A stretch of DNA of 64,000 nucleotides from Paramacrobiotus metropolitanus. Its lineage: Eukaryota; Tardigrada; Eutardigrada; Parachela; Macrobiotidae. The DNA lies in the NCBI RefSeq assembly GCF_019649055.1, contig NW_026570278.1, positions 744,001 through 808,000 on the forward strand, in the 5' to 3' direction. A program made the translations under genes and the position numbers. The notes beneath the pieces were generated by a model, which saw nothing but the letters and a program-made list of their open reading frames with translations, searched no databases and was not told the DNA's origin. Numbering within the stretch: the first letter of the stretch is position 1; every line of letters begins with the position of its first letter. Below, piece after piece: positions 1 through 64,000 of the stretch.

Positions 1-496
1 GGAATACCGGCAGATCCGGGTTTCTAGGGTCGGCAAAGTCAAATGCACCGGATTGCATTATCGATTCCATGTCGTATTCTGTACCATAATCGGGCATCCG
101 CGGGAGTTTGCGGAACACCACGCTGTCCGGTGGAAGTTCCGTACGATTCAGGTAAATGTGCAAGTAACCATCACGATCAGCACGATGATGTTCGTGAAAG
201 AGCCCCAGGGCATGAAGAACAAGATGCTGAATGGCACCGCGGAAAATGCATGCTTGCGTTAATGTGATACTCTGCTGACCGCCTTGTCTACCCACACGTG
301 ACTGACATCTGCAAAACAGTGCAAATATTCGCTATAGCCCACATTTAAATAACCATAGGTGGCACTTTTTACCTGTTTCCTGGTGAGAATACAATGTAAT
401 CATCTTCTTCAGTCCTGGTTTTGAATGTTATGCAGTACGAAGTCTGCGAGGAAATAGAACTCAAAGCATCCTGAATTTCGGCAAAGTCGACACTAT
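1..496 (-). CDS. Second, catalytically dead astacin domain (exons 7-8 of the astacin-LRR gene), runs off the window
   Basis: Exon 7 spans 496-373 (acceptor CTCAG, 124 nt, exactly the length of the matching exon 3 of the first astacin domain). Exon 8 spans 308-1 after a 64-bp intron. They read through the astacin core: the CITF strand, then CQSRVGRQGGQQ, then the helix HLVLHALGLFHEHHRADRD. Astacins (M12A) use HExxHxxGxxHExxR, where Glu is the general base. Here that Glu is Leu (HLVLH), although the three zinc-ligand His remain. The Met-turn reads SIMQSGAF instead of SxMHYG, so the Tyr that completes the zinc site is also lost. It is therefore probably not a protease. The frame is otherwise clean, which argues for a retained pseudoenzyme rather than simple decay. 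The 5' continuation is exon 6 (9,808-10,011), across a 9.3-kb intron filled with transposons. Its 3' end lies outside the window. Confidence 0.75.
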
Positions 497-794
497 CTGA
501 GCAACCAACACCGATGTTGTCGATATATGTACGTAATGCATCTCTCAACAAGCATACACAGAAAGAAGTGAATAACCACTGTCACGACTTGGTATTTATT
601 GTAACACGACACAATACCTGCTGGTGGTCTCACACTGATGACCATACCGAGGGTGCGGCAGCCAAATTGAAACAGCTCTTTTGAAAATCGTCAAAAATTT
701 AGTTTTTAAATTTATTTGACAAGTCGTATTTTTTTCTATTACTAAAAACATTTTTCTTTAATCTGACGCTATTTTCGTGTTGATTCGAGTATCC

Positions 795-1105
795 ATGGCT
801 CGGAAAGTGAGTTCCGAGGTAAAGTCGTCAATTTTGACGCTTAACCAGTTGAAATGGAGCTCTCGAAAAATCGCGGATCATCTTTTCGCTCGTGGAGTGA
901 AAGTTTCTTATAGTACCGTTGTTCGTGTTATCAATAATCATGATCCAGCTCGTGGGGGAAACGGTTCGCCAGTTAAAAGGCTGCCTCTTCAGAACCTCCC
1001 CAAATCAGCCACTAAGACCAATATTGCCAAAGTCCGTCGGATGATCGAGAACCCTAATCCCCCGACTCAGAAACAGATGGCGAAGAAGCTCAGGGTGTCT
1101 ACGCG
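795..1105 (+). pseudogene. mariner transposase, N-terminal DNA-binding part
   Basis: The ATG at 795 opens a helix-turn-helix region of Tc1/mariner type (a SSRKIADHLFARGVKVSYST-like first HTH, a basic linker, then a second HTH around KQMAKKLRVSTR). The frame runs straight into the terminus of the nested element at 1,106, so its last residues before the stop at 1,196 are not transposase. The catalytic half resumes at 8,841. Confidence 0.75.
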
Positions 1106-1446
1106 TGTAGCCGGCAAGAATGTTAACATGTTCACGGTTCACGCTGTGAGCATATTTGCCGGGCGAAAATGCTCACGAATGATATCTTGCACGTAAGGTG
1201 TTAATTTTTCCTTCATTCCATTTTGAACCAACTTCCGAACGACAAATCGAAATGTTACGCACCCGAACTGGAAAACTGCAGCAGCATAACGCGGATTTGC
1301 GTTTTGATACAGGCGGCGCTACATCCGGTAAAAGTAAAAGTTTCTGAATAATAATAATTTTCTCACCCAGTGATTTTTTTTGAACAGCACAGGATGGACG
1401 TTGAATTACTAAATTAATGTTTATTGATCAGATTCTTTATTGAATT

Positions 1447-2897
1447 AATGAGCATAGAAGCCAGGCGGAGATGCTAATGTTTGCTACTGTGTGGTAATCG
1501 GATACCGCTGATGTGAGCCGCATTTGCAAGCAGATCAGAGGCACTTGTCACTCTGCGTGGCTGTATGCTAGCCAGTCTGCTTTATGCTCGTGAACATGGG
1601 TGCCGGGCGGGGATGTTCACGTTTGTGAGCACGCGTGCCGGGCGGGATGCTCACAAAAGTTGAAGTACATGTACGCGCAGCGCTCTCAAAACATAGTTTG
1701 TTAATAAATAAAGGCGATAATAATGCAATATAAAAATCTACAAAGTGTCCACAAAGTAGTATTTCCTTCCTGCGATTTATCTGTGCCTGATAAAATGATT
1801 TAACAAGCAAGATATAGCAGCAGTGTGAAAAGGGAAAAACTGCTCTCTGATATGTCCACTACCGTACAACACAAGACGGGATATTTCTTCCTGCTGATCT
1901 GGAACGATAATTTCGTGCATTGTACATCGCGCGGCTGCGGTGCACCAAAGCAGATGCCGACAATTGTCAGTGGGTAAACTCGATCAGCAAAGTGACTGGT
2001 ACTTTCAGTCGAAACTAAAACGCCTAACTCTCGCCTAACTCTCATTTGTGATAAAGGAAATTTTCTTGTGGGCATTTTGAAGGGAAAAATTTCACGAGTG
2101 TAGTCAAATGTGATATGTACGAATGTTACTTTGGATTGACAGAAATATTTATTTTCCTATTGTGAAAAATTTGTAAATGAGTTTGTTTCGTTGTTTTTGT
2201 CATTTTTTTTAAGTTATTGTACAATCACTGAAGCCCAAATACGCTTAATCTAGCTAATGCAAGAGCGATTTATTCAGAGGAGTTACAGCTTAGGACAAAA
2301 TGGTCGCATACCCAACATATCCACATTCAGTACGAATGCAGTGCAGTGCACTGTACGACTGAGTTCAAAATATCCGGTTCGTACAAGTGCACTGCACAGC
2401 ATGCGTACAGAATGCTGGGTATGGGGCTATGCGACCATTTCGTCCTACATTGTACCATGCAGTTACGCCCGTAAGCATCCTAAATCGACGATTCAACATT
2501 CTTGTTTTTTTATTTAAAAAAAACTGAACATCCCAGGCGGCATAAATACGCATGAACTCAACGCTAAGTGGCTGACTATTTACGAGTATTATTAAGACAC
2601 GCGAAGTACTCGCGAGAATCTGCCTTATTAGAGAATTAGCGCTTCTTATCAGCTTTTGATGAGAGCAATTTATATTACCGTTCATTACGGCGATTACCAT
2701 ACAGCTACAAACGTGAACATCCCCGCCCGGCACGCGTGCTCACAAACGTGAACATCCCCGCCCGGCACCAATGCTCACGAGTGTAATGTGAACCAACAGC
2801 GCGTCTGATCTTCATACGAGAGCGGCAAATGTTAGTGGTATCCGATTACAGCATAGATCTTACATCGTGAGCATCTCTGCCCGGCTCCCGTACTCAC
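1447..2897. repeat. Element with about 200-bp inverted repeats built from 31-bp palindromes
   Basis: The segments 1,447-1,660 and 2,703-2,897 are inverted relatives. Each contains three copies of a 30-31 bp imperfect palindrome of the form GTGAGCAT, spacer, GCCGGGCG, spacer, ATGCTCAC (1,447-1,477 degenerate, 1,590-1,620, 1,625-1,654; and 2,713-2,743, 2,748-2,778, 2,867-2,897 in reverse orientation). The outer element carries related palindromes at its termini. I see no convincing gene in the roughly 1-kb core. Confidence 0.65.
2291..2447. repeat. 157-bp snap-back (hairpin) repeat
   Basis: The two ends are inverted copies (TAGGACAAAATGGTCGCATA on the left; its complement, with one change, on the right), and the inner parts pair again through GTGCAGTGCAC. 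The whole unit could fold into one long hairpin, as hairpin-type MITEs do. It lies in the core of the palindrome-rich element. Confidence 0.6.
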
Positions 2898-3416
2898 AAA
2901 AACGGTGTACAAAGTAAAAGGTGGGCAGCTCTTACGCACTGCCGGGACAGTGTGTAAGCACTGCCCACTTAGATATATGTATATACAAGAAACAGCCTCG
3001 GCTTCGCCTCCCCGTTTCTTGTGGTCAACGGCCACTTTATTTGGTTTTCAGTGAATATTTATTAAACTGCCAATTAACGCGTTAATTGAGGTTAATGCTA
3101 CATCGGCGATGCCTGCTAGCCTTCGCCGCCTGCCCACCATTCAGACCGGATGTCTTTTGGACGCTTTGACGGCTCAGCGGCGGCCGCGTGCTTTGTCGTA
3201 GCGTTTTGCACACGCTCGTTTCGAGCTGTCTTGTGGCACTTTTCGCATGCTCGCCTCACGAGTGTTCATTTTACGTTAGCTCAGTTCTTGTTCAGAACGT
3301 CGCTGATTTTGTTCTTCTGCTCTCGAAGAAATTTGAAAAGCTTTCAGAAGTCTTCTGAAATAAATTTCTGCAGTATCTACTGCCTCAGTTCGTAATTGGT
3401 CATTATTCTGCGGACA
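2898..3416. other. No gene seen; probable leader of the retrotransposon
   Basis: This stretch lies between the palindrome-rich element and the gag ATG. It is moderately GC-rich towards the gag end. I could not delimit the split direct repeats expected at the ends of a tyrosine-recombinase retrotransposon. Confidence 0.3.
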
Positions 3417-4632
3417 ATGACTGGAAGAGGTCGAAGAGGCACTCGCTCGCGCGGCACTGCTAGCTCCCGCGGCATCCGCGGCGGGCCACGGACACGCGCA
3501 GCGGCCGAACTCAGCAGCGGTAGGAAGCGATCAGCGGACAATCCTGACGGCACTCTCGCCCCGAAACGGATAGCGTTTACGGTCGTAGTTCCTCCAGAGT
3601 CCTCCATCAGTTCGGCATCCCAGATCACGACTCTATCATCCCAGATTGCAGCCATGCAGCAGCGAATAAACCACCTAGAATCGCAACAGGAAAGCGCTAG
3701 CCGGAACGCGCTGCACGTTGACGCCCTCCAGGCCACAGCGCTCTCTATCACCGTCCTCTAACCGGGTCACCACGGTGCAAGGTAAGGACACCGATAGTGT
3801 ACTCGAGATTCCTTTACCAGCTCGCCAGCCGGTGACCGAGCGGCTCGGAGACCCAGTCAACAACATCCCGTCCAAGTACAGGGATCTAACAGCAGTTCCG
3901 AAGAAACTACGGGATCAGCTAGTGGACCGCGAGCAGTTCGTCGACCTGGCGGACCTGCTGCCACAAAATCGAGCACCATCCAAGCGGCCAGCTCCCGGCA
4001 CGCGCATGGTGCTTGACGAAAGCACTGGAGAATACACCTTCACGGCCGCGGCAAAGAAAGAGCAAATCACGACCTTCGCCGCCTGGGCGCACGCCTTTGG
4101 AGTGTTCATGCAATATAGAACACTGGACGCCCCGGAATTCACGGTACCAATGCTGAAGTACCTGGGCATGATTAGTCTCTTCGCCGATCCCAGTCGCGGT
4201 TACAAGCTCGAGCACGTCCTAGAATACGACGCTCAATTTCGGAATTACGCAACGAACAATCCCGACGACACCGAAATCTGGACCAGGAAACACGACGAAT
4301 CTTTCCAGAATGCCATCGTAAGCCCTGTTGTCACCGTTGCCAGCGCAGTTCCAACGAGCAGCAACAGGTACAAGTCAGCCAAGTGTAACCGGTGTCATCA
4401 GATTGGGCATATAGCGGCAAACTGTCCCGATGGTGAGCTTTTTCGGACAAACTCCGCCGCAGACGGAGAAATCTGCCGGAAATTCAACCGCGGCATATGC
4501 TCAACGCCATGCGCCGGAAACCGCAAGCACGTCTGCAGCTCCTGTGGCTCCGCCACTCACGGCGACTACATCCACCGGCAAGCAGGCACTTCCAGCAACG
4601 GCGGCCGCTTCAAACAGGAGAACCCCGCTTAA
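3417..4632 (+). CDS. gag-like protein of the DIRS-order retrotransposon, frame-interrupted
   Basis: The ATG at 3,417 starts an Arg/Gly-rich basic N terminus (TGRGRRGTRSRG) that stays open to 3,761. The rest is read in another frame from about 3,718 to 4,632, so either a one-base shift or a programmed frameshift joins them. The downstream part has a capsid-like region and ends with a CCHC zinc knuckle, CNRCHQIGHIAANC, typical of nucleic-acid-binding Gag. A second Cys/His cluster follows (CSTPCAGNRKHVCSSC). Its tail overlaps the start of the RT frame (4,430). Confidence 0.7.
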
Positions 4633-6217
4633 CGCAAGTGAATTTGCGCGGCGGCTGGCTGATCATCCCGATCAGCAATTTGTTTCATATTTAGTTTCGT
4701 GTATTATCAACGGTGCCGACTTGAAATACAGCGGTTTATTGCGTTCTCGTTTTACCCCGAATAGCTCATCTATAACTCTCCATAAAAGCATCGCGCAGAG
4801 CACCATCGCTCAAGAAGTGGAACTGGGACACACGAGAGGGCCCTTTACAAAGCCTCCGTTCATTCACTTCACAGTGAATGCGCTAAACATGCGCGAAAAA
4901 AAGAGCGGCGGGCATCGCATGATAATGGACCTCTCCCGCCCGGCGGCCGACTCCGTGAACTTGCACATTCCCAAAGACGATCCTCCGCTAAGATTCTGCA
5001 GCATTGACGATGCTGTACGGATGCTCCTGGACTTCCCAGTTGGAGCTGTGATGGCTAAACTAGACGTCAAGTCTGCGTTCCGTTTAGTGCCGGTCATGGA
5101 AGGTCAGCACCATCTGCTCGGTTACAAACTGTGCGGAAAATACTACTACGACGTAGTGCTGCCTTTTGGGTGCAGATCCTCTCCCGGCATTTTCTGCAAA
5201 TTTTCGGATGCGATTATGTGGATTTTCAAGCGCGAAACCGGCCATGCTGCCATCCTTGTTTACGTGGATGACTTTCTCATCATTGCTCATAACGCGAGAG
5301 AATGCGCGGATTTAATTCGAAAATTCACAGATTTATGCGCTGACCTCGGTGTGCCGCTAGCCTTGAACAAACTGGAAGGACCGGCGACCGTTATAACCTT
5401 CCTCGGGATTCGCATCGACTCTGTCTCTCAGATCCTTTCCTTACCTGCTGACAAGTTGAATGACATGACGTCACTCATGACCACTTGGGAGCCGAAGACT
5501 GTGTGCACGTTACATGATCTCCAAAGCCTAATTGGAACGCTGCAATTTGCATGCCGATGCGTGCCGGCGGGAAGGCTGTTCCTGCGACGAATGATTCGGC
5601 TCATCAGTGGTAGTGACAAACGGCCGCTCGCTCAGATACAGCTGAGCGCTGGATTCCATCTTGATCTTCAGTGGTGGATAAAGTTCCTGCCTTTATGGAA
5701 CGGCACGAGCAAGTTCCTCCAGCCAACGTGGTCCGGCCCGAACGTAACCGACTTATATACGGACGCATCAGCCGTTTGCGGCATCGGTGGTTACTGTGAC
5801 GGCGAACGGTTTCAGTCTCGTTGGCCTGCGTGGGTCATCGAAAGGAAACCCTGTATCGAATACCTGGAAATCGCCGCCCTCCTTTTTGCACTGCATATCT
5901 GGGCTCCAAAGCTACACCGCATGCGAGTATTGCTCCATTGTGACAACCTAGGGGCCTCCCAAGCGTGGGAGAAGCTGGGTTCACAGCATAGCGGAGTGCT
6001 AGACTTAATGCGGCGCATGTTAGCGCTATCAGCCCTGCATAACTTCACTGTGAAGATAGTGCATATAAACGGATGTGACAATGGAATCGCTGACGCGCTA
6101 TCACGCTTTCAGGTAGCACGGTTCCGGAAACTGGCACCGCTCGAAAAGGAGCTCCCGGAAGTCACTCCGGACATCTGGACCGAATTGCAGACCGCTTTCG
6201 ATCTCCCGACAGACTAG
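4430..6217 (+). CDS. Reverse transcriptase-RNase H polyprotein (DIRS order)
   Basis: The open frame is 595 aa and intact. The RT palm motif A appears as KLDVKSAFRLVP (near residue 207) and the catalytic YVDDF near residue 277. RNase H begins near residue 440 with DLYTDAS, followed by IEYLEIAA and CDNLGA, and ends with NGIADALSR. This arrangement copies the retrotransposon RNA into DNA and removes the template RNA. It overlaps the gag frame upstream, and its TAG stop is only a few bases before the recombinase frame, which suggests coupled translation or recoding. There are no internal stops, so this copy may be young. Confidence 0.88.
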   Translation: MVSFFGQTPPQTEKSAGNSTAAYAQRHAPETASTSAAPVAPPLTATTSTGKQALPATAAASNRRTPLNASEFARRLADHPDQQFVSYLVSCIINGADLKYSGLLRSRFTPNSSSITLHKSIAQSTIAQEVELGHTRGPFTKPPFIHFTVNALNMREKKSGGHRMIMDLSRPAADSVNLHIPKDDPPLRFCSIDDAVRMLLDFPVGAVMAKLDVKSAFRLVPVMEGQHHLLGYKLCGKYYYDVVLPFGCRSSPGIFCKFSDAIMWIFKRETGHAAILVYVDDFLIIAHNARECADLIRKFTDLCADLGVPLALNKLEGPATVITFLGIRIDSVSQILSLPADKLNDMTSLMTTWEPKTVCTLHDLQSLIGTLQFACRCVPAGRLFLRRMIRLISGSDKRPLAQIQLSAGFHLDLQWWIKFLPLWNGTSKFLQPTWSGPNVTDLYTDASAVCGIGGYCDGERFQSRWPAWVIERKPCIEYLEIAALLFALHIWAPKLHRMRVLLHCDNLGASQAWEKLGSQHSGVLDLMRRMLALSALHNFTVKIVHINGCDNGIADALSRFQVARFRKLAPLEKELPEVTPDIWTELQTAFDLPTD

Positions 6218-6219
6218 AC

Positions 6220-7164
6220 GTGACAGTGGCGCACCTCCAGTACCACCATCTTGCCATTTCGACAAGAACGACCTACGGTGCCGGCTGGTCGCGGTTTCTG
6301 CAATTCTGTATCAACGACGGCGCCCTGTCTCTACCAGCGACAGAAGTAACCGTGCTACGGTTTGTGGCTCAACTTTATCTCCAAAAGATATCGCCTGCGA
6401 CAATCAGAGTCTACATGGCCGGAATCGCCAATGCGCACGTTGAAGCGAATTTACCGAATCCCACTGTGTCGTCGGCGGTGAACAGAGCCATCGACGGCTG
6501 CAAGCGCATTTGCCCCACAGTGTCGGACCGCCGCCTTCCCATTACCCTGGACATCATGCGGCACCTGAAAGATAGTATCAGATTGACCGTCGTATCCCAC
6601 TATGAGCAGCGGCTCATTTGGTGCATCTTCACGACGGCGTTTTTTGCTGCACTTCGAGTAAGCGAGTTTGTGTCCCCATCGCCCAGCAAGTATGACGAGC
6701 GAAGCACGCTGTTCATCAACGACATACTGGAAAACGATCCCTCGATGACCCTAACGATTCGACAATCCAAGACGGACCAGTTTGGACACGGGTACAGGAT
6801 CGCGCTGCACGCAACCGGCCGATCAGTCTGTCCTGTCACCGCGCTACGAAACTACATCGCGGCAAGGAAATCTTCCAATCTGCACGCGCTGCCGCTGTTT
6901 GTGCAAGAGAACGGTCAATTTGTCACTAGAACGCATGTCGACCGATGGCTTCTAACTCACCTGCGCGGAATTCCCGAAAAGCATAGGTACGGAACGCACA
7001 GCTTCCGCATCGGTGCGGCTTCAACAGCAGCCTCACACGGAGCTTCGGAAGCCACGATTCAGAGGATTGGGAGATGGAAGTCCTCCTGCTATGCAAGATA
7101 CGTCCGCACAGCTGTTCCGACACACGCCCTCGACGCTTACGGACAGAGCAGTGGTTTGGGGTAG
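6220..7164 (+). CDS. Tyrosine recombinase of the DIRS-order retrotransposon
   Basis: The open frame of about 314 aa has the catalytic residues of the tyrosine recombinase/phage-integrase family: Arg in AALRVSEF (near 144), the HSFR box (near 260) and the nucleophile Tyr in SSCYARYV (near 290). It has an N-terminal SAM-like core-binding region (residues 1-100). It integrates circular cDNA by strand exchange, so no target duplication is expected. There is no ATG near its start; the frame begins right after the RT stop in another phase, consistent with recoding or reinitiation. Confidence 0.88.
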   Translation: MTVAHLQYHHLAISTRTTYGAGWSRFLQFCINDGALSLPATEVTVLRFVAQLYLQKISPATIRVYMAGIANAHVEANLPNPTVSSAVNRAIDGCKRICPTVSDRRLPITLDIMRHLKDSIRLTVVSHYEQRLIWCIFTTAFFAALRVSEFVSPSPSKYDERSTLFINDILENDPSMTLTIRQSKTDQFGHGYRIALHATGRSVCPVTALRNYIAARKSSNLHALPLFVQENGQFVTRTHVDRWLLTHLRGIPEKHRYGTHSFRIGAASTAASHGASEATIQRIGRWKSSCYARYVRTAVPTHALDAYGQSSGLG

Positions 7165-7387
7165 TTTGGGGTTGCCTGTGCGGCTGGAGCGATCAGAGGT
7201 GGCCAACGCACTCGCGTTCACGCACCTTGCTCGCGCTTCCGGTCAGCAGCTTCTCCAGTATCCCCCACGCGCTGCCACGATTTGCATAGGAGACGTAGAG
7301 CATTAAACAACATATTTCGTCAAAGTATTAATAATCGGTACATCGGTACATCGTATCAAAGTATTAATAATCGGTACACCGTGTACC

Positions 7388-7790
7388 GGACAGTACCGGT
7401 AGCTCGGTCACCCGCTCACCTAATGGGTCCCGTACCTTGGACAGTACCGGTTGCTTGGTCATTCGTTCGCCTAACGGGCTCCACACACTGGACAGTATCG
7501 GTAGCTTGGTCACCGCTCTCCTAGCGGGTTCCGTGAACTGGACAGTACCGGTTGCTCGGTCACCGGCTCACCTATCGTTTCCCGTACACTGGACAGTAAC
7601 AATAGCTCGGCCATTCGTTCCCCTAACGGGATCTGTGCATTAAACAGTGCCGGTAGCTCGGTGACCGGCTAGCTCGTTTGCCTAACGGGCCATTTGCGCT
7701 GGACAGTACCGGCTGCTTGGTCACCCGCTCGCCTAACGGGCCTCGTACACTGGATCCTACCGGTAGTTTGGTCGGCCGGCACTCGTGCAG
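7388..7790 (+). repeat. About 51-bp minisatellite, eight copies
   Basis: The unit begins GGACAGTACCGGTAGCTCGG and continues with a TCACCCGCTCGCCTAACGGG-like stretch. Copies start near 7,388, 7,438, 7,489, 7,540, 7,590, 7,644, 7,699 and 7,751, with substitutions and small length changes. It lies just after the recombinase gene and may be part of that retrotransposon's 3' region. Confidence 0.75.
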
Positions 7791-8745
7791 AAATTGTCCT
7801 CGATGACAACGTTACATATTATATAGTCCTTCCGGTCGTAATATGGATCTGCTAAATAAATTCATTTTGATAGTTTAAATAGTAGAAATGACTTTCATGT
7901 TTTAGCTATATTTTAGTTGGTTTACGTGGCAACATTGCCTGGTAAAAAAGTTCCCGGATAATACTTATTATTATTACATTAATTTAGTTGCATTTGGTGA
8001 AGGCAGTCAAAACTCTTCCTCTTTGGCGTTCGAAGCGGAAGAGGTTTTGAAAGAAATGAATACTATCTGGCCGGGTTTTCGACTACGGGCTTTCAGAATA
8101 TAATATTGGTTTGGGTCAGTCTTTTCTGGTTTGCCGGCTCTGGTGTATCCCATTCGTGGCTATATAGATCTGAATTAGGATAATATGAAGACCTGAAAGA
8201 AACTAGTAGTTCATATAAACATGGGCAGGTGTTCAGTCACAGTGTACTGGTACATGTAATTCCCATGCTGTGTATATCAAACACGGTCGGCATGCAGGTT
8301 ACCTGCACCTTGATAAAACTATTCTAGAACCAAATGATATGCATACTGGTCTCGAAACCTTACGTGCGCGCAACAATACAACAACCGGAAATTACTGTAT
8401 AAGTAAAACTTAACTGCTGGTTTTCGTGCCGAAAATAGAATTTTATTTTGTCTTCTAGCGATTTTACTGCGAGTGGTTAATATGTACAGAGATACATCTG
8501 AATAGAAATCTGTTTCATCGTACTTTCTTACATGTTTCACTGATATAATTTTTTAAATTCATTTTAAATTGAAAAAAGTTTAATTCACCTAATTTTTTAA
8601 CCCAGTGAAGGTTTACCCATCAACTGGGTACTGCCTGACTGAAAACAGTGTTTCGTCATGCAAAAATGATCAAATGTGAACTCCTCTTTACAGTCCTTTT
8701 CTTAAATATGGTGTCTCCGTGATTTTTCAGGAAAATCTACATATA
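7791..8745. other. AT-rich spacer, no gene recognised
   Basis: The stretch lies between the minisatellite and the right terminus of the TIR element. Short open frames are present but show no conserved motif. I see nothing further. Confidence 0.3.
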
Positions 8746-8840
8746 GCCTGCATAATATCTTTCGTGAGCATTTTCGCCCGTCAAATATGCTCACAGCGTG
8801 AACCGTGAACATGTTAACATTCTTGCCGGCTACATACGCG

Positions 8841-9490
8841 CACTGTGGGACGTCCTGAAGGAAAATCTCAGCGAACAGTTGCGCGAAAAGCGTCCGGTTC
8901 ACGCGTTGTCGGATAAGCAGGCCGCGCAGCGCCTCGAGCGCGGTCCTGGCTTTCTACGTCTACTGAGTCGACGAAAACTACCCTACATTGTCACTATTGA
9001 CGAAGCATGGTGCTATCTCGATTATGTAAACGGCAGACGGCGGGTATTTTACAGCTTTTGCGGATCGCGGGAACGAGAAGATTGGTACAAGCACTGAAAA
9101 GCTAAGAAGCCTGCAGGGTTCATGTTTGTTGCCGGCATGTTGTTTGTTCATATCGATGCGCGGCACCACAGCAATCCGATTTGTTCCTCCCAAAGCAAAA
9201 GTGACAGCTGACTACTATATCCAGTATGTCTTGCAGCCGTTATACGCCGAATGCATACCGCGACTGTATCCGGGCGAGGAGAAGAAAGTTATCCTCCACC
9301 AGGATAGTGCCCTGCCCACCAGGCCTCCAAAACGCGCCGCTGGTTGGAATCCGGTAAGAGAAAGTATATTCCTCCAGAGAAATGGATGGCGAATTCGCCT
9401 GATCTGTAGCCCATGGATTACGGGAACAACGGAAATTTTAAACGAATTTTATACGGGAAGAAAGCAACTTCATTGTGCGGACTGGTAACG
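8841..9490 (+). pseudogene. mariner transposase, catalytic part, decayed
   Basis: This resumes the transposase after the nested insertion. It shows VHALSDKQAAQRL, then the first catalytic Asp in IVTIDEAW and the following YLDYVNGRR. In another frame comes the second Asp block ILHQDSA, followed by a degenerate tail where a third acidic residue is expected. At least one stop and two frame changes separate the pieces. The strand agrees with the N-terminal part at 795-1,105. Confidence 0.75.
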
Positions 9491-9807
9491 TGTGCTCGCA
9501 ATGCCTGGTCGACATTTCAAATTCCTTTTTGTCAAAGAGTGATGAAAGCTTGGCGCGGTCTCGTTCAAAAGATGATTGAATGTCAGTGCTAGCAGATAGG
9601 ACACTTGATAAAATAAAATCTGTATTATACATTTTGTAAAAAATTATTAAAAAACTGTTTCAATTTGGCTGCCGCACCCTCTGTACGCTAGCAACATGGT
9701 TGCTAACTTGCTATACTGTGCCACAAAAACAAATGCCTCCTTCACAAACTTGATGAAGCCGATAAATGCTTTGCATGTTTCGGAAGTTCTAAGCCGTAGC
9801 GACTTAC

Positions 9808-10840
9808 CGAAATTGTTGATTAAATAGGGAAGGTCTTTTCCATTATTCGGCCAAAATCTGTCATCAGGTAAATGCCCGGATTCCGATGGAGGATCGGCAC
9901 TCAACGCCTGATCGTCATAGTGGTACATAACGCCAGCGGAATCAACTGCTGATGTGGTCAGCTCCGAGCGCCGTTCCCTTAGAATCTGTTGACTAAGAAG
10001 TGACGTCCAGTCTAAAACAATATGTTGTCAGCAACTCGTTTCGTGACAAAGAATTAAAATGAAAGGATAAGATGAAACACCGTTTTCCATCGGCTTTGTT
10101 TGATTAGCGTAGCATTCATGTGAAGTGGGCGACGTTGTCAGGCATGTTCGCAAGACCGCTTTCTCGCAGCTTGGAGCGTTGATTGAGTAGTTGGTTTGCT
10201 CAAAATTAATGATTGATGCGCTAACACGAGCAGGGTTGGCGCCACAGTCAGTAGGTAGATAAAGGTCTTCCTTGTTCAAGCATAGCCATTCGGTAGACCA
10301 TCCAATGTTGTACTCCTTAACGTCCACGGTGAATATCGCTCCGGAATCGGACACGGTATCTTTGCAAAACGACTGCACCGTCGTATTCGAGTCATGCATT
10401 TCGTCGGGCAGCCGGAAGTGCATTCGGTTGATGACGTGCGACTGCAGCCAGCTACGATACTCGGCAAACTCACAGCTGCAGTGCAGCTTATGTAGATACT
10501 CGTAATAGTCGGGTGGCACTATTAAATTTGCCAACGTTTGGCGTAATCCGTATTCCAAAGAGAGTATCTCAAGGTTTGGTAAAGTGCTGAAGGTGAAGGG
10601 TTTAATGCTGACCATCGTAGTTCCGGCGAAAAACAGAGCACGAATATTAAGAGCGTGAGTAAAATCTTCGGCTTGCACGACAATATCCCGACAGCTACTG
10701 ACCGAGAACATGACCACATTAATCATTCCCAAAAGGGATATAAAAGCTGTTGGGCGATTTCCCACGCGGAAACTTGCAATCTGATCGGTGCAAACGCACG
10801 GTAGACAATGTAGTTTCCATCGGACAGCGTTAAGTCTACA
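9808..10840 (-). CDS. Astacin-LRR gene, exons 5-6: second LRR module and second propeptide
   Basis: Exon 5 (10,840-10,081) starts after a 53-bp intron and encodes an LRR N-cap (HCLPCVC), a few leucine-rich repeats (LPNLEILSLEYGL is clear) and a C-cap beginning LHCSCEF...W. Exon 6 (10,011-9,808) follows a 69-bp intron at phase 1. It ends with FWPNNGKDLPYLI, which matches the WPNGxIPY start of a mature astacin, so it is the N terminus of the second astacin domain completed by exons 7-8. If exon 5 is not spliced, its frame stops at 10,028. There is no room for a separate signal-peptide exon between exons 5 and 6, which supports one continuous gene. No clear membrane segment is seen. Confidence 0.65.
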
Positions 10841-10893
10841 CTGCGTATGGGAGGTTTGGCCAAGGCGAAACTGATTTCTCGCACTTCGCTCAC

Positions 10894-12408
10894 CGTGCTA
10901 TCTGGCCAGCACTGCATATCTAGAGAGTTTCTTTTCCGTGTGAAGTCCTTATACTGCAGACAATAATACGCGATCATCTCTTCGGTGATATGCCGCGAAA
11001 GTGGCAAGGAGACAGCTTTGGGTCGGCACGATCGCCCAAATAGCAGTTTACACTGTTCATATTCCAATTCGGAGCTGGAAAATGTTTGCCGAAACTTCAG
11101 ATTATGATATGTCGCGTTGGCGTGGCCCGGCAAACAGTACGGTTCGTTGATGGAGAAGGAGGTCTCGTTGAAGTTGATCATATCGAAATCGGATGGAAAC
11201 GGACGCGCTGCGCAGTCAATCGGAATGTAGATATCAATGGCTGTTATCTCGGGGCTTTCGATCCATTCAAACATTTCAGATTTTTTTAGAGGTACGTCAA
11301 GCAACTTCTTATCATAAAGCCATTTTCTTAGCCACGAGAATTCGCAGTCGCAGTGAATTCGCTTGAGATAATTCCGGAAGTTGGCCATATAAGAATTAAA
11401 GACAACATCGTTTGGAGAATCAACATATCTCGTTTGCCATCTCGTTCCAAAGTAAAACGTTAAATTTTTGTGCCACGCAATAACTCGCAGCTCCGGAAGA
11501 TTCGTGAACGTGCCTTCTTCTAAGTACAAGATTGTAGTCTGCTCAAACATTATACTTTTTAACTTCATTAAAAACTGAAAATCGGACTTTTTAATTCGTA
11601 TGTCCAAGCATCTGAACAATTCCAGTTGTAGCAGGTTGATAAAAAAAAAGTTCGACAGTTTTGCCGTTGGGTCACGATTGTCGCAGGATTTCATTATCAG
11701 AATAATCACTTGTTTTTCAACAGGAGTCAGTGCATCTTTGGTGATTCGCCTGTCGAAGAGCGACACAAGTATAGGACGTAATGGCGGTGTCCCATCGCAG
11801 TGGCCATGGCCCGTAAATTAGTCTCGTTGGCTGTCAGGGTGCAGTTGATAGCCAAAACAGCCTGACGCGTGCAGTTTTCTCTGTTGTACTGCGGAATGCC
11901 ACAGTAATCAGCAAACTGTAGCGCGCACTGCTCGGCTTTCATAGGTTCTACAGAAAAGCCGGGAAACAACCGCTCCTGATCCTCGGCCTGCTGATCTTCC
12001 CAGCCAACTTCGCATCTATAAGCATTGCGAAGTTTAGCAGCATCTCGCACGCTTAAACCCTCGCGTTGCCCCATGCGATATATACCGTCATATCGGGGAA
12101 TTATGACCGGGTGGTCCACCGATTTAGCAAAATCAAACGGCCCGTAGTGCATGAGCGACTCTAGATCGTAGGCTGTGCCAAAAGTGGGCATGTTAGGAAT
12201 GACACGATACTGGGCTTCATAGCCTTCCATAATCTCGTCTTCGAAGATAATCACACGAGCATTGCGGTCATTCCGACTGTGTTCGTGAAACAAACCGAGG
12301 GCGTGCAGGATTTCGTGCTGCACTATTCCTAGCTGCATACACCGGGCAGGATGCAGAAACAGCGGCTGCATGCCTCCGCGAACACCAACATACGACGAAC
12401 AACTGTAA
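10894..12408 (-). CDS. Astacin-LRR gene, exon 4: intact astacin catalytic domain plus first LRR module (one-base frame break)
   Basis: The exon begins with CSSYVGVRGG and carries the zinc site HEILHALGLFHEHSR with the catalytic Glu, the Met-turn SLMHYGPF and the closing MGQREGLSVRDAAKL block: all key astacin residues are present. A Cys-rich linker follows, then an LRR module (FINLLQLELFRC, LPELRVIAWHKN) capped by IHCDCEFSWLRKWL. Between linker and LRR the frame shifts near 11,796-11,817. The exon is 1,515 nt, and one extra base would restore every downstream phase, so a one-base deletion or a sequencing error is likely. Role: secreted or extracellular protease tethered by LRR modules (inferred). 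The donor is ACG|GTGAGCG. Confidence 0.75.
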
Positions 12409-12673
12409 CTGCCAAAGCTAAGGTATGCGAAGTAAATTCGTAATTACTGTATAACGATTTACACGCTATTATCGCTCAATAGTTTAGAGTAACTGCTTTA
12501 AACAAATACATTTACTAATACGCCTGCGTTCCTCAGTTTAACGAAACAGAAATTTTGCCTCGCATGATCCGATCAACACCGGAGACTGCACGCCACCGAA
12601 ACCATGCGCTTAGACTTTCGTCCATAAAAATTCTGAGGAAACTACATCAATTCTAAGCAATATAGGGGCGTAC

Positions 12674-14169
12674 TTGTCTCCTGGCTTGAAGTGAATATAG
12701 TCCTCGTCTGTCCTTCTCGCAGTGAAAGTCACACAACGTAAAGTCTTACGCTCAATTCCTTGTATAGCTTCGTGGATAAGAGACTTGTCTTGCGATCCTG
12801 CAAATATGCCAGGCATTTTGCGTCAAATATGACAAGTAAACAGTGCAGTATTTGCATAATGGCTAACGCTACTCCGCTTCATTTCCTTTAAACAGGATGG
12901 CTAAAACTTAACAGTTTTTTACCTTACCAAAAAGCTCGCTTATATGATAAGGAACTTTTCCATTTCCCCATAACTTTATATGTTGCGACTGGTTCCCTGC
13001 AACCGTACAAGGGAAAATTCATTTCCAAAATCAGCAGAAGCCAGCAAATAGTACAGTTTATGCAGTGACAAATATAAGAATTACAATTGCTTTTACTAAT
13101 TTGTAGCGTAGAATGCCGCCGATTGCTTGCAAGGGTTATTAACGTAGATACACCGATTGTTCACTTTTTACTCTAGGCGAACAATTTTTATTTAGGCTCT
13201 GATAAAATTCTTTTTACTATTTCACACAACAAGAAACGGTTGAATTTCAGCACAAAGCATAATAATGTTACTAAAATCAATTTTCCTCTTACAAACTACG
13301 ACAGTATCTGGCGCACCCCGCGTTACAATTTTTAATTGGAAGCTTTCCTGCTAATCTGGTGTAGCGAAGCACTATTGCAAATCACTTTGACTCTTTCACA
13401 TTAAATAATTTTTTTCTAACAGGTTAGTACACCTGCGGTATCATTAACACCGAATCCAACGCTAGCATCGGCAAACATAATGTCGTTTTTCAATGGTTTA
13501 TGACTGTTTATTTCCGATAAATGCGCTTTCATGGTGGCCGGATCGATACGGTTTTCCCAGTCTACGAGCACACAGTTATGAAATTACCGCACAATCGATA
13601 AGTTCAGTTCGTTGACCCTGCCTCGAACAGTTACTAAGCTGTAATATGTAGATAACGGTGATCTTCAGAAACGAAAAGTCAAGACAAAATACGGAGACAA
13701 CATTAAATATAATGACTTTTTTCAGATTGACGACTTCAGTGTTTCTTTTGTTGCTAAAACTTTCGCTTAGATAAATGGGTCTGGTAGTGAAGCGTAAAAT
13801 TAAGAGTTTAACTCATTCTGCCGTAACCTCTCGTTAAGGAAAGTGACCCAGTACCTGCTATTCGAATTTGTACGTAGGCGAACAAGTATCTCGCTTTTAC
13901 TCACTCCCAAAGACTTATTTCCATTGTTTTGTATTGGAACGAATAGCATTATTATTTGGGAGTCAAGAAACACCCGTGGAAATTACTTGGAGATTAAAAA
14001 AATTAATAAAGGCACGCTTTAACACGCCGCACTATTTACCTTCAGGCAGGTCATCCGATCTATCGTCCATATCAGCATCGTAGTCCCTGTTGTCCCGAAA
14101 TGCAGCGACAAATCGAATTAAACCTAGAGAAACACATACGAAGTACACGAATACAATTCTTCTCATCAT
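12674..14169 (-). CDS. Astacin-LRR gene, exons 1-3: signal peptide, propeptide and start of the protease
   Basis: Exon 1 (14,169-14,040) starts MMRRIVFVYFVCVSLG, a typical signal peptide, and then turns acidic (DYDADMDDRSDD). Exon 2 (13,561-13,433) encodes a propeptide-like segment (DPATMKAHLSEINSHK). Exon 3 (12,797-12,674) encodes the first protease strands (LIHEAIQGIE, CVTFTARRTDEDYIHF). Lengths of 130, 129 and 124 nt and phases 1, 1, 2 fit together and into exon 4. The WPNG mature N terminus seen in exon 6 is not obvious here, so either a small exon was missed or this domain differs. The introns are 478, 635 and 265 bp; the remaining sequence in them holds no other gene that I recognise. 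Confidence 0.7.
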
Positions 14170-14687
14170 AATAAAACAATATGACATTGTTGAAGTTCAG
14201 TTTAGAAGCTTTTGATAAGCATAACTTTAATGACTAAATATGTACGGTATCCCATGCGCTAGTTAGTTACGAAGTTTTCTTAGCACATCAACAGCTACAA
14301 GTACTACAGTAAAACCGCTCCACAAATTCATTATGAGAACGTAAGAAGCAATATTATGGTGCTCGTCTGTTATCTTCATCGGAGATCACCGATGGTATGA
14401 CGTGTCTTGCGTGGCCAGTTTGCCTAACCATAAGGACGATCGACTTGTTGATGAACTGAAGGAAGTGACTAACTGAACAAGAATTACCCGATGACGCTTC
14501 CTTATATCTGTAGTCTGACAATTGGCTCTTGCTGTGACATATTGCCTCCATCCCGTCCCCGGGCTGGCGTACGGCTACAACACACACATTGTTTTTTTAA
14601 TTTTAAACACGTGGGTAAGTGTCAATGCTTTCCTTTTTCCCACGATTTCTTTTTGAAAATTTTCAGAAAATATTAGAATTTAAACGC
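14170..14687. other. Divergent intergenic region
   Basis: It lies between the start of the astacin-LRR gene (minus) and gene X1 (plus). Both promoters should lie here. A good splice donor (GGTAAGTG at about 14,614) followed by a pyrimidine tract and CAG at 14,664-14,666 suggests that X1 has an upstream, unrecognised 5' exon ending at 14,614. Confidence 0.4.
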
Positions 14688-14969
14688 ATGTGGGTTTTGG
14701 TTTCATCCATCGACCCCATCGCGATCGCCTCCCTCTTTTTTTCACAATACCATCGACTTATCACAACCGAAATGGTAAGAAGGATAGTTGGTAATTTTTT
14801 TTTAGTAACTATTTCTGTCGTCTTATGTGCTACCGCTTGCCGTTTACTTTTATTTGTTGTTATTTACCTCGGTGTCTTCATGCTAGTGCTTAATGTCGCA
14901 ACCATGTTATCACTTCACGATGTTGCTTTACATTTCTGTATTTATGCTGTCTCGCTATCAGAACCTTAG
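14688..14969 (+). CDS. Gene X1: small multi-pass membrane protein, function unknown
   Basis: The frame from ATG 14,688 encodes about 93 aa: a short head (VSSIDPIAIASLFF) then hydrophobic spans (NFFLVTISVVLCATACRLLL, VVIYLGVFMLVLNV). The frame is also open back through an acceptor at 14,666, so the true start may be in an upstream exon. A relative, X2, lies at 45.2-45.7 kb on the minus strand with matching splice donor, IDP..AIAS motif, membrane spans and 3' end, so this is a real gene family rather than a chance frame. I do not recognise a known family. Confidence 0.5.
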   Translation: MWVLVSSIDPIAIASLFFSQYHRLITTEMVRRIVGNFFLVTISVVLCATACRLLLFVVIYLGVFMLVLNVATMLSLHDVALHFCIYAVSLSEP

Positions 14970-14995
14970 AGGGAGCAACCGCTCCGTGCAAGGAC

Positions 14996-15001
14996 AATAA
15001 A
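14996..15001 (+). terminator. Poly(A) signal of gene X1
   Basis: AATAAA follows the X1 stop by 26 bases, in the sequence AAGGACAATAAACTT. The same block is found, inverted, behind X2 (45,379-45,384), so it is conserved with the gene. Confidence 0.55.
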
Positions 15002-15959
15002 CTTCCATTATTTATTTTTCAAAATAACGGTTTTGAATTGCCTTGATTTGATTAGAAATAATCGTAAATATACTGGATCTCGTAATTGGAGTAAGCTAAT
15101 AACTCGAAACCTCTCTTTGTGTTACTTTTGTTACTCTAAATTAACGTTAAAAAGATTAAGACTCGTCGTTTCGGTTGGTAGTGACAAACTAGCACTAAAG
15201 AAACCATACATCGCGTGAGGCACCAAAGCATAATCTAAAACTGCAAAAATTTACATGAGCCGCATAGGACGGAAATGATTTACAATTCATTACGGTCTTC
15301 ACAAGTGTATCCCACAATAGTCGTTAATAAAAACCTTTAATAAAACCGTATTTATCCCACAATGTTAATACAAGTTCCAACAAATGATATATGATGTATG
15401 TTCCTACATACTCATAACGCAAAAACACCGATTCCTAATGAGACTTTACTTCCATGTTGTTTCTAACTCAAATGAATCGTCGTGGTTTTGCAAGGACATG
15501 CAAGCTATGAAATATTCATAAAAAAATCACCATTGCAAAGATAAGAGTTCAAGCGTAATACAAACAACAAACTATTGCTTAACCGGCAACATCACTCACA
15601 AGAGTACCTGTAACAATACAGGTGATTACTCATCACATGGCACAAAGGCTTCATATTTGTAGCGAAGACCGAAGGCTGAGGATTGCGAATTAGAGAAATG
15701 GACAAAGAGCAACCAAATGTAAGTTACTAACGGATTAGCGAAGAACAAAATGCATCCACCTAGCAGAAGTTATATCTTCGGCTTCGAGATTTGTTGTGTT
15801 GCAGGTGATATTGCATTTTGTTGTTTCACCATGCTGGGAATCCCTTGTGGTGTAGTCTGCCATAATAATAATGAAGATACCATTTATAATAATAATAATA
15901 ATGAAGATACCATTTATGAATACAGTAATCCAAGTCCCAAGGACCAATGGTGCTGCAGA
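15002..15959. other. No gene seen; contains a TAA/ATA microsatellite
   Basis: AT-rich intergenic sequence. Two copies of AATGAAGATACCATTTAT separated by (TAA)n occur at about 15,865-15,920. The right edge is the decayed 3' end of Y1. Confidence 0.4.
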
Positions 15960-16786
15960 TCTTCTTTAACTCATGCAGTGTGCTCCGTATCTTCGCACAG
16001 GTACAGAATAAACCCGCACTGGGAACATGTTGCATCTTTAGCTTTGTTGTTACCAACCGTCCAGCTTCCCTGGCTATCCCTTCCCACATAATAATTTCGT
16101 TTTTTCAGTACCTCAGGCAATTGAGCCGTCTGCTTCCTGGCGTTCATCGTAATTATCCACAGAAAGTACCCCCCGAACAATCAGCAGTTTCGGCAACTGC
16201 AGACACTCCGACAATAGGAATTCCGCCAGTGTGAAGGGGAGAGACACCCAGCAGCCAACCCAGCGGATAGCCACAGGCTGTCCAGGACAAGGTTGCCCAG
16301 TTGGTAGCAGGCACACGAATATTCCGTGTCGATGCCGCTGTCCGTGTCCGCTACGTTTATTACGACTTTGTCGACTGATTTTTCATGTGAATCAGTACAA
16401 ATATACATGCTGTTGCTTTAGTGGATTCCAGCGGCCCCTTCCTTTACAGTTTTTCATCGTGCAATAGAGGCTTTGAACAGAAAACACCATAACCATACCT
16501 TAACCATTCCTTATCGTGTAGTTGGACGACCGCCATCGAGGTAGCAGTGTACAAAGTACTCAGCGAAGGCGCATAGTTGACTCTGGGTCCTTTCAGATTT
16601 AATTTGTTTTCTCGCACTGCGTGAAACGATCTCTTTCCAAAAAATTACATCTACATTCAAAAATGTTTTCTCTATTCAAAAAGTGTATATCTGGGGAAGT
16701 TAAATTGGGCAGGTGTTAAGGGGAGCCTTTGAAAGTCCATCACCATACGACCCGTTTGTATGGTATTCACACTTACCATACGCTCG

Positions 16787-16813
16787 CACTTAACCATATA
16801 GTATGGTTAAGTG
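16787..16813. repeat. 27-bp palindrome in a TATGGTTAAG-rich patch
   Basis: Arms CACTTAACCATA and TATGGTTAAGTG flank TAG. Related pieces (TTACCATACG, TATGGCTATGGTTAAGTG) surround it between 16,745 and 16,835. Confidence 0.5.
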
Positions 16814-16896
16814 TATGGCTATGGTTAAGTGGAGCAGTTGCTCAAAGCTTCTAATATGTCCTGTCGACCGTAAGAACGCTTATTATATGCGCTCCC

Positions 16897-17112
16897 TATA
16901 GAGAACTGCATGGTCCATATCTGGGCTACCCGCTAGTTGAAACAGCTTCAAAACTGCAAGTACTATAGTAACCGCATACAAGGTCGGTTGCGCTCACTTC
17001 CGGCAGTATTGACAGTATGGGAAATCGTCTTTGTGCGCGGTTACTTTAGTACCTGCAGTTTTGTAGCTGTTTCAACTAGCGGGTAGCCCAGAAATGGACC
17101 AGTACTCTATAA
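16897..17112. repeat. MITE with about 75-bp terminal inverted repeats
   Basis: Both ends carry the block CTGGGCTACCCGCTAGTTGA in opposite orientation, extended by AACAGCT.CAAAACTGCA.GTACTA. The ends start TATAGAG, suggesting a TA target duplication. It has no coding capacity and lies in an intron-equivalent of Y1. Confidence 0.75.
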
Positions 17113-17211
17113 GGAAGTTAGGAACCCATATATTCAGGCATTGGCCGAGCCGCCGAAATATGCAAATTCATAAACTGGTCACCTGTCACCGTATGTCAAA
17201 TTTCATAGTTC

Positions 17212-17283
17212 CTTTTGTTGTCTTAGTTCCTGTTGTTCTTAGTTCTTTTGTTCTTAGTTCCTTTTGTTCTTAGTTCCTTTTGC
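17212..17283 (+). repeat. 16-bp tandem repeat TTAGTTCCTTTTGTTC
   Basis: Four to five copies of TTAGTTCCTTTTGTTC with small variations lie in a row. Confidence 0.65.
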
Positions 17284-17372
17284 TTTGCGATGAAGTTATG
17301 AGTGGAATTTCACATTCAATGTCTCTTAATAACAAAAACGTACATGAAACACACTTTTGTTGTACTTACAAA

Positions 17373-17684
17373 CTAGAATAGATGGGTGAACAATGTATAA
17401 AAACGTTTATGCAATATGAAAGCAGTTTGTATGACGAAAATAGTAATATTAAGAGCTGTCAAAATTAAACAGGCCGCTAGTATCTGCGGCATGACTTTTG
17501 CGCACGTATCTGTGACTAAACCCTCCGCTATGATTAAGAGAAAAAAATGAAAAATGTTCCCACCAGTGATAACGCATACGTGATTGGAAGTGATCGCCGG
17601 ATCTGAGAGCGTCGTGAATGTTGCATTCGTATTGTGTCTGTCATGGACAACGGAACACAAAAATTTCAGGCCTAATTGCGACAA
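17373..17684 (-). CDS. Possible small membrane protein, function unknown
   Basis: The 103-codon frame has an N-glycosylation-like NATF, a hydrophobic span (IFHFFLLIIAEGL) and a second one (ILAACLILTALNITIFVI). Its head (LSDPAITSNHVCVITG) loosely resembles the IDPIAIAS head of X1/X2, so it could be a further X relative. It lies in the gap between the exon 4- and exon 5-like parts of Y1. No splice sites or polyadenylation signal confirm it. Confidence 0.3.
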   Translation of the reverse strand: MSQLGLKFLCSVVHDRHNTNATFTTLSDPAITSNHVCVITGGNIFHFFLLIIAEGLVTDTCAKVMPQILAACLILTALNITIFVIQTAFILHKRFYTLFTHLF

Positions 17685-17693
17685 TCTATTAAT

Positions 17694-18010
17694 TTACGCT
17701 TAATAATAGTTAACACTGTCATTAACTGTTATAATTAGTTCATCACGAATTTCTGCTCAATTAGTAAGTTAATAATAATTAATTAAATTACGCTTTATGA
17801 TAGTTAACGCCGCAGTTAACTGCTTTAATTAGTCAACGAATGTCTACTCAATTAACAAATTAATTAGATCTAATTATTTACGCTGAATAATAAATAACAG
17901 CATAACACCAAAATTAACTGTTATAATTAGTTCACAAATTCCTGCCCGATTATAAGTTAACTAATTTTAAATCTATTAAGTAATTTACTCTTAATAGTTA
18001 ATAAATAACA
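17694..18010 (+). repeat. About 95-bp AT-rich tandem repeat, three to four copies
   Basis: Units begin TTACGCTTAATAATAGTTAA, with copies starting near 17,694, 17,788, 17,878 and 17,985. They contain GTTAAC palindromes and end with a CTCAATTA.TAAGTTAATAA-like stretch. Confidence 0.65.
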
Positions 18011-18118
18011 ACCGTAATAACCTACCGTTATAGTGCAATATGGTGTCACTTCTGACAATTTTAAACAGTTCAGACAGAACACTTATAACGAGTTGCTGAG
18101 TGGTCATGAATGTAGGCA

Positions 18119-18160
18119 TGAATTATAAAACCGAGCTAAATAGCTCGGTTTTATAATTCA
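18119..18160. repeat. Perfect 20-bp-arm palindrome
   Basis: The arm TGAATTATAAAACCGAGCTA is followed by AA and then its exact complement. An outer pair, GTTGCTGA and TCAGCAAC, flanks it. It would form a very stable cruciform or RNA hairpin. Confidence 0.85.
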
Positions 18161-19639
18161 GCAACTGAATCTCCATCTGACCAATGCGCGCGGCGTTATC
18201 AGTGAATCTGCTGACTCACAAATCAGTCCGTGAGTTGTTGCGCGCTCGAGCGTTTTGACTAGATACAATTCGCATCAGAGTCCCAATACGTGGTAAATTT
18301 GACAGACAACATTACAGAAAACGCGCCATGGCAAATAGCCTGATTGGCATTTGTAGTGGTAGTATCATACCGTTCAGTGTTGTATTCACCCATTTCATCA
18401 GCGCCGAAGCACTCCACCAAATAGGCCATGAATTCCAAACCATAACGCACTGCTGCGAAACGCGCAGCTCAAAAACCACCTCCAATGAGGAGCACTGCGC
18501 TTCTGCCCATCAGAATTAGTCCCACGAACAGTGTGAACCTCGACGCTTGCCAAGCATTATCGAGGACTATACGTATATTTACTCGTAAAATATGGCGATT
18601 TCGCAGCCCAGTAGGATGTCATCGCACCAGCGTACGTCAGCCCCTGCAAAACGGACAAAATTGTATTATCAAGAAAACCTTTACCGAAAAAAAGCTGTTG
18701 TGAGCTTGAAGCGGAAATAAGGTAAAATAAAGTTTGTTCTGCTGCTCTCTGGGTAAATTGCGGTATATGTGCTATAATATTTGCAGCCCCCAATCTGACA
18801 GCGAGTGCAAATCCGACTGTTTGGCCGGTTTGAAATCGAACGAGTTTTTTCTGGGATGAAAGATAATCTTAAAACGGATAAAAAAAAATCTTTTTTCCTT
18901 ATTTGCAACGGTATTCAACGAAACGCAGTTGCGCGGTATGCAGGTACCGTTGTATGGCTGACGCAGTGCGTCGTGCCGTTGCCCATCATCCACAAGACTG
19001 TATCGGGACGCATCCGACCAAGCAAATTAGCTGCCATAGGGAATTTAGTAGTCATTTGGAAGGAGCTCATAAATTCATAATTGCGACTATGCAGCTTAGC
19101 GTGAAAGCCGTGCACTCCACGCAGAAAGCATACCAATGCTTCAGCTGTGTTGCCAGTTATTTCCAGAATCGACTTCCAGCAGGCAGTATTTGGACACATT
19201 CCGTGTTGGCAGCATACTTTAGCGCGGAACACAATTAGTGATTATACATATATTTTTTTTTAAATATTGGTCGTAAATGATTTTTGCATTGCATGCGTAG
19301 ATATTTACCGAATTTTCTTGTAAACTGGTGCAAAATACGGCCAACCCATCCAACCTCCGCACAATCTCCCTAGGCAGTACAGTGCCAGCAAACATACAGT
19401 GACGACGCAGGAAGGGAAAACCGCCTCCGTGCCGTGTAGTTTAGCCAATACCACAACCAAGGTCGCCGCTACGAAAACGACTGGTAATGCGCAGATAAAC
19501 AAACAAGCAGTAACAGCGCAATCCAATCCGATCAGCAGTGGCAGACAACGCAGGACGGTTCCAATGCACGACGGAATGTCATCGCCAGTGTAAGAAAAAA
19601 CCGCTGTCAACTGTTGACACTGGTGAAAGTGATACTGCC

Positions 19640-19812
19640 AGCCCATCTGATCCGCAGGATGTCCCATGTAGGCAATATGATTGCTGATGACGTGATGGAT
19701 CTGGAATAGGAAAGGTCGGTTGTGCTGTCTGTTGTGTCTTCCATTTTACGCCCACATCCTGTTCTTCTAGCGCCAGCATGGCACCGGCCTCGTGTACTGG
19801 CGAGTTTTGGCC
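19640..19812 (-). pseudogene. Serpin C-terminal fragment fused to Y1
   Basis: On the minus strand VHEAGAMLALEEQD resembles a serpin hinge and reactive-centre loop. In another frame RPFLFQIHHVISNHIAYMGH matches the serpin C-terminal signature and closely parallels the serpin at 58-61 kb (FIFLV...HIAYMGH). The frame then runs straight into the membrane part of Y1 (WQYHFHQCQQ). The frame break and the missing serpin body show a fragment brought together with Y1 by rearrangement. Confidence 0.65.
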
Positions 19813-19853
19813 CAAAAAATATTAAACTTCGACCACCAGTGTTAAGTAAGTAG

Positions 19854-20228
19854 TGTCATTATGTCATTAATGACACAATGACAAACCGGGCTGCACACTG
19901 GGGCAACTAGTTACATGCTATAAAGGAGCGAGCTGCCGTATCTGGTGTCATTATGTCAGTAGTGACACAATGACTGGATACTATCACAGGTCACCCGGCT
20001 AAGTGCCACACTGATCCAGAACAAATGGCCGCAAATGTTGTCATTGTGTCATCAGTGACATAATGGGAAATGCACAAGTACCGCTATTGGTCAGACTGGT
20101 ATCTGCAGTACGCAAGTACCGGCGATAGGTGATGTCACTACGTCATTAGTGACATAACGACAAAGTGACCACATGCAGTTCTGCGCTGCATCTCACAGGT
20201 TGAGCCGTGTCACTAATGACATTTTGAC
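19854..20228. repeat. Array of five 30-bp palindromes at about 93-bp spacing
   Basis: Near-perfect palindromes of the type TGTCATTATGTCATT plus complement start at 19,854, 19,946, 20,039 and 20,133; a fifth, partial one is at 20,207-20,228. The steps are 92, 93 and 94 bp, then shorter. The roughly 62-bp spacers are not obviously related to each other. No cas-like gene or leader is present, and this is a eukaryotic context. Confidence 0.75.
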
Positions 20229-20550
20229 TAGTTCAGTCTAGTGCTCTCGCGATATGAAAACTGAATTTTATCAACTATCAAATATTTCAATCTAAAAGAG
20301 CATGACAAAAAGTTATTTAGACCTGAAATTGTAACATTTTAACTGGTGAATTGGCACTAACTCAATGCCCGCAGCGGCAGTAAACCGATATTAAGATTTA
20401 ATTTACGCACATATTTTTCAAGTTATTTAATTTTGCATCAAGTAAAGCTTAATGCGGTCTGTGAATAGGTGGGCGTCAAGTGCGCAGTTTCGCTTGCCGG
20501 GTTATCGCAATGTTTTGTGCATATAGCGGAGTTTGGCATAGGCTGTTTTG
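20229..20550. other. No gene seen
   Basis: AT-rich sequence between the palindrome array and a dispersed repeat. Nothing else recognised. Confidence 0.3.
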
Positions 20551-20718
20551 TATGGCAAGCCCGCGTGGGCTAAAGTAAAGAAAGCACTAAACTTTCTCCG
20601 AAGTTTAACGAAGTGTGATAAAGGTCTAGTCTTTGCCCAGAATCGTTAAAGTTTGTATGCTTTTCTTTAAAAACTGAAATTGCAGTGTAAACTGGGAATA
20701 AATTGTTCAAACAAAGGT
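20551..20718 (+). repeat. Dispersed 168-bp repeat, copy 1
   Basis: It begins TATGGCAAGCCCG and ends GTTCAAACAAAGGT. A second copy in the same orientation lies at 52,114-52,280 and is, by eye, more than 90% identical. Non-coding. Confidence 0.8.
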
Positions 20719-20735
20719 TTAATGCTTTAACCGGC

Positions 20736-20804
20736 AAGCGCGCACACACCAAGTGCGCAGGCGCGCACATACCAGGTACGCAAGCGCGTACACACCAGGT
20801 GCGC
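20736..20804 (+). repeat. About 22-bp tandem repeat, GCGCAAGCGCGCACACACCA type
   Basis: Three to four imperfect copies of a CACCAGGTGCGCAAGCGCGT-like unit follow the dispersed repeat directly. Confidence 0.6.
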
Positions 20805-21290
20805 AGCCGGAGCTTCTACGATTCCCAGCCGAGAACTTCCGCATGCCCACTTTGCTCTCTCGCCATGGTAAAAGATACATGAGTAGCAACACATTAATTA
20901 AGATTATACAGCGTGGTGGGTGCATACTTCCTGATCGGTTTGTCCATCGAGAATGTGATTAATTTATTGCGGAAGATTTCATACAATACTTTATCTGTTT
21001 TCCTGAATATTGGGGCATTGTTAAGACTTTCCGTTCAGTCCATATTGTGGCCACCATGCGCGACTATCACGAAATCTGTAAATATTTGCTCAGAAAAGCT
21101 GGTGAATCTGCAATGTTGCAGAGCGGTACTGACAGATCGCACTCAACTTATACAGTTCAAGCTAAGTACCAAACGGGTGTAAGATAATTCACGAGTTCGA
21201 TCAATAAAGGACAACTAACAGACTTTTCTATTTGTCCACTTGCTACTGCTAACACATAGTGGCAGACAGCAGAGATAAGGTGACAGGTAA
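20805..21290. other. No gene recognised
   Basis: A frame at 20,913-21,182 is open but has no recognisable motif, signal peptide or splice pattern. The right end leads into the promoter of the small peptide gene. Confidence 0.3.
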
Positions 21291-21297
21291 AGATCTG

Positions 21298-21305
21298 TAT
21301 ATAAA
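21298..21305 (+). promoter_or_regulatory. TATA box of the small secreted peptide gene
   Basis: TATATAAA lies 88 bases before the ATG at 21,393, leaving room for a short 5' leader. The ATG itself has a strong context (CCACCATG). Confidence 0.5.
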
Positions 21306-21392
21306 GCAGATATACTCCACGCATTTCTTTGCCAACTCTGATTATCTACGACAACTGTTTTTATTCCCGGAGTGTCAGACATTTTCTCCACC

Positions 21393-21485
21393 ATGTCGAA
21401 GCTGATTATCGTTTTCCTATCCGTTATCTTGATGTGCGTTCTATCGATTCAGGAAGCTTCTCGTGCCGGCAATAATTACGAGTAA
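21393..21485 (+). CDS. Short secreted peptide, possibly truncated by a stop
   Basis: The 30-codon frame begins MSKLIIVFLSVILMCVLSIQ, a clear signal peptide with likely cleavage near EASRA-G, leaving only a few mature residues before TAA. The same frame stays open for about another 45 codons past the TAA, with acidic and Gly/Lys-rich residues (NDDDQLTISSNY), and a possible donor (AAG|GTAAAC) at about 21,550. Either the stop is a nonsense mutation in a longer gene or the mature peptide is truly tiny. The TATA box and ATG context support real transcription. No family recognised. Confidence 0.45.
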   Translation: MSKLIIVFLSVILMCVLSIQEASRAGNNYE

Positions 21486-22045
21486 AATGATGATGACCAG
21501 TTGACCATATCGTCCAATTACCGTGAAGGAAAACAGGGTTCTGGACAAGGTAAACAACGATACGTTTCAGAAATCGACGCATTTCACGACAATGTTACCT
21601 TTCTGCCAAATATTCTTCCTTGAATCGCTCCTATTGATAGGTAATTCATTTGGAGGGAAAAGTTGAGCATCTGCAAGGAGGAGTATCTAAGGAGAGATAA
21701 GGGAATTATTACTTCGTGGCTGTACGAGGCTGTACATATTGCCCTGATCTTTTCCGTGCTAGGATCATCCCAGGAAACCGCGAAAATCTCCTATAAATTG
21801 GGAAAGTATGTAATTCAAGGAGCGTACTTTCCAAGTTTAAAGGATATTTTCGCGTGTCACAGGCGCTGGCTAAACGTACATGACCCTCGACGGTGCGAAA
21901 TCGCTTCTGTCGCGCTGTCTGTGGAACAAAAGCAAACCCGGTTGTAGGCTTTAATACCGAAATCTGAACGCGCACCGCGTTTACACGTCAGCCAAAAACC
22001 AACTGACTTGAACGGGATCTGTAGCCAGTCCAGCTATGCTCTGCC
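21486..22045. other. Continuation of the peptide frame, then an unassigned stretch
   Basis: 21,486-21,620 is the in-frame continuation described for the peptide gene. A 94-codon frame at 21,663-21,947 has no recognisable motif. The stretch just before 22,046 may belong to the helicase remnant. Confidence 0.3.
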
Positions 22046-23546
22046 ATGCCCGCTGTTACCTTGTCCGTAGAGCAGCGAAATGCTTTGGAATTCTTCCGAC
22101 TACAACTTACAGGGGAAGTTCGCGATAGATGTTGTGTCGTCCAAGGAAAAGCGGGCAGCGGAAAATCAGTACTTTTGCAATCTATGCAAAGCTTATTGTG
22201 CTCGACTCAGCAGTACGGAAATACTTCTTATCTTCTCCTTGGACCGACAGGAGTTGCCGCTGATAACATAAATGGTTTGACCATTCATTCCAAGCTGCGA
22301 GTTCCAGTGAATCGCGCTTTTCGCGAACTTGAAGGCGATGAACTACATCGTTTTCAGGAAGAAATGGAAGACGTAAAAGTAATTCTCATTGATGAATTCA
22401 GTCTTATTGGCTGCACTTTACTTGGAAAAGTTGACAAGCGGCTGCGACAAGCAAAACCTGATCAAGGGCATCTACCGTTTGGTGGTTTAATCGTTTATCT
22501 CTTTGGAGATATTAAACAGTTGCCACCGGTTTTGGACCGTCCACTGTACGGTGATGGGTTTAGAAGTGAACTGGCTGACCACGGGCAGCTTATTTACCGA
22601 TCAGCATTCACCAAGGCATTCATATTTACCACATCACAACGACAAAGCGGAAGCGAACCTGAGCAGCAGCATTTTAGAGCACTATCAGCGTTCACTTTAC
22701 TGGACATCTCACGTGAGCGACAAAAGTGCCATCAGGCTTTTATGACAAGAGAATGGATTATGACCTCGCAATTATGGCCTACTTCAAGAAGATGAGCGCG
22801 ATAACTTCAAAAGTGCCATCAGGCTTTTTACTGAAAGAGAGCCAGCACGCCAGTACAACATTAAAGCCCTAACGGATCTCAAAATGCCCGTAGCGAAAAT
22901 TAAAGCGAAACACAACACCCCAACCGCTGCCAGAGGTAACAACACAACTTATTGCTAAACATCCCTATATTTCCGTCGCTTCATGCATTTCTGGTTTCGT
23001 GAAGGTAACGACCAACAGGCCATGGGCCTGGAGCCGGTTCTCTATTTATCAAGAGGATCACGGGTAATGTTGAAGCGGAACTTATGGGCGCATAGAGGGT
23101 TGGTCAACGGAGCGCTGGGTTTCGTTCGAGATATTAGCTATACGCCGGGCACATCTCCAGAAAACGCCATGCCGCTTGCAGTACTTGTAGAATTTGACAA
23201 GTGTAAGGGCCCGACTTTTGCCAACAACTGCATACCCATTTGCCCAATTACGTCAGAATGGATTGAGGGTGGTCACAAGTGTCTGCGCACACAATTTCCG
23301 CTAGCACTATCGTGGGCGATTACTGTCCATAAAGCACAGGGCATCACTTGCGATAGGGCCGTTATCCATCTCGGTCTGCGGGAATTTGCATCGGGTTTAA
23401 TCTACGTAGCCCTTTCCCGAGTCAAATCATGGAAGGGTTTAGCTCTGGAGCCAACGTTTCCTTTTTCGCTCCTATCGGGCATCAAGACAAAAAAGGCAAC
23501 GCTCCAGCGAATCAAGGAAGAGGAGCGTTTACTGCGGCTGCGATGA
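22046..23546 (+). pseudogene. PIF1-like helicase remnant (Helitron type), broken
   Basis: The first frame (22,046-22,795) has Walker A GKAGSGKS, Walker B ILIDEFSLIG and motif III GDIKQLPPV. The next block (about 22,770-22,960, another frame) continues with FKSAIRLFTERE and MPVAKIKAKH. The last frame (22,983-23,546) has LSWAITVHKAQGITCDRAV and GLIYVALSRV, the C-terminal PIF1 motifs. The AAAGTGCCATCAGGCTTTT block occurs twice (about 22,722 and 22,808), as if a local duplication broke the frame. No Rep nuclease is seen nearby, so the link to Helitrons rests on the helicase type and the repeat context. It could also be a decayed host PIF1 copy. Confidence 0.75.
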
Positions 23547-24608
23547 AGTTTACTATTGCGTGTACTTTTACAATACATTAGCACGAATGAGTTGATGCTT
23601 CCAATTTGCATGAATAAATTTAGATAATAAAGTTTCTACCGTGTAAAACTAAGCTGCGCTCCGGTCTACCAATGCACGCGCAAGTGCATTTTCCTAGTAT
23701 TACTGTAGTTTGAGGGTTCTTTGGGGCGTCTTTAGTGCACGATGACCACAGTAACAAAATGTTGAATAATGGTATCAGTTTCGCGCAAAGCGCGAAGCCA
23801 ACGGCAGATTTTGCCTTAAAAAACGAAGAACTTTCATTAAAAATACTGACTTAATGGAATTGTTTTATTCGGCAGATTCTCTCTAACGTTTTCTTAACGA
23901 ATTTCAACTGTTTTAATGTTGCACATTTGAGACTTTAAAAATACACAAAACACATTTAATAATACACAAACTGTGTAATAACACACACTATTTCAACCTA
24001 TGGCAAGACTACTAGCTCTGGCCGCTGACTGCCCCCAGCCGGACAGAGAACATCTAACGTAGAATTTGCAGCGTGTGCGACGATTTCGGTATACCAGACT
24101 TTGTGGTGCAATCATATCCCGCGGCTACAGTAGTTGGCGGCTGTTGGCCGTCCGGTCAGCGACAGTTCACTTGTGCTTCGCAGCTGCTTATTAGTGCGAC
24201 TAGCCACAGTTGACTGCTAAGTTAACCGAATATTTACAATTCAATCAAGGTCAACGTAGTGACCGTGTACCACGATATCGGACAACATCCCGGACGAGAC
24301 AGTTCTTGAAATATTTTTTAAGTACTCTAGAAACTGTGGATTTTCCAGTGCCATAAAAATTATAAAGTTAAAAATCATTACGAAAATATTTATCGGTTAA
24401 GGACAGACAGTTCCATACCTTGAAATACGGTTGCTGTAATAACTTACAGTAATGAGATATTTTGCACCTAACCGAAACTGCAAACATGAACTCGTTTAAG
24501 TGACAAAGCCATAACTAAATCGAAACAAGCCATCAGATTTTGTACACGATTAAAATACAGCAAAATGATTACGTAGGGAATAATAAAATGATTACGTTGG
24601 GGATTACG
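23547..24608. other. No gene seen
   Basis: AT-rich, with short repeated bits (TGATTACGTAGGG/TGATTACGTTGGG at 24,565-24,608). A GC-rich patch at 24,000-24,200 has no open frame of note. Confidence 0.3.
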
Positions 24609-25551
24609 TCACAAAGGAATAATTAAAGCCGCCTCCGAGGTTTTTTGTTGTATGACCTCCTCCACTGAATCCCTTGCATCAGCGGTATTCTCAGCAGTTT
24701 TTGCCTTACTATCCACGTCCCGGCACGGGTTCATGGTGAACCCGCACTGGGAACACGTCGCGCATTCGGTGTTTTTGACACCGGTCGTCTCTTTGGCCAA
24801 ACTATCGCTCACTGCAGCAGACTTTGTCGTAACGGCGTCAAGGGTTAATTCCGTCATCTGCTGTTTCTCCCCGATGTCGTCAAATAACCAGCAGAACTGC
24901 ATAAATAAATATACCAGCTGGACGTTCGCCAATATCGGCAATTGCAGACTCTCGGGAAAAAGGAATTCGGTTAACGGAAACGACAAAAACATCCAGCAGC
25001 CGACACAGCGAAGGATTACCAGACTGTCCAGTACTGCGTTTCCCAGTTGGTAACATGCGCAGGAATGCACCCTGCCGATCAGACAATCCTCGTTAGAATT
25101 ACTGACGGCAAGACGACGAGCCGATGTTCAGCACATGATTATGTAATACTTGTACTGCTTTCTTTTCTTATTATTCAGTTTTTGAGTCTAAGACTCAAAG
25201 AAAACCTAAGAGGAATATAAGAACAAGTCTACAGGTCAGATACTGCTGACTACAAATTTTGCATAATTTAAGAAAGAAGCTTGAAACCGCAGATTTACCG
25301 CACCTTTCAGTACTGTGCTCCACGGTGTTGTCATTGAAGAAGCATTCCTTCAGGTAGCCGAGAAAGCGCCAACCGTAGCGACCAACAGTAAAAATCAGCA
25401 CTACCAGGACACCCACGAAATAAACGGCTAGACATTCGATCCCCAGGATGACTTCCACAAACTGTAAGAAGAACCAGGATGTGATCTCGGATTGATTTCT
25501 GGGAGACAAAAGTGAGCTTACATTCTCCTTCCAGGGTGCCATCATCGCATC
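24609..25551 (-). CDS. Gene Y2, 3' part: exon 4 (rest) and exon 5 of a multi-pass membrane protein
   Basis: Exon 4 resumes at 25,551 next to the LTR insertion and runs to 25,304 (donor AAAG|GTGCGG, phase 2). It encodes the spans ITSWFFLQFVEVILGI and VYFVGVLVVLIFTVG, then RYGWRFLGYLKECF. Exon 5 (25,071-24,609) starts VHSCACYQLGN, continues with two more spans (LVILRCVGCWMFLSF, VQLVYLFMQFCWLF) and ends with a hydrophilic tail with ATCSQCGF. All phases join to the 5' exons at 42.9-44.7 kb, giving 584 codons. The family is not recognised; about eight membrane spans suggest a receptor, channel or transporter. Decayed paralogue: Y1. Confidence 0.65.
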
Positions 25552-25916
25552 TATTATGCTAGATCCATCTGTGATCCAGATACGGCAACTAGAACAGAAC
25601 TAGTTCCGCGTAGTGAGCAATGCGATCTGTATAGCGAGCTATGCGGAAACGCAAGACGTCGCACCGCTAATTGCTGACTTTAATAATATTGACAAGTCTG
25701 CAGAACAGAAAAATCAACACTGCCGCGATACAGCGCGAGCATCAATCGGAGAGCCATTTCAACGCTGCTCCGCACGTGGGCTAAGTCCTGCCCACAAGAC
25801 ACAACACAATGGACGGCTATTGCCGTCAGCCAATCAGAGCGCAACACAACACAACACGGACACGTCATCGGCGCGCAGCGTTGCGGGCATGAACGCCAGT
25901 GAATCCCCCGCTCACA
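25552..25916 (-). repeat. 3' LTR (365 bp)
   Basis: Identical by eye to the 5' LTR at 42,516-42,880. On the coding strand it begins TGTGAGCGGGGG and ends TAGCATAATA. The usual TG...CA core is followed by TAATA, included because it is shared by both copies and makes the CATC target duplication work. Confidence 0.9.
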
Positions 25917-27382
25917 TGCCTCTGGGGGGAGGCCGAGCTCCGTTGAGGCTCAACATCCTCCAAATCCACGAAAAAGACGAAGGTCGCGACTGTGCTGTGT
26001 GTGCTGGTCTGCTAATAAAAACATCGAATCTCTTAGTCCATTTTATCACATCAGATTCCATTAAGTACAATTTCTCATAAACACGATGTGAATAAAGAGA
26101 TCTATTTATAAAAATACTATCAAATCAACAGAAACAGATCAACAGAAGTTTAATCAAATGTAGACTAGGATCCTCCGTTGACTCGTAAAGGTCACTGGTC
26201 CTGTCCACCGTTATTCCGCACTTTGGCCCATTCCGCTCTGTTGAGCAATTCCGCTTGAGCGCGCATTTATAATGCGACTTTCCATCACATGAGATCCGCT
26301 TGAGAATTCGGTGCGTATCAAGTACGACTTAGGAATACTGCTTCATCTTTGGATTTTGGTGCGTATCAAACGTACGACTTAATACTGAGATCCATAAAGG
26401 TCATGGAGGGACGTCATTGAAGACAAGCGTGATTCGCTTCCTCCCTGGTAAAGGTCATCCATTGTAAAGATGATCCGGGATGTGCGACTCATTTGGGCAA
26501 TGGTTCCAAAAGGTCATGCGACTTCGATTACATATTTATGACTCTGTTGGGCAGTAATGATCCCAAAGGTCATTCAACTTCTTCAAAACTTCAGCAAAGG
26601 TCATGGAGGAACTTAGCCGATTTTTGACGACTTTCAAGCGTTTTTTCGCTTGCCTCCCTGGTTAAACTTTCAACATGACCTTTCCGTCGCACATCCAACT
26701 TCAGTATGCCTCGAGCGGCCAGAGTGCCGGCATGGTTTTACCGTTGCATCTCCGATGGGGCCGGCTAGTTACCGCATTGAATTTACCCCATGACGCTTCC
26801 ACATTCAATCTTTTACTCTTGTTCGCCGCTTGTGGCCCATCTTTGTCTCGAGAGATCCGGTATAATGTCCGTAGTTTCTCTCGTTAAGTTCTGACACTGA
26901 ATCGCTTGGAGAGATGGCCGGCATATTTTACCGTAGCAACTCTAATGAGGCCGGCTGGCTGCCGCATTAAGTTTACCCCATTAACATTCCACCTGTTGTC
27001 TTTCTCTTTTTCGCCGCTTGTGGCCCCGTTTCGTGTTCAAGAGATCCGGCTTGGTTACCGTAGTTTCTCTTGCGAATTTATAACACTGAATCGCTTAAAG
27101 GGGAGAGCCGGCTAAGTGCCGTAGCTTCTGCATTGGGGCCGGCTTTACAGACCGAATCAATTTCAACCCCATCGATGCTCCACATGATTTCTTTATCCCT
27201 TGGGATTCTGTGCTATAAACGCTGAAAGCCACAATACACAAGTACAGTTTATGTTGATACGTTACGTGATCTTTGATACTCAACCATCGTATTCTCTTCT
27301 GATGACCTTTGGTTACTTTAACGTGATGACCTTTTACGTTTCATCATTAAGGTCAATATCTTCATTCTAACTCGGTGACCTT
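25917..27382 (-). other. Long 3' non-coding region of the LTR element
   Basis: No gene seen. From 26,180 to 26,600 there are several AAAGGTCA octamers in plus orientation, then TGACCTTT ones. A tandem repeat occupies 26,720-27,180. No clear polypurine tract is found just before the 3' LTR on the coding strand. Confidence 0.5.
26720..27180 (+). repeat. About 205-bp tandem repeat, 2+ copies
   Basis: The block GCCGGCT...TACCGCATT.AATTTACCCCAT... TTCGCCGCTTGTGGCCC ... GAGATCCGG ... CACTGAATCGCTT is present twice in full and a third time in part. The TTCGCCGCTTGTGGCCC piece also occurs in the 5' leader near 42,155. Confidence 0.6.
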
Positions 27383-27781
27383 TCACGTTTTGACGTTTAA
27401 GCTAAGTTCAAGCGCTGCGTCGAAATTAGAACATTCAGCAGTTTTTTTGATCCATTCCCCATCCTTTCTGATATTCAGTTTGAACATTTTGAGATCGACA
27501 TGCAGTTCAAAAAGGTCATTCAATGTCACTGCGTTTGTTCCGCCGATATTACTATATATTGTCCCTTCAGTTATGTCCATCTTACACGCCTTCATCTTGC
27601 CTTCGAAAGCACTACTGGTTTCTCGCCATGTTCTGTTGTTATCACTCAATGGTGCCCCGAGCATGTAATCTGGCACATCTTTCGCTTGTGTGCCGCTGGT
27701 TTCCGGTTTCTGGGGGGATGTCGAGTCCGCGGGCTCTGCTTCTTGGCCTTTCTGTCTTTCGTCAATTGTTAACTTTGCCAA
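27383..27781 (-). CDS. Small ORF downstream of pol in the LTR element
   Basis: 132 codons starting MAKLTIDERQKGQEAEPADS: a polar N-terminal third (Pro/Ser/Thr-rich), then a more ordered half (LFELHVDLKMFKLNI). No signal peptide or membrane span, so it does not look like an envelope. No family recognised. Its position after pol would need internal initiation or splicing. The only supports are its length and its place in an otherwise intact element. Confidence 0.4.
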   Translation of the reverse strand: MAKLTIDERQKGQEAEPADSTSPQKPETSGTQAKDVPDYMLGAPLSDNNRTWRETSSAFEGKMKACKMDITEGTIYSNIGGTNAVTLNDLFELHVDLKMFKLNIRKDGEWIKKTAECSNFDAALELSLNVKT

Positions 27782-28355
27782 TTATCCTGACGATGATTGA
27801 GCCGATTTCGGTTCATCAGAATTCTCTTTCTGATGTGAAGTCTCTTGACCTTTCAGTCTGTCCGTCGAGTTGACCCTTTGGTTCATCTGTCGCTTGACCT
27901 TTTGATTGTTCAGGCACGTGACCGCACTTCTTCCGTCACTTGACCATTTACTTGACCTTTCACTTCCTTTTAGGCTTCAGTCGACGTTTTTACTTCTTTT
28001 TGTGCTTAGTTAGAGTCCGATGACCTCTCGACTGGACGACAATTTCCGATGACCTTTCGTCCTTGATGACCTTTATGGTGACCGTTCTGACGACTTTGAG
28101 CACCTTTCGACCTTCCTGCTGATTCCGGACTCTCGTGACCTTTGCGGTATTCCATTAGAATTTTGGTCAGAGTATCTTGACCTTTCGATTGACCTTTCAA
28201 TTCTCCCGTATGATTCAGTCCGAGTCTGATGACCTTTACTTTTACCGCGTTTTCCAAACTCTCTTGACCTTTCTGACGTTTCCATTTGAACTGCAGTCAG
28301 ATTCTAGTGACCTTTCAACTTGAGGTCATTTTGTCCGAGTCTGGTGACCTTTCCA

Positions 28356-31300
28356 TTACCAACGAAACCGATACCGATTGGCTGGTTTGCGGCGGATGAC
28401 CTTTACACCTTCCCAACTCCCGTTCTTAATATCGTAAACGCCTGTTAATCTTATTTTCGGATTAATGTCTTTGCGTCCTTTAGTTATCCGATCAAATAGT
28501 TCTTTATCGGCGGCGTCTTCAAATTCACCCTTCTGAGTTAATAGTTCCGTGGGAGTTGGTCTCTTTTTCTTCTGTTTGACCTTTTGTTCTTCAATGGCCT
28601 TTGCTATATCGCGGCCTAATTGATCAGCTTTCATTTTGACCGTTTCCATTTCTTCTGCTCTCGTTTTTGTGAGGACATTATCGGTACCAGTGCGTGGTTC
28701 GAAAAAGTTATGAGAAATACGGTCTGCTATTACGTCGACGTTCGATTTGTCTTTCAAAAGGTCACTTTCTTCTATGGTAGCAGGGCGTGGTTCGAAAAGA
28801 GGCTGGTCTGAGTCTCTTTTTGGAGGACGCTCTGGTACCTCATTCTTGTCTGCCAGGTTTCCGGCTTCTGCGTTCAACTTTTTTGTGACTGCCGTTTCAA
28901 AATCCTTATCTTCTTTCCTTGGTCTTCCTCTTTTCTTCTTCGGTTTATTCGGATTTTGTGTTGTATCGGTTGCATCCATTTCGGGTAGCAGAGGTGGTTC
29001 GAAAAAGGATTCATTTTGAGGGGCATGTTCTGCTACCTCAGAGCCCGGTTCGGGGAAAGGCAGTTCCAAGTCTTTTTGGGAAGTGCGCTTTGCTATTTCT
29101 ACCGGTAATGGCGGATGCCACGGTTTCAGTCGGTCAATTGATACGACCTTTAAGTCCGCTTCCTTCTTTGGATTCTGTTCAATGACCTCCGCTTCATTTG
29201 CTCTTGGAAAACTGAGAATCTTCCACACTTTGTCGTATTTCGACTTAAAGTCCGATTGATTTTCTTTCTTCCCTTGTTTCGTGTCTTTCGGAAGTCGGAT
29301 CAGTACACGGTCACCCACTTTGAAATTCGGTTCCGATTTCTTCTTATTGTAGATTTCTGCATTCCTCTCATATGCGTCTTTAATATTACATTTCGCCACT
29401 TCTTCGGCAAAGGTCAAGTTCTTTTTCATGGTCTCCACCCATTCGTCTGGAGTCCCATAATCATCCGGCACGTTCGTTTTTGTTACCACATCTTCCGGCA
29501 TGGTCATTTCTCTGCCGTGTAACATGTAAAATGCTGAATAACCCGTTGTAGCATGTACGGCTCTATTCATTGCCGAAATGACGTATGGAAGGTACTTGTT
29601 AAACTTTCTTTCATTTCCAGCCTTCAAGTACTGTGCCAGGCCGTCCGCAATCGTTTGCATCTGTCGTTCCACTTGGCCTTGACCTTCTGGGTGATATGCA
29701 GTTCCAAACGTGTGTTTAATCTTGAACACGTTGGTGGCCTTTGTCAACACTTCGGCTGTAAAGTGCCGTCCCCGATCCGTATGTAGGATGTGAGGTGCTC
29801 CGTGTACCAATATCACGTGCTTGACGAACACTTTTGCGAACTCTTTAGCCGTTGCCGTTTTCATCGGTACTGCAATCACGTACTTCGTTAACTGGTCGAT
29901 GAACACCGCTATGTATTTGTATCCCCGATTCTTCGTCGGTAACAACGGTCCTTTCAAATCCGCGTAAACTCGGAAGAATGGATGTCCAACTTTTATTTCT
30001 TGCAGTTTTCCCGGTGGGCACTTTCTTGGTGTCTTGCGAAACTGGCATCCTTGGCAGGCAAGTATATAATTCTTCACATCTGTACTCATACGATCCCAGT
30101 AATATCGTAATCTGATTGCTGACAATGTCTTTTCAAATCCCAGATGTCCTGCCGCCTTCTCATCATGCAATGCGTGAATTATCGCCCTTCGCATTGACAG
30201 CGGTACGACATATGACCTTTCAAGTTTCCCATTTTTATCCTTTACTCGGTAAAGTATGCCATTCCACAATTGGTAGTGAACTTCGAATTTCGATCTGGTT
30301 TCAGCGTCTGGTAAATGTTCCAGTTCATCAATTATCATTGCCAGATGGGGATCTTTCAGCTGTTTGTTCCGCAATTGCAAATTCGAGTCATCTTCCTCTT
30401 CTTCGTCACCTTGGAGATTCACAATGCGGACTGTCGCCGTACTAAGTTCATTCCAATCTCGGATGACCTTACACCGAGGCAAAGGTTTATACCTCTTTTT
30501 CATCTGTTTCGGGAATCTCAACAGCTTAATCGGACATTCATTTAACGCTTGAACCACTTTGTCCGTTTCCCAAAGGTCATCTTGTTTCTCTACTGATGCA
30601 CCAAGTCCGGTGACCTTTCCATTCTGAGCTTCAGATTCCGCTCCAAGTCCGGTGACCTTTAAGTCACTATCGGTAGGCAACCAACTTTTAACACGGTTCA
30701 TATTTACGCCGTTATCAGCCGACTCCTTCGCCGTAGCCGAACTGACCTTTAGACGTTTTTCTCTCTGTTCAACCATTTGTAGAAACAACTGTCCAATTTC
30801 AATCGCTGGTTCTTTCGTATCGAATTCCTTTTTATAATCTTCGAAGTTAGGGATTTCATCGAATTCTTCCTCCTGGCATGTTGGACCTTCGATTGGCGCT
30901 CTTGAAAGTGCATCTGCGTTGTCACAGTACTTTCCCGGCTTGTATTCAATTTTAAACTGGTGACCTTGTAACGCCATAGCCCATCTCGTCAGACGCGGGT
31001 TCATTCCAACTTTATTCGTTTCTGACCTTAACAAGTTGGTCAGTGCCTGGTGATCCGTCCTTACGGTGAATTCCGCGTAATCAATAAACGGCTTGAATTT
31101 TCTGACAGCAAACACGACTGCCAGACATTCCCATTCGGTTACACCGTAACTCCTTTCCGCTCCATGTAAGACGCGACTTGCGTACGCGATCGGGTGTCCA
31201 TCTTGAGACAACACTGCTCCGATTCCTTCTTTACTCGCGTCGCATTCAATGACAGTTGGCTTTGCCGGGTCAAACTTCGCCAATACTGGGCCTTCACATA

Positions 31301-34300
31301 ATAACTGTTTCAGACTGTTGAATTCGTCTTCATGTACTTTATTCCAGTCCTTTTTCACTTGCTTATCTTGTCTCAGCAATTCGTATAAATGACACGTCTT
31401 CTGCACATATCCCATTATGAACTTGCGGTAATAGTTCGCCAGTCCAAGGAATGACCTTAACTGCCTTTCTGTTTGAGGTCGTTTGAATTCCGAGACTGCG
31501 GTGACCTTTTCAGGGTCCATTCGAATTCCATCTTCGCTGAGTATGTGACCCAGGAATCCCATTTCTTTCATGCCGAATTCACATTTCGTTGGCTTGATCG
31601 TGAATCCCGCTTCGACCAAACTCTGGAGGACGTTTCTCATATTTTGCATGAAGATTTCCCAAGTCTTTCCAGCGAAGATAACGTCGTCAATGTACCCGAA
31701 AACGCAACCCTTTCTTTTCGCTTTCGACAGTACTTTATCCATACACAATTGAAATGTTGCTGGTCCGTTACAAACTCCAAACGGCATTCTTTTAAACCGA
31801 AACATTCCGTCTTGAGTTACAAAGGTCGTCTTATTGATTGAGTCCGGATCCATTGGAATTTGCCAGAAACCACTTTGTAAGTCCATTTTGCCGTAATATT
31901 TGTTGCCTGCGCATGCATCTAGCAACTCATCTGGATTCGGTAACGGATAGTTATTCTTCTTCGTTAATTTATTCAGCATGATGTAGTTGACGCAGAATCT
32001 TGTTCCCATCGTTCCGTCGCCATTCTTTTTGGCTGCCAGCACGACTGGAAAACTCCAGTCGGCGTCTGACGGTTCAATCACATCTTGCGCCAACATCTCC
32101 TCAATGTGCTTTGTTATGAACTCTCGGCCTGTCCAACTCGTTCTGGCCGGGTTACATTTCACTGGTCTGGCATCTCCCGTATCAATTACATGAGTGATTC
32201 CTTTCACGTCTCCGTACGGTTTCTTGGAAGTCGGTAAGACTTTCCAGAATTCCCAGAACGCGTTGTACACGTCATTCTTCTGTTCCTCTGTAAGGTCAGG
32301 TCCCAATTTCAAGTTCCCGATAATCTTTGTCAATTCCGCTTTCGTTATGTCATCCACCTCGGGGTCATCCAACACGTTCTTTACTGTCCCCGTGTTGACC
32401 TTTACACTTTCCATGTGCTCGTAAGGCACCACGTAGCCGAGAAGCTGATTCTTCTTTACTGTTAACCTTTTACTACTATGATTCGCGATGACCAGCTCGA
32501 AGAATTTTCCTCGGTGTTCCGTCACTCCTGCTAATGGTTGCACCTCAGTTTCAGCTTGCAGCACCGGTGTGAACATCAATTTTGTTGAGGCTGGTGCATA
32601 TCTGCCCATCTTGATCTTTACTCGTGTGCAAATTGACGGTTTCAGCTTGATTTGCTGGTCGCTATAAACTCTGATTACACCCTTATCCAGTCTCGTTCGC
32701 TGAATTTTGACCCTTCTGACTTTAATATCTTGTTCTTTTTCTTCATCAACTTCATCGTCTTCGTCCAAGTCCAGCAAGTCTTCTTGCTCGGAAAGGTCAT
32801 TTACACCTGAATCTTCTGAAGTCGTTGAATTATCACTTGAACTCGTCCATTCCGAGTCAGAGTCACTGCTCCTGCCTTCTTGTGCAGTTACTTGACCTTT
32901 GTCAAGTCTTTCAAGTGGGCGTTCATCAACTCCTTCATCTCCCGATGAAAGGTCACTCTCGTTTTCCTGCAAATCGCTAAGTTTTTTCGCTTTCAGGTTT
33001 TTGAGCAGAGGTTTGCCCGTTTCCTTCGTCTTCTTTCCATATCGTGCGGCGATTCTCGGGTGACTCCGTGCCACTCGTATTTTTGCCGATGACCTTTTTG
33101 TTTCATCCAAATTTGACCTTTCTTCATTCTGTTTTGAGCCTTCCAATTCATCAATCTCTTCGAGGCTCATTAATGACCTTTTGGTCTGACCAACCGGCAG
33201 ACATTCTTCACCGTTATCGAGTGACCTTTCCTCGTTTTTTGCCTCAGGTACTGGGATCTGTAGTCCATTCGATAACCTTTCCACTTCCTCTTGGAACTTT
33301 TTCCACATTGCTCCCCTATCGGTCAACATTTGTGCCATTTCAAAAGCATTTGGGGATCGTTCTTCAGTTGCACTCGATTCCTGTTCAGCTGCTTCTGTTG
33401 GCAGTTTCTCTTTGTCCGCTTCTTTTGCAGACTCTTCATCTGCCTTATCTTTTTGAACCGTTTCGTAACCTTTAGGTCGTTTAGGACCAACGAAGACGCA
33501 ATTTGCCATCAGCTCTTCGGTGATCCAATCATCGCTTGGAATCGTTTCATACATGCACCACGTATCACCACCGCGTTCCGGGTATTCAACTCCGTCAGGG
33601 TCTGGTGCAAAGGTCACTTTCTTTTTTATCATGAAACCCACTTCTCTTCTTTTTCGAGTCACTTGTAACTCCCGCATTTCTTTAACGTCAAATTTAGGAA
33701 TTTCATCTTCGAACTTCTTCCAATACGCTTCAAATATATCCGCGTCGTCGTGGTGAAGTGCCTTACAGAATTGTTCAACTGACTCATAAACTGGTGTGCC
33801 GAGTCCTGATCGGAAGGTAATCGTTTTCCCTTGACCTTTGTACATATGATTAATGCGGAAGTCCCAGAATAACTCTATTCTCGCGTCTTCCCATAATTTG
33901 ATCTCTTCGTTCATTTCTTCGGTTTCAATTTCAAGTTTCCGTTTTGACAATAACACTTCGTGAGGATCCTGGATACCTTTATCCGCGCACTTTTCCCAAT
34001 AGTGCAACCACTTTCCCCTTCCATATATGAAGTTCCTGACGCATGATAGCCACGTCCGGTATCTATTCCAATGATATCGCTCGATGTGTGGATTACACAT
34101 GCTCACTGTCCGTAAGATACTTCGCACTTCTTTCGGGACATGACCTTTAAGGTCTGCTATCGCTGCGTTACATTTTGGCCATTCTGAAAGGTCATCTTGG
34201 GATGCAACCCGGCTACATTTAGTGCATTCCCCTTGCGGTTGTATTCTGCGCGGGTCCTCATAGTAACCATGATGGCAACTCCCGGCTCTTTCTTCTGGAG

Positions 34301-36416
34301 TTAGGATTCTATCCGTTGGCGGTTTGACCTTTACATCTTTTCGTTTTGTGGCGCTGTGCTCACGTTCAATTATTATCACACTCTCTTCATCTGAGGATAT
34401 TTCGATGACCTCTGGTGCCGTTTTCTTCTGATGACCTTTCAGCTGTTCAATCGCTTTGCCGCGAATTTCGCTTGCGAACATCTGTTCTTCTTCAGTTATC
34501 CGTTTCAATATCTCCAATGGGACTTCCATCTTTTTGGTTTTCCGGACTTTGACACTTTTTACTCCCGGTGCCTCTGGTACTGGGATAGGCTTTGACCACT
34601 CCAAGCCTGGCACGAGCGATTCTTTCGCTGCGACTACCGCCTCCTTCTGTATGGCTGCAATTTCTTCAAGTGTTGGTGACCTTTCATTTTCGGTTCCCAG
34701 TGCCTCTGGTACTGGGATAACTTTTTCACCACTTTCCTTTCCATTTCCTTTCTCCGGTGCCTCTGGTACCGGGATTTCTTCTTGCTGCGCTTTTACCCCT
34801 TTCTGTTGCACCTCTGTCATTCTCGGTGCCTCTGGTACCGGGATGACCTTTTCTCTTCCCTTTTGTGACAGCACTGATCGTTTCAGCGTGTTTTCGATTT
34901 CCTGCTGGATCATCTTCATTTGTTCGAATACCGACAATTCTTTCGGTTTCGTTCCCTGTGGCTCTGGTACTGGGATTAGCCTTTTATCGGTTTTCACAAG
35001 TTCGGTGACCTTTCCGACTTGAACTTTGACAACTGGTTTCTGGTCATCTTCTTTCTCCTCTTCACCTTCATTATCGATCAGTACGAACTTCTTCTCTAAG
35101 AAGTCGAATCCCAGTAGCACCTGTACGTCGTCACATTTCGGTCGCACGTAGAAGGAGTGTTCACTAGTCTTTCTCCTTAAGGTCACTGGTGCTGTGCAGT
35201 AATGCGTGACCACGAATCCCGACGTTCCACTGATTCCGTTAATCCTTACAAGTCTGTCAGGTGGCAATGGAAGCATATGAAGTCCATTCTTCTCACAAAA
35301 CGGTTTACTAATTAGCGACGTTTCAGCTCCAGTATCCAGCATTGCGGTGACCTTTATGTCCCCAACTTTTACTTCGTGTGTGTTAGCTTCAATTCGCTTG
35401 GGCAATCTTCCGTTTTGAATCTTCAAGTTTCGGATAGTACATTTCACTGGGATTAATGATACTGGTCCCGGATCCATATCGGGAATTATTTGCCCTTTCG
35501 TTGAAGTGCCATGATCTTTCAGTATCTCACTCAGTTTATCGATTCTGTGTGGCACTTTAGTCCGGACATCATAAAACTCTCGAGTCTTGTTCCTTACTTT
35601 TGACTCGGCACTGGTGACCTTTCCAGTGTTGCACTTTTGCCCATCCGGTGAAGTGTAAGCGCTGTGACCTTTAGTCACTTCGGTTATCGTCTGGTACAGT
35701 GTCATTTCTTTCCGCTTATCTTTCGACTTGTCACGCAATTTCTCCAAGACTTCTCGGGTTATTCGTTCAGCGAGAGTCAATTCCTCTTCTTCACTATCTT
35801 TTAATTCTTCAGGTGACCTTTCGTAGACGACCATCTTTCGATCGTTACCCGTCATCCAGTCATTAACCTTTTGAGTCGCTTCATTATTTATTCGCGTCCA
35901 CTCTGTTTGCGAAGTCATCCCTTCACTTTTCGTTGGTGACCTTTCAACTGCATTATTCCGTTGAGCTTGCACCACCTCATATGACCTTCCTTTTTGTTCA
36001 TTTTGCGCTAAGTCCGATGACCTTTCGTTGCGCTTCATGACAAATCCGCCACTCGGTAATTTCTGTAATGGGACCTTTTCTCCATAATTTGACGGTTTGT
36101 CTTCTGGCGGTGAATTCCGTGGGTCCTTCATGTCAGCGAGTGTCTTCTTATATTCCGCTTCGTTGAACACTGGGACTGGGTTCTGTGACCTTTGAACTGG
36201 TTTCCCGGTAACCAATTCTTCTAATCTTCTCCTTTCGTTTTGCGTGTGTAACTGTTGCATGTCCCATTCCTCTAATCTTTTCTTTTCACCTTGTGTGCGT
36301 AACTGTTGCATCTCCCGGTAATCCTCTTGCGACATTCTCCTTTTTGTTTCGCCTTTGGGGTCACGGGTATCCACATCCCGTGATTCCCATTTGGTCGGTA
36401 GGCCACTTTTTGCCAT
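28356..36416 (-). CDS. pol: pol polyprotein of the Ty3/gypsy element (2,686 codons)
   Basis: Single open frame with, in order: a long polar N-terminal region; an aspartic protease with DTGAETS near residue 358; a 1,100-residue insertion rich in charged residues and several IPVPEAP-type repeats; RT with YIDDV near 1,575; RNase H (ECDASKEG, RTDHQALTN near 1,790); integrase with HHCC zinc finger (about 2,085-2,125) and catalytic D, D, E (ADLKGP, HTDRGRHF, QGQVERQ; about 2,150-2,247); and a C-terminal tail with the AT-hook KKKRGRPRKEDK near 2,497. Typical pol proteins of this family are about half as long. The ATG at 36,416 follows an in-frame stop about 80 nt upstream; the preceding ORF overlaps it by 145 nt in another frame, suggesting recoding. 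AAAGGTCA octamers encode its many (E)RS, KGH and KVT tripeptides. Confidence 0.9.
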   Translation of the reverse strand: MAKSGLPTKWESRDVDTRDPKGETKRRMSQEDYREMQQLRTQGEKKRLEEWDMQQLHTQNERRRLEELVTGKPVQRSQNPVPVFNEAEYKKTLADMKDPRNSPPEDKPSNYGEKVPLQKLPSGGFVMKRNERSSDLAQNEQKGRSYEVVQAQRNNAVERSPTKSEGMTSQTEWTRINNEATQKVNDWMTGNDRKMVVYERSPEELKDSEEEELTLAERITREVLEKLRDKSKDKRKEMTLYQTITEVTKGHSAYTSPDGQKCNTGKVTSAESKVRNKTREFYDVRTKVPHRIDKLSEILKDHGTSTKGQIIPDMDPGPVSLIPVKCTIRNLKIQNGRLPKRIEANTHEVKVGDIKVTAMLDTGAETSLISKPFCEKNGLHMLPLPPDRLVRINGISGTSGFVVTHYCTAPVTLRRKTSEHSFYVRPKCDDVQVLLGFDFLEKKFVLIDNEGEEEKEDDQKPVVKVQVGKVTELVKTDKRLIPVPEPQGTKPKELSVFEQMKMIQQEIENTLKRSVLSQKGREKVIPVPEAPRMTEVQQKGVKAQQEEIPVPEAPEKGNGKESGEKVIPVPEALGTENERSPTLEEIAAIQKEAVVAAKESLVPGLEWSKPIPVPEAPGVKSVKVRKTKKMEVPLEILKRITEEEQMFASEIRGKAIEQLKGHQKKTAPEVIEISSDEESVIIIEREHSATKRKDVKVKPPTDRILTPEERAGSCHHGYYEDPRRIQPQGECTKCSRVASQDDLSEWPKCNAAIADLKGHVPKEVRSILRTVSMCNPHIERYHWNRYRTWLSCVRNFIYGRGKWLHYWEKCADKGIQDPHEVLLSKRKLEIETEEMNEEIKLWEDARIELFWDFRINHMYKGQGKTITFRSGLGTPVYESVEQFCKALHHDDADIFEAYWKKFEDEIPKFDVKEMRELQVTRKRREVGFMIKKKVTFAPDPDGVEYPERGGDTWCMYETIPSDDWITEELMANCVFVGPKRPKGYETVQKDKADEESAKEADKEKLPTEAAEQESSATEERSPNAFEMAQMLTDRGAMWKKFQEEVERLSNGLQIPVPEAKNEERSLDNGEECLPVGQTKRSLMSLEEIDELEGSKQNEERSNLDETKRSSAKIRVARSHPRIAARYGKKTKETGKPLLKNLKAKKLSDLQENESDLSSGDEGVDERPLERLDKGQVTAQEGRSSDSDSEWTSSSDNSTTSEDSGVNDLSEQEDLLDLDEDDEVDEEKEQDIKVRRVKIQRTRLDKGVIRVYSDQQIKLKPSICTRVKIKMGRYAPASTKLMFTPVLQAETEVQPLAGVTEHRGKFFELVIANHSSKRLTVKKNQLLGYVVPYEHMESVKVNTGTVKNVLDDPEVDDITKAELTKIIGNLKLGPDLTEEQKNDVYNAFWEFWKVLPTSKKPYGDVKGITHVIDTGDARPVKCNPARTSWTGREFITKHIEEMLAQDVIEPSDADWSFPVVLAAKKNGDGTMGTRFCVNYIMLNKLTKKNNYPLPNPDELLDACAGNKYYGKMDLQSGFWQIPMDPDSINKTTFVTQDGMFRFKRMPFGVCNGPATFQLCMDKVLSKAKRKGCVFGYIDDVIFAGKTWEIFMQNMRNVLQSLVEAGFTIKPTKCEFGMKEMGFLGHILSEDGIRMDPEKVTAVSEFKRPQTERQLRSFLGLANYYRKFIMGYVQKTCHLYELLRQDKQVKKDWNKVHEDEFNSLKQLLCEGPVLAKFDPAKPTVIECDASKEGIGAVLSQDGHPIAYASRVLHGAERSYGVTEWECLAVVFAVRKFKPFIDYAEFTVRTDHQALTNLLRSETNKVGMNPRLTRWAMALQGHQFKIEYKPGKYCDNADALSRAPIEGPTCQEEEFDEIPNFEDYKKEFDTKEPAIEIGQLFLQMVEQREKRLKVSSATAKESADNGVNMNRVKSWLPTDSDLKVTGLGAESEAQNGKVTGLGASVEKQDDLWETDKVVQALNECPIKLLRFPKQMKKRYKPLPRCKVIRDWNELSTATVRIVNLQGDEEEEDDSNLQLRNKQLKDPHLAMIIDELEHLPDAETRSKFEVHYQLWNGILYRVKDKNGKLERSYVVPLSMRRAIIHALHDEKAAGHLGFEKTLSAIRLRYYWDRMSTDVKNYILACQGCQFRKTPRKCPPGKLQEIKVGHPFFRVYADLKGPLLPTKNRGYKYIAVFIDQLTKYVIAVPMKTATAKEFAKVFVKHVILVHGAPHILHTDRGRHFTAEVLTKATNVFKIKHTFGTAYHPEGQGQVERQMQTIADGLAQYLKAGNERKFNKYLPYVISAMNRAVHATTGYSAFYMLHGREMTMPEDVVTKTNVPDDYGTPDEWVETMKKNLTFAEEVAKCNIKDAYERNAEIYNKKKSEPNFKVGDRVLIRLPKDTKQGKKENQSDFKSKYDKVWKILSFPRANEAEVIEQNPKKEADLKVVSIDRLKPWHPPLPVEIAKRTSQKDLELPFPEPGSEVAEHAPQNESFFEPPLLPEMDATDTTQNPNKPKKKRGRPRKEDKDFETAVTKKLNAEAGNLADKNEVPERPPKRDSDQPLFEPRPATIEESDLLKDKSNVDVIADRISHNFFEPRTGTDNVLTKTRAEEMETVKMKADQLGRDIAKAIEEQKVKQKKKRPTPTELLTQKGEFEDAADKELFDRITKGRKDINPKIRLTGVYDIKNGSWEGVKVIRRKPANRYRFRW

Positions 36417-37276
36417 ATTTCCTTCCGTTGCAGCGTTACTGCATCCACCAGTGAGTCGTCGGAGTCCTGTTGTGCCCGTTCGCTATCCTTTTGCTGCGCT
36501 GTTCGCAGTGTCAAGTCCGTTTCTTGACCTTTTACCGCGACGCTGTCGCCGTGACCTTTAGCGTTTGCACCAACTCCTTGACCTTTCACTTGGACTTTTC
36601 CCACGGAAGGTGACCTTTCATTCTCCGAACATTTGCAGAACTTTGGCTTCAGCCCTGTATTTTCCGTTCCAACTATGAAACAGTTGCAGCATGACTCTAA
36701 TTCCGGTTGTCGTCCTTTCGCAGTATCATTCAGCGGTGGTGACCTTTGTCCGTTCAATTTTTCATTTTCTTCCCTGTTTTTCCGGAACCACGCATGGTGT
36801 GCTTCCACCTCTTCTGCGGTGTCAGTCTGCGGTTTCTTTTGATTCAGCAACGCCTGTTGAATCTTCGCATTCCGTAATGCGCGTCGTTCCGCTAACACCT
36901 TCTCGCTGCAGTACGGTGACCTTTCACTTTGCTGCACTTTTTGCAGTGTCGCGCTACCGTCACGACAATTCCCACTCGCAGTACCATTCTGCGGTGACCT
37001 TTGGTCCCGTTGCGCGTTTCCACTCGCAGTGACGTTCTGCGGTGACCTTTTGTCCACTTGTGCTGGTTTCCCGATTACCAGTTCTTGTTGCTGCTGTAAC
37101 GGCATCCGTATAGCCGTTTCATTTCTCTTTTGCGTTGACGGCATCCATCTAGCCGTTTCCTTCGGTTGCGGCATCCATATAGCCGGTCCATTTTCCTTTT
37201 GCTGTGACGGCATCCATATAGCCGTTTCATTTTGCGCTGACGGCATTCTTATAGCCGTTGCTTTCGGTTGCGGCAT
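36272..37276 (-). CDS. Intermediate ORF between gag and pol, with WMP repeats
   Basis: 334 codons, frame different from gag and pol, overlapping the pol start by 145 nt. The N-terminal part is a tandem repeat of the pattern AIWMPxxxK/TAIRMP (five to six units), then Cys-rich CCNCF...FCKCSEN and a basic C terminus (KVKRKD). The frame is also open upstream of the ATG with a CSEC.HC cluster, so it may continue gag by frameshifting. It could be a nucleocapsid-like extension; function unknown. Confidence 0.55.
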   Translation of the reverse strand: MPQPKATAIRMPSAQNETAIWMPSQQKENGPAIWMPQPKETARWMPSTQKRNETAIRMPLQQQQELVIGKPAQVDKRSPQNVTASGNAQRDQRSPQNGTASGNCRDGSATLQKVQQSERSPYCSEKVLAERRALRNAKIQQALLNQKKPQTDTAEEVEAHHAWFRKNREENEKLNGQRSPPLNDTAKGRQPELESCCNCFIVGTENTGLKPKFCKCSENERSPSVGKVQVKGQGVGANAKGHGDSVAVKGQETDLTLRTAQQKDSERAQQDSDDSLVDAVTLQRKEIWQKVAYRPNGNHGMWIPVTPKAKQKGECRKRITGRCNSYAHKVKRKD

Positions 37277-37330
37277 CCATACAGCCGGTCCACTTTCCTT
37301 TTCGCTGACGGCATCCGTATAGCCGTTGCA
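37093..37330 (-). repeat. About 30-40 bp coding minisatellite (GGCATCCATATAGCCG)
   Basis: Seven occurrences of GGCATCC(A/G)TATAGCCG-like units at irregular 30-40 bp steps encode the WMP/RMP repeats of the intermediate ORF. Confidence 0.65.
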
Positions 37331-37430
37331 GTGGTCACATTCACTGCAGTACTATTCTGCAGTGGTGACCTTTCCGTTCCCCCTTTATCCGGTGGTTTAG
37401 GGTCGGGGCGATCAGCAGGCTCACCGGCGC

Positions 37431-38900
37431 CTACTGATCTTGCCCGTTTCCCTGAACCGGCGCACCTCCTTGTTGCGCGCCCTGCACATTTCCACCGTCA
37501 TTTGCCGGGTTCTGTCCGCCGCCATTATTCGGGGCACCACCACCCTGTTGGTAGTTTCCTTGGCCGCCGCCATTGCCGCCACCCCGGTTATTGTTGTAAT
37601 TTCCGCGGCCGTAGCCTCTTCCCCTTCCTCTGAAGCCGCCGCGGCCGTAGCCGCCATTCTGGCCACCGCCGTTTCCGTTTCCATAGTTCCCGTTTCCTTG
37701 CTGGTTTTGGAAATTTGCTTTGTGCTGATACCATTGGGCGATGAGGTCATATCCGTTATTCACTGCTAGGCGCCAACCGCCAATCCCGCGCAGTCGTTGC
37801 CACTCATTAAAGGCGAACAAGTTCGGGTTCTGGTCTGGCGGTGTGTTGGCGAACTTGCATCCCTGTGTCTGATGATTGCCGTACATGCAGTGTTGGCACA
37901 TCTGCACTCCGTTCGCTACCCATCCATCAATCAACTGGAATTTGAATTCTGTTCGTGACCCTTGGTTTTGCTGGTAGTTCTGGTTTCCTCTATTAGGCTG
38001 GAAGTTGCCTTGACCTTGACCTTGGTTCTGGAAGTTTCCTTGACCTCCGTACCGGTTTCCATTTCCGTATCCATTTCCGCCAAAGTTACCCTGTTGCGGT
38101 GCCCCTACGTTCAGGGGAGGCATATTCTGAGGTACCGGTGGAGCCACATTCTGGGCTACTGGCCTCACTTGGGCCGCTGCCTGTATTGCAGCCACCATGG
38201 CATACGTCATCGGTTGTCCCGTCTGGCTGTCAATAAAGGTCACTTCTCTGGTGACCTCCTGAACCGGAGCTTCTCTGCGGTATTCCGTCTGCTGAACTGG
38301 TGCCGCTACATTTCGTTGTTGTGACACCGGTTCAACTGGTCCTGTGCGAATCGTTACATATTCCTGGTTGCGTTGACCTTTAGGCGCCTTGTATTTTTCC
38401 TCTCCAGTTGCCCAGTGTCGGAAGAAGTCCTTTACATCAGTTGGCGTTTTGCACTTTTGTGTACGCAGTGCCTTGTAGAGTTCATTGTCCGCTCTGCATC
38501 CTTCAATTAAGAAGCCAACTGCTTGCTTCTCAGTGATGATTCTCTTTGCTTTGAAGCGCATCATCGCCTGGTAATACTGGTCAAGCGATTCCTTCCCGAG
38601 TTCGAATTTCCTTGCGTAGGCCTCTCGTAAGCCTAAGACTTCTTCGTCTCGGTCGCCATATTCATCTTTGAATTTATCCATCCATTCAGTGATTGTATAT
38701 TCGATTCCATCTTCTGCTGCAATGTCCTTTTCTCCTTCGAACCAAGTTTTGGCAGGACCTTTCACCGCACTGGCTATCTCGATCATAATTTGATCGTCCG
38801 TGAGCTGGTAGGTCCTTTGAGTTTCTTTTACCAGTCGTGTCCAGCCACTCACAGTGTCACGGCTTCCGTCAAAGGTCGTAAGAGGTGTTTTCCGGGCCAT
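37431..38900 (-). CDS. gag: gag of the Ty3/gypsy element
   Basis: The ATG at 38,900 (MARKTPLTTFDGSRDTVSG) opens a capsid-like region: WTRLVKETQ, KGPAKTWFEGEKD, then YARKFELGKESLDQYYQAM, typical of the retrotransposon Gag fold. A CCHC knuckle CQHCMYGNHQTQGC lies near residue 332. The C terminus is Gly/Asn/Arg-rich with RGG-like boxes (RGGFRGRGRGYGRG), which should bind RNA. The frame is also open a little upstream, but only from a TTG. Its start lies five bases after the stop of the coiled-coil ORF. About 490 aa, within the family range. Confidence 0.88.
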   Translation of the reverse strand: MARKTPLTTFDGSRDTVSGWTRLVKETQRTYQLTDDQIMIEIASAVKGPAKTWFEGEKDIAAEDGIEYTITEWMDKFKDEYGDRDEEVLGLREAYARKFELGKESLDQYYQAMMRFKAKRIITEKQAVGFLIEGCRADNELYKALRTQKCKTPTDVKDFFRHWATGEEKYKAPKGQRNQEYVTIRTGPVEPVSQQRNVAAPVQQTEYRREAPVQEVTREVTFIDSQTGQPMTYAMVAAIQAAAQVRPVAQNVAPPVPQNMPPLNVGAPQQGNFGGNGYGNGNRYGGQGNFQNQGQGQGNFQPNRGNQNYQQNQGSRTEFKFQLIDGWVANGVQMCQHCMYGNHQTQGCKFANTPPDQNPNLFAFNEWQRLRGIGGWRLAVNNGYDLIAQWYQHKANFQNQQGNGNYGNGNGGGQNGGYGRGGFRGRGRGYGRGNYNNNRGGGNGGGQGNYQQGGGAPNNGGGQNPANDGGNVQGAQQGGAPVQGNGQDQ

Positions 38901-38905
38901 GGAGT

Positions 38906-41134
38906 TTAGTGCCTTGGCCAATTCCCTTGCTGATTTCTGGTTGTTGTCTTCGTCACTAGAGCTATTGCTGTCATCGCTATATCGACGACGCCGTGCTGCC
39001 TTCTTTTCAGATCGTGTTTCTTGCTCCTGTCTGCGGGTCGTTCATCCCGTCGTTGTTCATCTTCGATGACCTTTGTTTCCATGTGACGAGCAAAGTGTGA
39101 GGTTCCGTCGAAGATCGGTGGTCGACTGTGACCTTCTGATAGCCGATCCTTATCCCCGTTTGCCTTGTCGCCATCTCTTTCCGTTTTGACACTTCCTTTC
39201 CCAGTGCCAGTTCGTAGTGGCATCTCGAAGTGGTAGCTCTTGCCCGTTTCATGCGCATTGCTGTAACTGGGCGGCGGAGACTCCACTGTTGCCGTTTTAA
39301 CTCCGTGCTGCAGGAGTTGCTCATCCTTATGCTTGTTCGACGTCTGGAGCGCCTTGTTTTCGTCCTCGAGGCGTCTAACTTTCAAATGGAGGTCATCTCG
39401 CTCTAACTTCAACTCCGTATTCTCTTGCTTGACCTTTCGTGTATGGTCCTGCCATTTGAAAGTCTCCCTTTGTACCACTTTTGCGTTTTCTTCTTGCGCT
39501 TTGTTGATATGTTCGGTCAACTGTTTCACATCCCCCTCGAGTTTCTGGTATTCTTCGGCTGCTGATCTCAGTTGATTCTTGATCGCAATCAACTCATCGT
39601 CCTTCGCTAATGCTGTGGTGGTCATTTCCACCAGGTCGGTATTAAGCTTTGTAATCTCCTGATTCCTTTGAGCCACCTGCTGTTGCGATTCCTTATCTTT
39701 CAGTTCTAACGCTGTGACCATTGTGTCCAGTCGTCGTGCTTCATTTTGCCACTTAAGTCCCTCCTTGGTGACCTTTTGAATGTCTGCGGTGACCTTTTCA
39801 TTTTCATCATTGACCTTTTTAATCTCTTCCTTCAATCTTTCTCCTTCTGTCGCTGTGATGTTTCTCGCTTCGCGCATTGCTTTAATTGCCTCATTGCGCA
39901 ACTTCTCAGCCTCATCGGCGCGTTCTTGATGACCTTTCGATTCGTGTTGCAGAGTACTGATAGCTTCCTCCCGTAGCTTCATGTCGTTCCTAAGCTTGAA
40001 CGTCTCCGTTGCCAATGTTGTCAACCGTTGTGTGACCTCTGCGAATTTGGTCGCGTACTCGTCCCGTTTAGTTTCAGCTTCAGTGACCTTTTGACGCAAC
40101 TGGTCACATTCAGCCATCAATTCTGCCAAGTGCCGTGACCTTTCTGCCGATTCCTCTGACATACTTTCGTTAAGGTCACTGACGGCAAGATGACCTTCCA
40201 TTGTTCTGTCATCTGCCATTTTCAAATATTCCTCCGCTAGTTCCTTCTGTTTTTCGTATTTAACCTTCCATTCGTCTGCTGCACTCTCGAGGTCACCTTT
40301 TTGAAGTTCCAATTCATACAAGCGGGTCTCGAATGATACCAATCTCTCCTGGTATTCTGTTTTCCGTTTAATTGCCTGACCTTCCTTAGTGTTCAGTTCG
40401 CTTTCCAATTCCTGGACGCGTCTCCTCAGAGTTGACGTAGGACTGTTCGGTGAAGGTGATCGAACGTTGATGACCTTTCCTGTTTGTGTCCGTTCAATGA
40501 GGTGCTCTGGAATGTCCTTAAACGGGGTCATCCCTTCTGCTCGGTCGGCTTCTTTCATTGCGTTTTGGAAGGACATATTCATTGTCGTTTCATCGTCCGT
40601 GAAATATGATTCATTTGATTCATCCGATGCCATTGGAGTCGCCCAAAGGTCATCACCAACCGTCTTATTGTTGAGTGAAAGGTCATCCAATCCGAGTTCC
40701 CTCAGTTCATCCTCGGTGACCTTTGTGTTTCCACCTTCCGTTTGAGCCAGGGTCACCCCTTTATCCTGCTCATCCGTTTTAGCGACGGCTACATCCGACT
40801 GTGATGTGCCAACTGCTTCAGTTCCTTCTGTGACCTTTGTGTGATGCGCATTGCTATCTCCCGCCACAGACGCGGGGGTATGTTTCTGCTTCTGGTCGTC
40901 ATTGGAGCTTTCCTGGTTGGCGACCGCCTCGAGCGCCTTCTGATAAGTGCTATCAGAGCCTCGCGAATCCTTCTTCTCGAATGCCTTAGGCGCTCGAGTG
41001 TTCCGCTCATGTCCAACTGGACGTGAATATGTGTGTAAATCCTTTTTGTACGGGTTCGGTGCGCCTTGCTGTGAACCCCGGGAGCCGCGGCTTCCCTGAC
41101 TGCCGGTAGATGTCGGTTCCTCTTTGTCTTCCAT
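38906..41134 (-). CDS. Coiled-coil ORF upstream of gag in the LTR element
   Basis: 742 codons starting MEDKEEPTSTGSQGSRGSRG. The first third is disordered and acidic (TDDETTMNMSF). From about residue 225 to 620 there is an almost unbroken heptad pattern (LRRRVQELESELNTKEGQ, ELELQKGDLES, KLREEAISTLQHESK), a long coiled coil like those of cytoskeletal rods. Its TAA (38,908-38,906) is followed by ATG of gag five bases later in another frame, so termination-reinitiation is plausible. A protein of this kind before gag is not standard for Ty3/gypsy. It could be an N-terminal Gag extension or a captured host coiled coil. Confidence 0.65.
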   Translation of the reverse strand: MEDKEEPTSTGSQGSRGSRGSQQGAPNPYKKDLHTYSRPVGHERNTRAPKAFEKKDSRGSDSTYQKALEAVANQESSNDDQKQKHTPASVAGDSNAHHTKVTEGTEAVGTSQSDVAVAKTDEQDKGVTLAQTEGGNTKVTEDELRELGLDDLSLNNKTVGDDLWATPMASDESNESYFTDDETTMNMSFQNAMKEADRAEGMTPFKDIPEHLIERTQTGKVINVRSPSPNSPTSTLRRRVQELESELNTKEGQAIKRKTEYQERLVSFETRLYELELQKGDLESAADEWKVKYEKQKELAEEYLKMADDRTMEGHLAVSDLNESMSEESAERSRHLAELMAECDQLRQKVTEAETKRDEYATKFAEVTQRLTTLATETFKLRNDMKLREEAISTLQHESKGHQERADEAEKLRNEAIKAMREARNITATEGERLKEEIKKVNDENEKVTADIQKVTKEGLKWQNEARRLDTMVTALELKDKESQQQVAQRNQEITKLNTDLVEMTTTALAKDDELIAIKNQLRSAAEEYQKLEGDVKQLTEHINKAQEENAKVVQRETFKWQDHTRKVKQENTELKLERDDLHLKVRRLEDENKALQTSNKHKDEQLLQHGVKTATVESPPPSYSNAHETGKSYHFEMPLRTGTGKGSVKTERDGDKANGDKDRLSEGHSRPPIFDGTSHFARHMETKVIEDEQRRDERPADRSKKHDLKRRQHGVVDIAMTAIALVTKTTTRNQQGNWPRH

Positions 41135-42503
41135 TATGATCGGATAACCAGGACGTCCCTGTCAATATATCTCGAACACGTGTTATAGTACGGTACGTTC
41201 AAAGATCCTAAAGGTCACTTTTACTTCGCAAAATTTTTCTAAGTCCTTCGTAAAGGTCACTTTTTGGTTGAAAAAATTTGACTAAGTCCTTGTTAAAAGT
41301 CACTTTTTGGACAAAAAGTTCGAGAGGTTTGCCCTAAAGGTCACTTTTCCCGCAAAACTTCGAAACCCGTTTTACAATTTAGGACACATCCAGAAAACGA
41401 TATTCTACAGCTGTCGATATCACTGTAATATTCAGAAACTTAAATTCGTTTCGTTAAAGGTCACCATTGGTCACTTTCAGATCTTAAAAGGTCACTTTTC
41501 AAGTCAATTAGGTCACTTGGAACTTTTTAGTAAAGGTCACTTTCGAATGTCAAAGGTCACTTTCTGATCTCAAAGGTCACTTTACTACTCATCTCAACTC
41601 AAAAGGTCACTTCCCAGCTCAAATAACTCGTCTCAGTTCAAAATTCTCAGTTCTCGTTCAGATCAATGGAAAATCCCCAATAAAGTTGTTTACTCCATTC
41701 CTATTGGTCTGCTAGTTCAAAATATTCAGTTCAAATTTCGACCAATCACAGTTAAAATAGCCGACCAATCATGGTAGTCCGTTAAAAATTTATATCCACC
41801 TGACGTCACGGTCAATGACCAGACTAGCGCACCGTGTGCAAAACTCCGCCTATTTCTACACTCAGCTCAGTATAGACCAATGAAAATTGCCAAATTTTAG
41901 CAACTAACCAATCCCGTAATTAATAACGGTTTTCTACCTGTTAACCGTCCGTTTCCACGAGAAAATGATCCCAATGATCCAGAATCTTCTCCACGTTCCG
42001 TTCCCGCGGTGCCGCCGGTTTTACCGTAACGGTTGTGCCGCACGCTTTTAGTCAGTTACTGTGCCGGCTGACTGCCGTAGCAACAGTGATAGTGCTCTAC
42101 AACCAGTTTGGAGGAGTCTGATCTGTCTTTTCCCGTGCACCCCTTTTGGCGCTTCGCCGCTTGTGGCCCACGGCTTAGGATTCGCTGAATCCTTGCCGAG
42201 CAACAGTGACACCAGCGCAGGTCTTCGCTGAAGACTCTGCACCGAGGAACACTGTCAACTGAACTCTTGAACTCTTTCACAGCTGAGGAACAGCACAGGT
42301 CTTCGCTGAAGACGCTGTACCGAAAACCAAAGCTGGTAATCCGCGTCCGATGGAGGAAATTCACCGCTTGTGGTGTGCACTTTGCTGTCACACTGACCTG
42401 TGCCTTACTGGTCACGGATAACACGTCAGATAACAGGCCAAATATGCCTGACACAAATCAAATTAAATCAGATCAATCACTTCAAATCAGAGAACCGCTG
42501 TCG
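41135..42503 (-). other. 5' leader of the LTR element, motif-rich
   Basis: No gene seen. Between 41,205 and 41,605 I count nine AAAGGTCA octamers in plus orientation, each followed by C and mostly ACTTT, opposite to the prevailing orientation in the ORFs. A TTCGCCGCTTGTGGCCC piece near 42,155 is shared with the 3' non-coding region. Confidence 0.6.
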
Positions 42504-42515
42504 GCTCTGCTACCA
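42504..42515 (-). promoter_or_regulatory. Primer-binding site, initiator Met tRNA type
   Basis: On the coding strand TGGTAGCAGAGC directly follows the 5' LTR. The first 11 bases are complementary to the 3' end of animal initiator Met tRNA (CTCTGCTACCA). This is where first-strand synthesis would be primed. Confidence 0.75.
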
Positions 42516-42880
42516 TATTATGCTAGATCCATCTGTGATCCAGATACGGCAACTAGAACAGAACTAGTTCCGCGTAGTGAGCAATGCGATCTGTATAGCG
42601 AGCTATGCGGAAACGCAAGACGTCGCACCGCTAATTGCTGACTTTAATAATATTGACAAGTCTGCAGAACAGAAAAATCAACACTGCCGCGATACAGCGC
42701 GAGCATCAATCGGAGAGCCATTTCAACGCTGCTCCGCACGTGGGCTAAGTCCTGCCCACAAGACACAACACAATGGACGGCTATTGCCGTCAGCCAATCA
42801 GAGCGCAACACAACACAACACGGACACGTCATCGGCGCGCAGCGTTGCGGGCATGAACGCCAGTGAATCCCCCGCTCACA
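42516..42880 (-). repeat. 5' LTR (365 bp)
   Basis: Identical by eye to the 3' LTR. It should contain the element's promoter. Outside it the CATC duplication (42,881-42,884) joins Y2 exon 4. Confidence 0.9.
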
Positions 42881-44733
42881 CATCGATGTAATTCAGTCCC
42901 TGTAAAAGAAACATCCTGTTGCGGATGCAAGCTAATCCAAAACCAATACAGGGAAGACCTAGGCTTTGCGAAAAATGCGCAACCAACAAATTTTCGTATG
43001 TCTCATTCAAATAATGTGCAGTTGAATTGGAGAATAATTTGTTTTGTGTTCTTTCCAGGCCGTGAGTGGGCAGCGGTAAACCAGCGACAATCAGAACGAG
43101 GGCGCGCTAGTACTGAATACCGTTGCATGGCTGCCGCAGTGGTTAGGCCCGATTCCCGCAGTCCAGAAGATCGATTTCAGCGGGAGCGTTTTAAACCAAG
43201 GAAACGCCAAAAGCACCGTGTATAGGTTAACTACGGCGACCATGCAGCCCAGTGTAAACATTGCACATTTCCCACAGAACAGGTAGCAAAAGCACTTCGG
43301 TTGCACGACTTCCGGCTCCGCAATAGAGACACATTCCATGGAAGAATTTACGAATAGCGCTCGTTGAGTTTGCGTGTTCGTGTCAATCCACAACCTGGAA
43401 AAATGTGAGTAAACACAACCTTAAAAGTTAACTGAAACTTGCCCTGCACGAAACGAGCAAATGCTAATCATAAGTACCGCAGCTTCTTATAAATTACAGC
43501 CCAGTACGGTTTATCCATCCACAGTCCGCACAATCTCCCGATACAATTAACTGTCAACAAGCATATTGCAAAGACACAACAGGGAAACACAGCATCTGTC
43601 CCCGCAGCGCTCGCCACGATTGCTAGCACGGCTACCGCAAGGAGGACGGCCGGTAATGCACAAACCAGTAACCACAACGCTGCAGTGCAACCTAATCCAA
43701 TCAGCAACAGAAGATAGCGCAACACCGTCCCAATGCACGATGGTATGTCGTATCCGGTGTAACAGAAGACCGCGGTGAGCTGTTGACAGTGACGAAAGTG
43801 AATCTGCCAGACCGGACGTTCCCAGCACGCGTTGACGTACAGCGAACAGCACACGAGCGCCACCAAGATGCCGCTGGCGCCGACGCTGGCCACCGTGCCG
43901 ATGTAGCCCACAACGGCTCGGATTGGGATAGCCGTGCTGGAGGAGGCGTTTGCTGGTGTTATAGTTGAAGCGGAAGGGTATTTCCATGCCGACATCACAC
44001 TGTCCCATGGGCAGCCGCTCATATCCTACCGAAAACAAAATACCTAATCGGCCCGCTAGTAATACGTAAAACCCAACACAGGCTGCCACATAGGTATGTA
44101 TGAATACAGTGCGTAAGTTTTACGCGGTATTTTGTGGCGCGCCAAATATGGCAAGAAATCTTTTAAAACAGAATCTGGCTTTTCAGATTCACCAAGAAAC
44201 TAAATGATTTTAAGCAACAATAGGAACAAATTCAGCTATAACACTGCAAGAAAGAGTTGTTGGCACGTTTGAAATATAGATGCGTATGGAATCGTACGGA
44301 TATACACGATACGCCGTGGTTATGCTATTGAATAAGTAGTAATATGGTCAGCGTCAAATAACTGGCGACAATGAGTTTATCCTAAAAAAATACAAATAAA
44401 AAGCGTGCACAATTTTTAAATTTTTGAAAGACGCTCTTCCAGTACCTGGTTACTACGAGTATCGTTTAAAAAAAACTTGCTACTGTAACTGAGCAATAAT
44501 AATAGTATTAATAAAGTGCCACTTACATAGCCAAAAAACTCCATCACTCTGTCCAGTCCCATTGGAGCGTTAGGGTCCACTCGATTACTTTGCCACTGGG
44601 GAAAAGAACGCATTCCAAATTTCATGGAGAGTTGGATGGCGAACCACAGAACAACGAGGGATTCCGAAATAATTTCTTGGCCCGCCCACGAGCCACCTTT
44701 GTGCAGGTAATAGCGGAGGGTTCGTTTTGCCAT
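42881..44733 (-). CDS. Gene Y2, 5' part: exons 1-3 and the start of exon 4
   Basis: Exon 1 is 44,733-44,527 (MAKRTLRYYLHKGGSW, donor TAT|GTAAGT, phase 0). Exon 2 is 44,025-43,478 with a short extracellular-like stretch (ANASSST) and spans VGYIGTVASVGASGILVALV, VLRYLLLLIGLG, LWLLVCALPAVLLAVAVLAI. Exon 3 is 43,394-43,121, with FTLGCMVAVVNLYTVLLAF. Exon 4 starts at 42,899 and is cut after 19 nt by the LTR element at 42,880. Every junction keeps phase, and removing the insert plus one CATC gives one continuous 584-codon frame with the 24.6-25.6 kb exons. The empty allele should therefore be functional. An LTR element in this exon should abolish normal expression. Family unknown. Confidence 0.65.
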
Positions 44734-45170
44734 GGTGAGAAATTAAGCAGCCAAGCAATCTGCTGGAAATCACATCAAAAGGTCATAACAATAACTGTAG
44801 TTGGACACTACTCTCTTTTCAAACACGATAACTAGCGAACCGTTGCTGATCTGCAGTTTTGTAGAAGGCCGTTAACAGCATTCATGGTTAGTTTACAACG
44901 CAAACTTTGGTACTACTGATACAGAATACTTTTTGTAAATCTTTTTCGATTCTGCAACAAACGACGCGCTGCGCACACAGGAACATGATGCCGTTGATTA
45001 CCTTTCGCGGTTTTTAATAGCTCGGTCTGCAGTCAGCTAGAATGATCCTCGGGATGCAGTCAGCTCTCCTACAGCAAACAATAATGGTGTCCCGATCATA
45101 TGAGGAGTACACAGAAAGCTCTTAGCTCAGCGTACTTTGTTGTAATATAACGCTGTTTCCTGGTGTTCGC
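44734..45170. other. Presumed promoter region of Y2, no gene seen
   Basis: It lies between the Y2 start and gene X2. No TATA box is obvious at a suitable place. Confidence 0.3.
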
Positions 45171-45668
45171 TTATCGTGGTTTTTGTACGTCAGAATTTTT
45201 ATATGTGGTATAACTTATACTAAGTTGACAACCATGACGTCTTCCGCTGACGGCGAATGCTGAAAATATCAGCAGGATGTACGGGAACTGGAAGTTATAC
45301 ATTGACCCTGTTGTCACTACTGGAGCTAAATTTACATACTTTGACGAACGACAATGATGCCTTATAATAATAATGAAGTTTATTGTCCTTGCAACGGAGC
45401 GGTTGCCCCCTCTAGGCTTCAGACAGAAGAACACCAACAAGAAAAAAACACCACAAAGTGACGCTAACATGGAGAGGTGGTACCATGAAAACATGAATAT
45501 TATTATGGCGACATGCAAAATAAACAAAGCACAACAAACAACCATCAGTACAGGAAACAGAAAAACGCGAATGCTTTCTATGAAGTAATTCGTACGGTTG
45601 CGATACGTTAATGTTACTGTGGAAAAAGGGTGGGAGGCGATCGCGCTGGGGTCGATGCATAAAACCAA
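45171..45668 (-). pseudogene. X2: relative of the small membrane gene X1, probably frame-broken
   Basis: The region shares with X1 the splice-donor block (GTAAGTGTC), the CIDPSAIAS head, membrane spans (VFLFPVLMVVCCALFILHVA) and the 3' block with AATAAA (minus strand, 45,384-45,379). The codon after the ATG equivalent is TGA instead of TGG, and a one-base difference at the former stop lets the frame run 200 bases past the polyadenylation signal. It is either a pseudogene or uses a different start; the conserved hydrophobicity shows the family codes for protein. Confidence 0.45.
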
Positions 45669-45887
45669 AACTCACATACGATAATTGTTAAATTACAAAT
45701 TTCTGAAAAATTTCAAAATTGTTGTTCAAAAATAAAACTGTGGAAAAAGGGAAAGCAAGGACACTTACGCGCGTAATCGCCGTCTATATGGTTTCAACTG
45801 AATCGCAACCGTTGAGATAGCAGGTAATAAGAGCGATGTCAAGACATAACAAAGATTACGAAACACAACAAGTAACAACATTTTACA

Positions 45888-46352
45888 TCACATGGTAGTC
45901 AAGGTTTTTTTCACAGAACGACGTTGCTGCATAAACAGTTTTTTGACGGATGGCAACTTTTCCCATTCCATGGTTTTCAGTGCTGCGGTGAAGGATTCCA
46001 AAGTGGTGTAGGCGATTGGTTTCAGGCTAATTTCATTCCACACGGCTGTGAGGTGGCAAAGGTATGATGGATCATGGACTGGGATCACCGTCTTTCCACA
46101 TAAGGTTGTCGGAGCCGGTTTAATAGGGCAGGGGTGATCTTTCAAGCGCTGGGCTAATCTCGTGTTGCCTGAAACACACCCAAACGCAGCAGCCGAAATG
46201 TTCGTATTTCGGCTGTTAAACGGAAGTACGATTTCTTCCCCCAAGGGGACAACGCGAACCACCAACTTGTAAAGGAACACAAGTGCTTTTTTCATTCGAC
46301 GCACACTCAGATTGTCCCACTTTAATTCCTTTAATCTTTCTTCGTACTTCAA
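45888..46352 (-). pseudogene. C-terminal tail of a non-LTR retrotransposon reverse transcriptase
   Basis: The frame begins KYEERLKELKWDNLSVRRMK, the pattern found after the RT palm of CR1/L2/RTE-type elements (YEERLKxLxLxxLxxRR), and continues with LYKLV, LPFNSRNT and a WNEISL...SFTAALK ending. The RT core and endonuclease are absent upstream, so this is a 5'-truncated copy, the usual fate of such elements. The clade cannot be decided from this piece. Confidence 0.55.
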
Positions 46353-46481
46353 GACATTGTTGCCGAGTCGTACTAACCTTACTTAACTTTTGTCAAAGCA
46401 CATGGCGCAAGTAACTCATCTGAAACTGCGTTCGCACGTCTTCTACCAGTTCAAAACTAAAAAACTGTAAATATAACGTAC

Positions 46482-46759
46482 CAGACCTGTGCAGTTATTT
46501 TTAACTATTTAACGTAACGCGAGTTATTTTTGAGTTATCGAGTTGTAACGTAACTCTGAAGCGTAACTCGTCTCCCCGAAAACTTAACTCTAGCGTAACT
46601 CGCTCAAAAATTGTGTGTATTGTCTATGGTAGCGTAACTCGCTGAATAACTCGAAACTCGGTTTACTTACATTAATAGCGTAACTCGTAGCGAACTCGCA
46701 CGCTCCCTGTAACTCCTAACTCTAACTCTGGGTCAGTTTTCCATAACTGCACAGGTCTG
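46482..46759. mobile_element. hAT-type MITE, 278 bp, with 8-bp target duplication
   Basis: The ends are CAGACCTGTGCAGTTAT and its complement, flanked by the direct repeat TAACGTAC (46,474-46,481 and 46,760-46,767). CAG termini and an 8-bp duplication are hallmarks of hAT elements. The interior repeats AGCGTAACTCG several times. It has no coding capacity. Confidence 0.85.
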
Positions 46760-46767
46760 TAACGTAC

Positions 46768-48879
46768 TGTCAAGTGTCAACTACACAGCCTTCCTATATC
46801 GACGGCAGCACCGCGGCATTTGTTGGTGACAAGTCTTATCAATGCTGATTGATGAACATAGTAATTTTAAGCAACTTACAGTTGTAGCTACTGGAAAAAG
46901 GCCTCGAGTCCGCTCTCAGTCTGTCACTACAAAGTTCGGTAGGGTCAACTGCAAAAGAGACGTGTTGTCATGGTGTGCACCAGGTCCATATCCCGTTCCG
47001 GGGGATCGACACGATGCTGCGACGGCTTGATGAACCCCGACATATGGCTGGCGACAATCTGTTGACTTAAGAAATAAATAAATCCTAGCGAAACATAACA
47101 AAAACAAAATGAAAACTTAATTCAACAGTCAGTGCAAAATGCACCAAGCAGAGGAAGACATCGGAAACAAGGAAAACGAAGAATTCTAGAAATCGAACCA
47201 ATAAGCATACTGTCGCTCGACAAAATAGTTTCAGCACAACGCAACGTGGGGCAGCAAAAATAAATAGTCTAGGTAAAAGCGAGCTGTCGGTCAGTAATCT
47301 GTCGGTCAGCAGGTTGTGTGAATCGGAAATGTGTCGGCAAGCAAATCGTGCGGAAGCAAAACGTAGGTCAGGGAACTGATAAGCTACCGTACAGGGCATT
47401 CGACGCCGACAATTAATAATCATATTCGTCATGCATTTGGATCCGCAAAGCGTGTCTGCTGCTCATCCAATTTCGTTCCCCCCACGGTGACGGGACAGAA
47501 TTCGGCATTTTGGCGACCGTGCTACAGCGTGACCACTACTTCTGCAGGGAACTGAAATTCGAGCTCCACTCAAATAGTAGCGACTGGGAATGCAACCTTC
47601 GCTCGACTGCCTCCTACGGCCGTTCCCGTGAACATAACGACGTTTCCGCTGACCATCACTGCCTTTCCAGTCGACCGTCCATTCTGTCTTCTTAATCCGT
47701 TGAACATAACGTGCCGTCTCAGACGTTTCAAACAAAATTTTGTTAAACATCCCACCATTCGTTGAAGAAAAGGTCAGGTAATCTTTTTGTCAGTCAGGAA
47801 AAACACCTCAGCAAGTTATCGAACAGCAAGATAGTGGCCAATAAATTTTCGGACAAATATTATAGACTTTGCCCTTTTAACCCGATAACGCTCATTTTTT
47901 TACCAAGGCAGTATCCATTGTAAATATACAAAGGATAATTTCGCAGAATGCTTCCAGTTTCTTTATGAACTTACTTCAATCATCTCCTTGCATATTTCAT
48001 TTTTATAAACGTTATGTATGAAAGCCTTTCGTTTTATCTATCCTCACAAAAAAATTCTAAAAAACAGAGAACCATCCAGAAAGCAGCGGGATTCTGCAAA
48101 ACCGACAAGGGTAAGTGCGCAACACTATAAAAAATCACAAAACGTTGACCGATGCTAATCACTCAAAATTTTCTAAAAAAATCGCTATCAATCCGTAATC
48201 TATCGGTGCCAGGTTTAGTAAAATCTTAGATTGTATGGCCTACAAAAAGTATCTGACTTCTGGCGATTCGAGCCACTGGTTCCTCTTGTTAGCCGCGTAA
48301 ACTGGAAAACAGACATCTGGATTGCTTCCGCTGGGTTCCTTCCCAGGCTACAGATCCAGAATGTCTTTTCTGGAAAGTTGTTTAAGCGACTTTCTTGTAT
48401 CGACATCTGCGGTGCTTTTAACACTGAGAAGGACCAAATGCACAGCATTCTTATACCGATAAATAATTCCGTAAAGCATACATTATTCGTTTATCGTTTT
48501 ATACTTTTATACTAAATTTCGATTTTTTGTTTTTACGATACTTAAAACTGGCAACACGTCATTTTGTATTTCCCGTCAAAATACAAAAGTTGTATCTGTG
48601 CCTCATCGATTACGATGATTTATGTCAAATTTTAGATGTTAAGAAAACTGGCAATTAGAATTCCTTGTCGAAAATTTGTTACAAGTGTGAAAATGGGGCG
48701 TTCAATTTCAAAATCACTTCTGAGTGTCACTTTCTTCGTTCTTAGAGTTTGATCAATGTTGAATCATCAAGAACAATGATAGCGGAATCGATAAGTGCAT
48801 TATGCGCAGCGGTAGCGGACGATAAGCTGCGATAGTACCCCCAGTGGTATGTTACCTTTCTCTCGTAGGACATCCGGTC
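46768..48879. other. No firm gene; short repeats
   Basis: Holds two pieces of GTCGGTCAG (47,285-47,345) and AT-rich sequence. A plus-strand frame at about 47,475-47,760 is open except for one TGA and reads like an extracellular domain (VPVNITTFPLTI, LNPLNITCRLRR), but without partner exons I do not call it. Confidence 0.3.
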
Positions 48880-49075
48880 CAGAGTGCCGAGTCACCACAT
48901 CTTGGGTGCTGTGTCAGCACTTCCAGAGTGCCGAGTCAGCAGTGTCCCTGAGCGAATAAAAGTGTCTGTCTCTGTATCACGCGGTATAAAGAGATAGAAA
49001 CTTCCAATCACTCAAAGGCAGTGCTGACTCGGCACTCTGGAAGTGCTGACTCGGAATTCTGGATGTTCTGAGTGC
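48880..49075. repeat. Palindromic repeat with GTGCCGAGTCAGCA subunits
   Basis: GCACTTCCAGAGTGCCGAGT on the left (about 48,927) is met by its inverted counterpart (about 49,020-49,055), and the subunit CCAGAGTGCCGAGTCA occurs twice per side. It could fold back on itself; non-coding. Confidence 0.65.
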
Positions 49076-49386
49076 TCTACCGTATATAGTAATGAGCACC
49101 GAAATAAATACCATTCAGCGGACTAACAACGATCTTACTTTATGACGTTTCACATTCTTACTCTCGATGCATGCCATGATTCATGCTACAAAGTACTTCA
49201 AACGATTCCAGCGATATTACTTCTGATAAAATAATCTTACTGTGATATAAAAATGAATCCCAATATCTTAAAATATAAGCGCAGCGGCAGCGTGAGATGC
49301 GCAAACAATCATAACAACCAATGCTGCAACCGAAAGTGACCATAGTGCAACGCCGGATAATTCTGTTATACGAGTAGTTTCACAAA

Positions 49387-49856
49387 ATGTCCGCCTTTAC
49401 CTTAATGCTTACGTTCGCAGTGTCATTAGCCGTGGTCGCTGCAAAAGGTAACTCGAATATTCATTCAGTAGTTGATAACTGTTGGATAGGTACAAAACCT
49501 AGTCACCTATTTGCTTGTTTAAGCAGCATGGGGCAGTGTCGTTCCTTATAGTGTGCTCCGTTAGGACGCCTAATATTACTACCGACTGGTAACAGCTCCT
49601 TATCGAATTGACTCTCTTGACCAGCCAAAATTCTTTTGCCTGCAAAACAAAAGTCCTTGCTTTTGAGTCTTGTTTATTTTATAAAATAAATTATTCATTG
49701 TCAGCTCGTTAAGGTGGTGACCGGCAGATTGCTGATTCCCGCAAGTCGCTGATCGACAAACTGAGGGACAGATCTTCTAGGCCTTTTGAACTTTCTTCAC
49801 AAAAGGAAATGTATGCGTTTGGAATCTTAGCCGGAAGTCTGGGTGTTCATGTTTGA
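49387..49856 (+). CDS. Putative two-exon small secreted peptide
   Basis: Exon 1 (49,387-49,447) encodes MSAFTLMLTFAVSLAVVAAK, a signal peptide, ending in a good donor (AAAG|GTAACT, phase 1). Joining it to an acceptor at 49,713 (GTTAAG) gives exon 2 (49,714-49,856): DRQIADSRKSLIDKLRDRSS, then EMYAFGILAGSLGVHV and stop, about 67 aa. The acceptor is weak; a stronger CAG at 49,704 would give an early stop. The mature part has no Cys and no Lys-Arg pairs. It could be a short secreted peptide; no family recognised. Confidence 0.4.
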
Positions 49857-50132
49857 ATCGGGTGCGTGTTACTGCCTAAACAATCAACTGCCTAAAAGAC
49901 TGTTCAAGAGACATGTGTACGGCTTCACGCACTGGTAACTCAATTTGGTATGTTGTTTTTCAAAAACATATTGCATTTATGCCAGGACACTATACAATCA
50001 GGGAGGACTTATGCAAAACAGTCTGGCAGTTAGTGGCGGTATTAAGGTACTTCTTTATACTGCTGTATGTGCTCGCAATTTCCGCATTTGGTATTAAAGT
50101 ACCTCAAAATGTTTGCAACTGCTTGAGGATGA

Positions 50133-50167
50133 TGTGGCAGATGCCATTTTATGCGGCATCTGCCACA
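50133..50167. repeat. 13-bp-arm perfect hairpin
   Basis: TGTGGCAGATGCC, a 9-nt loop ATTTTATGC, then GGCATCTGCCACA. Confidence 0.75.
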
Positions 50168-51559
50168 TTATCATTCGTGGCTTCTCAAGAGTTCGTTTGC
50201 ATTCGGGAAGTTCATTTGGCTAATTAAATTCTTGTTAATTGTTTATAGCACACCGAGCCTGTAAACCGGCACGCTCACATATCGTTTTTCACGATAAACA
50301 TCAAATATACTAAGCTAGTAAAGTGACCAAACTGCGATCACTAACCTGGCATACCACTTATGTAATGCGCGATTATTGCGCGTCATGCATTCTTGTGATC
50401 CAGATCTAGATTACAGAAACATATACAAGCTTGTCCCGGAATTTCTATCGTAAAGTTGCAGATATTCAGCGCGAAGCTTCGCTACGAAGGCTATGAACGA
50501 TTGCCACCACACTACGCCAACCTCAGTGAAAATTTCACTCTGTAAACATTTGAGATAATTATAAAGGACGAAAGCTCATATTTTATAATCTGTATCGATA
50601 CAATTACATAGCTTATTGATTAGAAAGATATTTCGTTCATCAGCCATGCTAAAGGTAAGCAGAGCGTAAATAGTGTGATGTGGCGTGCTGTAACATGGAG
50701 TTTAGGAAAACCCGTGAATTTGTTTGTCGCTGTATTATTGCGGTAGTAATTACGGGACAAGCTTTTACAGACTGTTCTTGTTTCAAGTGGCCTCATTTTC
50801 TCAAGGTTTAAGAGCATGAGGGATCACCTGAGGCTTGTACAGGTTTAAATTTTTGTAATCGGCGAACGCCACTGATACAGCAAAGTTTCTTTTAGCTCTT
50901 TACACACACCGATTTACATTGCTCCCTGCGCGTTTCTTTGGCATTCATCAAGTATACACTGATGACGTGACGGAAAGTGATATGGTAATAACATCGATCA
51001 TGGTGATAATATGCAAAAAGGGATTTTGCCAAGTAATTCGAGCTCACGAATTGCACACAATCTACGGAGCGGGAGCCATCCAGCACACAACAATTTTGGA
51101 GAAATTTGTTTGTAAATCTTTGACTCAACTGCATAGGCAGGCAACTCTGCTGCGCGATAGTGCGATACATTACAGTAACAACGCAACAAAAAGCTACAGT
51201 CACTCGGAAGGACTGCAGACTGGCTGCAGCCGCAATATGCTATTTTTCCCTTCAGTGCTGAGATCAAGTTAGCAACTGGACAGTACAAAACAAGATTCCC
51301 TTTTTACCATAAAGCGGCTTACAAATACGATGCAATCCAGCTTCTCCCGATCGTCGTGCGGAAGCTAATAGTGCAGGGCTGCCGACTGGCGTTAATGTTA
51401 GCATCAGTTCCGTTGTAAATGGTATATAATACATATTACATACCATCTATAATGGAACAGATTCTGAAATAATATTACTAGCAGCGCTCAAGCTTGCCCA
51501 CCGCTCAGAGACCACAGATAAACAAACAAATGTCGGTAGCACGCACACGTCAACTCTAT

Positions 51560-51880
51560 GACCTTCATTTCGCTGACCGACAGTTTGCTGACCGACTTGT
51601 TGCTGACTACCACAACTTGCCGAACGACAAATCGCGGACCGACAGTTCGCTTTTCTACAAACTGGCTGACCGACATCTTGCTGAAACTAATTTGCTGAAC
51701 GACAGCTTACTTGTCGGTCTGCTAAATGTCGGTAATCGACAACTCGACCGACAACTTGGAAAAGACGAAAACTTGCTGACCGACAATTTGTTGACCAGTT
51801 CAACGCATGTTAGGGATATTTACTCAAAAACAAGTTGTCGGTCAGCAAGATGTCCGTCAGCGAGTTGTCGGTGTGCCACA
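51560..51880 (+). repeat. Degenerate GCTGACCGACA array
   Basis: About fifteen GACCGACA/TTGCTGACC-type words occur, mostly plus-oriented up to about 51,800 and reversed (GTCGGTCAGCAAG) near 51,838, so the array is partly inverted. Related words are at 47,285-47,345 and a few in the antisense direction. Confidence 0.6.
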
Positions 51881-52113
51881 AGTATCATCGCAGTTTTACA
51901 GCTACGAACCCGGAAACAGTTGCGGCAAACCGGCATCAGATTGCACTACGTCGGCACTTCTCACATAAACATTTCTCAAAATAAAACCTAGTGCAAAACT
52001 TCATGGATTGAATACACACCAAAATGTACACTTTTATTACAGCTTTTAGCTCGGCTAACACTTATCGTATTTTGGTTTTTAGCTGCGCTGAATATTCCTG
52101 TAGGCTTCCATAC

Positions 52114-52280
52114 TATGGCAAGCCCGAGTGGACTAAAGTAGAGAAAGCACTAAACTTTCTCCGAAGTTTAACGAAGCGTGATAAAGGTCTAGTCTTTGCC
52201 CAAAATCGTTAAAGTTTGTAGGCTTTCTTTAAAAACTGAATTTACAGTGTAAACTGGGAATAAATTGTTCAAACAAAGGT
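52114..52280 (+). repeat. Dispersed 168-bp repeat, copy 2
   Basis: Same orientation and ends as the copy at 20,551-20,718 (TATGGCAAGCCCG ... CAAACAAAGGT). Confidence 0.8.
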
Positions 52281-52676
52281 GCCCTCAATAGCACGGCTGG
52301 GCTGCAGTATCAGATGCAGCTGCCTAGGTACACTTTATCGACAACAGCTTAATTTTTATCCACAACAGCCTAATTAATGTCAGCTTAATTCTTGCCAATT
52401 ACGGTAGGTGAGTATGCTTTCTTTGCCTGCAGCACGGACAACCGGCATTATTCATGATCATTGCAAGACGTAATCAATACCTGAAGTCTTGAATTTAGTC
52501 ACCAGTTAATATTATTCGCAATTTGTTTTCTGTTTATTCTCACAGGCTCTGTATGTTTTTGTCTATCTTTTCAGAACTTTATTTAAAATTTTTATATGAT
52601 ATAAAAATTAATACTGGGTTTTTGTAAGGCCAAAATTAAACCCTCAAGACTTCAAAGTGTTTTTGGAAGCAATTTT
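52281..52676. other. No gene seen
   Basis: AT-rich. A GCTGCAGTATCAGATGCAGC palindrome-like word at about 52,301 recurs in part near 53,730. Confidence 0.3.
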
Positions 52677-53395
52677 ACCAACAATAGATCGGCCGAATTA
52701 CGCCAGTAGTCCTGTCTATGGGAACTCCGATCGATCTGACGAACAAGAACAACAATGAAACTTGATAGCACTGTCGAGCGCTAGCCGGTAAACTAACATC
52801 TGCTGAATGAGAATGATATGCATTCTTGTCGGACACTGAAATAGATTTTACAAGCGCATGTGCTTGCATGAGAGTATGAGACTGCTTAAGTATTACATCT
52901 GTGATTACATCATTCATTGGCATATGCAGCAAATAAACAGCTGCTCTAGTCAAAATGCTGCAACTGGCTTTATTTTAAGTACAGTAATTACAATAATTAA
53001 TTATTAAGCCACCTTGATATGAATATATTAATACAGCAGAATGGTTGATGACAATGAATTTCGTCTGCCATGCTAGATAATAATCTATAACCTTTTGATC
53101 CATACCGGATTTGACTAACTGTTACTGTGCTGCATAGGTCGTAGATTAACCTGCAAGTAAAAATGATGTTATGCAGCCTCGCGCAAGCACATGCGCTCTT
53201 GAAAACTATCGTAGTATTGTTGTGCCCGACAAGACAGACAGTAATATCGTTCAGCATTGACTCGTATACCGGCTAGCGCTCGACAGCTGTATCAAGTTTC
53301 ATTATTGTTCGTTGTTCGTCAGATCTATTGGAGTTCCCATATACAACGCATACGGTCGGGTCGTCAGGACTATTGGCGCAGTTCGGCAGATCTAT
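52677..53395. repeat. Element with about 215-bp terminal inverted repeats
   Basis: The left arm (52,677-52,893) and the right arm (about 53,170-53,395) are inverted and about 80% alike by eye: AATAGATC.GCCGAA, GGGAACTCC, GAAACTTGAT, GTCGAGCGCTAGCCGG and GCGCATGTGCTTGC occur in the same order. The core is about 270 bp without a gene. It is a foldback-like MITE and the best copy of a family seen four times in this region. Confidence 0.7.
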
Positions 53396-53778
53396 TGCTA
53401 GTACCGGAAATGTTGTTTCCAAAATTATTTTGAAGTTTAAGATTTTAAATTTAGTATTACTAAGCTCTGCCATATTACATAAAATTTTAGAGTAAATTTC
53501 TCAAGAGAAATGCGATGATATGCAGTCTGTAAAATTAAATAGAATAAAAAGTCTCTAATTGTAAGACTTTAACTATATTCCGATTAGCAATTATTACTTC
53601 TTGCAGTGATGATGAATGATGCCGGTTGTCCAGTGCCTGTATTCACACTAGCATTCGCGCTAATTAGCAACAATTAACCCTTCCAATAAAAAAGGGAGCG
53701 CGCTCTTTTTAGTGTAGTGTCGGTATTGTACATCTGCATCTGATACTGCATTCCGGCCGTGCTATTGCCGGCTTGCGC

Positions 53779-53944
53779 TTAGTAAAAGTATCAAATTTCA
53801 ATGTAATTTGCCGCTTCGGCTGATCTATTGGAGTACTCATAGGCAAAGTATAGGGTCGGGTCGGCAGAAGTGTGGGAGCAATTCGGCAGATCTATGGGAG
53901 GGAAAGTACCACTTTCCTGTCGGGCTCGCCAACAGTCAACAGGT
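53779..53944 (+). repeat. Single-ended copy of the 52.7-kb TIR family
   Basis: Shares AAAAGTATCAAATTTCA, CTGATCTATTGGAGTACTCA, AGGGTCGGGTCGGCAGAAGT and CAATTCGGCAGATCTATGGG with 55,187-55,348, and more distantly with the arms at 52.7-53.4 kb. Confidence 0.7.
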
Positions 53945-54464
53945 GCACGCGTACAGTCTGTATGCTGAATATGAACGCAAGCACCGGACAACTGGCATTA
54001 CTGCAAGACGTAATCGACCGGAGAGTATAAAGATCCTCTAAAATCAGCACAAATACAGAATATATCTATATCCGTTACGGAAATTTATTACGGAAGTAAC
54101 AGCAAATATTAACGCAATTTAGGCCTCAACAAAGCTGCTGCCTGTCAATGCCAACCTGCATTTTTCTAACTAATTATTTTGAACGAAGTTACAAATTATC
54201 GAATGGGGCAGTTATTTATTCTATTTAATTTTGACAGACTGTGTAAAATATTGTCTATTGTTCCTAAAGAAGTGCATTCAAAATTTTCGACAGCGTTGCA
54301 GAAAAGGTCGATTTACTTAAAATTTTTACATAGATAGATTTACTTAAAATTTTTATATTTTTACCGGATCAGCCGCACAGTTAAACTTAGCATGCGATCC
54401 CCAACTTAAAGGAAACCCGAATTTTACAGTTGCTCTTATTCTTTAGATTTTTTCGAGTGCCCAT

Positions 54465-54530
54465 AAACAATACATAGGATCAGGTCATCAGGACTTTTCG
54501 TGCAATTCGGCAGATATATTGGGTATTGTA
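54465..54530 (+). repeat. Short remnant of the 52.7-kb TIR family
   Basis: Contains GTGCCCATAAACAATACATA, GGATCAGGTCATCAGGACTT and CAATTCGGCAGATATATTGG, in the family order. Confidence 0.55.
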
Positions 54531-55186
54531 TTTAAATAATACTGTTTAATTTTGGATGTCTAAATTTTGCATGGCATCGCCAATTAAAATGACAATATTA
54601 TGTTGCTTAAACGTTGATTATTTTAAGTAAGTAACGCCTTTTAGTAAACTTTGTTATGTCTTTTACAGCTCCACCAGCGCAGGCATGCAGAATTACATAG
54701 TTTGTTTAGTGGCTATTGCCGAATACAGAATTTTACGACGTGAGCGACCTGGTCTTTAATGGTTACCCCCTAACAATTGTAAAATACTAACACAAAAATT
54801 ACCTCACGTAAGTACGAGTAACAGGATATTCCAATCGCACATGTTTGCCATGCATCACAAAGTTCGTGATAATTTTTAAGGGAAACTGTCTAAGGATAAT
54901 GTACGTACATCATCCAAAGTTTTTTGGCGTAAACATTATGGGTTTTATCATTTTTGGAAAGAAAAAATATATTCAATAATTTACTACGTTTTGCGATGAT
55001 GTCTGTGTATAAAATGATAAATCCACACTCGCTGGTCAGCAGAAACGCTTCTCTGTACTGATCAGCCATGGCGGAGGAACGCGCGTGCTTCTCTCTCTTT
55101 ACCGGCGATACAATCTGCTTAGGCGCCGGTATAATTACTATGATGTACTGTATCTCATTTTGCAGCCCATTGCCGGCTGGCGCTCG
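54531..55186. other. No gene seen
   Basis: AT-rich. Nothing recognised. Confidence 0.25.
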
Positions 55187-55348
55187 ACAAAAGTATCAAA
55201 TTTCACTGTTCCGCCGCTTCGGCTGATCTATTGGAGTACTCATAAACGAAGCATAGGGTCGGGTCGGCAGAAGTGTGGGTGCAATTCGGCAGATCTATGG
55301 GAGAAAAACCACTTTCCTGCCGGTCTCGCCAACAGTCAACAGGCCAAC
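55187..55348 (+). repeat. Single-ended copy of the 52.7-kb TIR family
   Basis: Close to 53,779-53,944 in sequence and orientation. Confidence 0.7.
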
Positions 55349-55669
55349 ATGTCTGCCGGCTACAACTGTGGACCCGGTGAATGTATTTGGTTGTTAACCG
55401 ATACAGCATCGCGTTTAAGCGCAAGCCGTATATCAGGGGCGTGCTTCCTAGATCTGGACGCACGCCACCGCGGTTGTATTTTAAACGCGCCTTGTTCTTC
55501 TTTTTTTGGTACTTTGTGAAATGGCGAAACACAATATGACCTTACAAAATCTGTATGTGGCGCTTACTTGCGCACTTGCGCATGACCAGTAATGCTATCA
55601 ACACTTCATATAAAGATTGACATTTTAAAGAATCACACAGTTGACCAACCGCTTTTAACCGCTTATTAA

Positions 55670-55800
55670 GTGTGCCACATTGTGTGCGGCACTTGCCAGA
55701 TTTTATCGTTTGCCAGTTGCCAGAGTCTCCAGGTTTTATCGCTCGCCATGCCATTGGCAGTGCCAGGTGCCACTGCCAGGTTTTACACCCTGCCATGAAA
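55670..55800. repeat. TGCCAG-rich short repeat patch
   Basis: (G)CCAGGTTTTATCG.TTGCCAG-like words recur four times, with an inner palindrome GGCAGTGCCAGGTGCCACTGCC type at about 55,755. Confidence 0.5.
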
Positions 55801-56715
55801 AACAGCGCCAAAAAGAGTTTGGGCCTAAGAACTTCCGAACCGCGTGAGTTGTACATAGTATATTAATAGTCAGCGAGCTCACGAATTTAACAAAGAGGTC
55901 CGTGCAGATACCGCTCGCAGCAGAACGATCAATGGTTAAGCTGCCAAACATTAATTGCTAACTTTCCGCTGTAAAATCGATTGTGGTTTATTTCTGTTGT
56001 TTACGGCCTATCCGCCTATGACAGCGCTTAATTGTTAACAGAACTAATTTAGTATAAGAATAGTTAGAATTTTAAACTGCGATATGTGGCTAAATTGGTA
56101 AATTTCTTATGCAACGTTTGCAGCCGCAGACACAATGGTGTACGTGTGCAGGGCAGTTTGCAGTGCCGAAACTAATGGAAGTTGGCGATGTTACGCTAAC
56201 TTCGTTTAACGCGGTGAGAGAAACGCCGGCCAGACATGATTTCTCATTTATTTAGAACAGCGATGAATAGTGGAAATCATCATTCTTCAACTTGACCTGC
56301 TGGACAATCATATCATTATCGGACTTAGCCGAATCCATTATGCGCACCAGCGTACTGCCTGCCTGTTCCTATCTCGCACCACCTGCCTGTTTACTCAAGG
56401 ATCCGGCTGGGGATGGCCTGATTCTTAGTTTGCGCTGTATCGCTTGATGTTAACTTGTCATTTTAACTTTGTGACGCGCACCGAATTGTACAAGTGGAAA
56501 TTATTTTGCTATAAGCGTTACACGTGACCTTTGGAATTTAAGATCACCCGCCTTCCAACCCTTTGTTCTACTGCTATTGTACTTAACGTTTATAATGTCG
56601 GCCTTAAGCTACGTTTTCTTTCTGAGGAAGTTTATTAAAGGTCTGTCCTCACTCGCGCAGCTCTCTTGCACAATGGTACGCATAGAACCGCACCAAAAGT
56701 AGCCGCACACGCAAC
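55801..56715. other. No gene recognised
   Basis: Non-repetitive, AT-rich. No splice-consistent frame is seen. Confidence 0.3.
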
Positions 56716-56787
56716 ATCCTGGCCACGAATCAGGATTGAACTCCCTGGCCACGAATCAGGGAGTACACCTGGCCACGCATCAGGTGT
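56716..56787. repeat. Three tandem hairpins with the same loop and different, compensating stems
   Basis: Hairpins at 56,716-56,736 (stem ATCCTG/CAGGAT), 56,741-56,763 (CTCCCTG/CAGGGAG) and 56,765-56,787 (ACACCTG/CAGGTGT). The loops are GCCACGAAT, GCCACGAAT and GCCACGCAT. The outer stem bases differ between units but pair every time. Confidence 0.75.
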
Positions 56788-58241
56788 TAGAATCCGCAGT
56801 CGCTCTCAAAAACGCCCCTTCCGGTGACCGTGCATATTCTGACGTTTCCACGAGACTCCGCTGCCGGGCTGAGGAAGGCCAATTGCCCCAACACCCGTCG
56901 GCGTTTCTCGATCGTTGTCGTTAACTATGTACTATATAAATGCTAGTAGCTGAACATATTCACTTTTATTACGCTGTCACTAGCATTGATGTGGTTCTGA
57001 TTTCTTCACGCACAGTAATAGCGAATTTGTATACAGACCGCTAAAATTATTCGAAGAGTCCCAGCAGCTGCCAACTAGTATTAATAAAGCAGATTAAAGG
57101 TGAACTAGGACATTAAAAATCAGAAAAAGTCTTAAGGTTTTCAGTACAAAAAAGGTATAAATTAACCGAAGTAGTTAATAAAATGTTAAAGAAAAGCATT
57201 TTCATAAGAATTGATTATATTATTTATACTAGCCAGTTAGTCCCGAGAATAGTGAGTCCAGGCCGGTTTTGCGGAGAGTCAACGGTATTTACAAGCTCGT
57301 CCGGAAAGATAAACAAAGATGTAGTATACCCGGTCTCGGGGAAGTTAATTTCACTGAAAGATACAAGTAAGACTTTTTTTCAGTATGCTATACACATGCA
57401 AGTATGTTGCACATGTACATATAAGTATATCGCACCTGCCCTTGGTACCTACTCTTTATTCGATGAACATGATCAATACTTCTCAGAGTACAATTCTTGC
57501 ATTTTTTGTTTTAATGACAATGCAGATACAGACTGCGTGTAATATTCATAAATTAACCCAACCTAAAAGACAGAGGATGAAAGCAATGTAAGCGAAAATC
57601 ACGATTTCCACATGCCACGCACGCTAGACATCTGGTTGAATGGCAAAAGCTTGGGGTAATACTTGTATGCCCTTGGCCTCTTGTATATTGAACATGTACA
57701 TGTCGTGCATTATGTACATGACTGTGGTTTTAACATAATTGACAACATACCGGAAAACCAATAATATGTACATGTACATTCAAGTTCATGATTCCGTTGC
57801 GTGTTCCTTGTGCGTTTTAAGTTTCAGTAAATGTACCGTAGCTGAGCTTGGGTAGCCGGCTAACCGGAGGTCGATAATTGCGGTGCCGTTTGCATTCCAC
57901 TCATCGGCAATCTTGCTGCTAACTGCACGACGATCGATTGCTTGCTTCCCCGTATTCTCCTGCAGCATCCAACTGGCGCACATGGTCTATGTTAAACGAG
58001 AAGCACTAACGAAGGGCACTGTACAACAGCTCTTTGTGAGTCAAAGAGATCCACGTTAACTTTCACAACCATACACCAGCCAATGGTTCGCTGCATTCCT
58101 CCATGGCAGAAATGCGGCCAAAATTTCGTGTTTTCTGTGCAATAATGTGCAGCCTACAACGTCAACTCGCGTATCTTTGGCCAAAGAGCTGCTGAATTTT
58201 TTGCTGTTATACGATCTTCTTGAAAGTCTGGAGTAATTTCC
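56788..58241. other. No gene called; upstream of the serpin
   Basis: A 119-codon plus frame at 57,183-57,542 and a 65-codon minus frame at 57,786-57,983 have no recognisable motif. TGTACATG words cluster at 57,690-57,780. The serpin promoter should be near 58,200. Confidence 0.3.
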
Positions 58242-61077
58242 TTGCGCGTCCTGTTTTTATACTGTAATACTGTCATTCCTTCATATTTTATAATGTTCTG
58301 TTGCTGGCAAACTCCCGAACTCCCTCTCGACATCGAGTATCCATCGGATTCTCGCTATAGTCCATACTGTAAAGAGTACGCGAGATTGTCGCATAATTTA
58401 TATGTGAAGTATTTGCTGCCAAACCATGGATTCGTCCGCAATATGGTGCTTTCTCCGTTGTGCGCTGAGATCGCGCTGCTCATGCTGCATGCCGGTGCTG
58501 AAGATGAGGCAAAACAGGAAATTGCGGAATTGCTAGGTGCAGATCCAGTTCTGCTAGCGGAGAGATTGTGTTCTGACTTGTCCATTCTAAAGATAAGAGA
58601 AGACCACGACTGCCAGCCTGATAATCCCGAGGGTAATAATTACTACAGATACTTAGGCCAAATCAATCCTCGAGTTTCTAACATTTCTTACAGATTTCAG
58701 GTTCGCGTGCGTAGTCATTTTAAGGGATTTGTGTTACATGAGACCAAGTTACCCTGGCACTGTTGTACACGACCTTGGTAACCATACCGATACGGTGTAG
58801 AGAAAAATGGACGGATAATCTTCGAAATTTGCATTTAAGTGAGCATTATTGTGCAGAATGTTTGTACATAAGCGGAAGTTCCAAGATTTCCTCAATTGGT
58901 AAAACAATATATTCACTTTTATGTAAAATGTATTTAAAATTTGAAAAGAACGCCCGAACCGTAGCCCGGTGTGAGAAAGCTCTTCATAAGATTGTGCGTT
59001 TAAGTGCAAAATTCGGAGTGGATCTGTCAATCGCGAGCACACCCGGACAATTGCGAGTGTGACATTTCGCCGCACTCAAACTCGACGCGCGACTTTTCGC
59101 CGCGAAGACATTTCGTCGCCGGATATTCGGACACTTGGATACTTCGGTTTGGGACTTTATGTTTTGAGACATTTTAACTGTGCGACATTTCGACGCAAGA
59201 CGTCTGGTCGCGGACAATTCGTCTTGGGACTTTTCGAACGATGCTACTAATCCCCGCAAAATAATTAGCCGCGCTTAATTTTCACTAGTTTTTTTCAGTT
59301 TTTTTAGGCTTGTTCTTAGTTTTTCTTCTTAGGTTTCTTAGTCCTTCTTAAACTTTCTTAGGTCGCCCTATTTTTTCCTAGGTTTTCTTAGGTTTCTTAG
59401 GTTTTTTTTAGGTTTTTTAGGATTCTTAGGATTTCTTAGGTTGTTCGTTTGGTCTTGTTTTCCAGTTTTAACTTTTCTGACTCTTTTAGTTAGCTGAGTA
59501 AATCATTTATCTGAAATCCGCAATGTCGCTTCGTCGAGATGTCCTTGCGTCGAAACGGCTTTGCGACGGAAAGTCTCGCGGCGTGAAGACCTACCGACGA
59601 AATGTCCTGTGACGAAACGGCCGCCCGGCGAGATGGCCTTGCGGTGAAATGTTTGCGACCAAAAGGCCTGCAACTAGTTGTCCGCGGCGAAATGTCGGGG
59701 TGCCATCGCGAGACCTCAGGCGCAGTTGTTCACTTTTGAATATTTCGGAATTTTAATTGATCTAGTAACTCTGCAACCGTACCGCAAGAACTGTTTTAAC
59801 GTGGTTGATAATCGCACAAATCATTTAGCTACAGAATCTTAAAATGAGGATAAGAGTTCGGGTTGCGCGAAAGTAAAAGTTTTTTAAAGAACATGAATTT
59901 GGTGCGATGTGCCGATACGCCTGTGTTAATGGAATAATAGAATTTTATTTTTCCTAATTTCTGAAACTTGTAGGAATAAACGAAAATTTCCGTCTGTATT
60001 TGGCCAACTCGATACTGTTACCGGATGGTAATCGCTGCATCCACGACTTCGACAAATTCAAAATCCGCTCTTATCTCCTGCCGCTGATGGTCACCGGCGA
60101 TAAGGAGAGTGTCACAGCGTTCATAAACGAACGCACAGTGGGACATGTGTGCGACGTAGGACTGTCGCGCGATGCACCGCCAGTTCCGGCATTCATCAGC
60201 ACGCTGCATTTCCGCTCCAACTGGTATCGTCCCTTCAAAGAGGACCGCACTTTTAGGATGGAGTTTGTCACGGCTGACAATCGCCGCGTAGAAGTGGACA
60301 CGATGCACGGGATACTCAAGGTCCCCTGCTGGGTTCCTGAGGGAATGGGCGGAGCCAAGTTTTTGGAAATACCTTTTGAAGAACATTACTGGAGCGCGAT
60401 GTTTATAATGCCGGCAGCAGCTCGGAAGACGTGGCGCGGGGAGACAAAACCGCAGACAATGAGCGAACTGGTTAATCTTCTGACACCAAGGAAACTGGCC
60501 GCGGCCATCCGACGAATGGAATTTCACAAAATCAACGAAGTGACGGTACAGATACCAAAATTTCGCGTGGAGCGGAATATAGAATTGCAGGAAGCGCTGA
60601 CCGAGCTGGGTTTTCGGACGCCGTTACACTGTGGCGTCGATCAGCCGCGTTCGCACGTAGCGAGCATAATGCAGCATGTTAGTTTCGGTATGTAAACTGC
60701 CCAGAACCGAAGCACCGGCTTGCGATTAGCCTTCAGCAATTAAAGAAGCTAGTTTTGCAATCATTGCTTAAGAACTTCTAAGATTCTGGCTTTAGAATTA
60801 TTGTTTAAGGAACCTCAGAAAAGAACCTTCATTAATTTTAAAGAAGTTACAACTTTTCTGGCGAGAAATAAAATTGTTTTGTTTAGCCGTAGATGAACGG
60901 GGAGTCGGCAGTGCACTTCCCGTCAAACCAAACCGACCGATCCTAGAAACCATGGAACTATGTCAAGTTTGGCATGCGGAGTTCGTTGCCAATCGGCCAT
61001 TTATCTTCCTGGTATATCAATGCCTCAGCGGTCATATTGCCTACATGGGACATGTTGCCGACCCGACTGCAGTTTAG
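58242..61077 (+). CDS. Serpin (serine protease inhibitor family), three exons, about 431 aa
   Basis: Exon 1 (58,242-58,632) starts with a hydrophobic leader and contains NMVLSPLCAEIALLMLHAGA, the serpin helix B region. Exon 2 (59,974-60,687) contains the FISTLHFRSNWYRPF sheet, the IPFEEHYWSAMFIMP strand and the MEFHKINEVTVQIPKFRVE block. Exon 3 (60,887-61,077) carries the reactive-centre loop and ends with RPFIFLVYQCLSGHIAYMGH. Phases are 1 and 1; donors are GAGG|GTAATA and TTCG|GTATGT, acceptors TTGTAG and GTTTAG. Total length suits serpins. The hinge reads DERGVGSALPV: a bulky Val and a Pro replace the small residues of inhibitory serpins, so it may be non-inhibitory or a poor inhibitor. 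The exact start is uncertain (an upstream exon is possible). The fragment at 19.6-19.8 kb is a relative. Confidence 0.8.
59055..59705. mobile_element. MITE-like element in serpin intron 1: inverted GACATTTCGCCGC arrays around a TTCTTAGG core
   Basis: The left part (59,055-59,240) repeats GACATTTCG(C/T)CGC words; the right part (59,520-59,705) has them reversed (GCGGCGAAATGTC). Between them is a 200-bp stretch of TTTCTTAGG-like words. Edges are approximate. It has the same plan as 62,768-63,607 with different terminal words. Confidence 0.6.
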
Positions 61078-62767
61078 ACTGTCTAGTGTACAGTGGTAAT
61101 AGATTATTACTGTGGTCGAGGGCCAAGCAAATGGCTACCGCAATCAGAATTTATACACTGCGTTATCTAGTTTCAACCAAACTCTTAAACCTGTTTTTTT
61201 CGTTTTATATAAATTCAGTCCTAGTGGCAAGTGTGTTGAACTGTTTTTATAATGGTTTCTTAGGTTTCTTAGGTATACCAATTACTGCGATTTTTCATAA
61301 TGTTGCGTGTGTAGCACTTTATTTCCATGCCAAAGTTTTTGACTGATTCAGATCCTGTGTGACTTAAGCAACACGATAGGGATAATGGTGTCAAAGTGTT
61401 ACTAGTTTGTATGCATCGCGCTTTTGTAAATACAAGCTCGCTTTCTAAACAGGCAATAAACTAGCGTACGAACCAACACGTGCGAAGTTGCGAACTGACT
61501 ATTCTTACCGACCATCGGCGATGTTTGTTAACACCAAAATCAATTACCTATGCAACTATCTCCTCGTATGGTAAACACTATGATACGTGAATGAGCGATG
61601 GTCGTTTAAGTGAAACATCTGAGGTATCAAACTCCATAAACCGATTTCTTTCCCGTTATTTTCTTTTCCCGATTAAGCTAAGGTTTGCGCTTTACAAAGT
61701 ACTTGAAATTTTTAAAACTTTTTCCTCTTTTTTGCAATTGTAATAATGGCTGTTAATAAACTATGCGCCAGGTCGTGGCAGGAACTTACTGTTTCGGGTG
61801 TTTCATTTAAACGACCATACGAGTATGTTGTATCTTGTTGGCAACAGACCTTTCCTTCCCAGTTTATTTTATTTATTTGACCGAGCGCTGGGGATCTCGC
61901 TGGGGATCTGATTATAAGGGCCGTCACCTGATACTCGGGCAAACATGGCCAAGAAAGCCAGCTGCAATGCCCCTGATCGCGATGATTATGACCCTTTTCC
62001 ATTGAGAATTTCACCAGCCTATTCTCTGATGGGACGGCCAAGGTCCAATGGTCCTTTGGAAGGCTGATCCCTTATTTACGAAAGATGATCCCGGCCATTG
62101 TTAATGATCTGGAGAACGTACAAACGTACCCACTTTATCACGAGGATCTTAACTTTCTGATCACCAAGTGCATCAATACTAGGCAATTGTCCTTAAATTA
62201 TTAAACACGTTTTTCCGTACCAAAGATTGGTGGCGTAGACCGCACTGTGCACATCTGTCAGCCACCAGGGTTACGAGTACACCATATTGTGTTACGAGTA
62301 CAAACCATACTGTGTTACGAGTACAAACAAAAAAACTCGTACAAACGGTGACTCGTTGCTGCTGTGAGCCATGGCTGCACTCAAATGGGCACGCTTCGAC
62401 CGTAGCAATAGCCATAGCCGTATCCTTTGGTCTTGGACCGAATGACGGTCCGAATCGTCATCAGCTGCGGTTTCAAAGCTACGGCACGGTCAATGCAGAG
62501 CTGGCATTGACCGTAGAAAAGACAAAATACGGTCGTCCTTTTTCTCCATCTGCCTTCGCAATCATATACAGTTTTATACATCTACCTACAGGGAGTAAAG
62601 TCTTGAAATTTTCAGAAAAGTTTGAAGATATTTCTCAAAAATGTAATTATTAATCGTTTTCTGTTTTTAAAATGGTTTCACAGAAAATCGTCTGGTGATC
62701 ACGCAAGCGACCATTTTAGCGCAACAAATCAGTACTATGTACAAATCGCATCATGCCCGCTCCGCGT
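61078..62767. other. No gene seen downstream of the serpin
   Basis: Contains a small GTGTTACGAGTACAAAC tandem (62,270-62,330) and the palindrome at 62,486. Frames near 61,712-62,041 (minus) and 62,312-62,653 (plus) have no recognisable motif. Confidence 0.3.
62486..62514. repeat. 29-bp hairpin
   Basis: Arms ACGGTCAATGC and GCATTGACCGT with a 7-nt loop. Confidence 0.65.
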
Positions 62768-63607
62768 CCGATTACTTCGGCCGCGTTACATTTCGGCCGC
62801 ACAGGTTCACTTCGGCCAACGTTCATTTCGGCCGTGGCTCATTTCGCTCGTTTCGGCCAATGGATGTTTCGGCCATCATAGCTTTTCTTGGGTTTCCTAC
62901 GTTTTCTAGGTTTTTCCTAAATTTCCTTATGTACCGTATTCTTATGGGTTTTTTAGGTTTCTTAGGTTTTCTTAGATTTTTTAGGGTTGCTTAGGTTTCT
63001 CAGGTTTCATTAGGTTTCTTAGGTTTCTTAGGTTTCCTTAGGTTTCTTTGTTTTCTTAGGTTTCTTATGTTTCTCAGGTGTCCTTAGGTTTCTTTGGTAT
63101 CTTTGGCCTTCTTAGGTCATCTTGGATTTATTATGATTTCTTCGGTATTCTTTGGTTTTAGTATGTTTTCATATGTATTTTTAGGTTATCCTTAGGTTAT
63201 TTAGGATGTAAAGATTTAATCTCGGTTTGTGTTTTTCCCAAGGTGTGGTACGGTTAGGTTTGCAGTACTCTCCCGTGACGGCAGACGTCGTGACTTCGCA
63301 TAATCGGCTTTATGATGGTCGACGTTGTGGTAATCAGAGCAATCGGGCGAGGGAGACGTGATCGTGAGATTCGTGACAGTAACACTACAAAAACTGTTAA
63401 AACAAATTGTTCGTGCAGAATAAAATTGAAACAGAACAAAATGCTGCGTATAACGATAACTTGGCTAGTTACATGGTGCTGATTAAAAGTTTTGGTAAAC
63501 CATATTTACGTCGAAATGTACTATACCCGATGTGAATTACGGTCGAAATAAACGACGGCCGAAATGAGCGCGGCCGAAAATGAAATGAAAACGGCCGAAG
63601 TGATCGG
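62768..63607. mobile_element. MITE-like element: inverted TTTCGGCC arrays around a TTTCTTAGG-rich core
   Basis: The left end CCGATTACTTCGGCCG is matched by CGGCCGAAGTGATCGG on the right. Each arm repeats TTTCGGCC (left, about seven times in 62,778-62,875) or GGCCGAAA (right, about four times in 63,540-63,600). The core from 62,880 to 63,200 is a run of TTAGGTTTCTTAGG-like words. No gene. Confidence 0.7.
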
Positions 63608-64000
63608 TAGCCACTGATTTTAGGTTTGTAACAAAAACAAATCCAAGACAACCTTTCGCTTTGTCTTGGTGCCCCGTTAGCAGCTTTCGGTCGCAACATA
63701 CTGAAATTTTTGGACAGCAGACTTGGGAACTAACACGGTCTTCATAATCTCTCGTTTCGTATAAATTTATTTGGCGCAAATCAAAAATTAATGAAAAAAT
63801 TCCCTTCTGCAATATTCCGCATCGTTCTACCTGACATCCCATCTGATTTTTCTGCTTTTCAATTTACTTTTAATTAAAAGTCCTTTTTTCGCATACCGGG
63901 AAAGACCGACCTTTATGCTAACTCTTAGGTCATTATTGCGACAGTAAGGTAAATTCAAAGGGCTTTTGTGCAAAGACTTTGCCAACCCCAGTTTTTAGGC
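63608..64000. other. No gene seen
   Basis: Window edge, AT-rich, nothing recognised. Confidence 0.3.

Follow-up and report, generated by a model that had tools for sequence, protein, structure and literature searches.

The window analysed here, a 64,000-bp stretch of a contig of the tardigrade Paramacrobiotus metropolitanus (assembly size 169.8 Mb in 533 contigs), contains a Ty3/gypsy-type element of 17,329 bp on the minus strand, from 25,552 to 42,880. A preliminary description had recognised a single LTR retrotransposon at this position, which holds, but had drawn its limits inside the LTRs. The 3' LTR (25,552 to 25,916, minus strand) and the 5' LTR (42,516 to 42,880, minus strand) are each 365 bp in length with no difference between them, and CATC is found on both outer flanks, as expected of a short target duplication. 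The identity of the two LTRs suggests that the insertion was recent. In the sense direction the element is composed of the 5' LTR, a leader, a coiled-coil ORF, a gag-like ORF, a 334-aa ORF, pol, a non-coding tail, and the 3' LTR. Directly inside the 5' LTR is a putative primer-binding-site region (42,476 to 42,515, minus strand) that begins TGGTAGCAGAGCC in the sense direction, a TGG-beginning stretch placed as in Ty3/gypsy elements. The coiled-coil ORF (ORF1; 38,906 to 41,134, minus strand) encodes 742 aa, and the gag-like ORF (37,431 to 38,921, minus strand) encodes 496 aa, with an RG/QN-rich tail and a CCHC knuckle identified by eye. The 334-aa ORF (ORF3; 36,272 to 37,276, minus strand) lies between gag and pol. 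The pol ORF (28,356 to 36,416, minus strand) encodes 2,686 aa, in which Pfam domains occur in the order protease, reverse transcriptase (RT), RNase H (RH), H2C2, and rve integrase; this PR-RT-RH-IN order is that of Ty3/gypsy elements, and the nearest solved structures to RT and RH are those of Ty3 (best PDB matches 7q5b and 4ol8). Pol also contains an AT-hook-like KKRGRPRK stretch, for which the Pfam AT_hook match was below the cut-off. The non-coding tail extends from 26,676 to 28,352 (minus strand).

A protein search with gag, in which 7,996 candidates were scored, returned nine relatives, all nine from P. metropolitanus. Ten relatives of the element, chosen by RT identity from 150 scored, were read, giving 11 copies together with the window copy. 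The coiled-coil and gag regions form one open frame in relatives C181, C32, C44, C97, and C9 and two overlapping frames in the window copy, and in C44 the ORF3 region shares one open frame with the upstream part of pol. Six relatives (C181, C32, C6, C44, C27, and C176) have an open frame of 675 to 714 aa at the place of the non-coding tail; the product of this 3' ORF looks hydrophilic by eye. The window copy has no long ORF downstream of pol, and hence no env ORF of the Errantivirus-like kind. Rfam and tRNA scans of the 64-kb window gave no matches, and a PHROGs comparison gave weak matches only.

The element contains 90 copies of the octamer AAAGGTCA, 64 in sense and 26 in antisense orientation, with none in either LTR; the remaining 46.7 kb of the window contain three. 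Nine words, all antisense and seven of them as AAAGGTCACTTT, are clustered in the leader (41,210 to 41,609, plus strand). ORF1 holds 11 sense and 2 antisense words, the gag-like ORF one of each, ORF3 8 sense words, and pol 27 sense and 7 antisense words, so that 57 of the 90 are located inside ORFs. A further 16 sense words, 11 of them within 500 bp after pol, and one antisense word (27,511) are found in the non-coding tail, and a 3'-end cluster (word positions 26,187 to 26,603, plus strand) consists of six antisense words, reading AAAGGTCA on the plus strand. The preliminary description had the words running through pol, gag, the coiled-coil ORF, and both non-coding ends, and they were found in each of these parts; its count of 17 TGACCTTT between 35,001 and 37,380 was reproduced, as was that of nine AAAGGTCA in the leader, except that eight of these end by 41,605 and the ninth at 41,609. 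Chance or base composition as the origin of the words was ruled out by this excess, since a second-order Markov model predicts 1.6 occurrences on both strands of the 15-kb stretch tested vs 88 observed. Across the whole genome, AAAGGTCA is present 42,562 times vs 15,522 for the word read backwards. The 24 one-letter variants occur in the element in 0 to 5 sense and 0 to 4 antisense copies each, far below the word itself, and the word is therefore sharp. Using Tandem Repeats Finder, the word, or most of it, was found in the repeat unit of two leader arrays alone (41,209 to 41,317 and 41,469 to 41,583); the words as a whole are not confined to one tandem block, and such a block was rejected as their source.

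When codons were shuffled synonymously, word counts fell far below those observed. The shuffles gave 2.33 expected sense words vs 27 observed for pol, 0.95 vs 8 for ORF3, 1.28 vs 11 for ORF1, and 0.09 vs 1 for gag, and 0.17 vs 7 for antisense words in pol. Places in the ORFs of the window copy at which the amino-acid sequence is compatible with the word (58 sense and 10 antisense) carry it in 57 of 68 cases, including all eight in ORF3; for 60 permuted words, 50 of 504 such places are filled. Among the relatives, counted on selected open frames, the permitted places filled were 73/87 in C97 (three frames), 44/53 in C32 (four frames), 0/24 in C44 (four frames), 5/26 in C6 (six frames), and 0/7 in C27 (three frames). 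Because the word-rich copies also have more permitting places, their proteins seem to have been bent to fit the word. The peptides ERS, KGH, and KVT recur in the translations, as they would if a protein-level constraint on them yielded the words, but the loss of most words upon synonymous shuffling refutes a protein-motif origin; moreover, sense words use all three frames (5, 10, and 12 in pol frames 0, 1, and 2), as had been described, and the non-coding leader and tail are also filled. We regard the probability of this explanation as negligible.

Comparison of the window copy with 29 related loci, using 14 words defined in the window copy alone and lying within 3.7-kb RT loci, gave a third-codon-position divergence of 0.014 within words vs 0.353 elsewhere. 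Among the 29 loci themselves, diversity was 0.028 in words vs 0.276 outside, and none of 2,000 random 8-mer sets was as low; in the 30-locus alignment, where word columns were picked by their presence in at least two loci, diversity is biased downwards. From this third-position constancy we conclude that the nucleic acid is under strong selection. Fully conserved word cells, counted in both directions, numbered 95/138 between the window copy and C32 (21.5 expected), 93/138 with C181 (23.5 expected), 64/134 with C97 (5.0 expected), 74/153 with C59 (5.1 expected), 12/77 with C6 (3.3 expected), and 0/69 with C44 (4.7 expected), the expectation being taken from other 8-mers with equal flank identity over the stretches of the copies read. 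Pairwise alignments may be drawn onto shared words where the flanks are poor, but tests that use words from one copy, or flanks at least 70% identical, escape most of this pull, and with such flanks C32 kept 36/41 words vs 8.7 expected and C97 kept 7/8 vs 0.9. The words do turn over, as C97 words with flanks at least 60% identical correspond to words in the window copy at 13 of 29 places. The shuffles, permitted places, third positions, and conserved word cells together lend strong support to the earlier proposal that selection acts on the nucleic acid and not on the protein.

Gene conversion had also been proposed as the means by which the word spreads. In the leader, where some of the words belong to tandem arrays of 20 and 43 bp and seven of the nine share a 12-mer, copying by gene conversion, slippage, or template switching, with no selection for the word itself, would fit, and only these words look tandem-duplicated. 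Outside the leader, however, the flanks of the words look unrelated, most protein-permitted places are filled, and third-position constancy is the mark of purifying selection and not of spread. Unshared words with alignable flanks are mostly located at substitutions, with 0 to 3 indel cases per comparison. Gene conversion was therefore rejected as the main source of words, and copying in general is very unlikely to account for them.

The orientation of the words follows a pattern along the window copy: all nine words of the leader are antisense, the region that begins with the coiled-coil ORF and ends at element position 16,197 contains 64 sense and 11 antisense words, and the last six are antisense. 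The earlier observation that words are sense in the ORFs and flipped in the leader and near the 3' end was correct in outline, but the sense orientation also continues through the non-coding tail (element positions 14,528 to 16,197, 16 of 17 words sense) and the flip comes at the last six words. Since the sense bias reaches into the non-coding tail, coding constraint alone cannot explain it. Before the first open frame, antisense words made up 8/8 in C97, 8/8 in C181, 9/9 in C32, 8/8 in C59, and 7/8 in C9, in which the one sense word lies upstream of the array; the leader is thus antisense in all six word-rich copies (the leaders of C181, C32, and C59 having been read in part). The 3' end of C9, the sole relative 3' end read, repeats the flip of the window copy with 6/6 antisense words.

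The base following the word (+8) is G in only 1 of 90 cases in the window copy, and across the six word-rich copies (related to one another, hence not independent) it is G in 9/358 sense and 0/119 antisense words. The recognised unit is read as AAAGGTCAH, that is, AAAGGTCA followed by A, C, or T. Between the window copy and C32, at flanks at least 60% identical, 14/15 antisense and 31/42 sense words are kept. As the two orientations are equally well conserved and G at +8 is avoided in each, we infer that the target is double-stranded DNA. Avoidance of splice donors was rejected as the cause of the missing G because antisense words avoid it too, and a miRNA sponge was rejected by reasoning, since the conserved antisense words would be left unexplained if sense words alone were the targets. 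It is also conceivable, though unlikely, that the word acts at the RNA level as a packaging or compaction signal in genomic RNA, either bound by Gag, which has a zinc knuckle (by eye), or through pairing of UGACCUUU in the leader and 3' end with AAAGGUCA in the body. Complementary partners within one RNA would be supplied by the antisense leader and sense body seen in all six word-rich copies, together with the antisense 3' end seen in both copies read as far as that end. However, eleven antisense words sit within the sense body, and pairing predicts that A at +8 would be disfavoured about as strongly as G, whereas the sense words of the window copy have A in 17 cases and G in one. A single-stranded binder would need one orientation, but both are conserved with the same +8 preference, which also disfavours the RNA-binding protein suggested in the preliminary description.

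When the word was counted in the related elements of the same genome, six of the 11 copies were found to be word-rich, and the other five had 8, 2, 1, 0, and 0 words. Per 15 kb, C181, C32, C97, C9, and C59 contain 66 to 92 words, C6 contains 8, C68 contains 2, C27 contains 1, and C44 and C176 contain none. Identity to the window copy in ORF1 is 55% for C44 and 53% for C6 vs 36 to 41% for the word-rich C97, C9, and C59; the corresponding values are 63% and 61% vs 53 to 54% in gag, and 75% and 66% vs 60 to 61% in pol. On trees, the region preceding RT forces two changes of word state, gag needs two without forcing them, and integrase needs one with weak support. Both of the other word-rich groups have the word at the aligned place for 38 of the 88 window words that were compared, and of these 38 C44 keeps none and C6 keeps six (with gaps at five in C44 and 11 in C6). 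Because distant word-rich groups share places at which C44 and C6 mostly lack the word, it is most likely that the word was ancestral and was then lost in the C44/C6 lineage. At aligned places where the flanks of C44 are 90 to 93% identical to the window copy, 5/5 words are broken, and with flanks at least 70% identical C44 keeps 0/19 (3.3 expected, P ~0.02) and C6 keeps 3/17 (1.7 expected), a pattern that is suggestive at most of purging of the word in C44. Avoidance of the word at the codon level in C44 was rejected, since 115 of 300 synonymous shuffles were likewise free of the word. Since the word-poor C44 and C6 retain long open frames, the word is dispensable for the clade. Weaker words of other sequence were hinted at in word-poor copies: one sister copy of C44 retains its GAGCTGA at 7/11 places vs a background 7-mer conservation of 0.30, and G[GT]CCAA is sense-biased in C68, C27, and C176, a bias that may reflect protein composition.

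The preliminary description had also suggested that the element may recruit a nuclear receptor. AAAGGTCA is given as the monomer site of NR4A receptors, the NBRE, in a published report (PMC8267906), and the element word is identical to this octamer. The host genome encodes such receptors, with 63 zf-C4 matches. Eight of the 63 were read, among which, by eye, we take one to be an FTZ-F1/NR5A-like and two to be ERR-like DNA-binding domains (DBDs), along with others; no NR4A-type DBD was recognised by eye among these eight. NR4A sites prefer A or T before the octamer, and ERR/NR5A sites prefer T, but the preceding base in the window copy is G in 33 cases, T in 21, C in 18, and A in 18, which fits neither preference. 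A nuclear receptor is a possible reader of the word.

A reader encoded by the element itself, co-evolving with the word as VANC does with its motif, might be sought in the coiled-coil ORF1, the PR-RT linker, the AT-hook-like C-terminus of pol, or the lost 3' ORF. The presence of the word differs between sister lineages, and word-poor lineages have other, weaker words, as such a reader would predict; the KKRGRPRK stretch could provide DNA binding. Protein sequences were scanned in 40-aa windows for regions common to word-rich and divergent in word-poor copies, leaving out pol residues 1481 to 1720 and the 3' ORF (absent from the window copy), a scan that would miss a reader whose specificity turns on a few residues. 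No clear co-varying region of the VANC kind emerged: in the majority of these windows, the distant word-rich copies are less similar to the window copy than the word-poor ones are, and the one region flagged, ORF3 residues 241 to 280, overlaps two of the words. An element-encoded reader is accordingly held to be doubtful, and a host reader is favoured because the scan gave no clear sign of the former.

Our main reading, to which we would give about an even chance, is that the words form a dispersed array of 60 to 90 binding sites per copy for a sequence-specific DNA-binding protein, likelier of the host than of the element, acting much as the VANC arrays of plant transposons do, the nearest precedent, though set within codons; a protein reader, its host origin, and a benefit to the element are each things that we infer. 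In one P. metropolitanus Ty3/gypsy clade, AAAGGTCA followed by A, C, or T would have become a dispersed recognition site in double-stranded DNA, read along the whole copy except for the LTRs and the DNA adjoining them. A plain double-stranded site needs no fixed orientation, an observation that is a counterpoint to this main reading. Binding would hold the copy or its cDNA in a favourable state, such as open chromatin, nuclear retention, or protection from silencing, and site density would matter, so that selection would fill most of the places tolerated by the protein and even shape ERS, KGH, and KVT segments. More tentatively, and with less than an even chance, the word may be a codon-embedded nine-base DNA address of recurrent polarity that is read by the host and given up, perhaps in favour of different words, once a lineage changes its reader or escapes it.

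This is an unusual case among eukaryotes, in that codon choice along a mobile element is overridden, and its protein sequence shaped, by selection for a short DNA word. One genome contains sister lineages that have the word and others that lack it, a natural experiment on what such arrays do, be it anti-silencing, expression, packaging, or targeting. Were a host receptor the reader, the body of the element would have become a binding platform; were it an element protein, the plant VANC system would have a counterpart among animal retroelements.

The element resembles Ty3/gypsy LTR retrotransposons in its gag-like ORF and PR-RT-RH-IN order, but is unlike the usual members in its size of 17.3 kb, its extra coiled-coil ORF before gag, and its word array. 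In the Drosophila gypsy insulator, Su(Hw) sites are found in the 5' UTR and are confined to the leader; the clustered putative binding sites in the leader of the present Ty3/gypsy element are similar, although their sequence is different and the words extend beyond the leader. Bacterial dispersed words (DNA uptake sequences, Chi, and KOPS), some of them strand-polar, are spread through coding DNA by selection; these are likewise short words in coding DNA under selection on DNA, but belong to cellular genomes and have prokaryotic readers. The octamer is identical to the NR4A NBRE, but the NBRE is a response element of host genes, whereas each element here has about 90 octamers, some of them within codons, that show no preference for A/T before the word and avoid G after it. 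In Arabidopsis, according to one paper (PMC5735166), VANC21 binds a 9-bp motif present at high density, in one orientation per array, in VANDAL21; the VANDAL motif, YAGTATTAY, is rare in other families, its spectrum varies between related families, and the motifs are mainly non-coding, often in tandem repeats, and read by an element-encoded protein. The present word is similarly short, dense, and mostly in one orientation per block, but it fills retrotransposon codons and is neither mainly non-coding nor born of tandem repeats. Among the matches listed from the open-licence literature on octamer or receptor sites in retrotransposons and on dispersed signals, no such word array is reported, nor does one appear in the tardigrade Gypsy literature among the matches listed, including a study of two Hypsibiidae (PMC11071193); open-licence literature on Paramacrobiotus retrotransposons was not found. 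Dispersed binding-site arrays in mobile elements are already known, and it is the depth to which the word is embedded in codons that is unusual here.

Following pol, the related element copies C181, C32, C6 and C44 (DNA stretches L040, L042, L044 and L046, respectively) have an open frame of 675-692 amino acids; the window copy, C9 and C59 carry a tail rich in the octamer, without an open frame of that size. Within the main element, IPVPEA and AIWMPS are among the peptides that are repeated in the 334-amino acid ORF between gag and pol (window 36,272-37,276) and in pol itself. These repeated peptides are accompanied by repeats at the DNA level, including a 73-bp unit present in two copies with 89% identity at window 37,128-37,302.

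Other short motifs were observed in word-poor relatives. In the leader of C44, all nine occurrences of GAGCTGA are in the sense orientation, and the motif is found 10 times in this orientation in the body; 7 of the 11 places examined are kept in a sister copy (L045, L046 and L062 for C44 and the sister copy together). In the distant relatives C68, C27 and C176 (L053-L058), G[GT]CCAA is in excess in the body with a sense bias, numbering 39-58 sense versus 10-12 antisense occurrences between ORF1 and RT, and is almost absent from the leader. This excess could represent another word, or else could reflect protein composition.

Elsewhere in the window, arrays of a 9-10-bp unit, GGTTTCTTA / TTTTCTTAGG, are located at 62947-63205 and 59372-59442. 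A 595-amino acid ORF at 4430-6217 containing a reverse transcriptase domain (RVT_1) is another retroelement, and a PIF1-like helicase match at 22046-22795 is possibly of Helitron origin.
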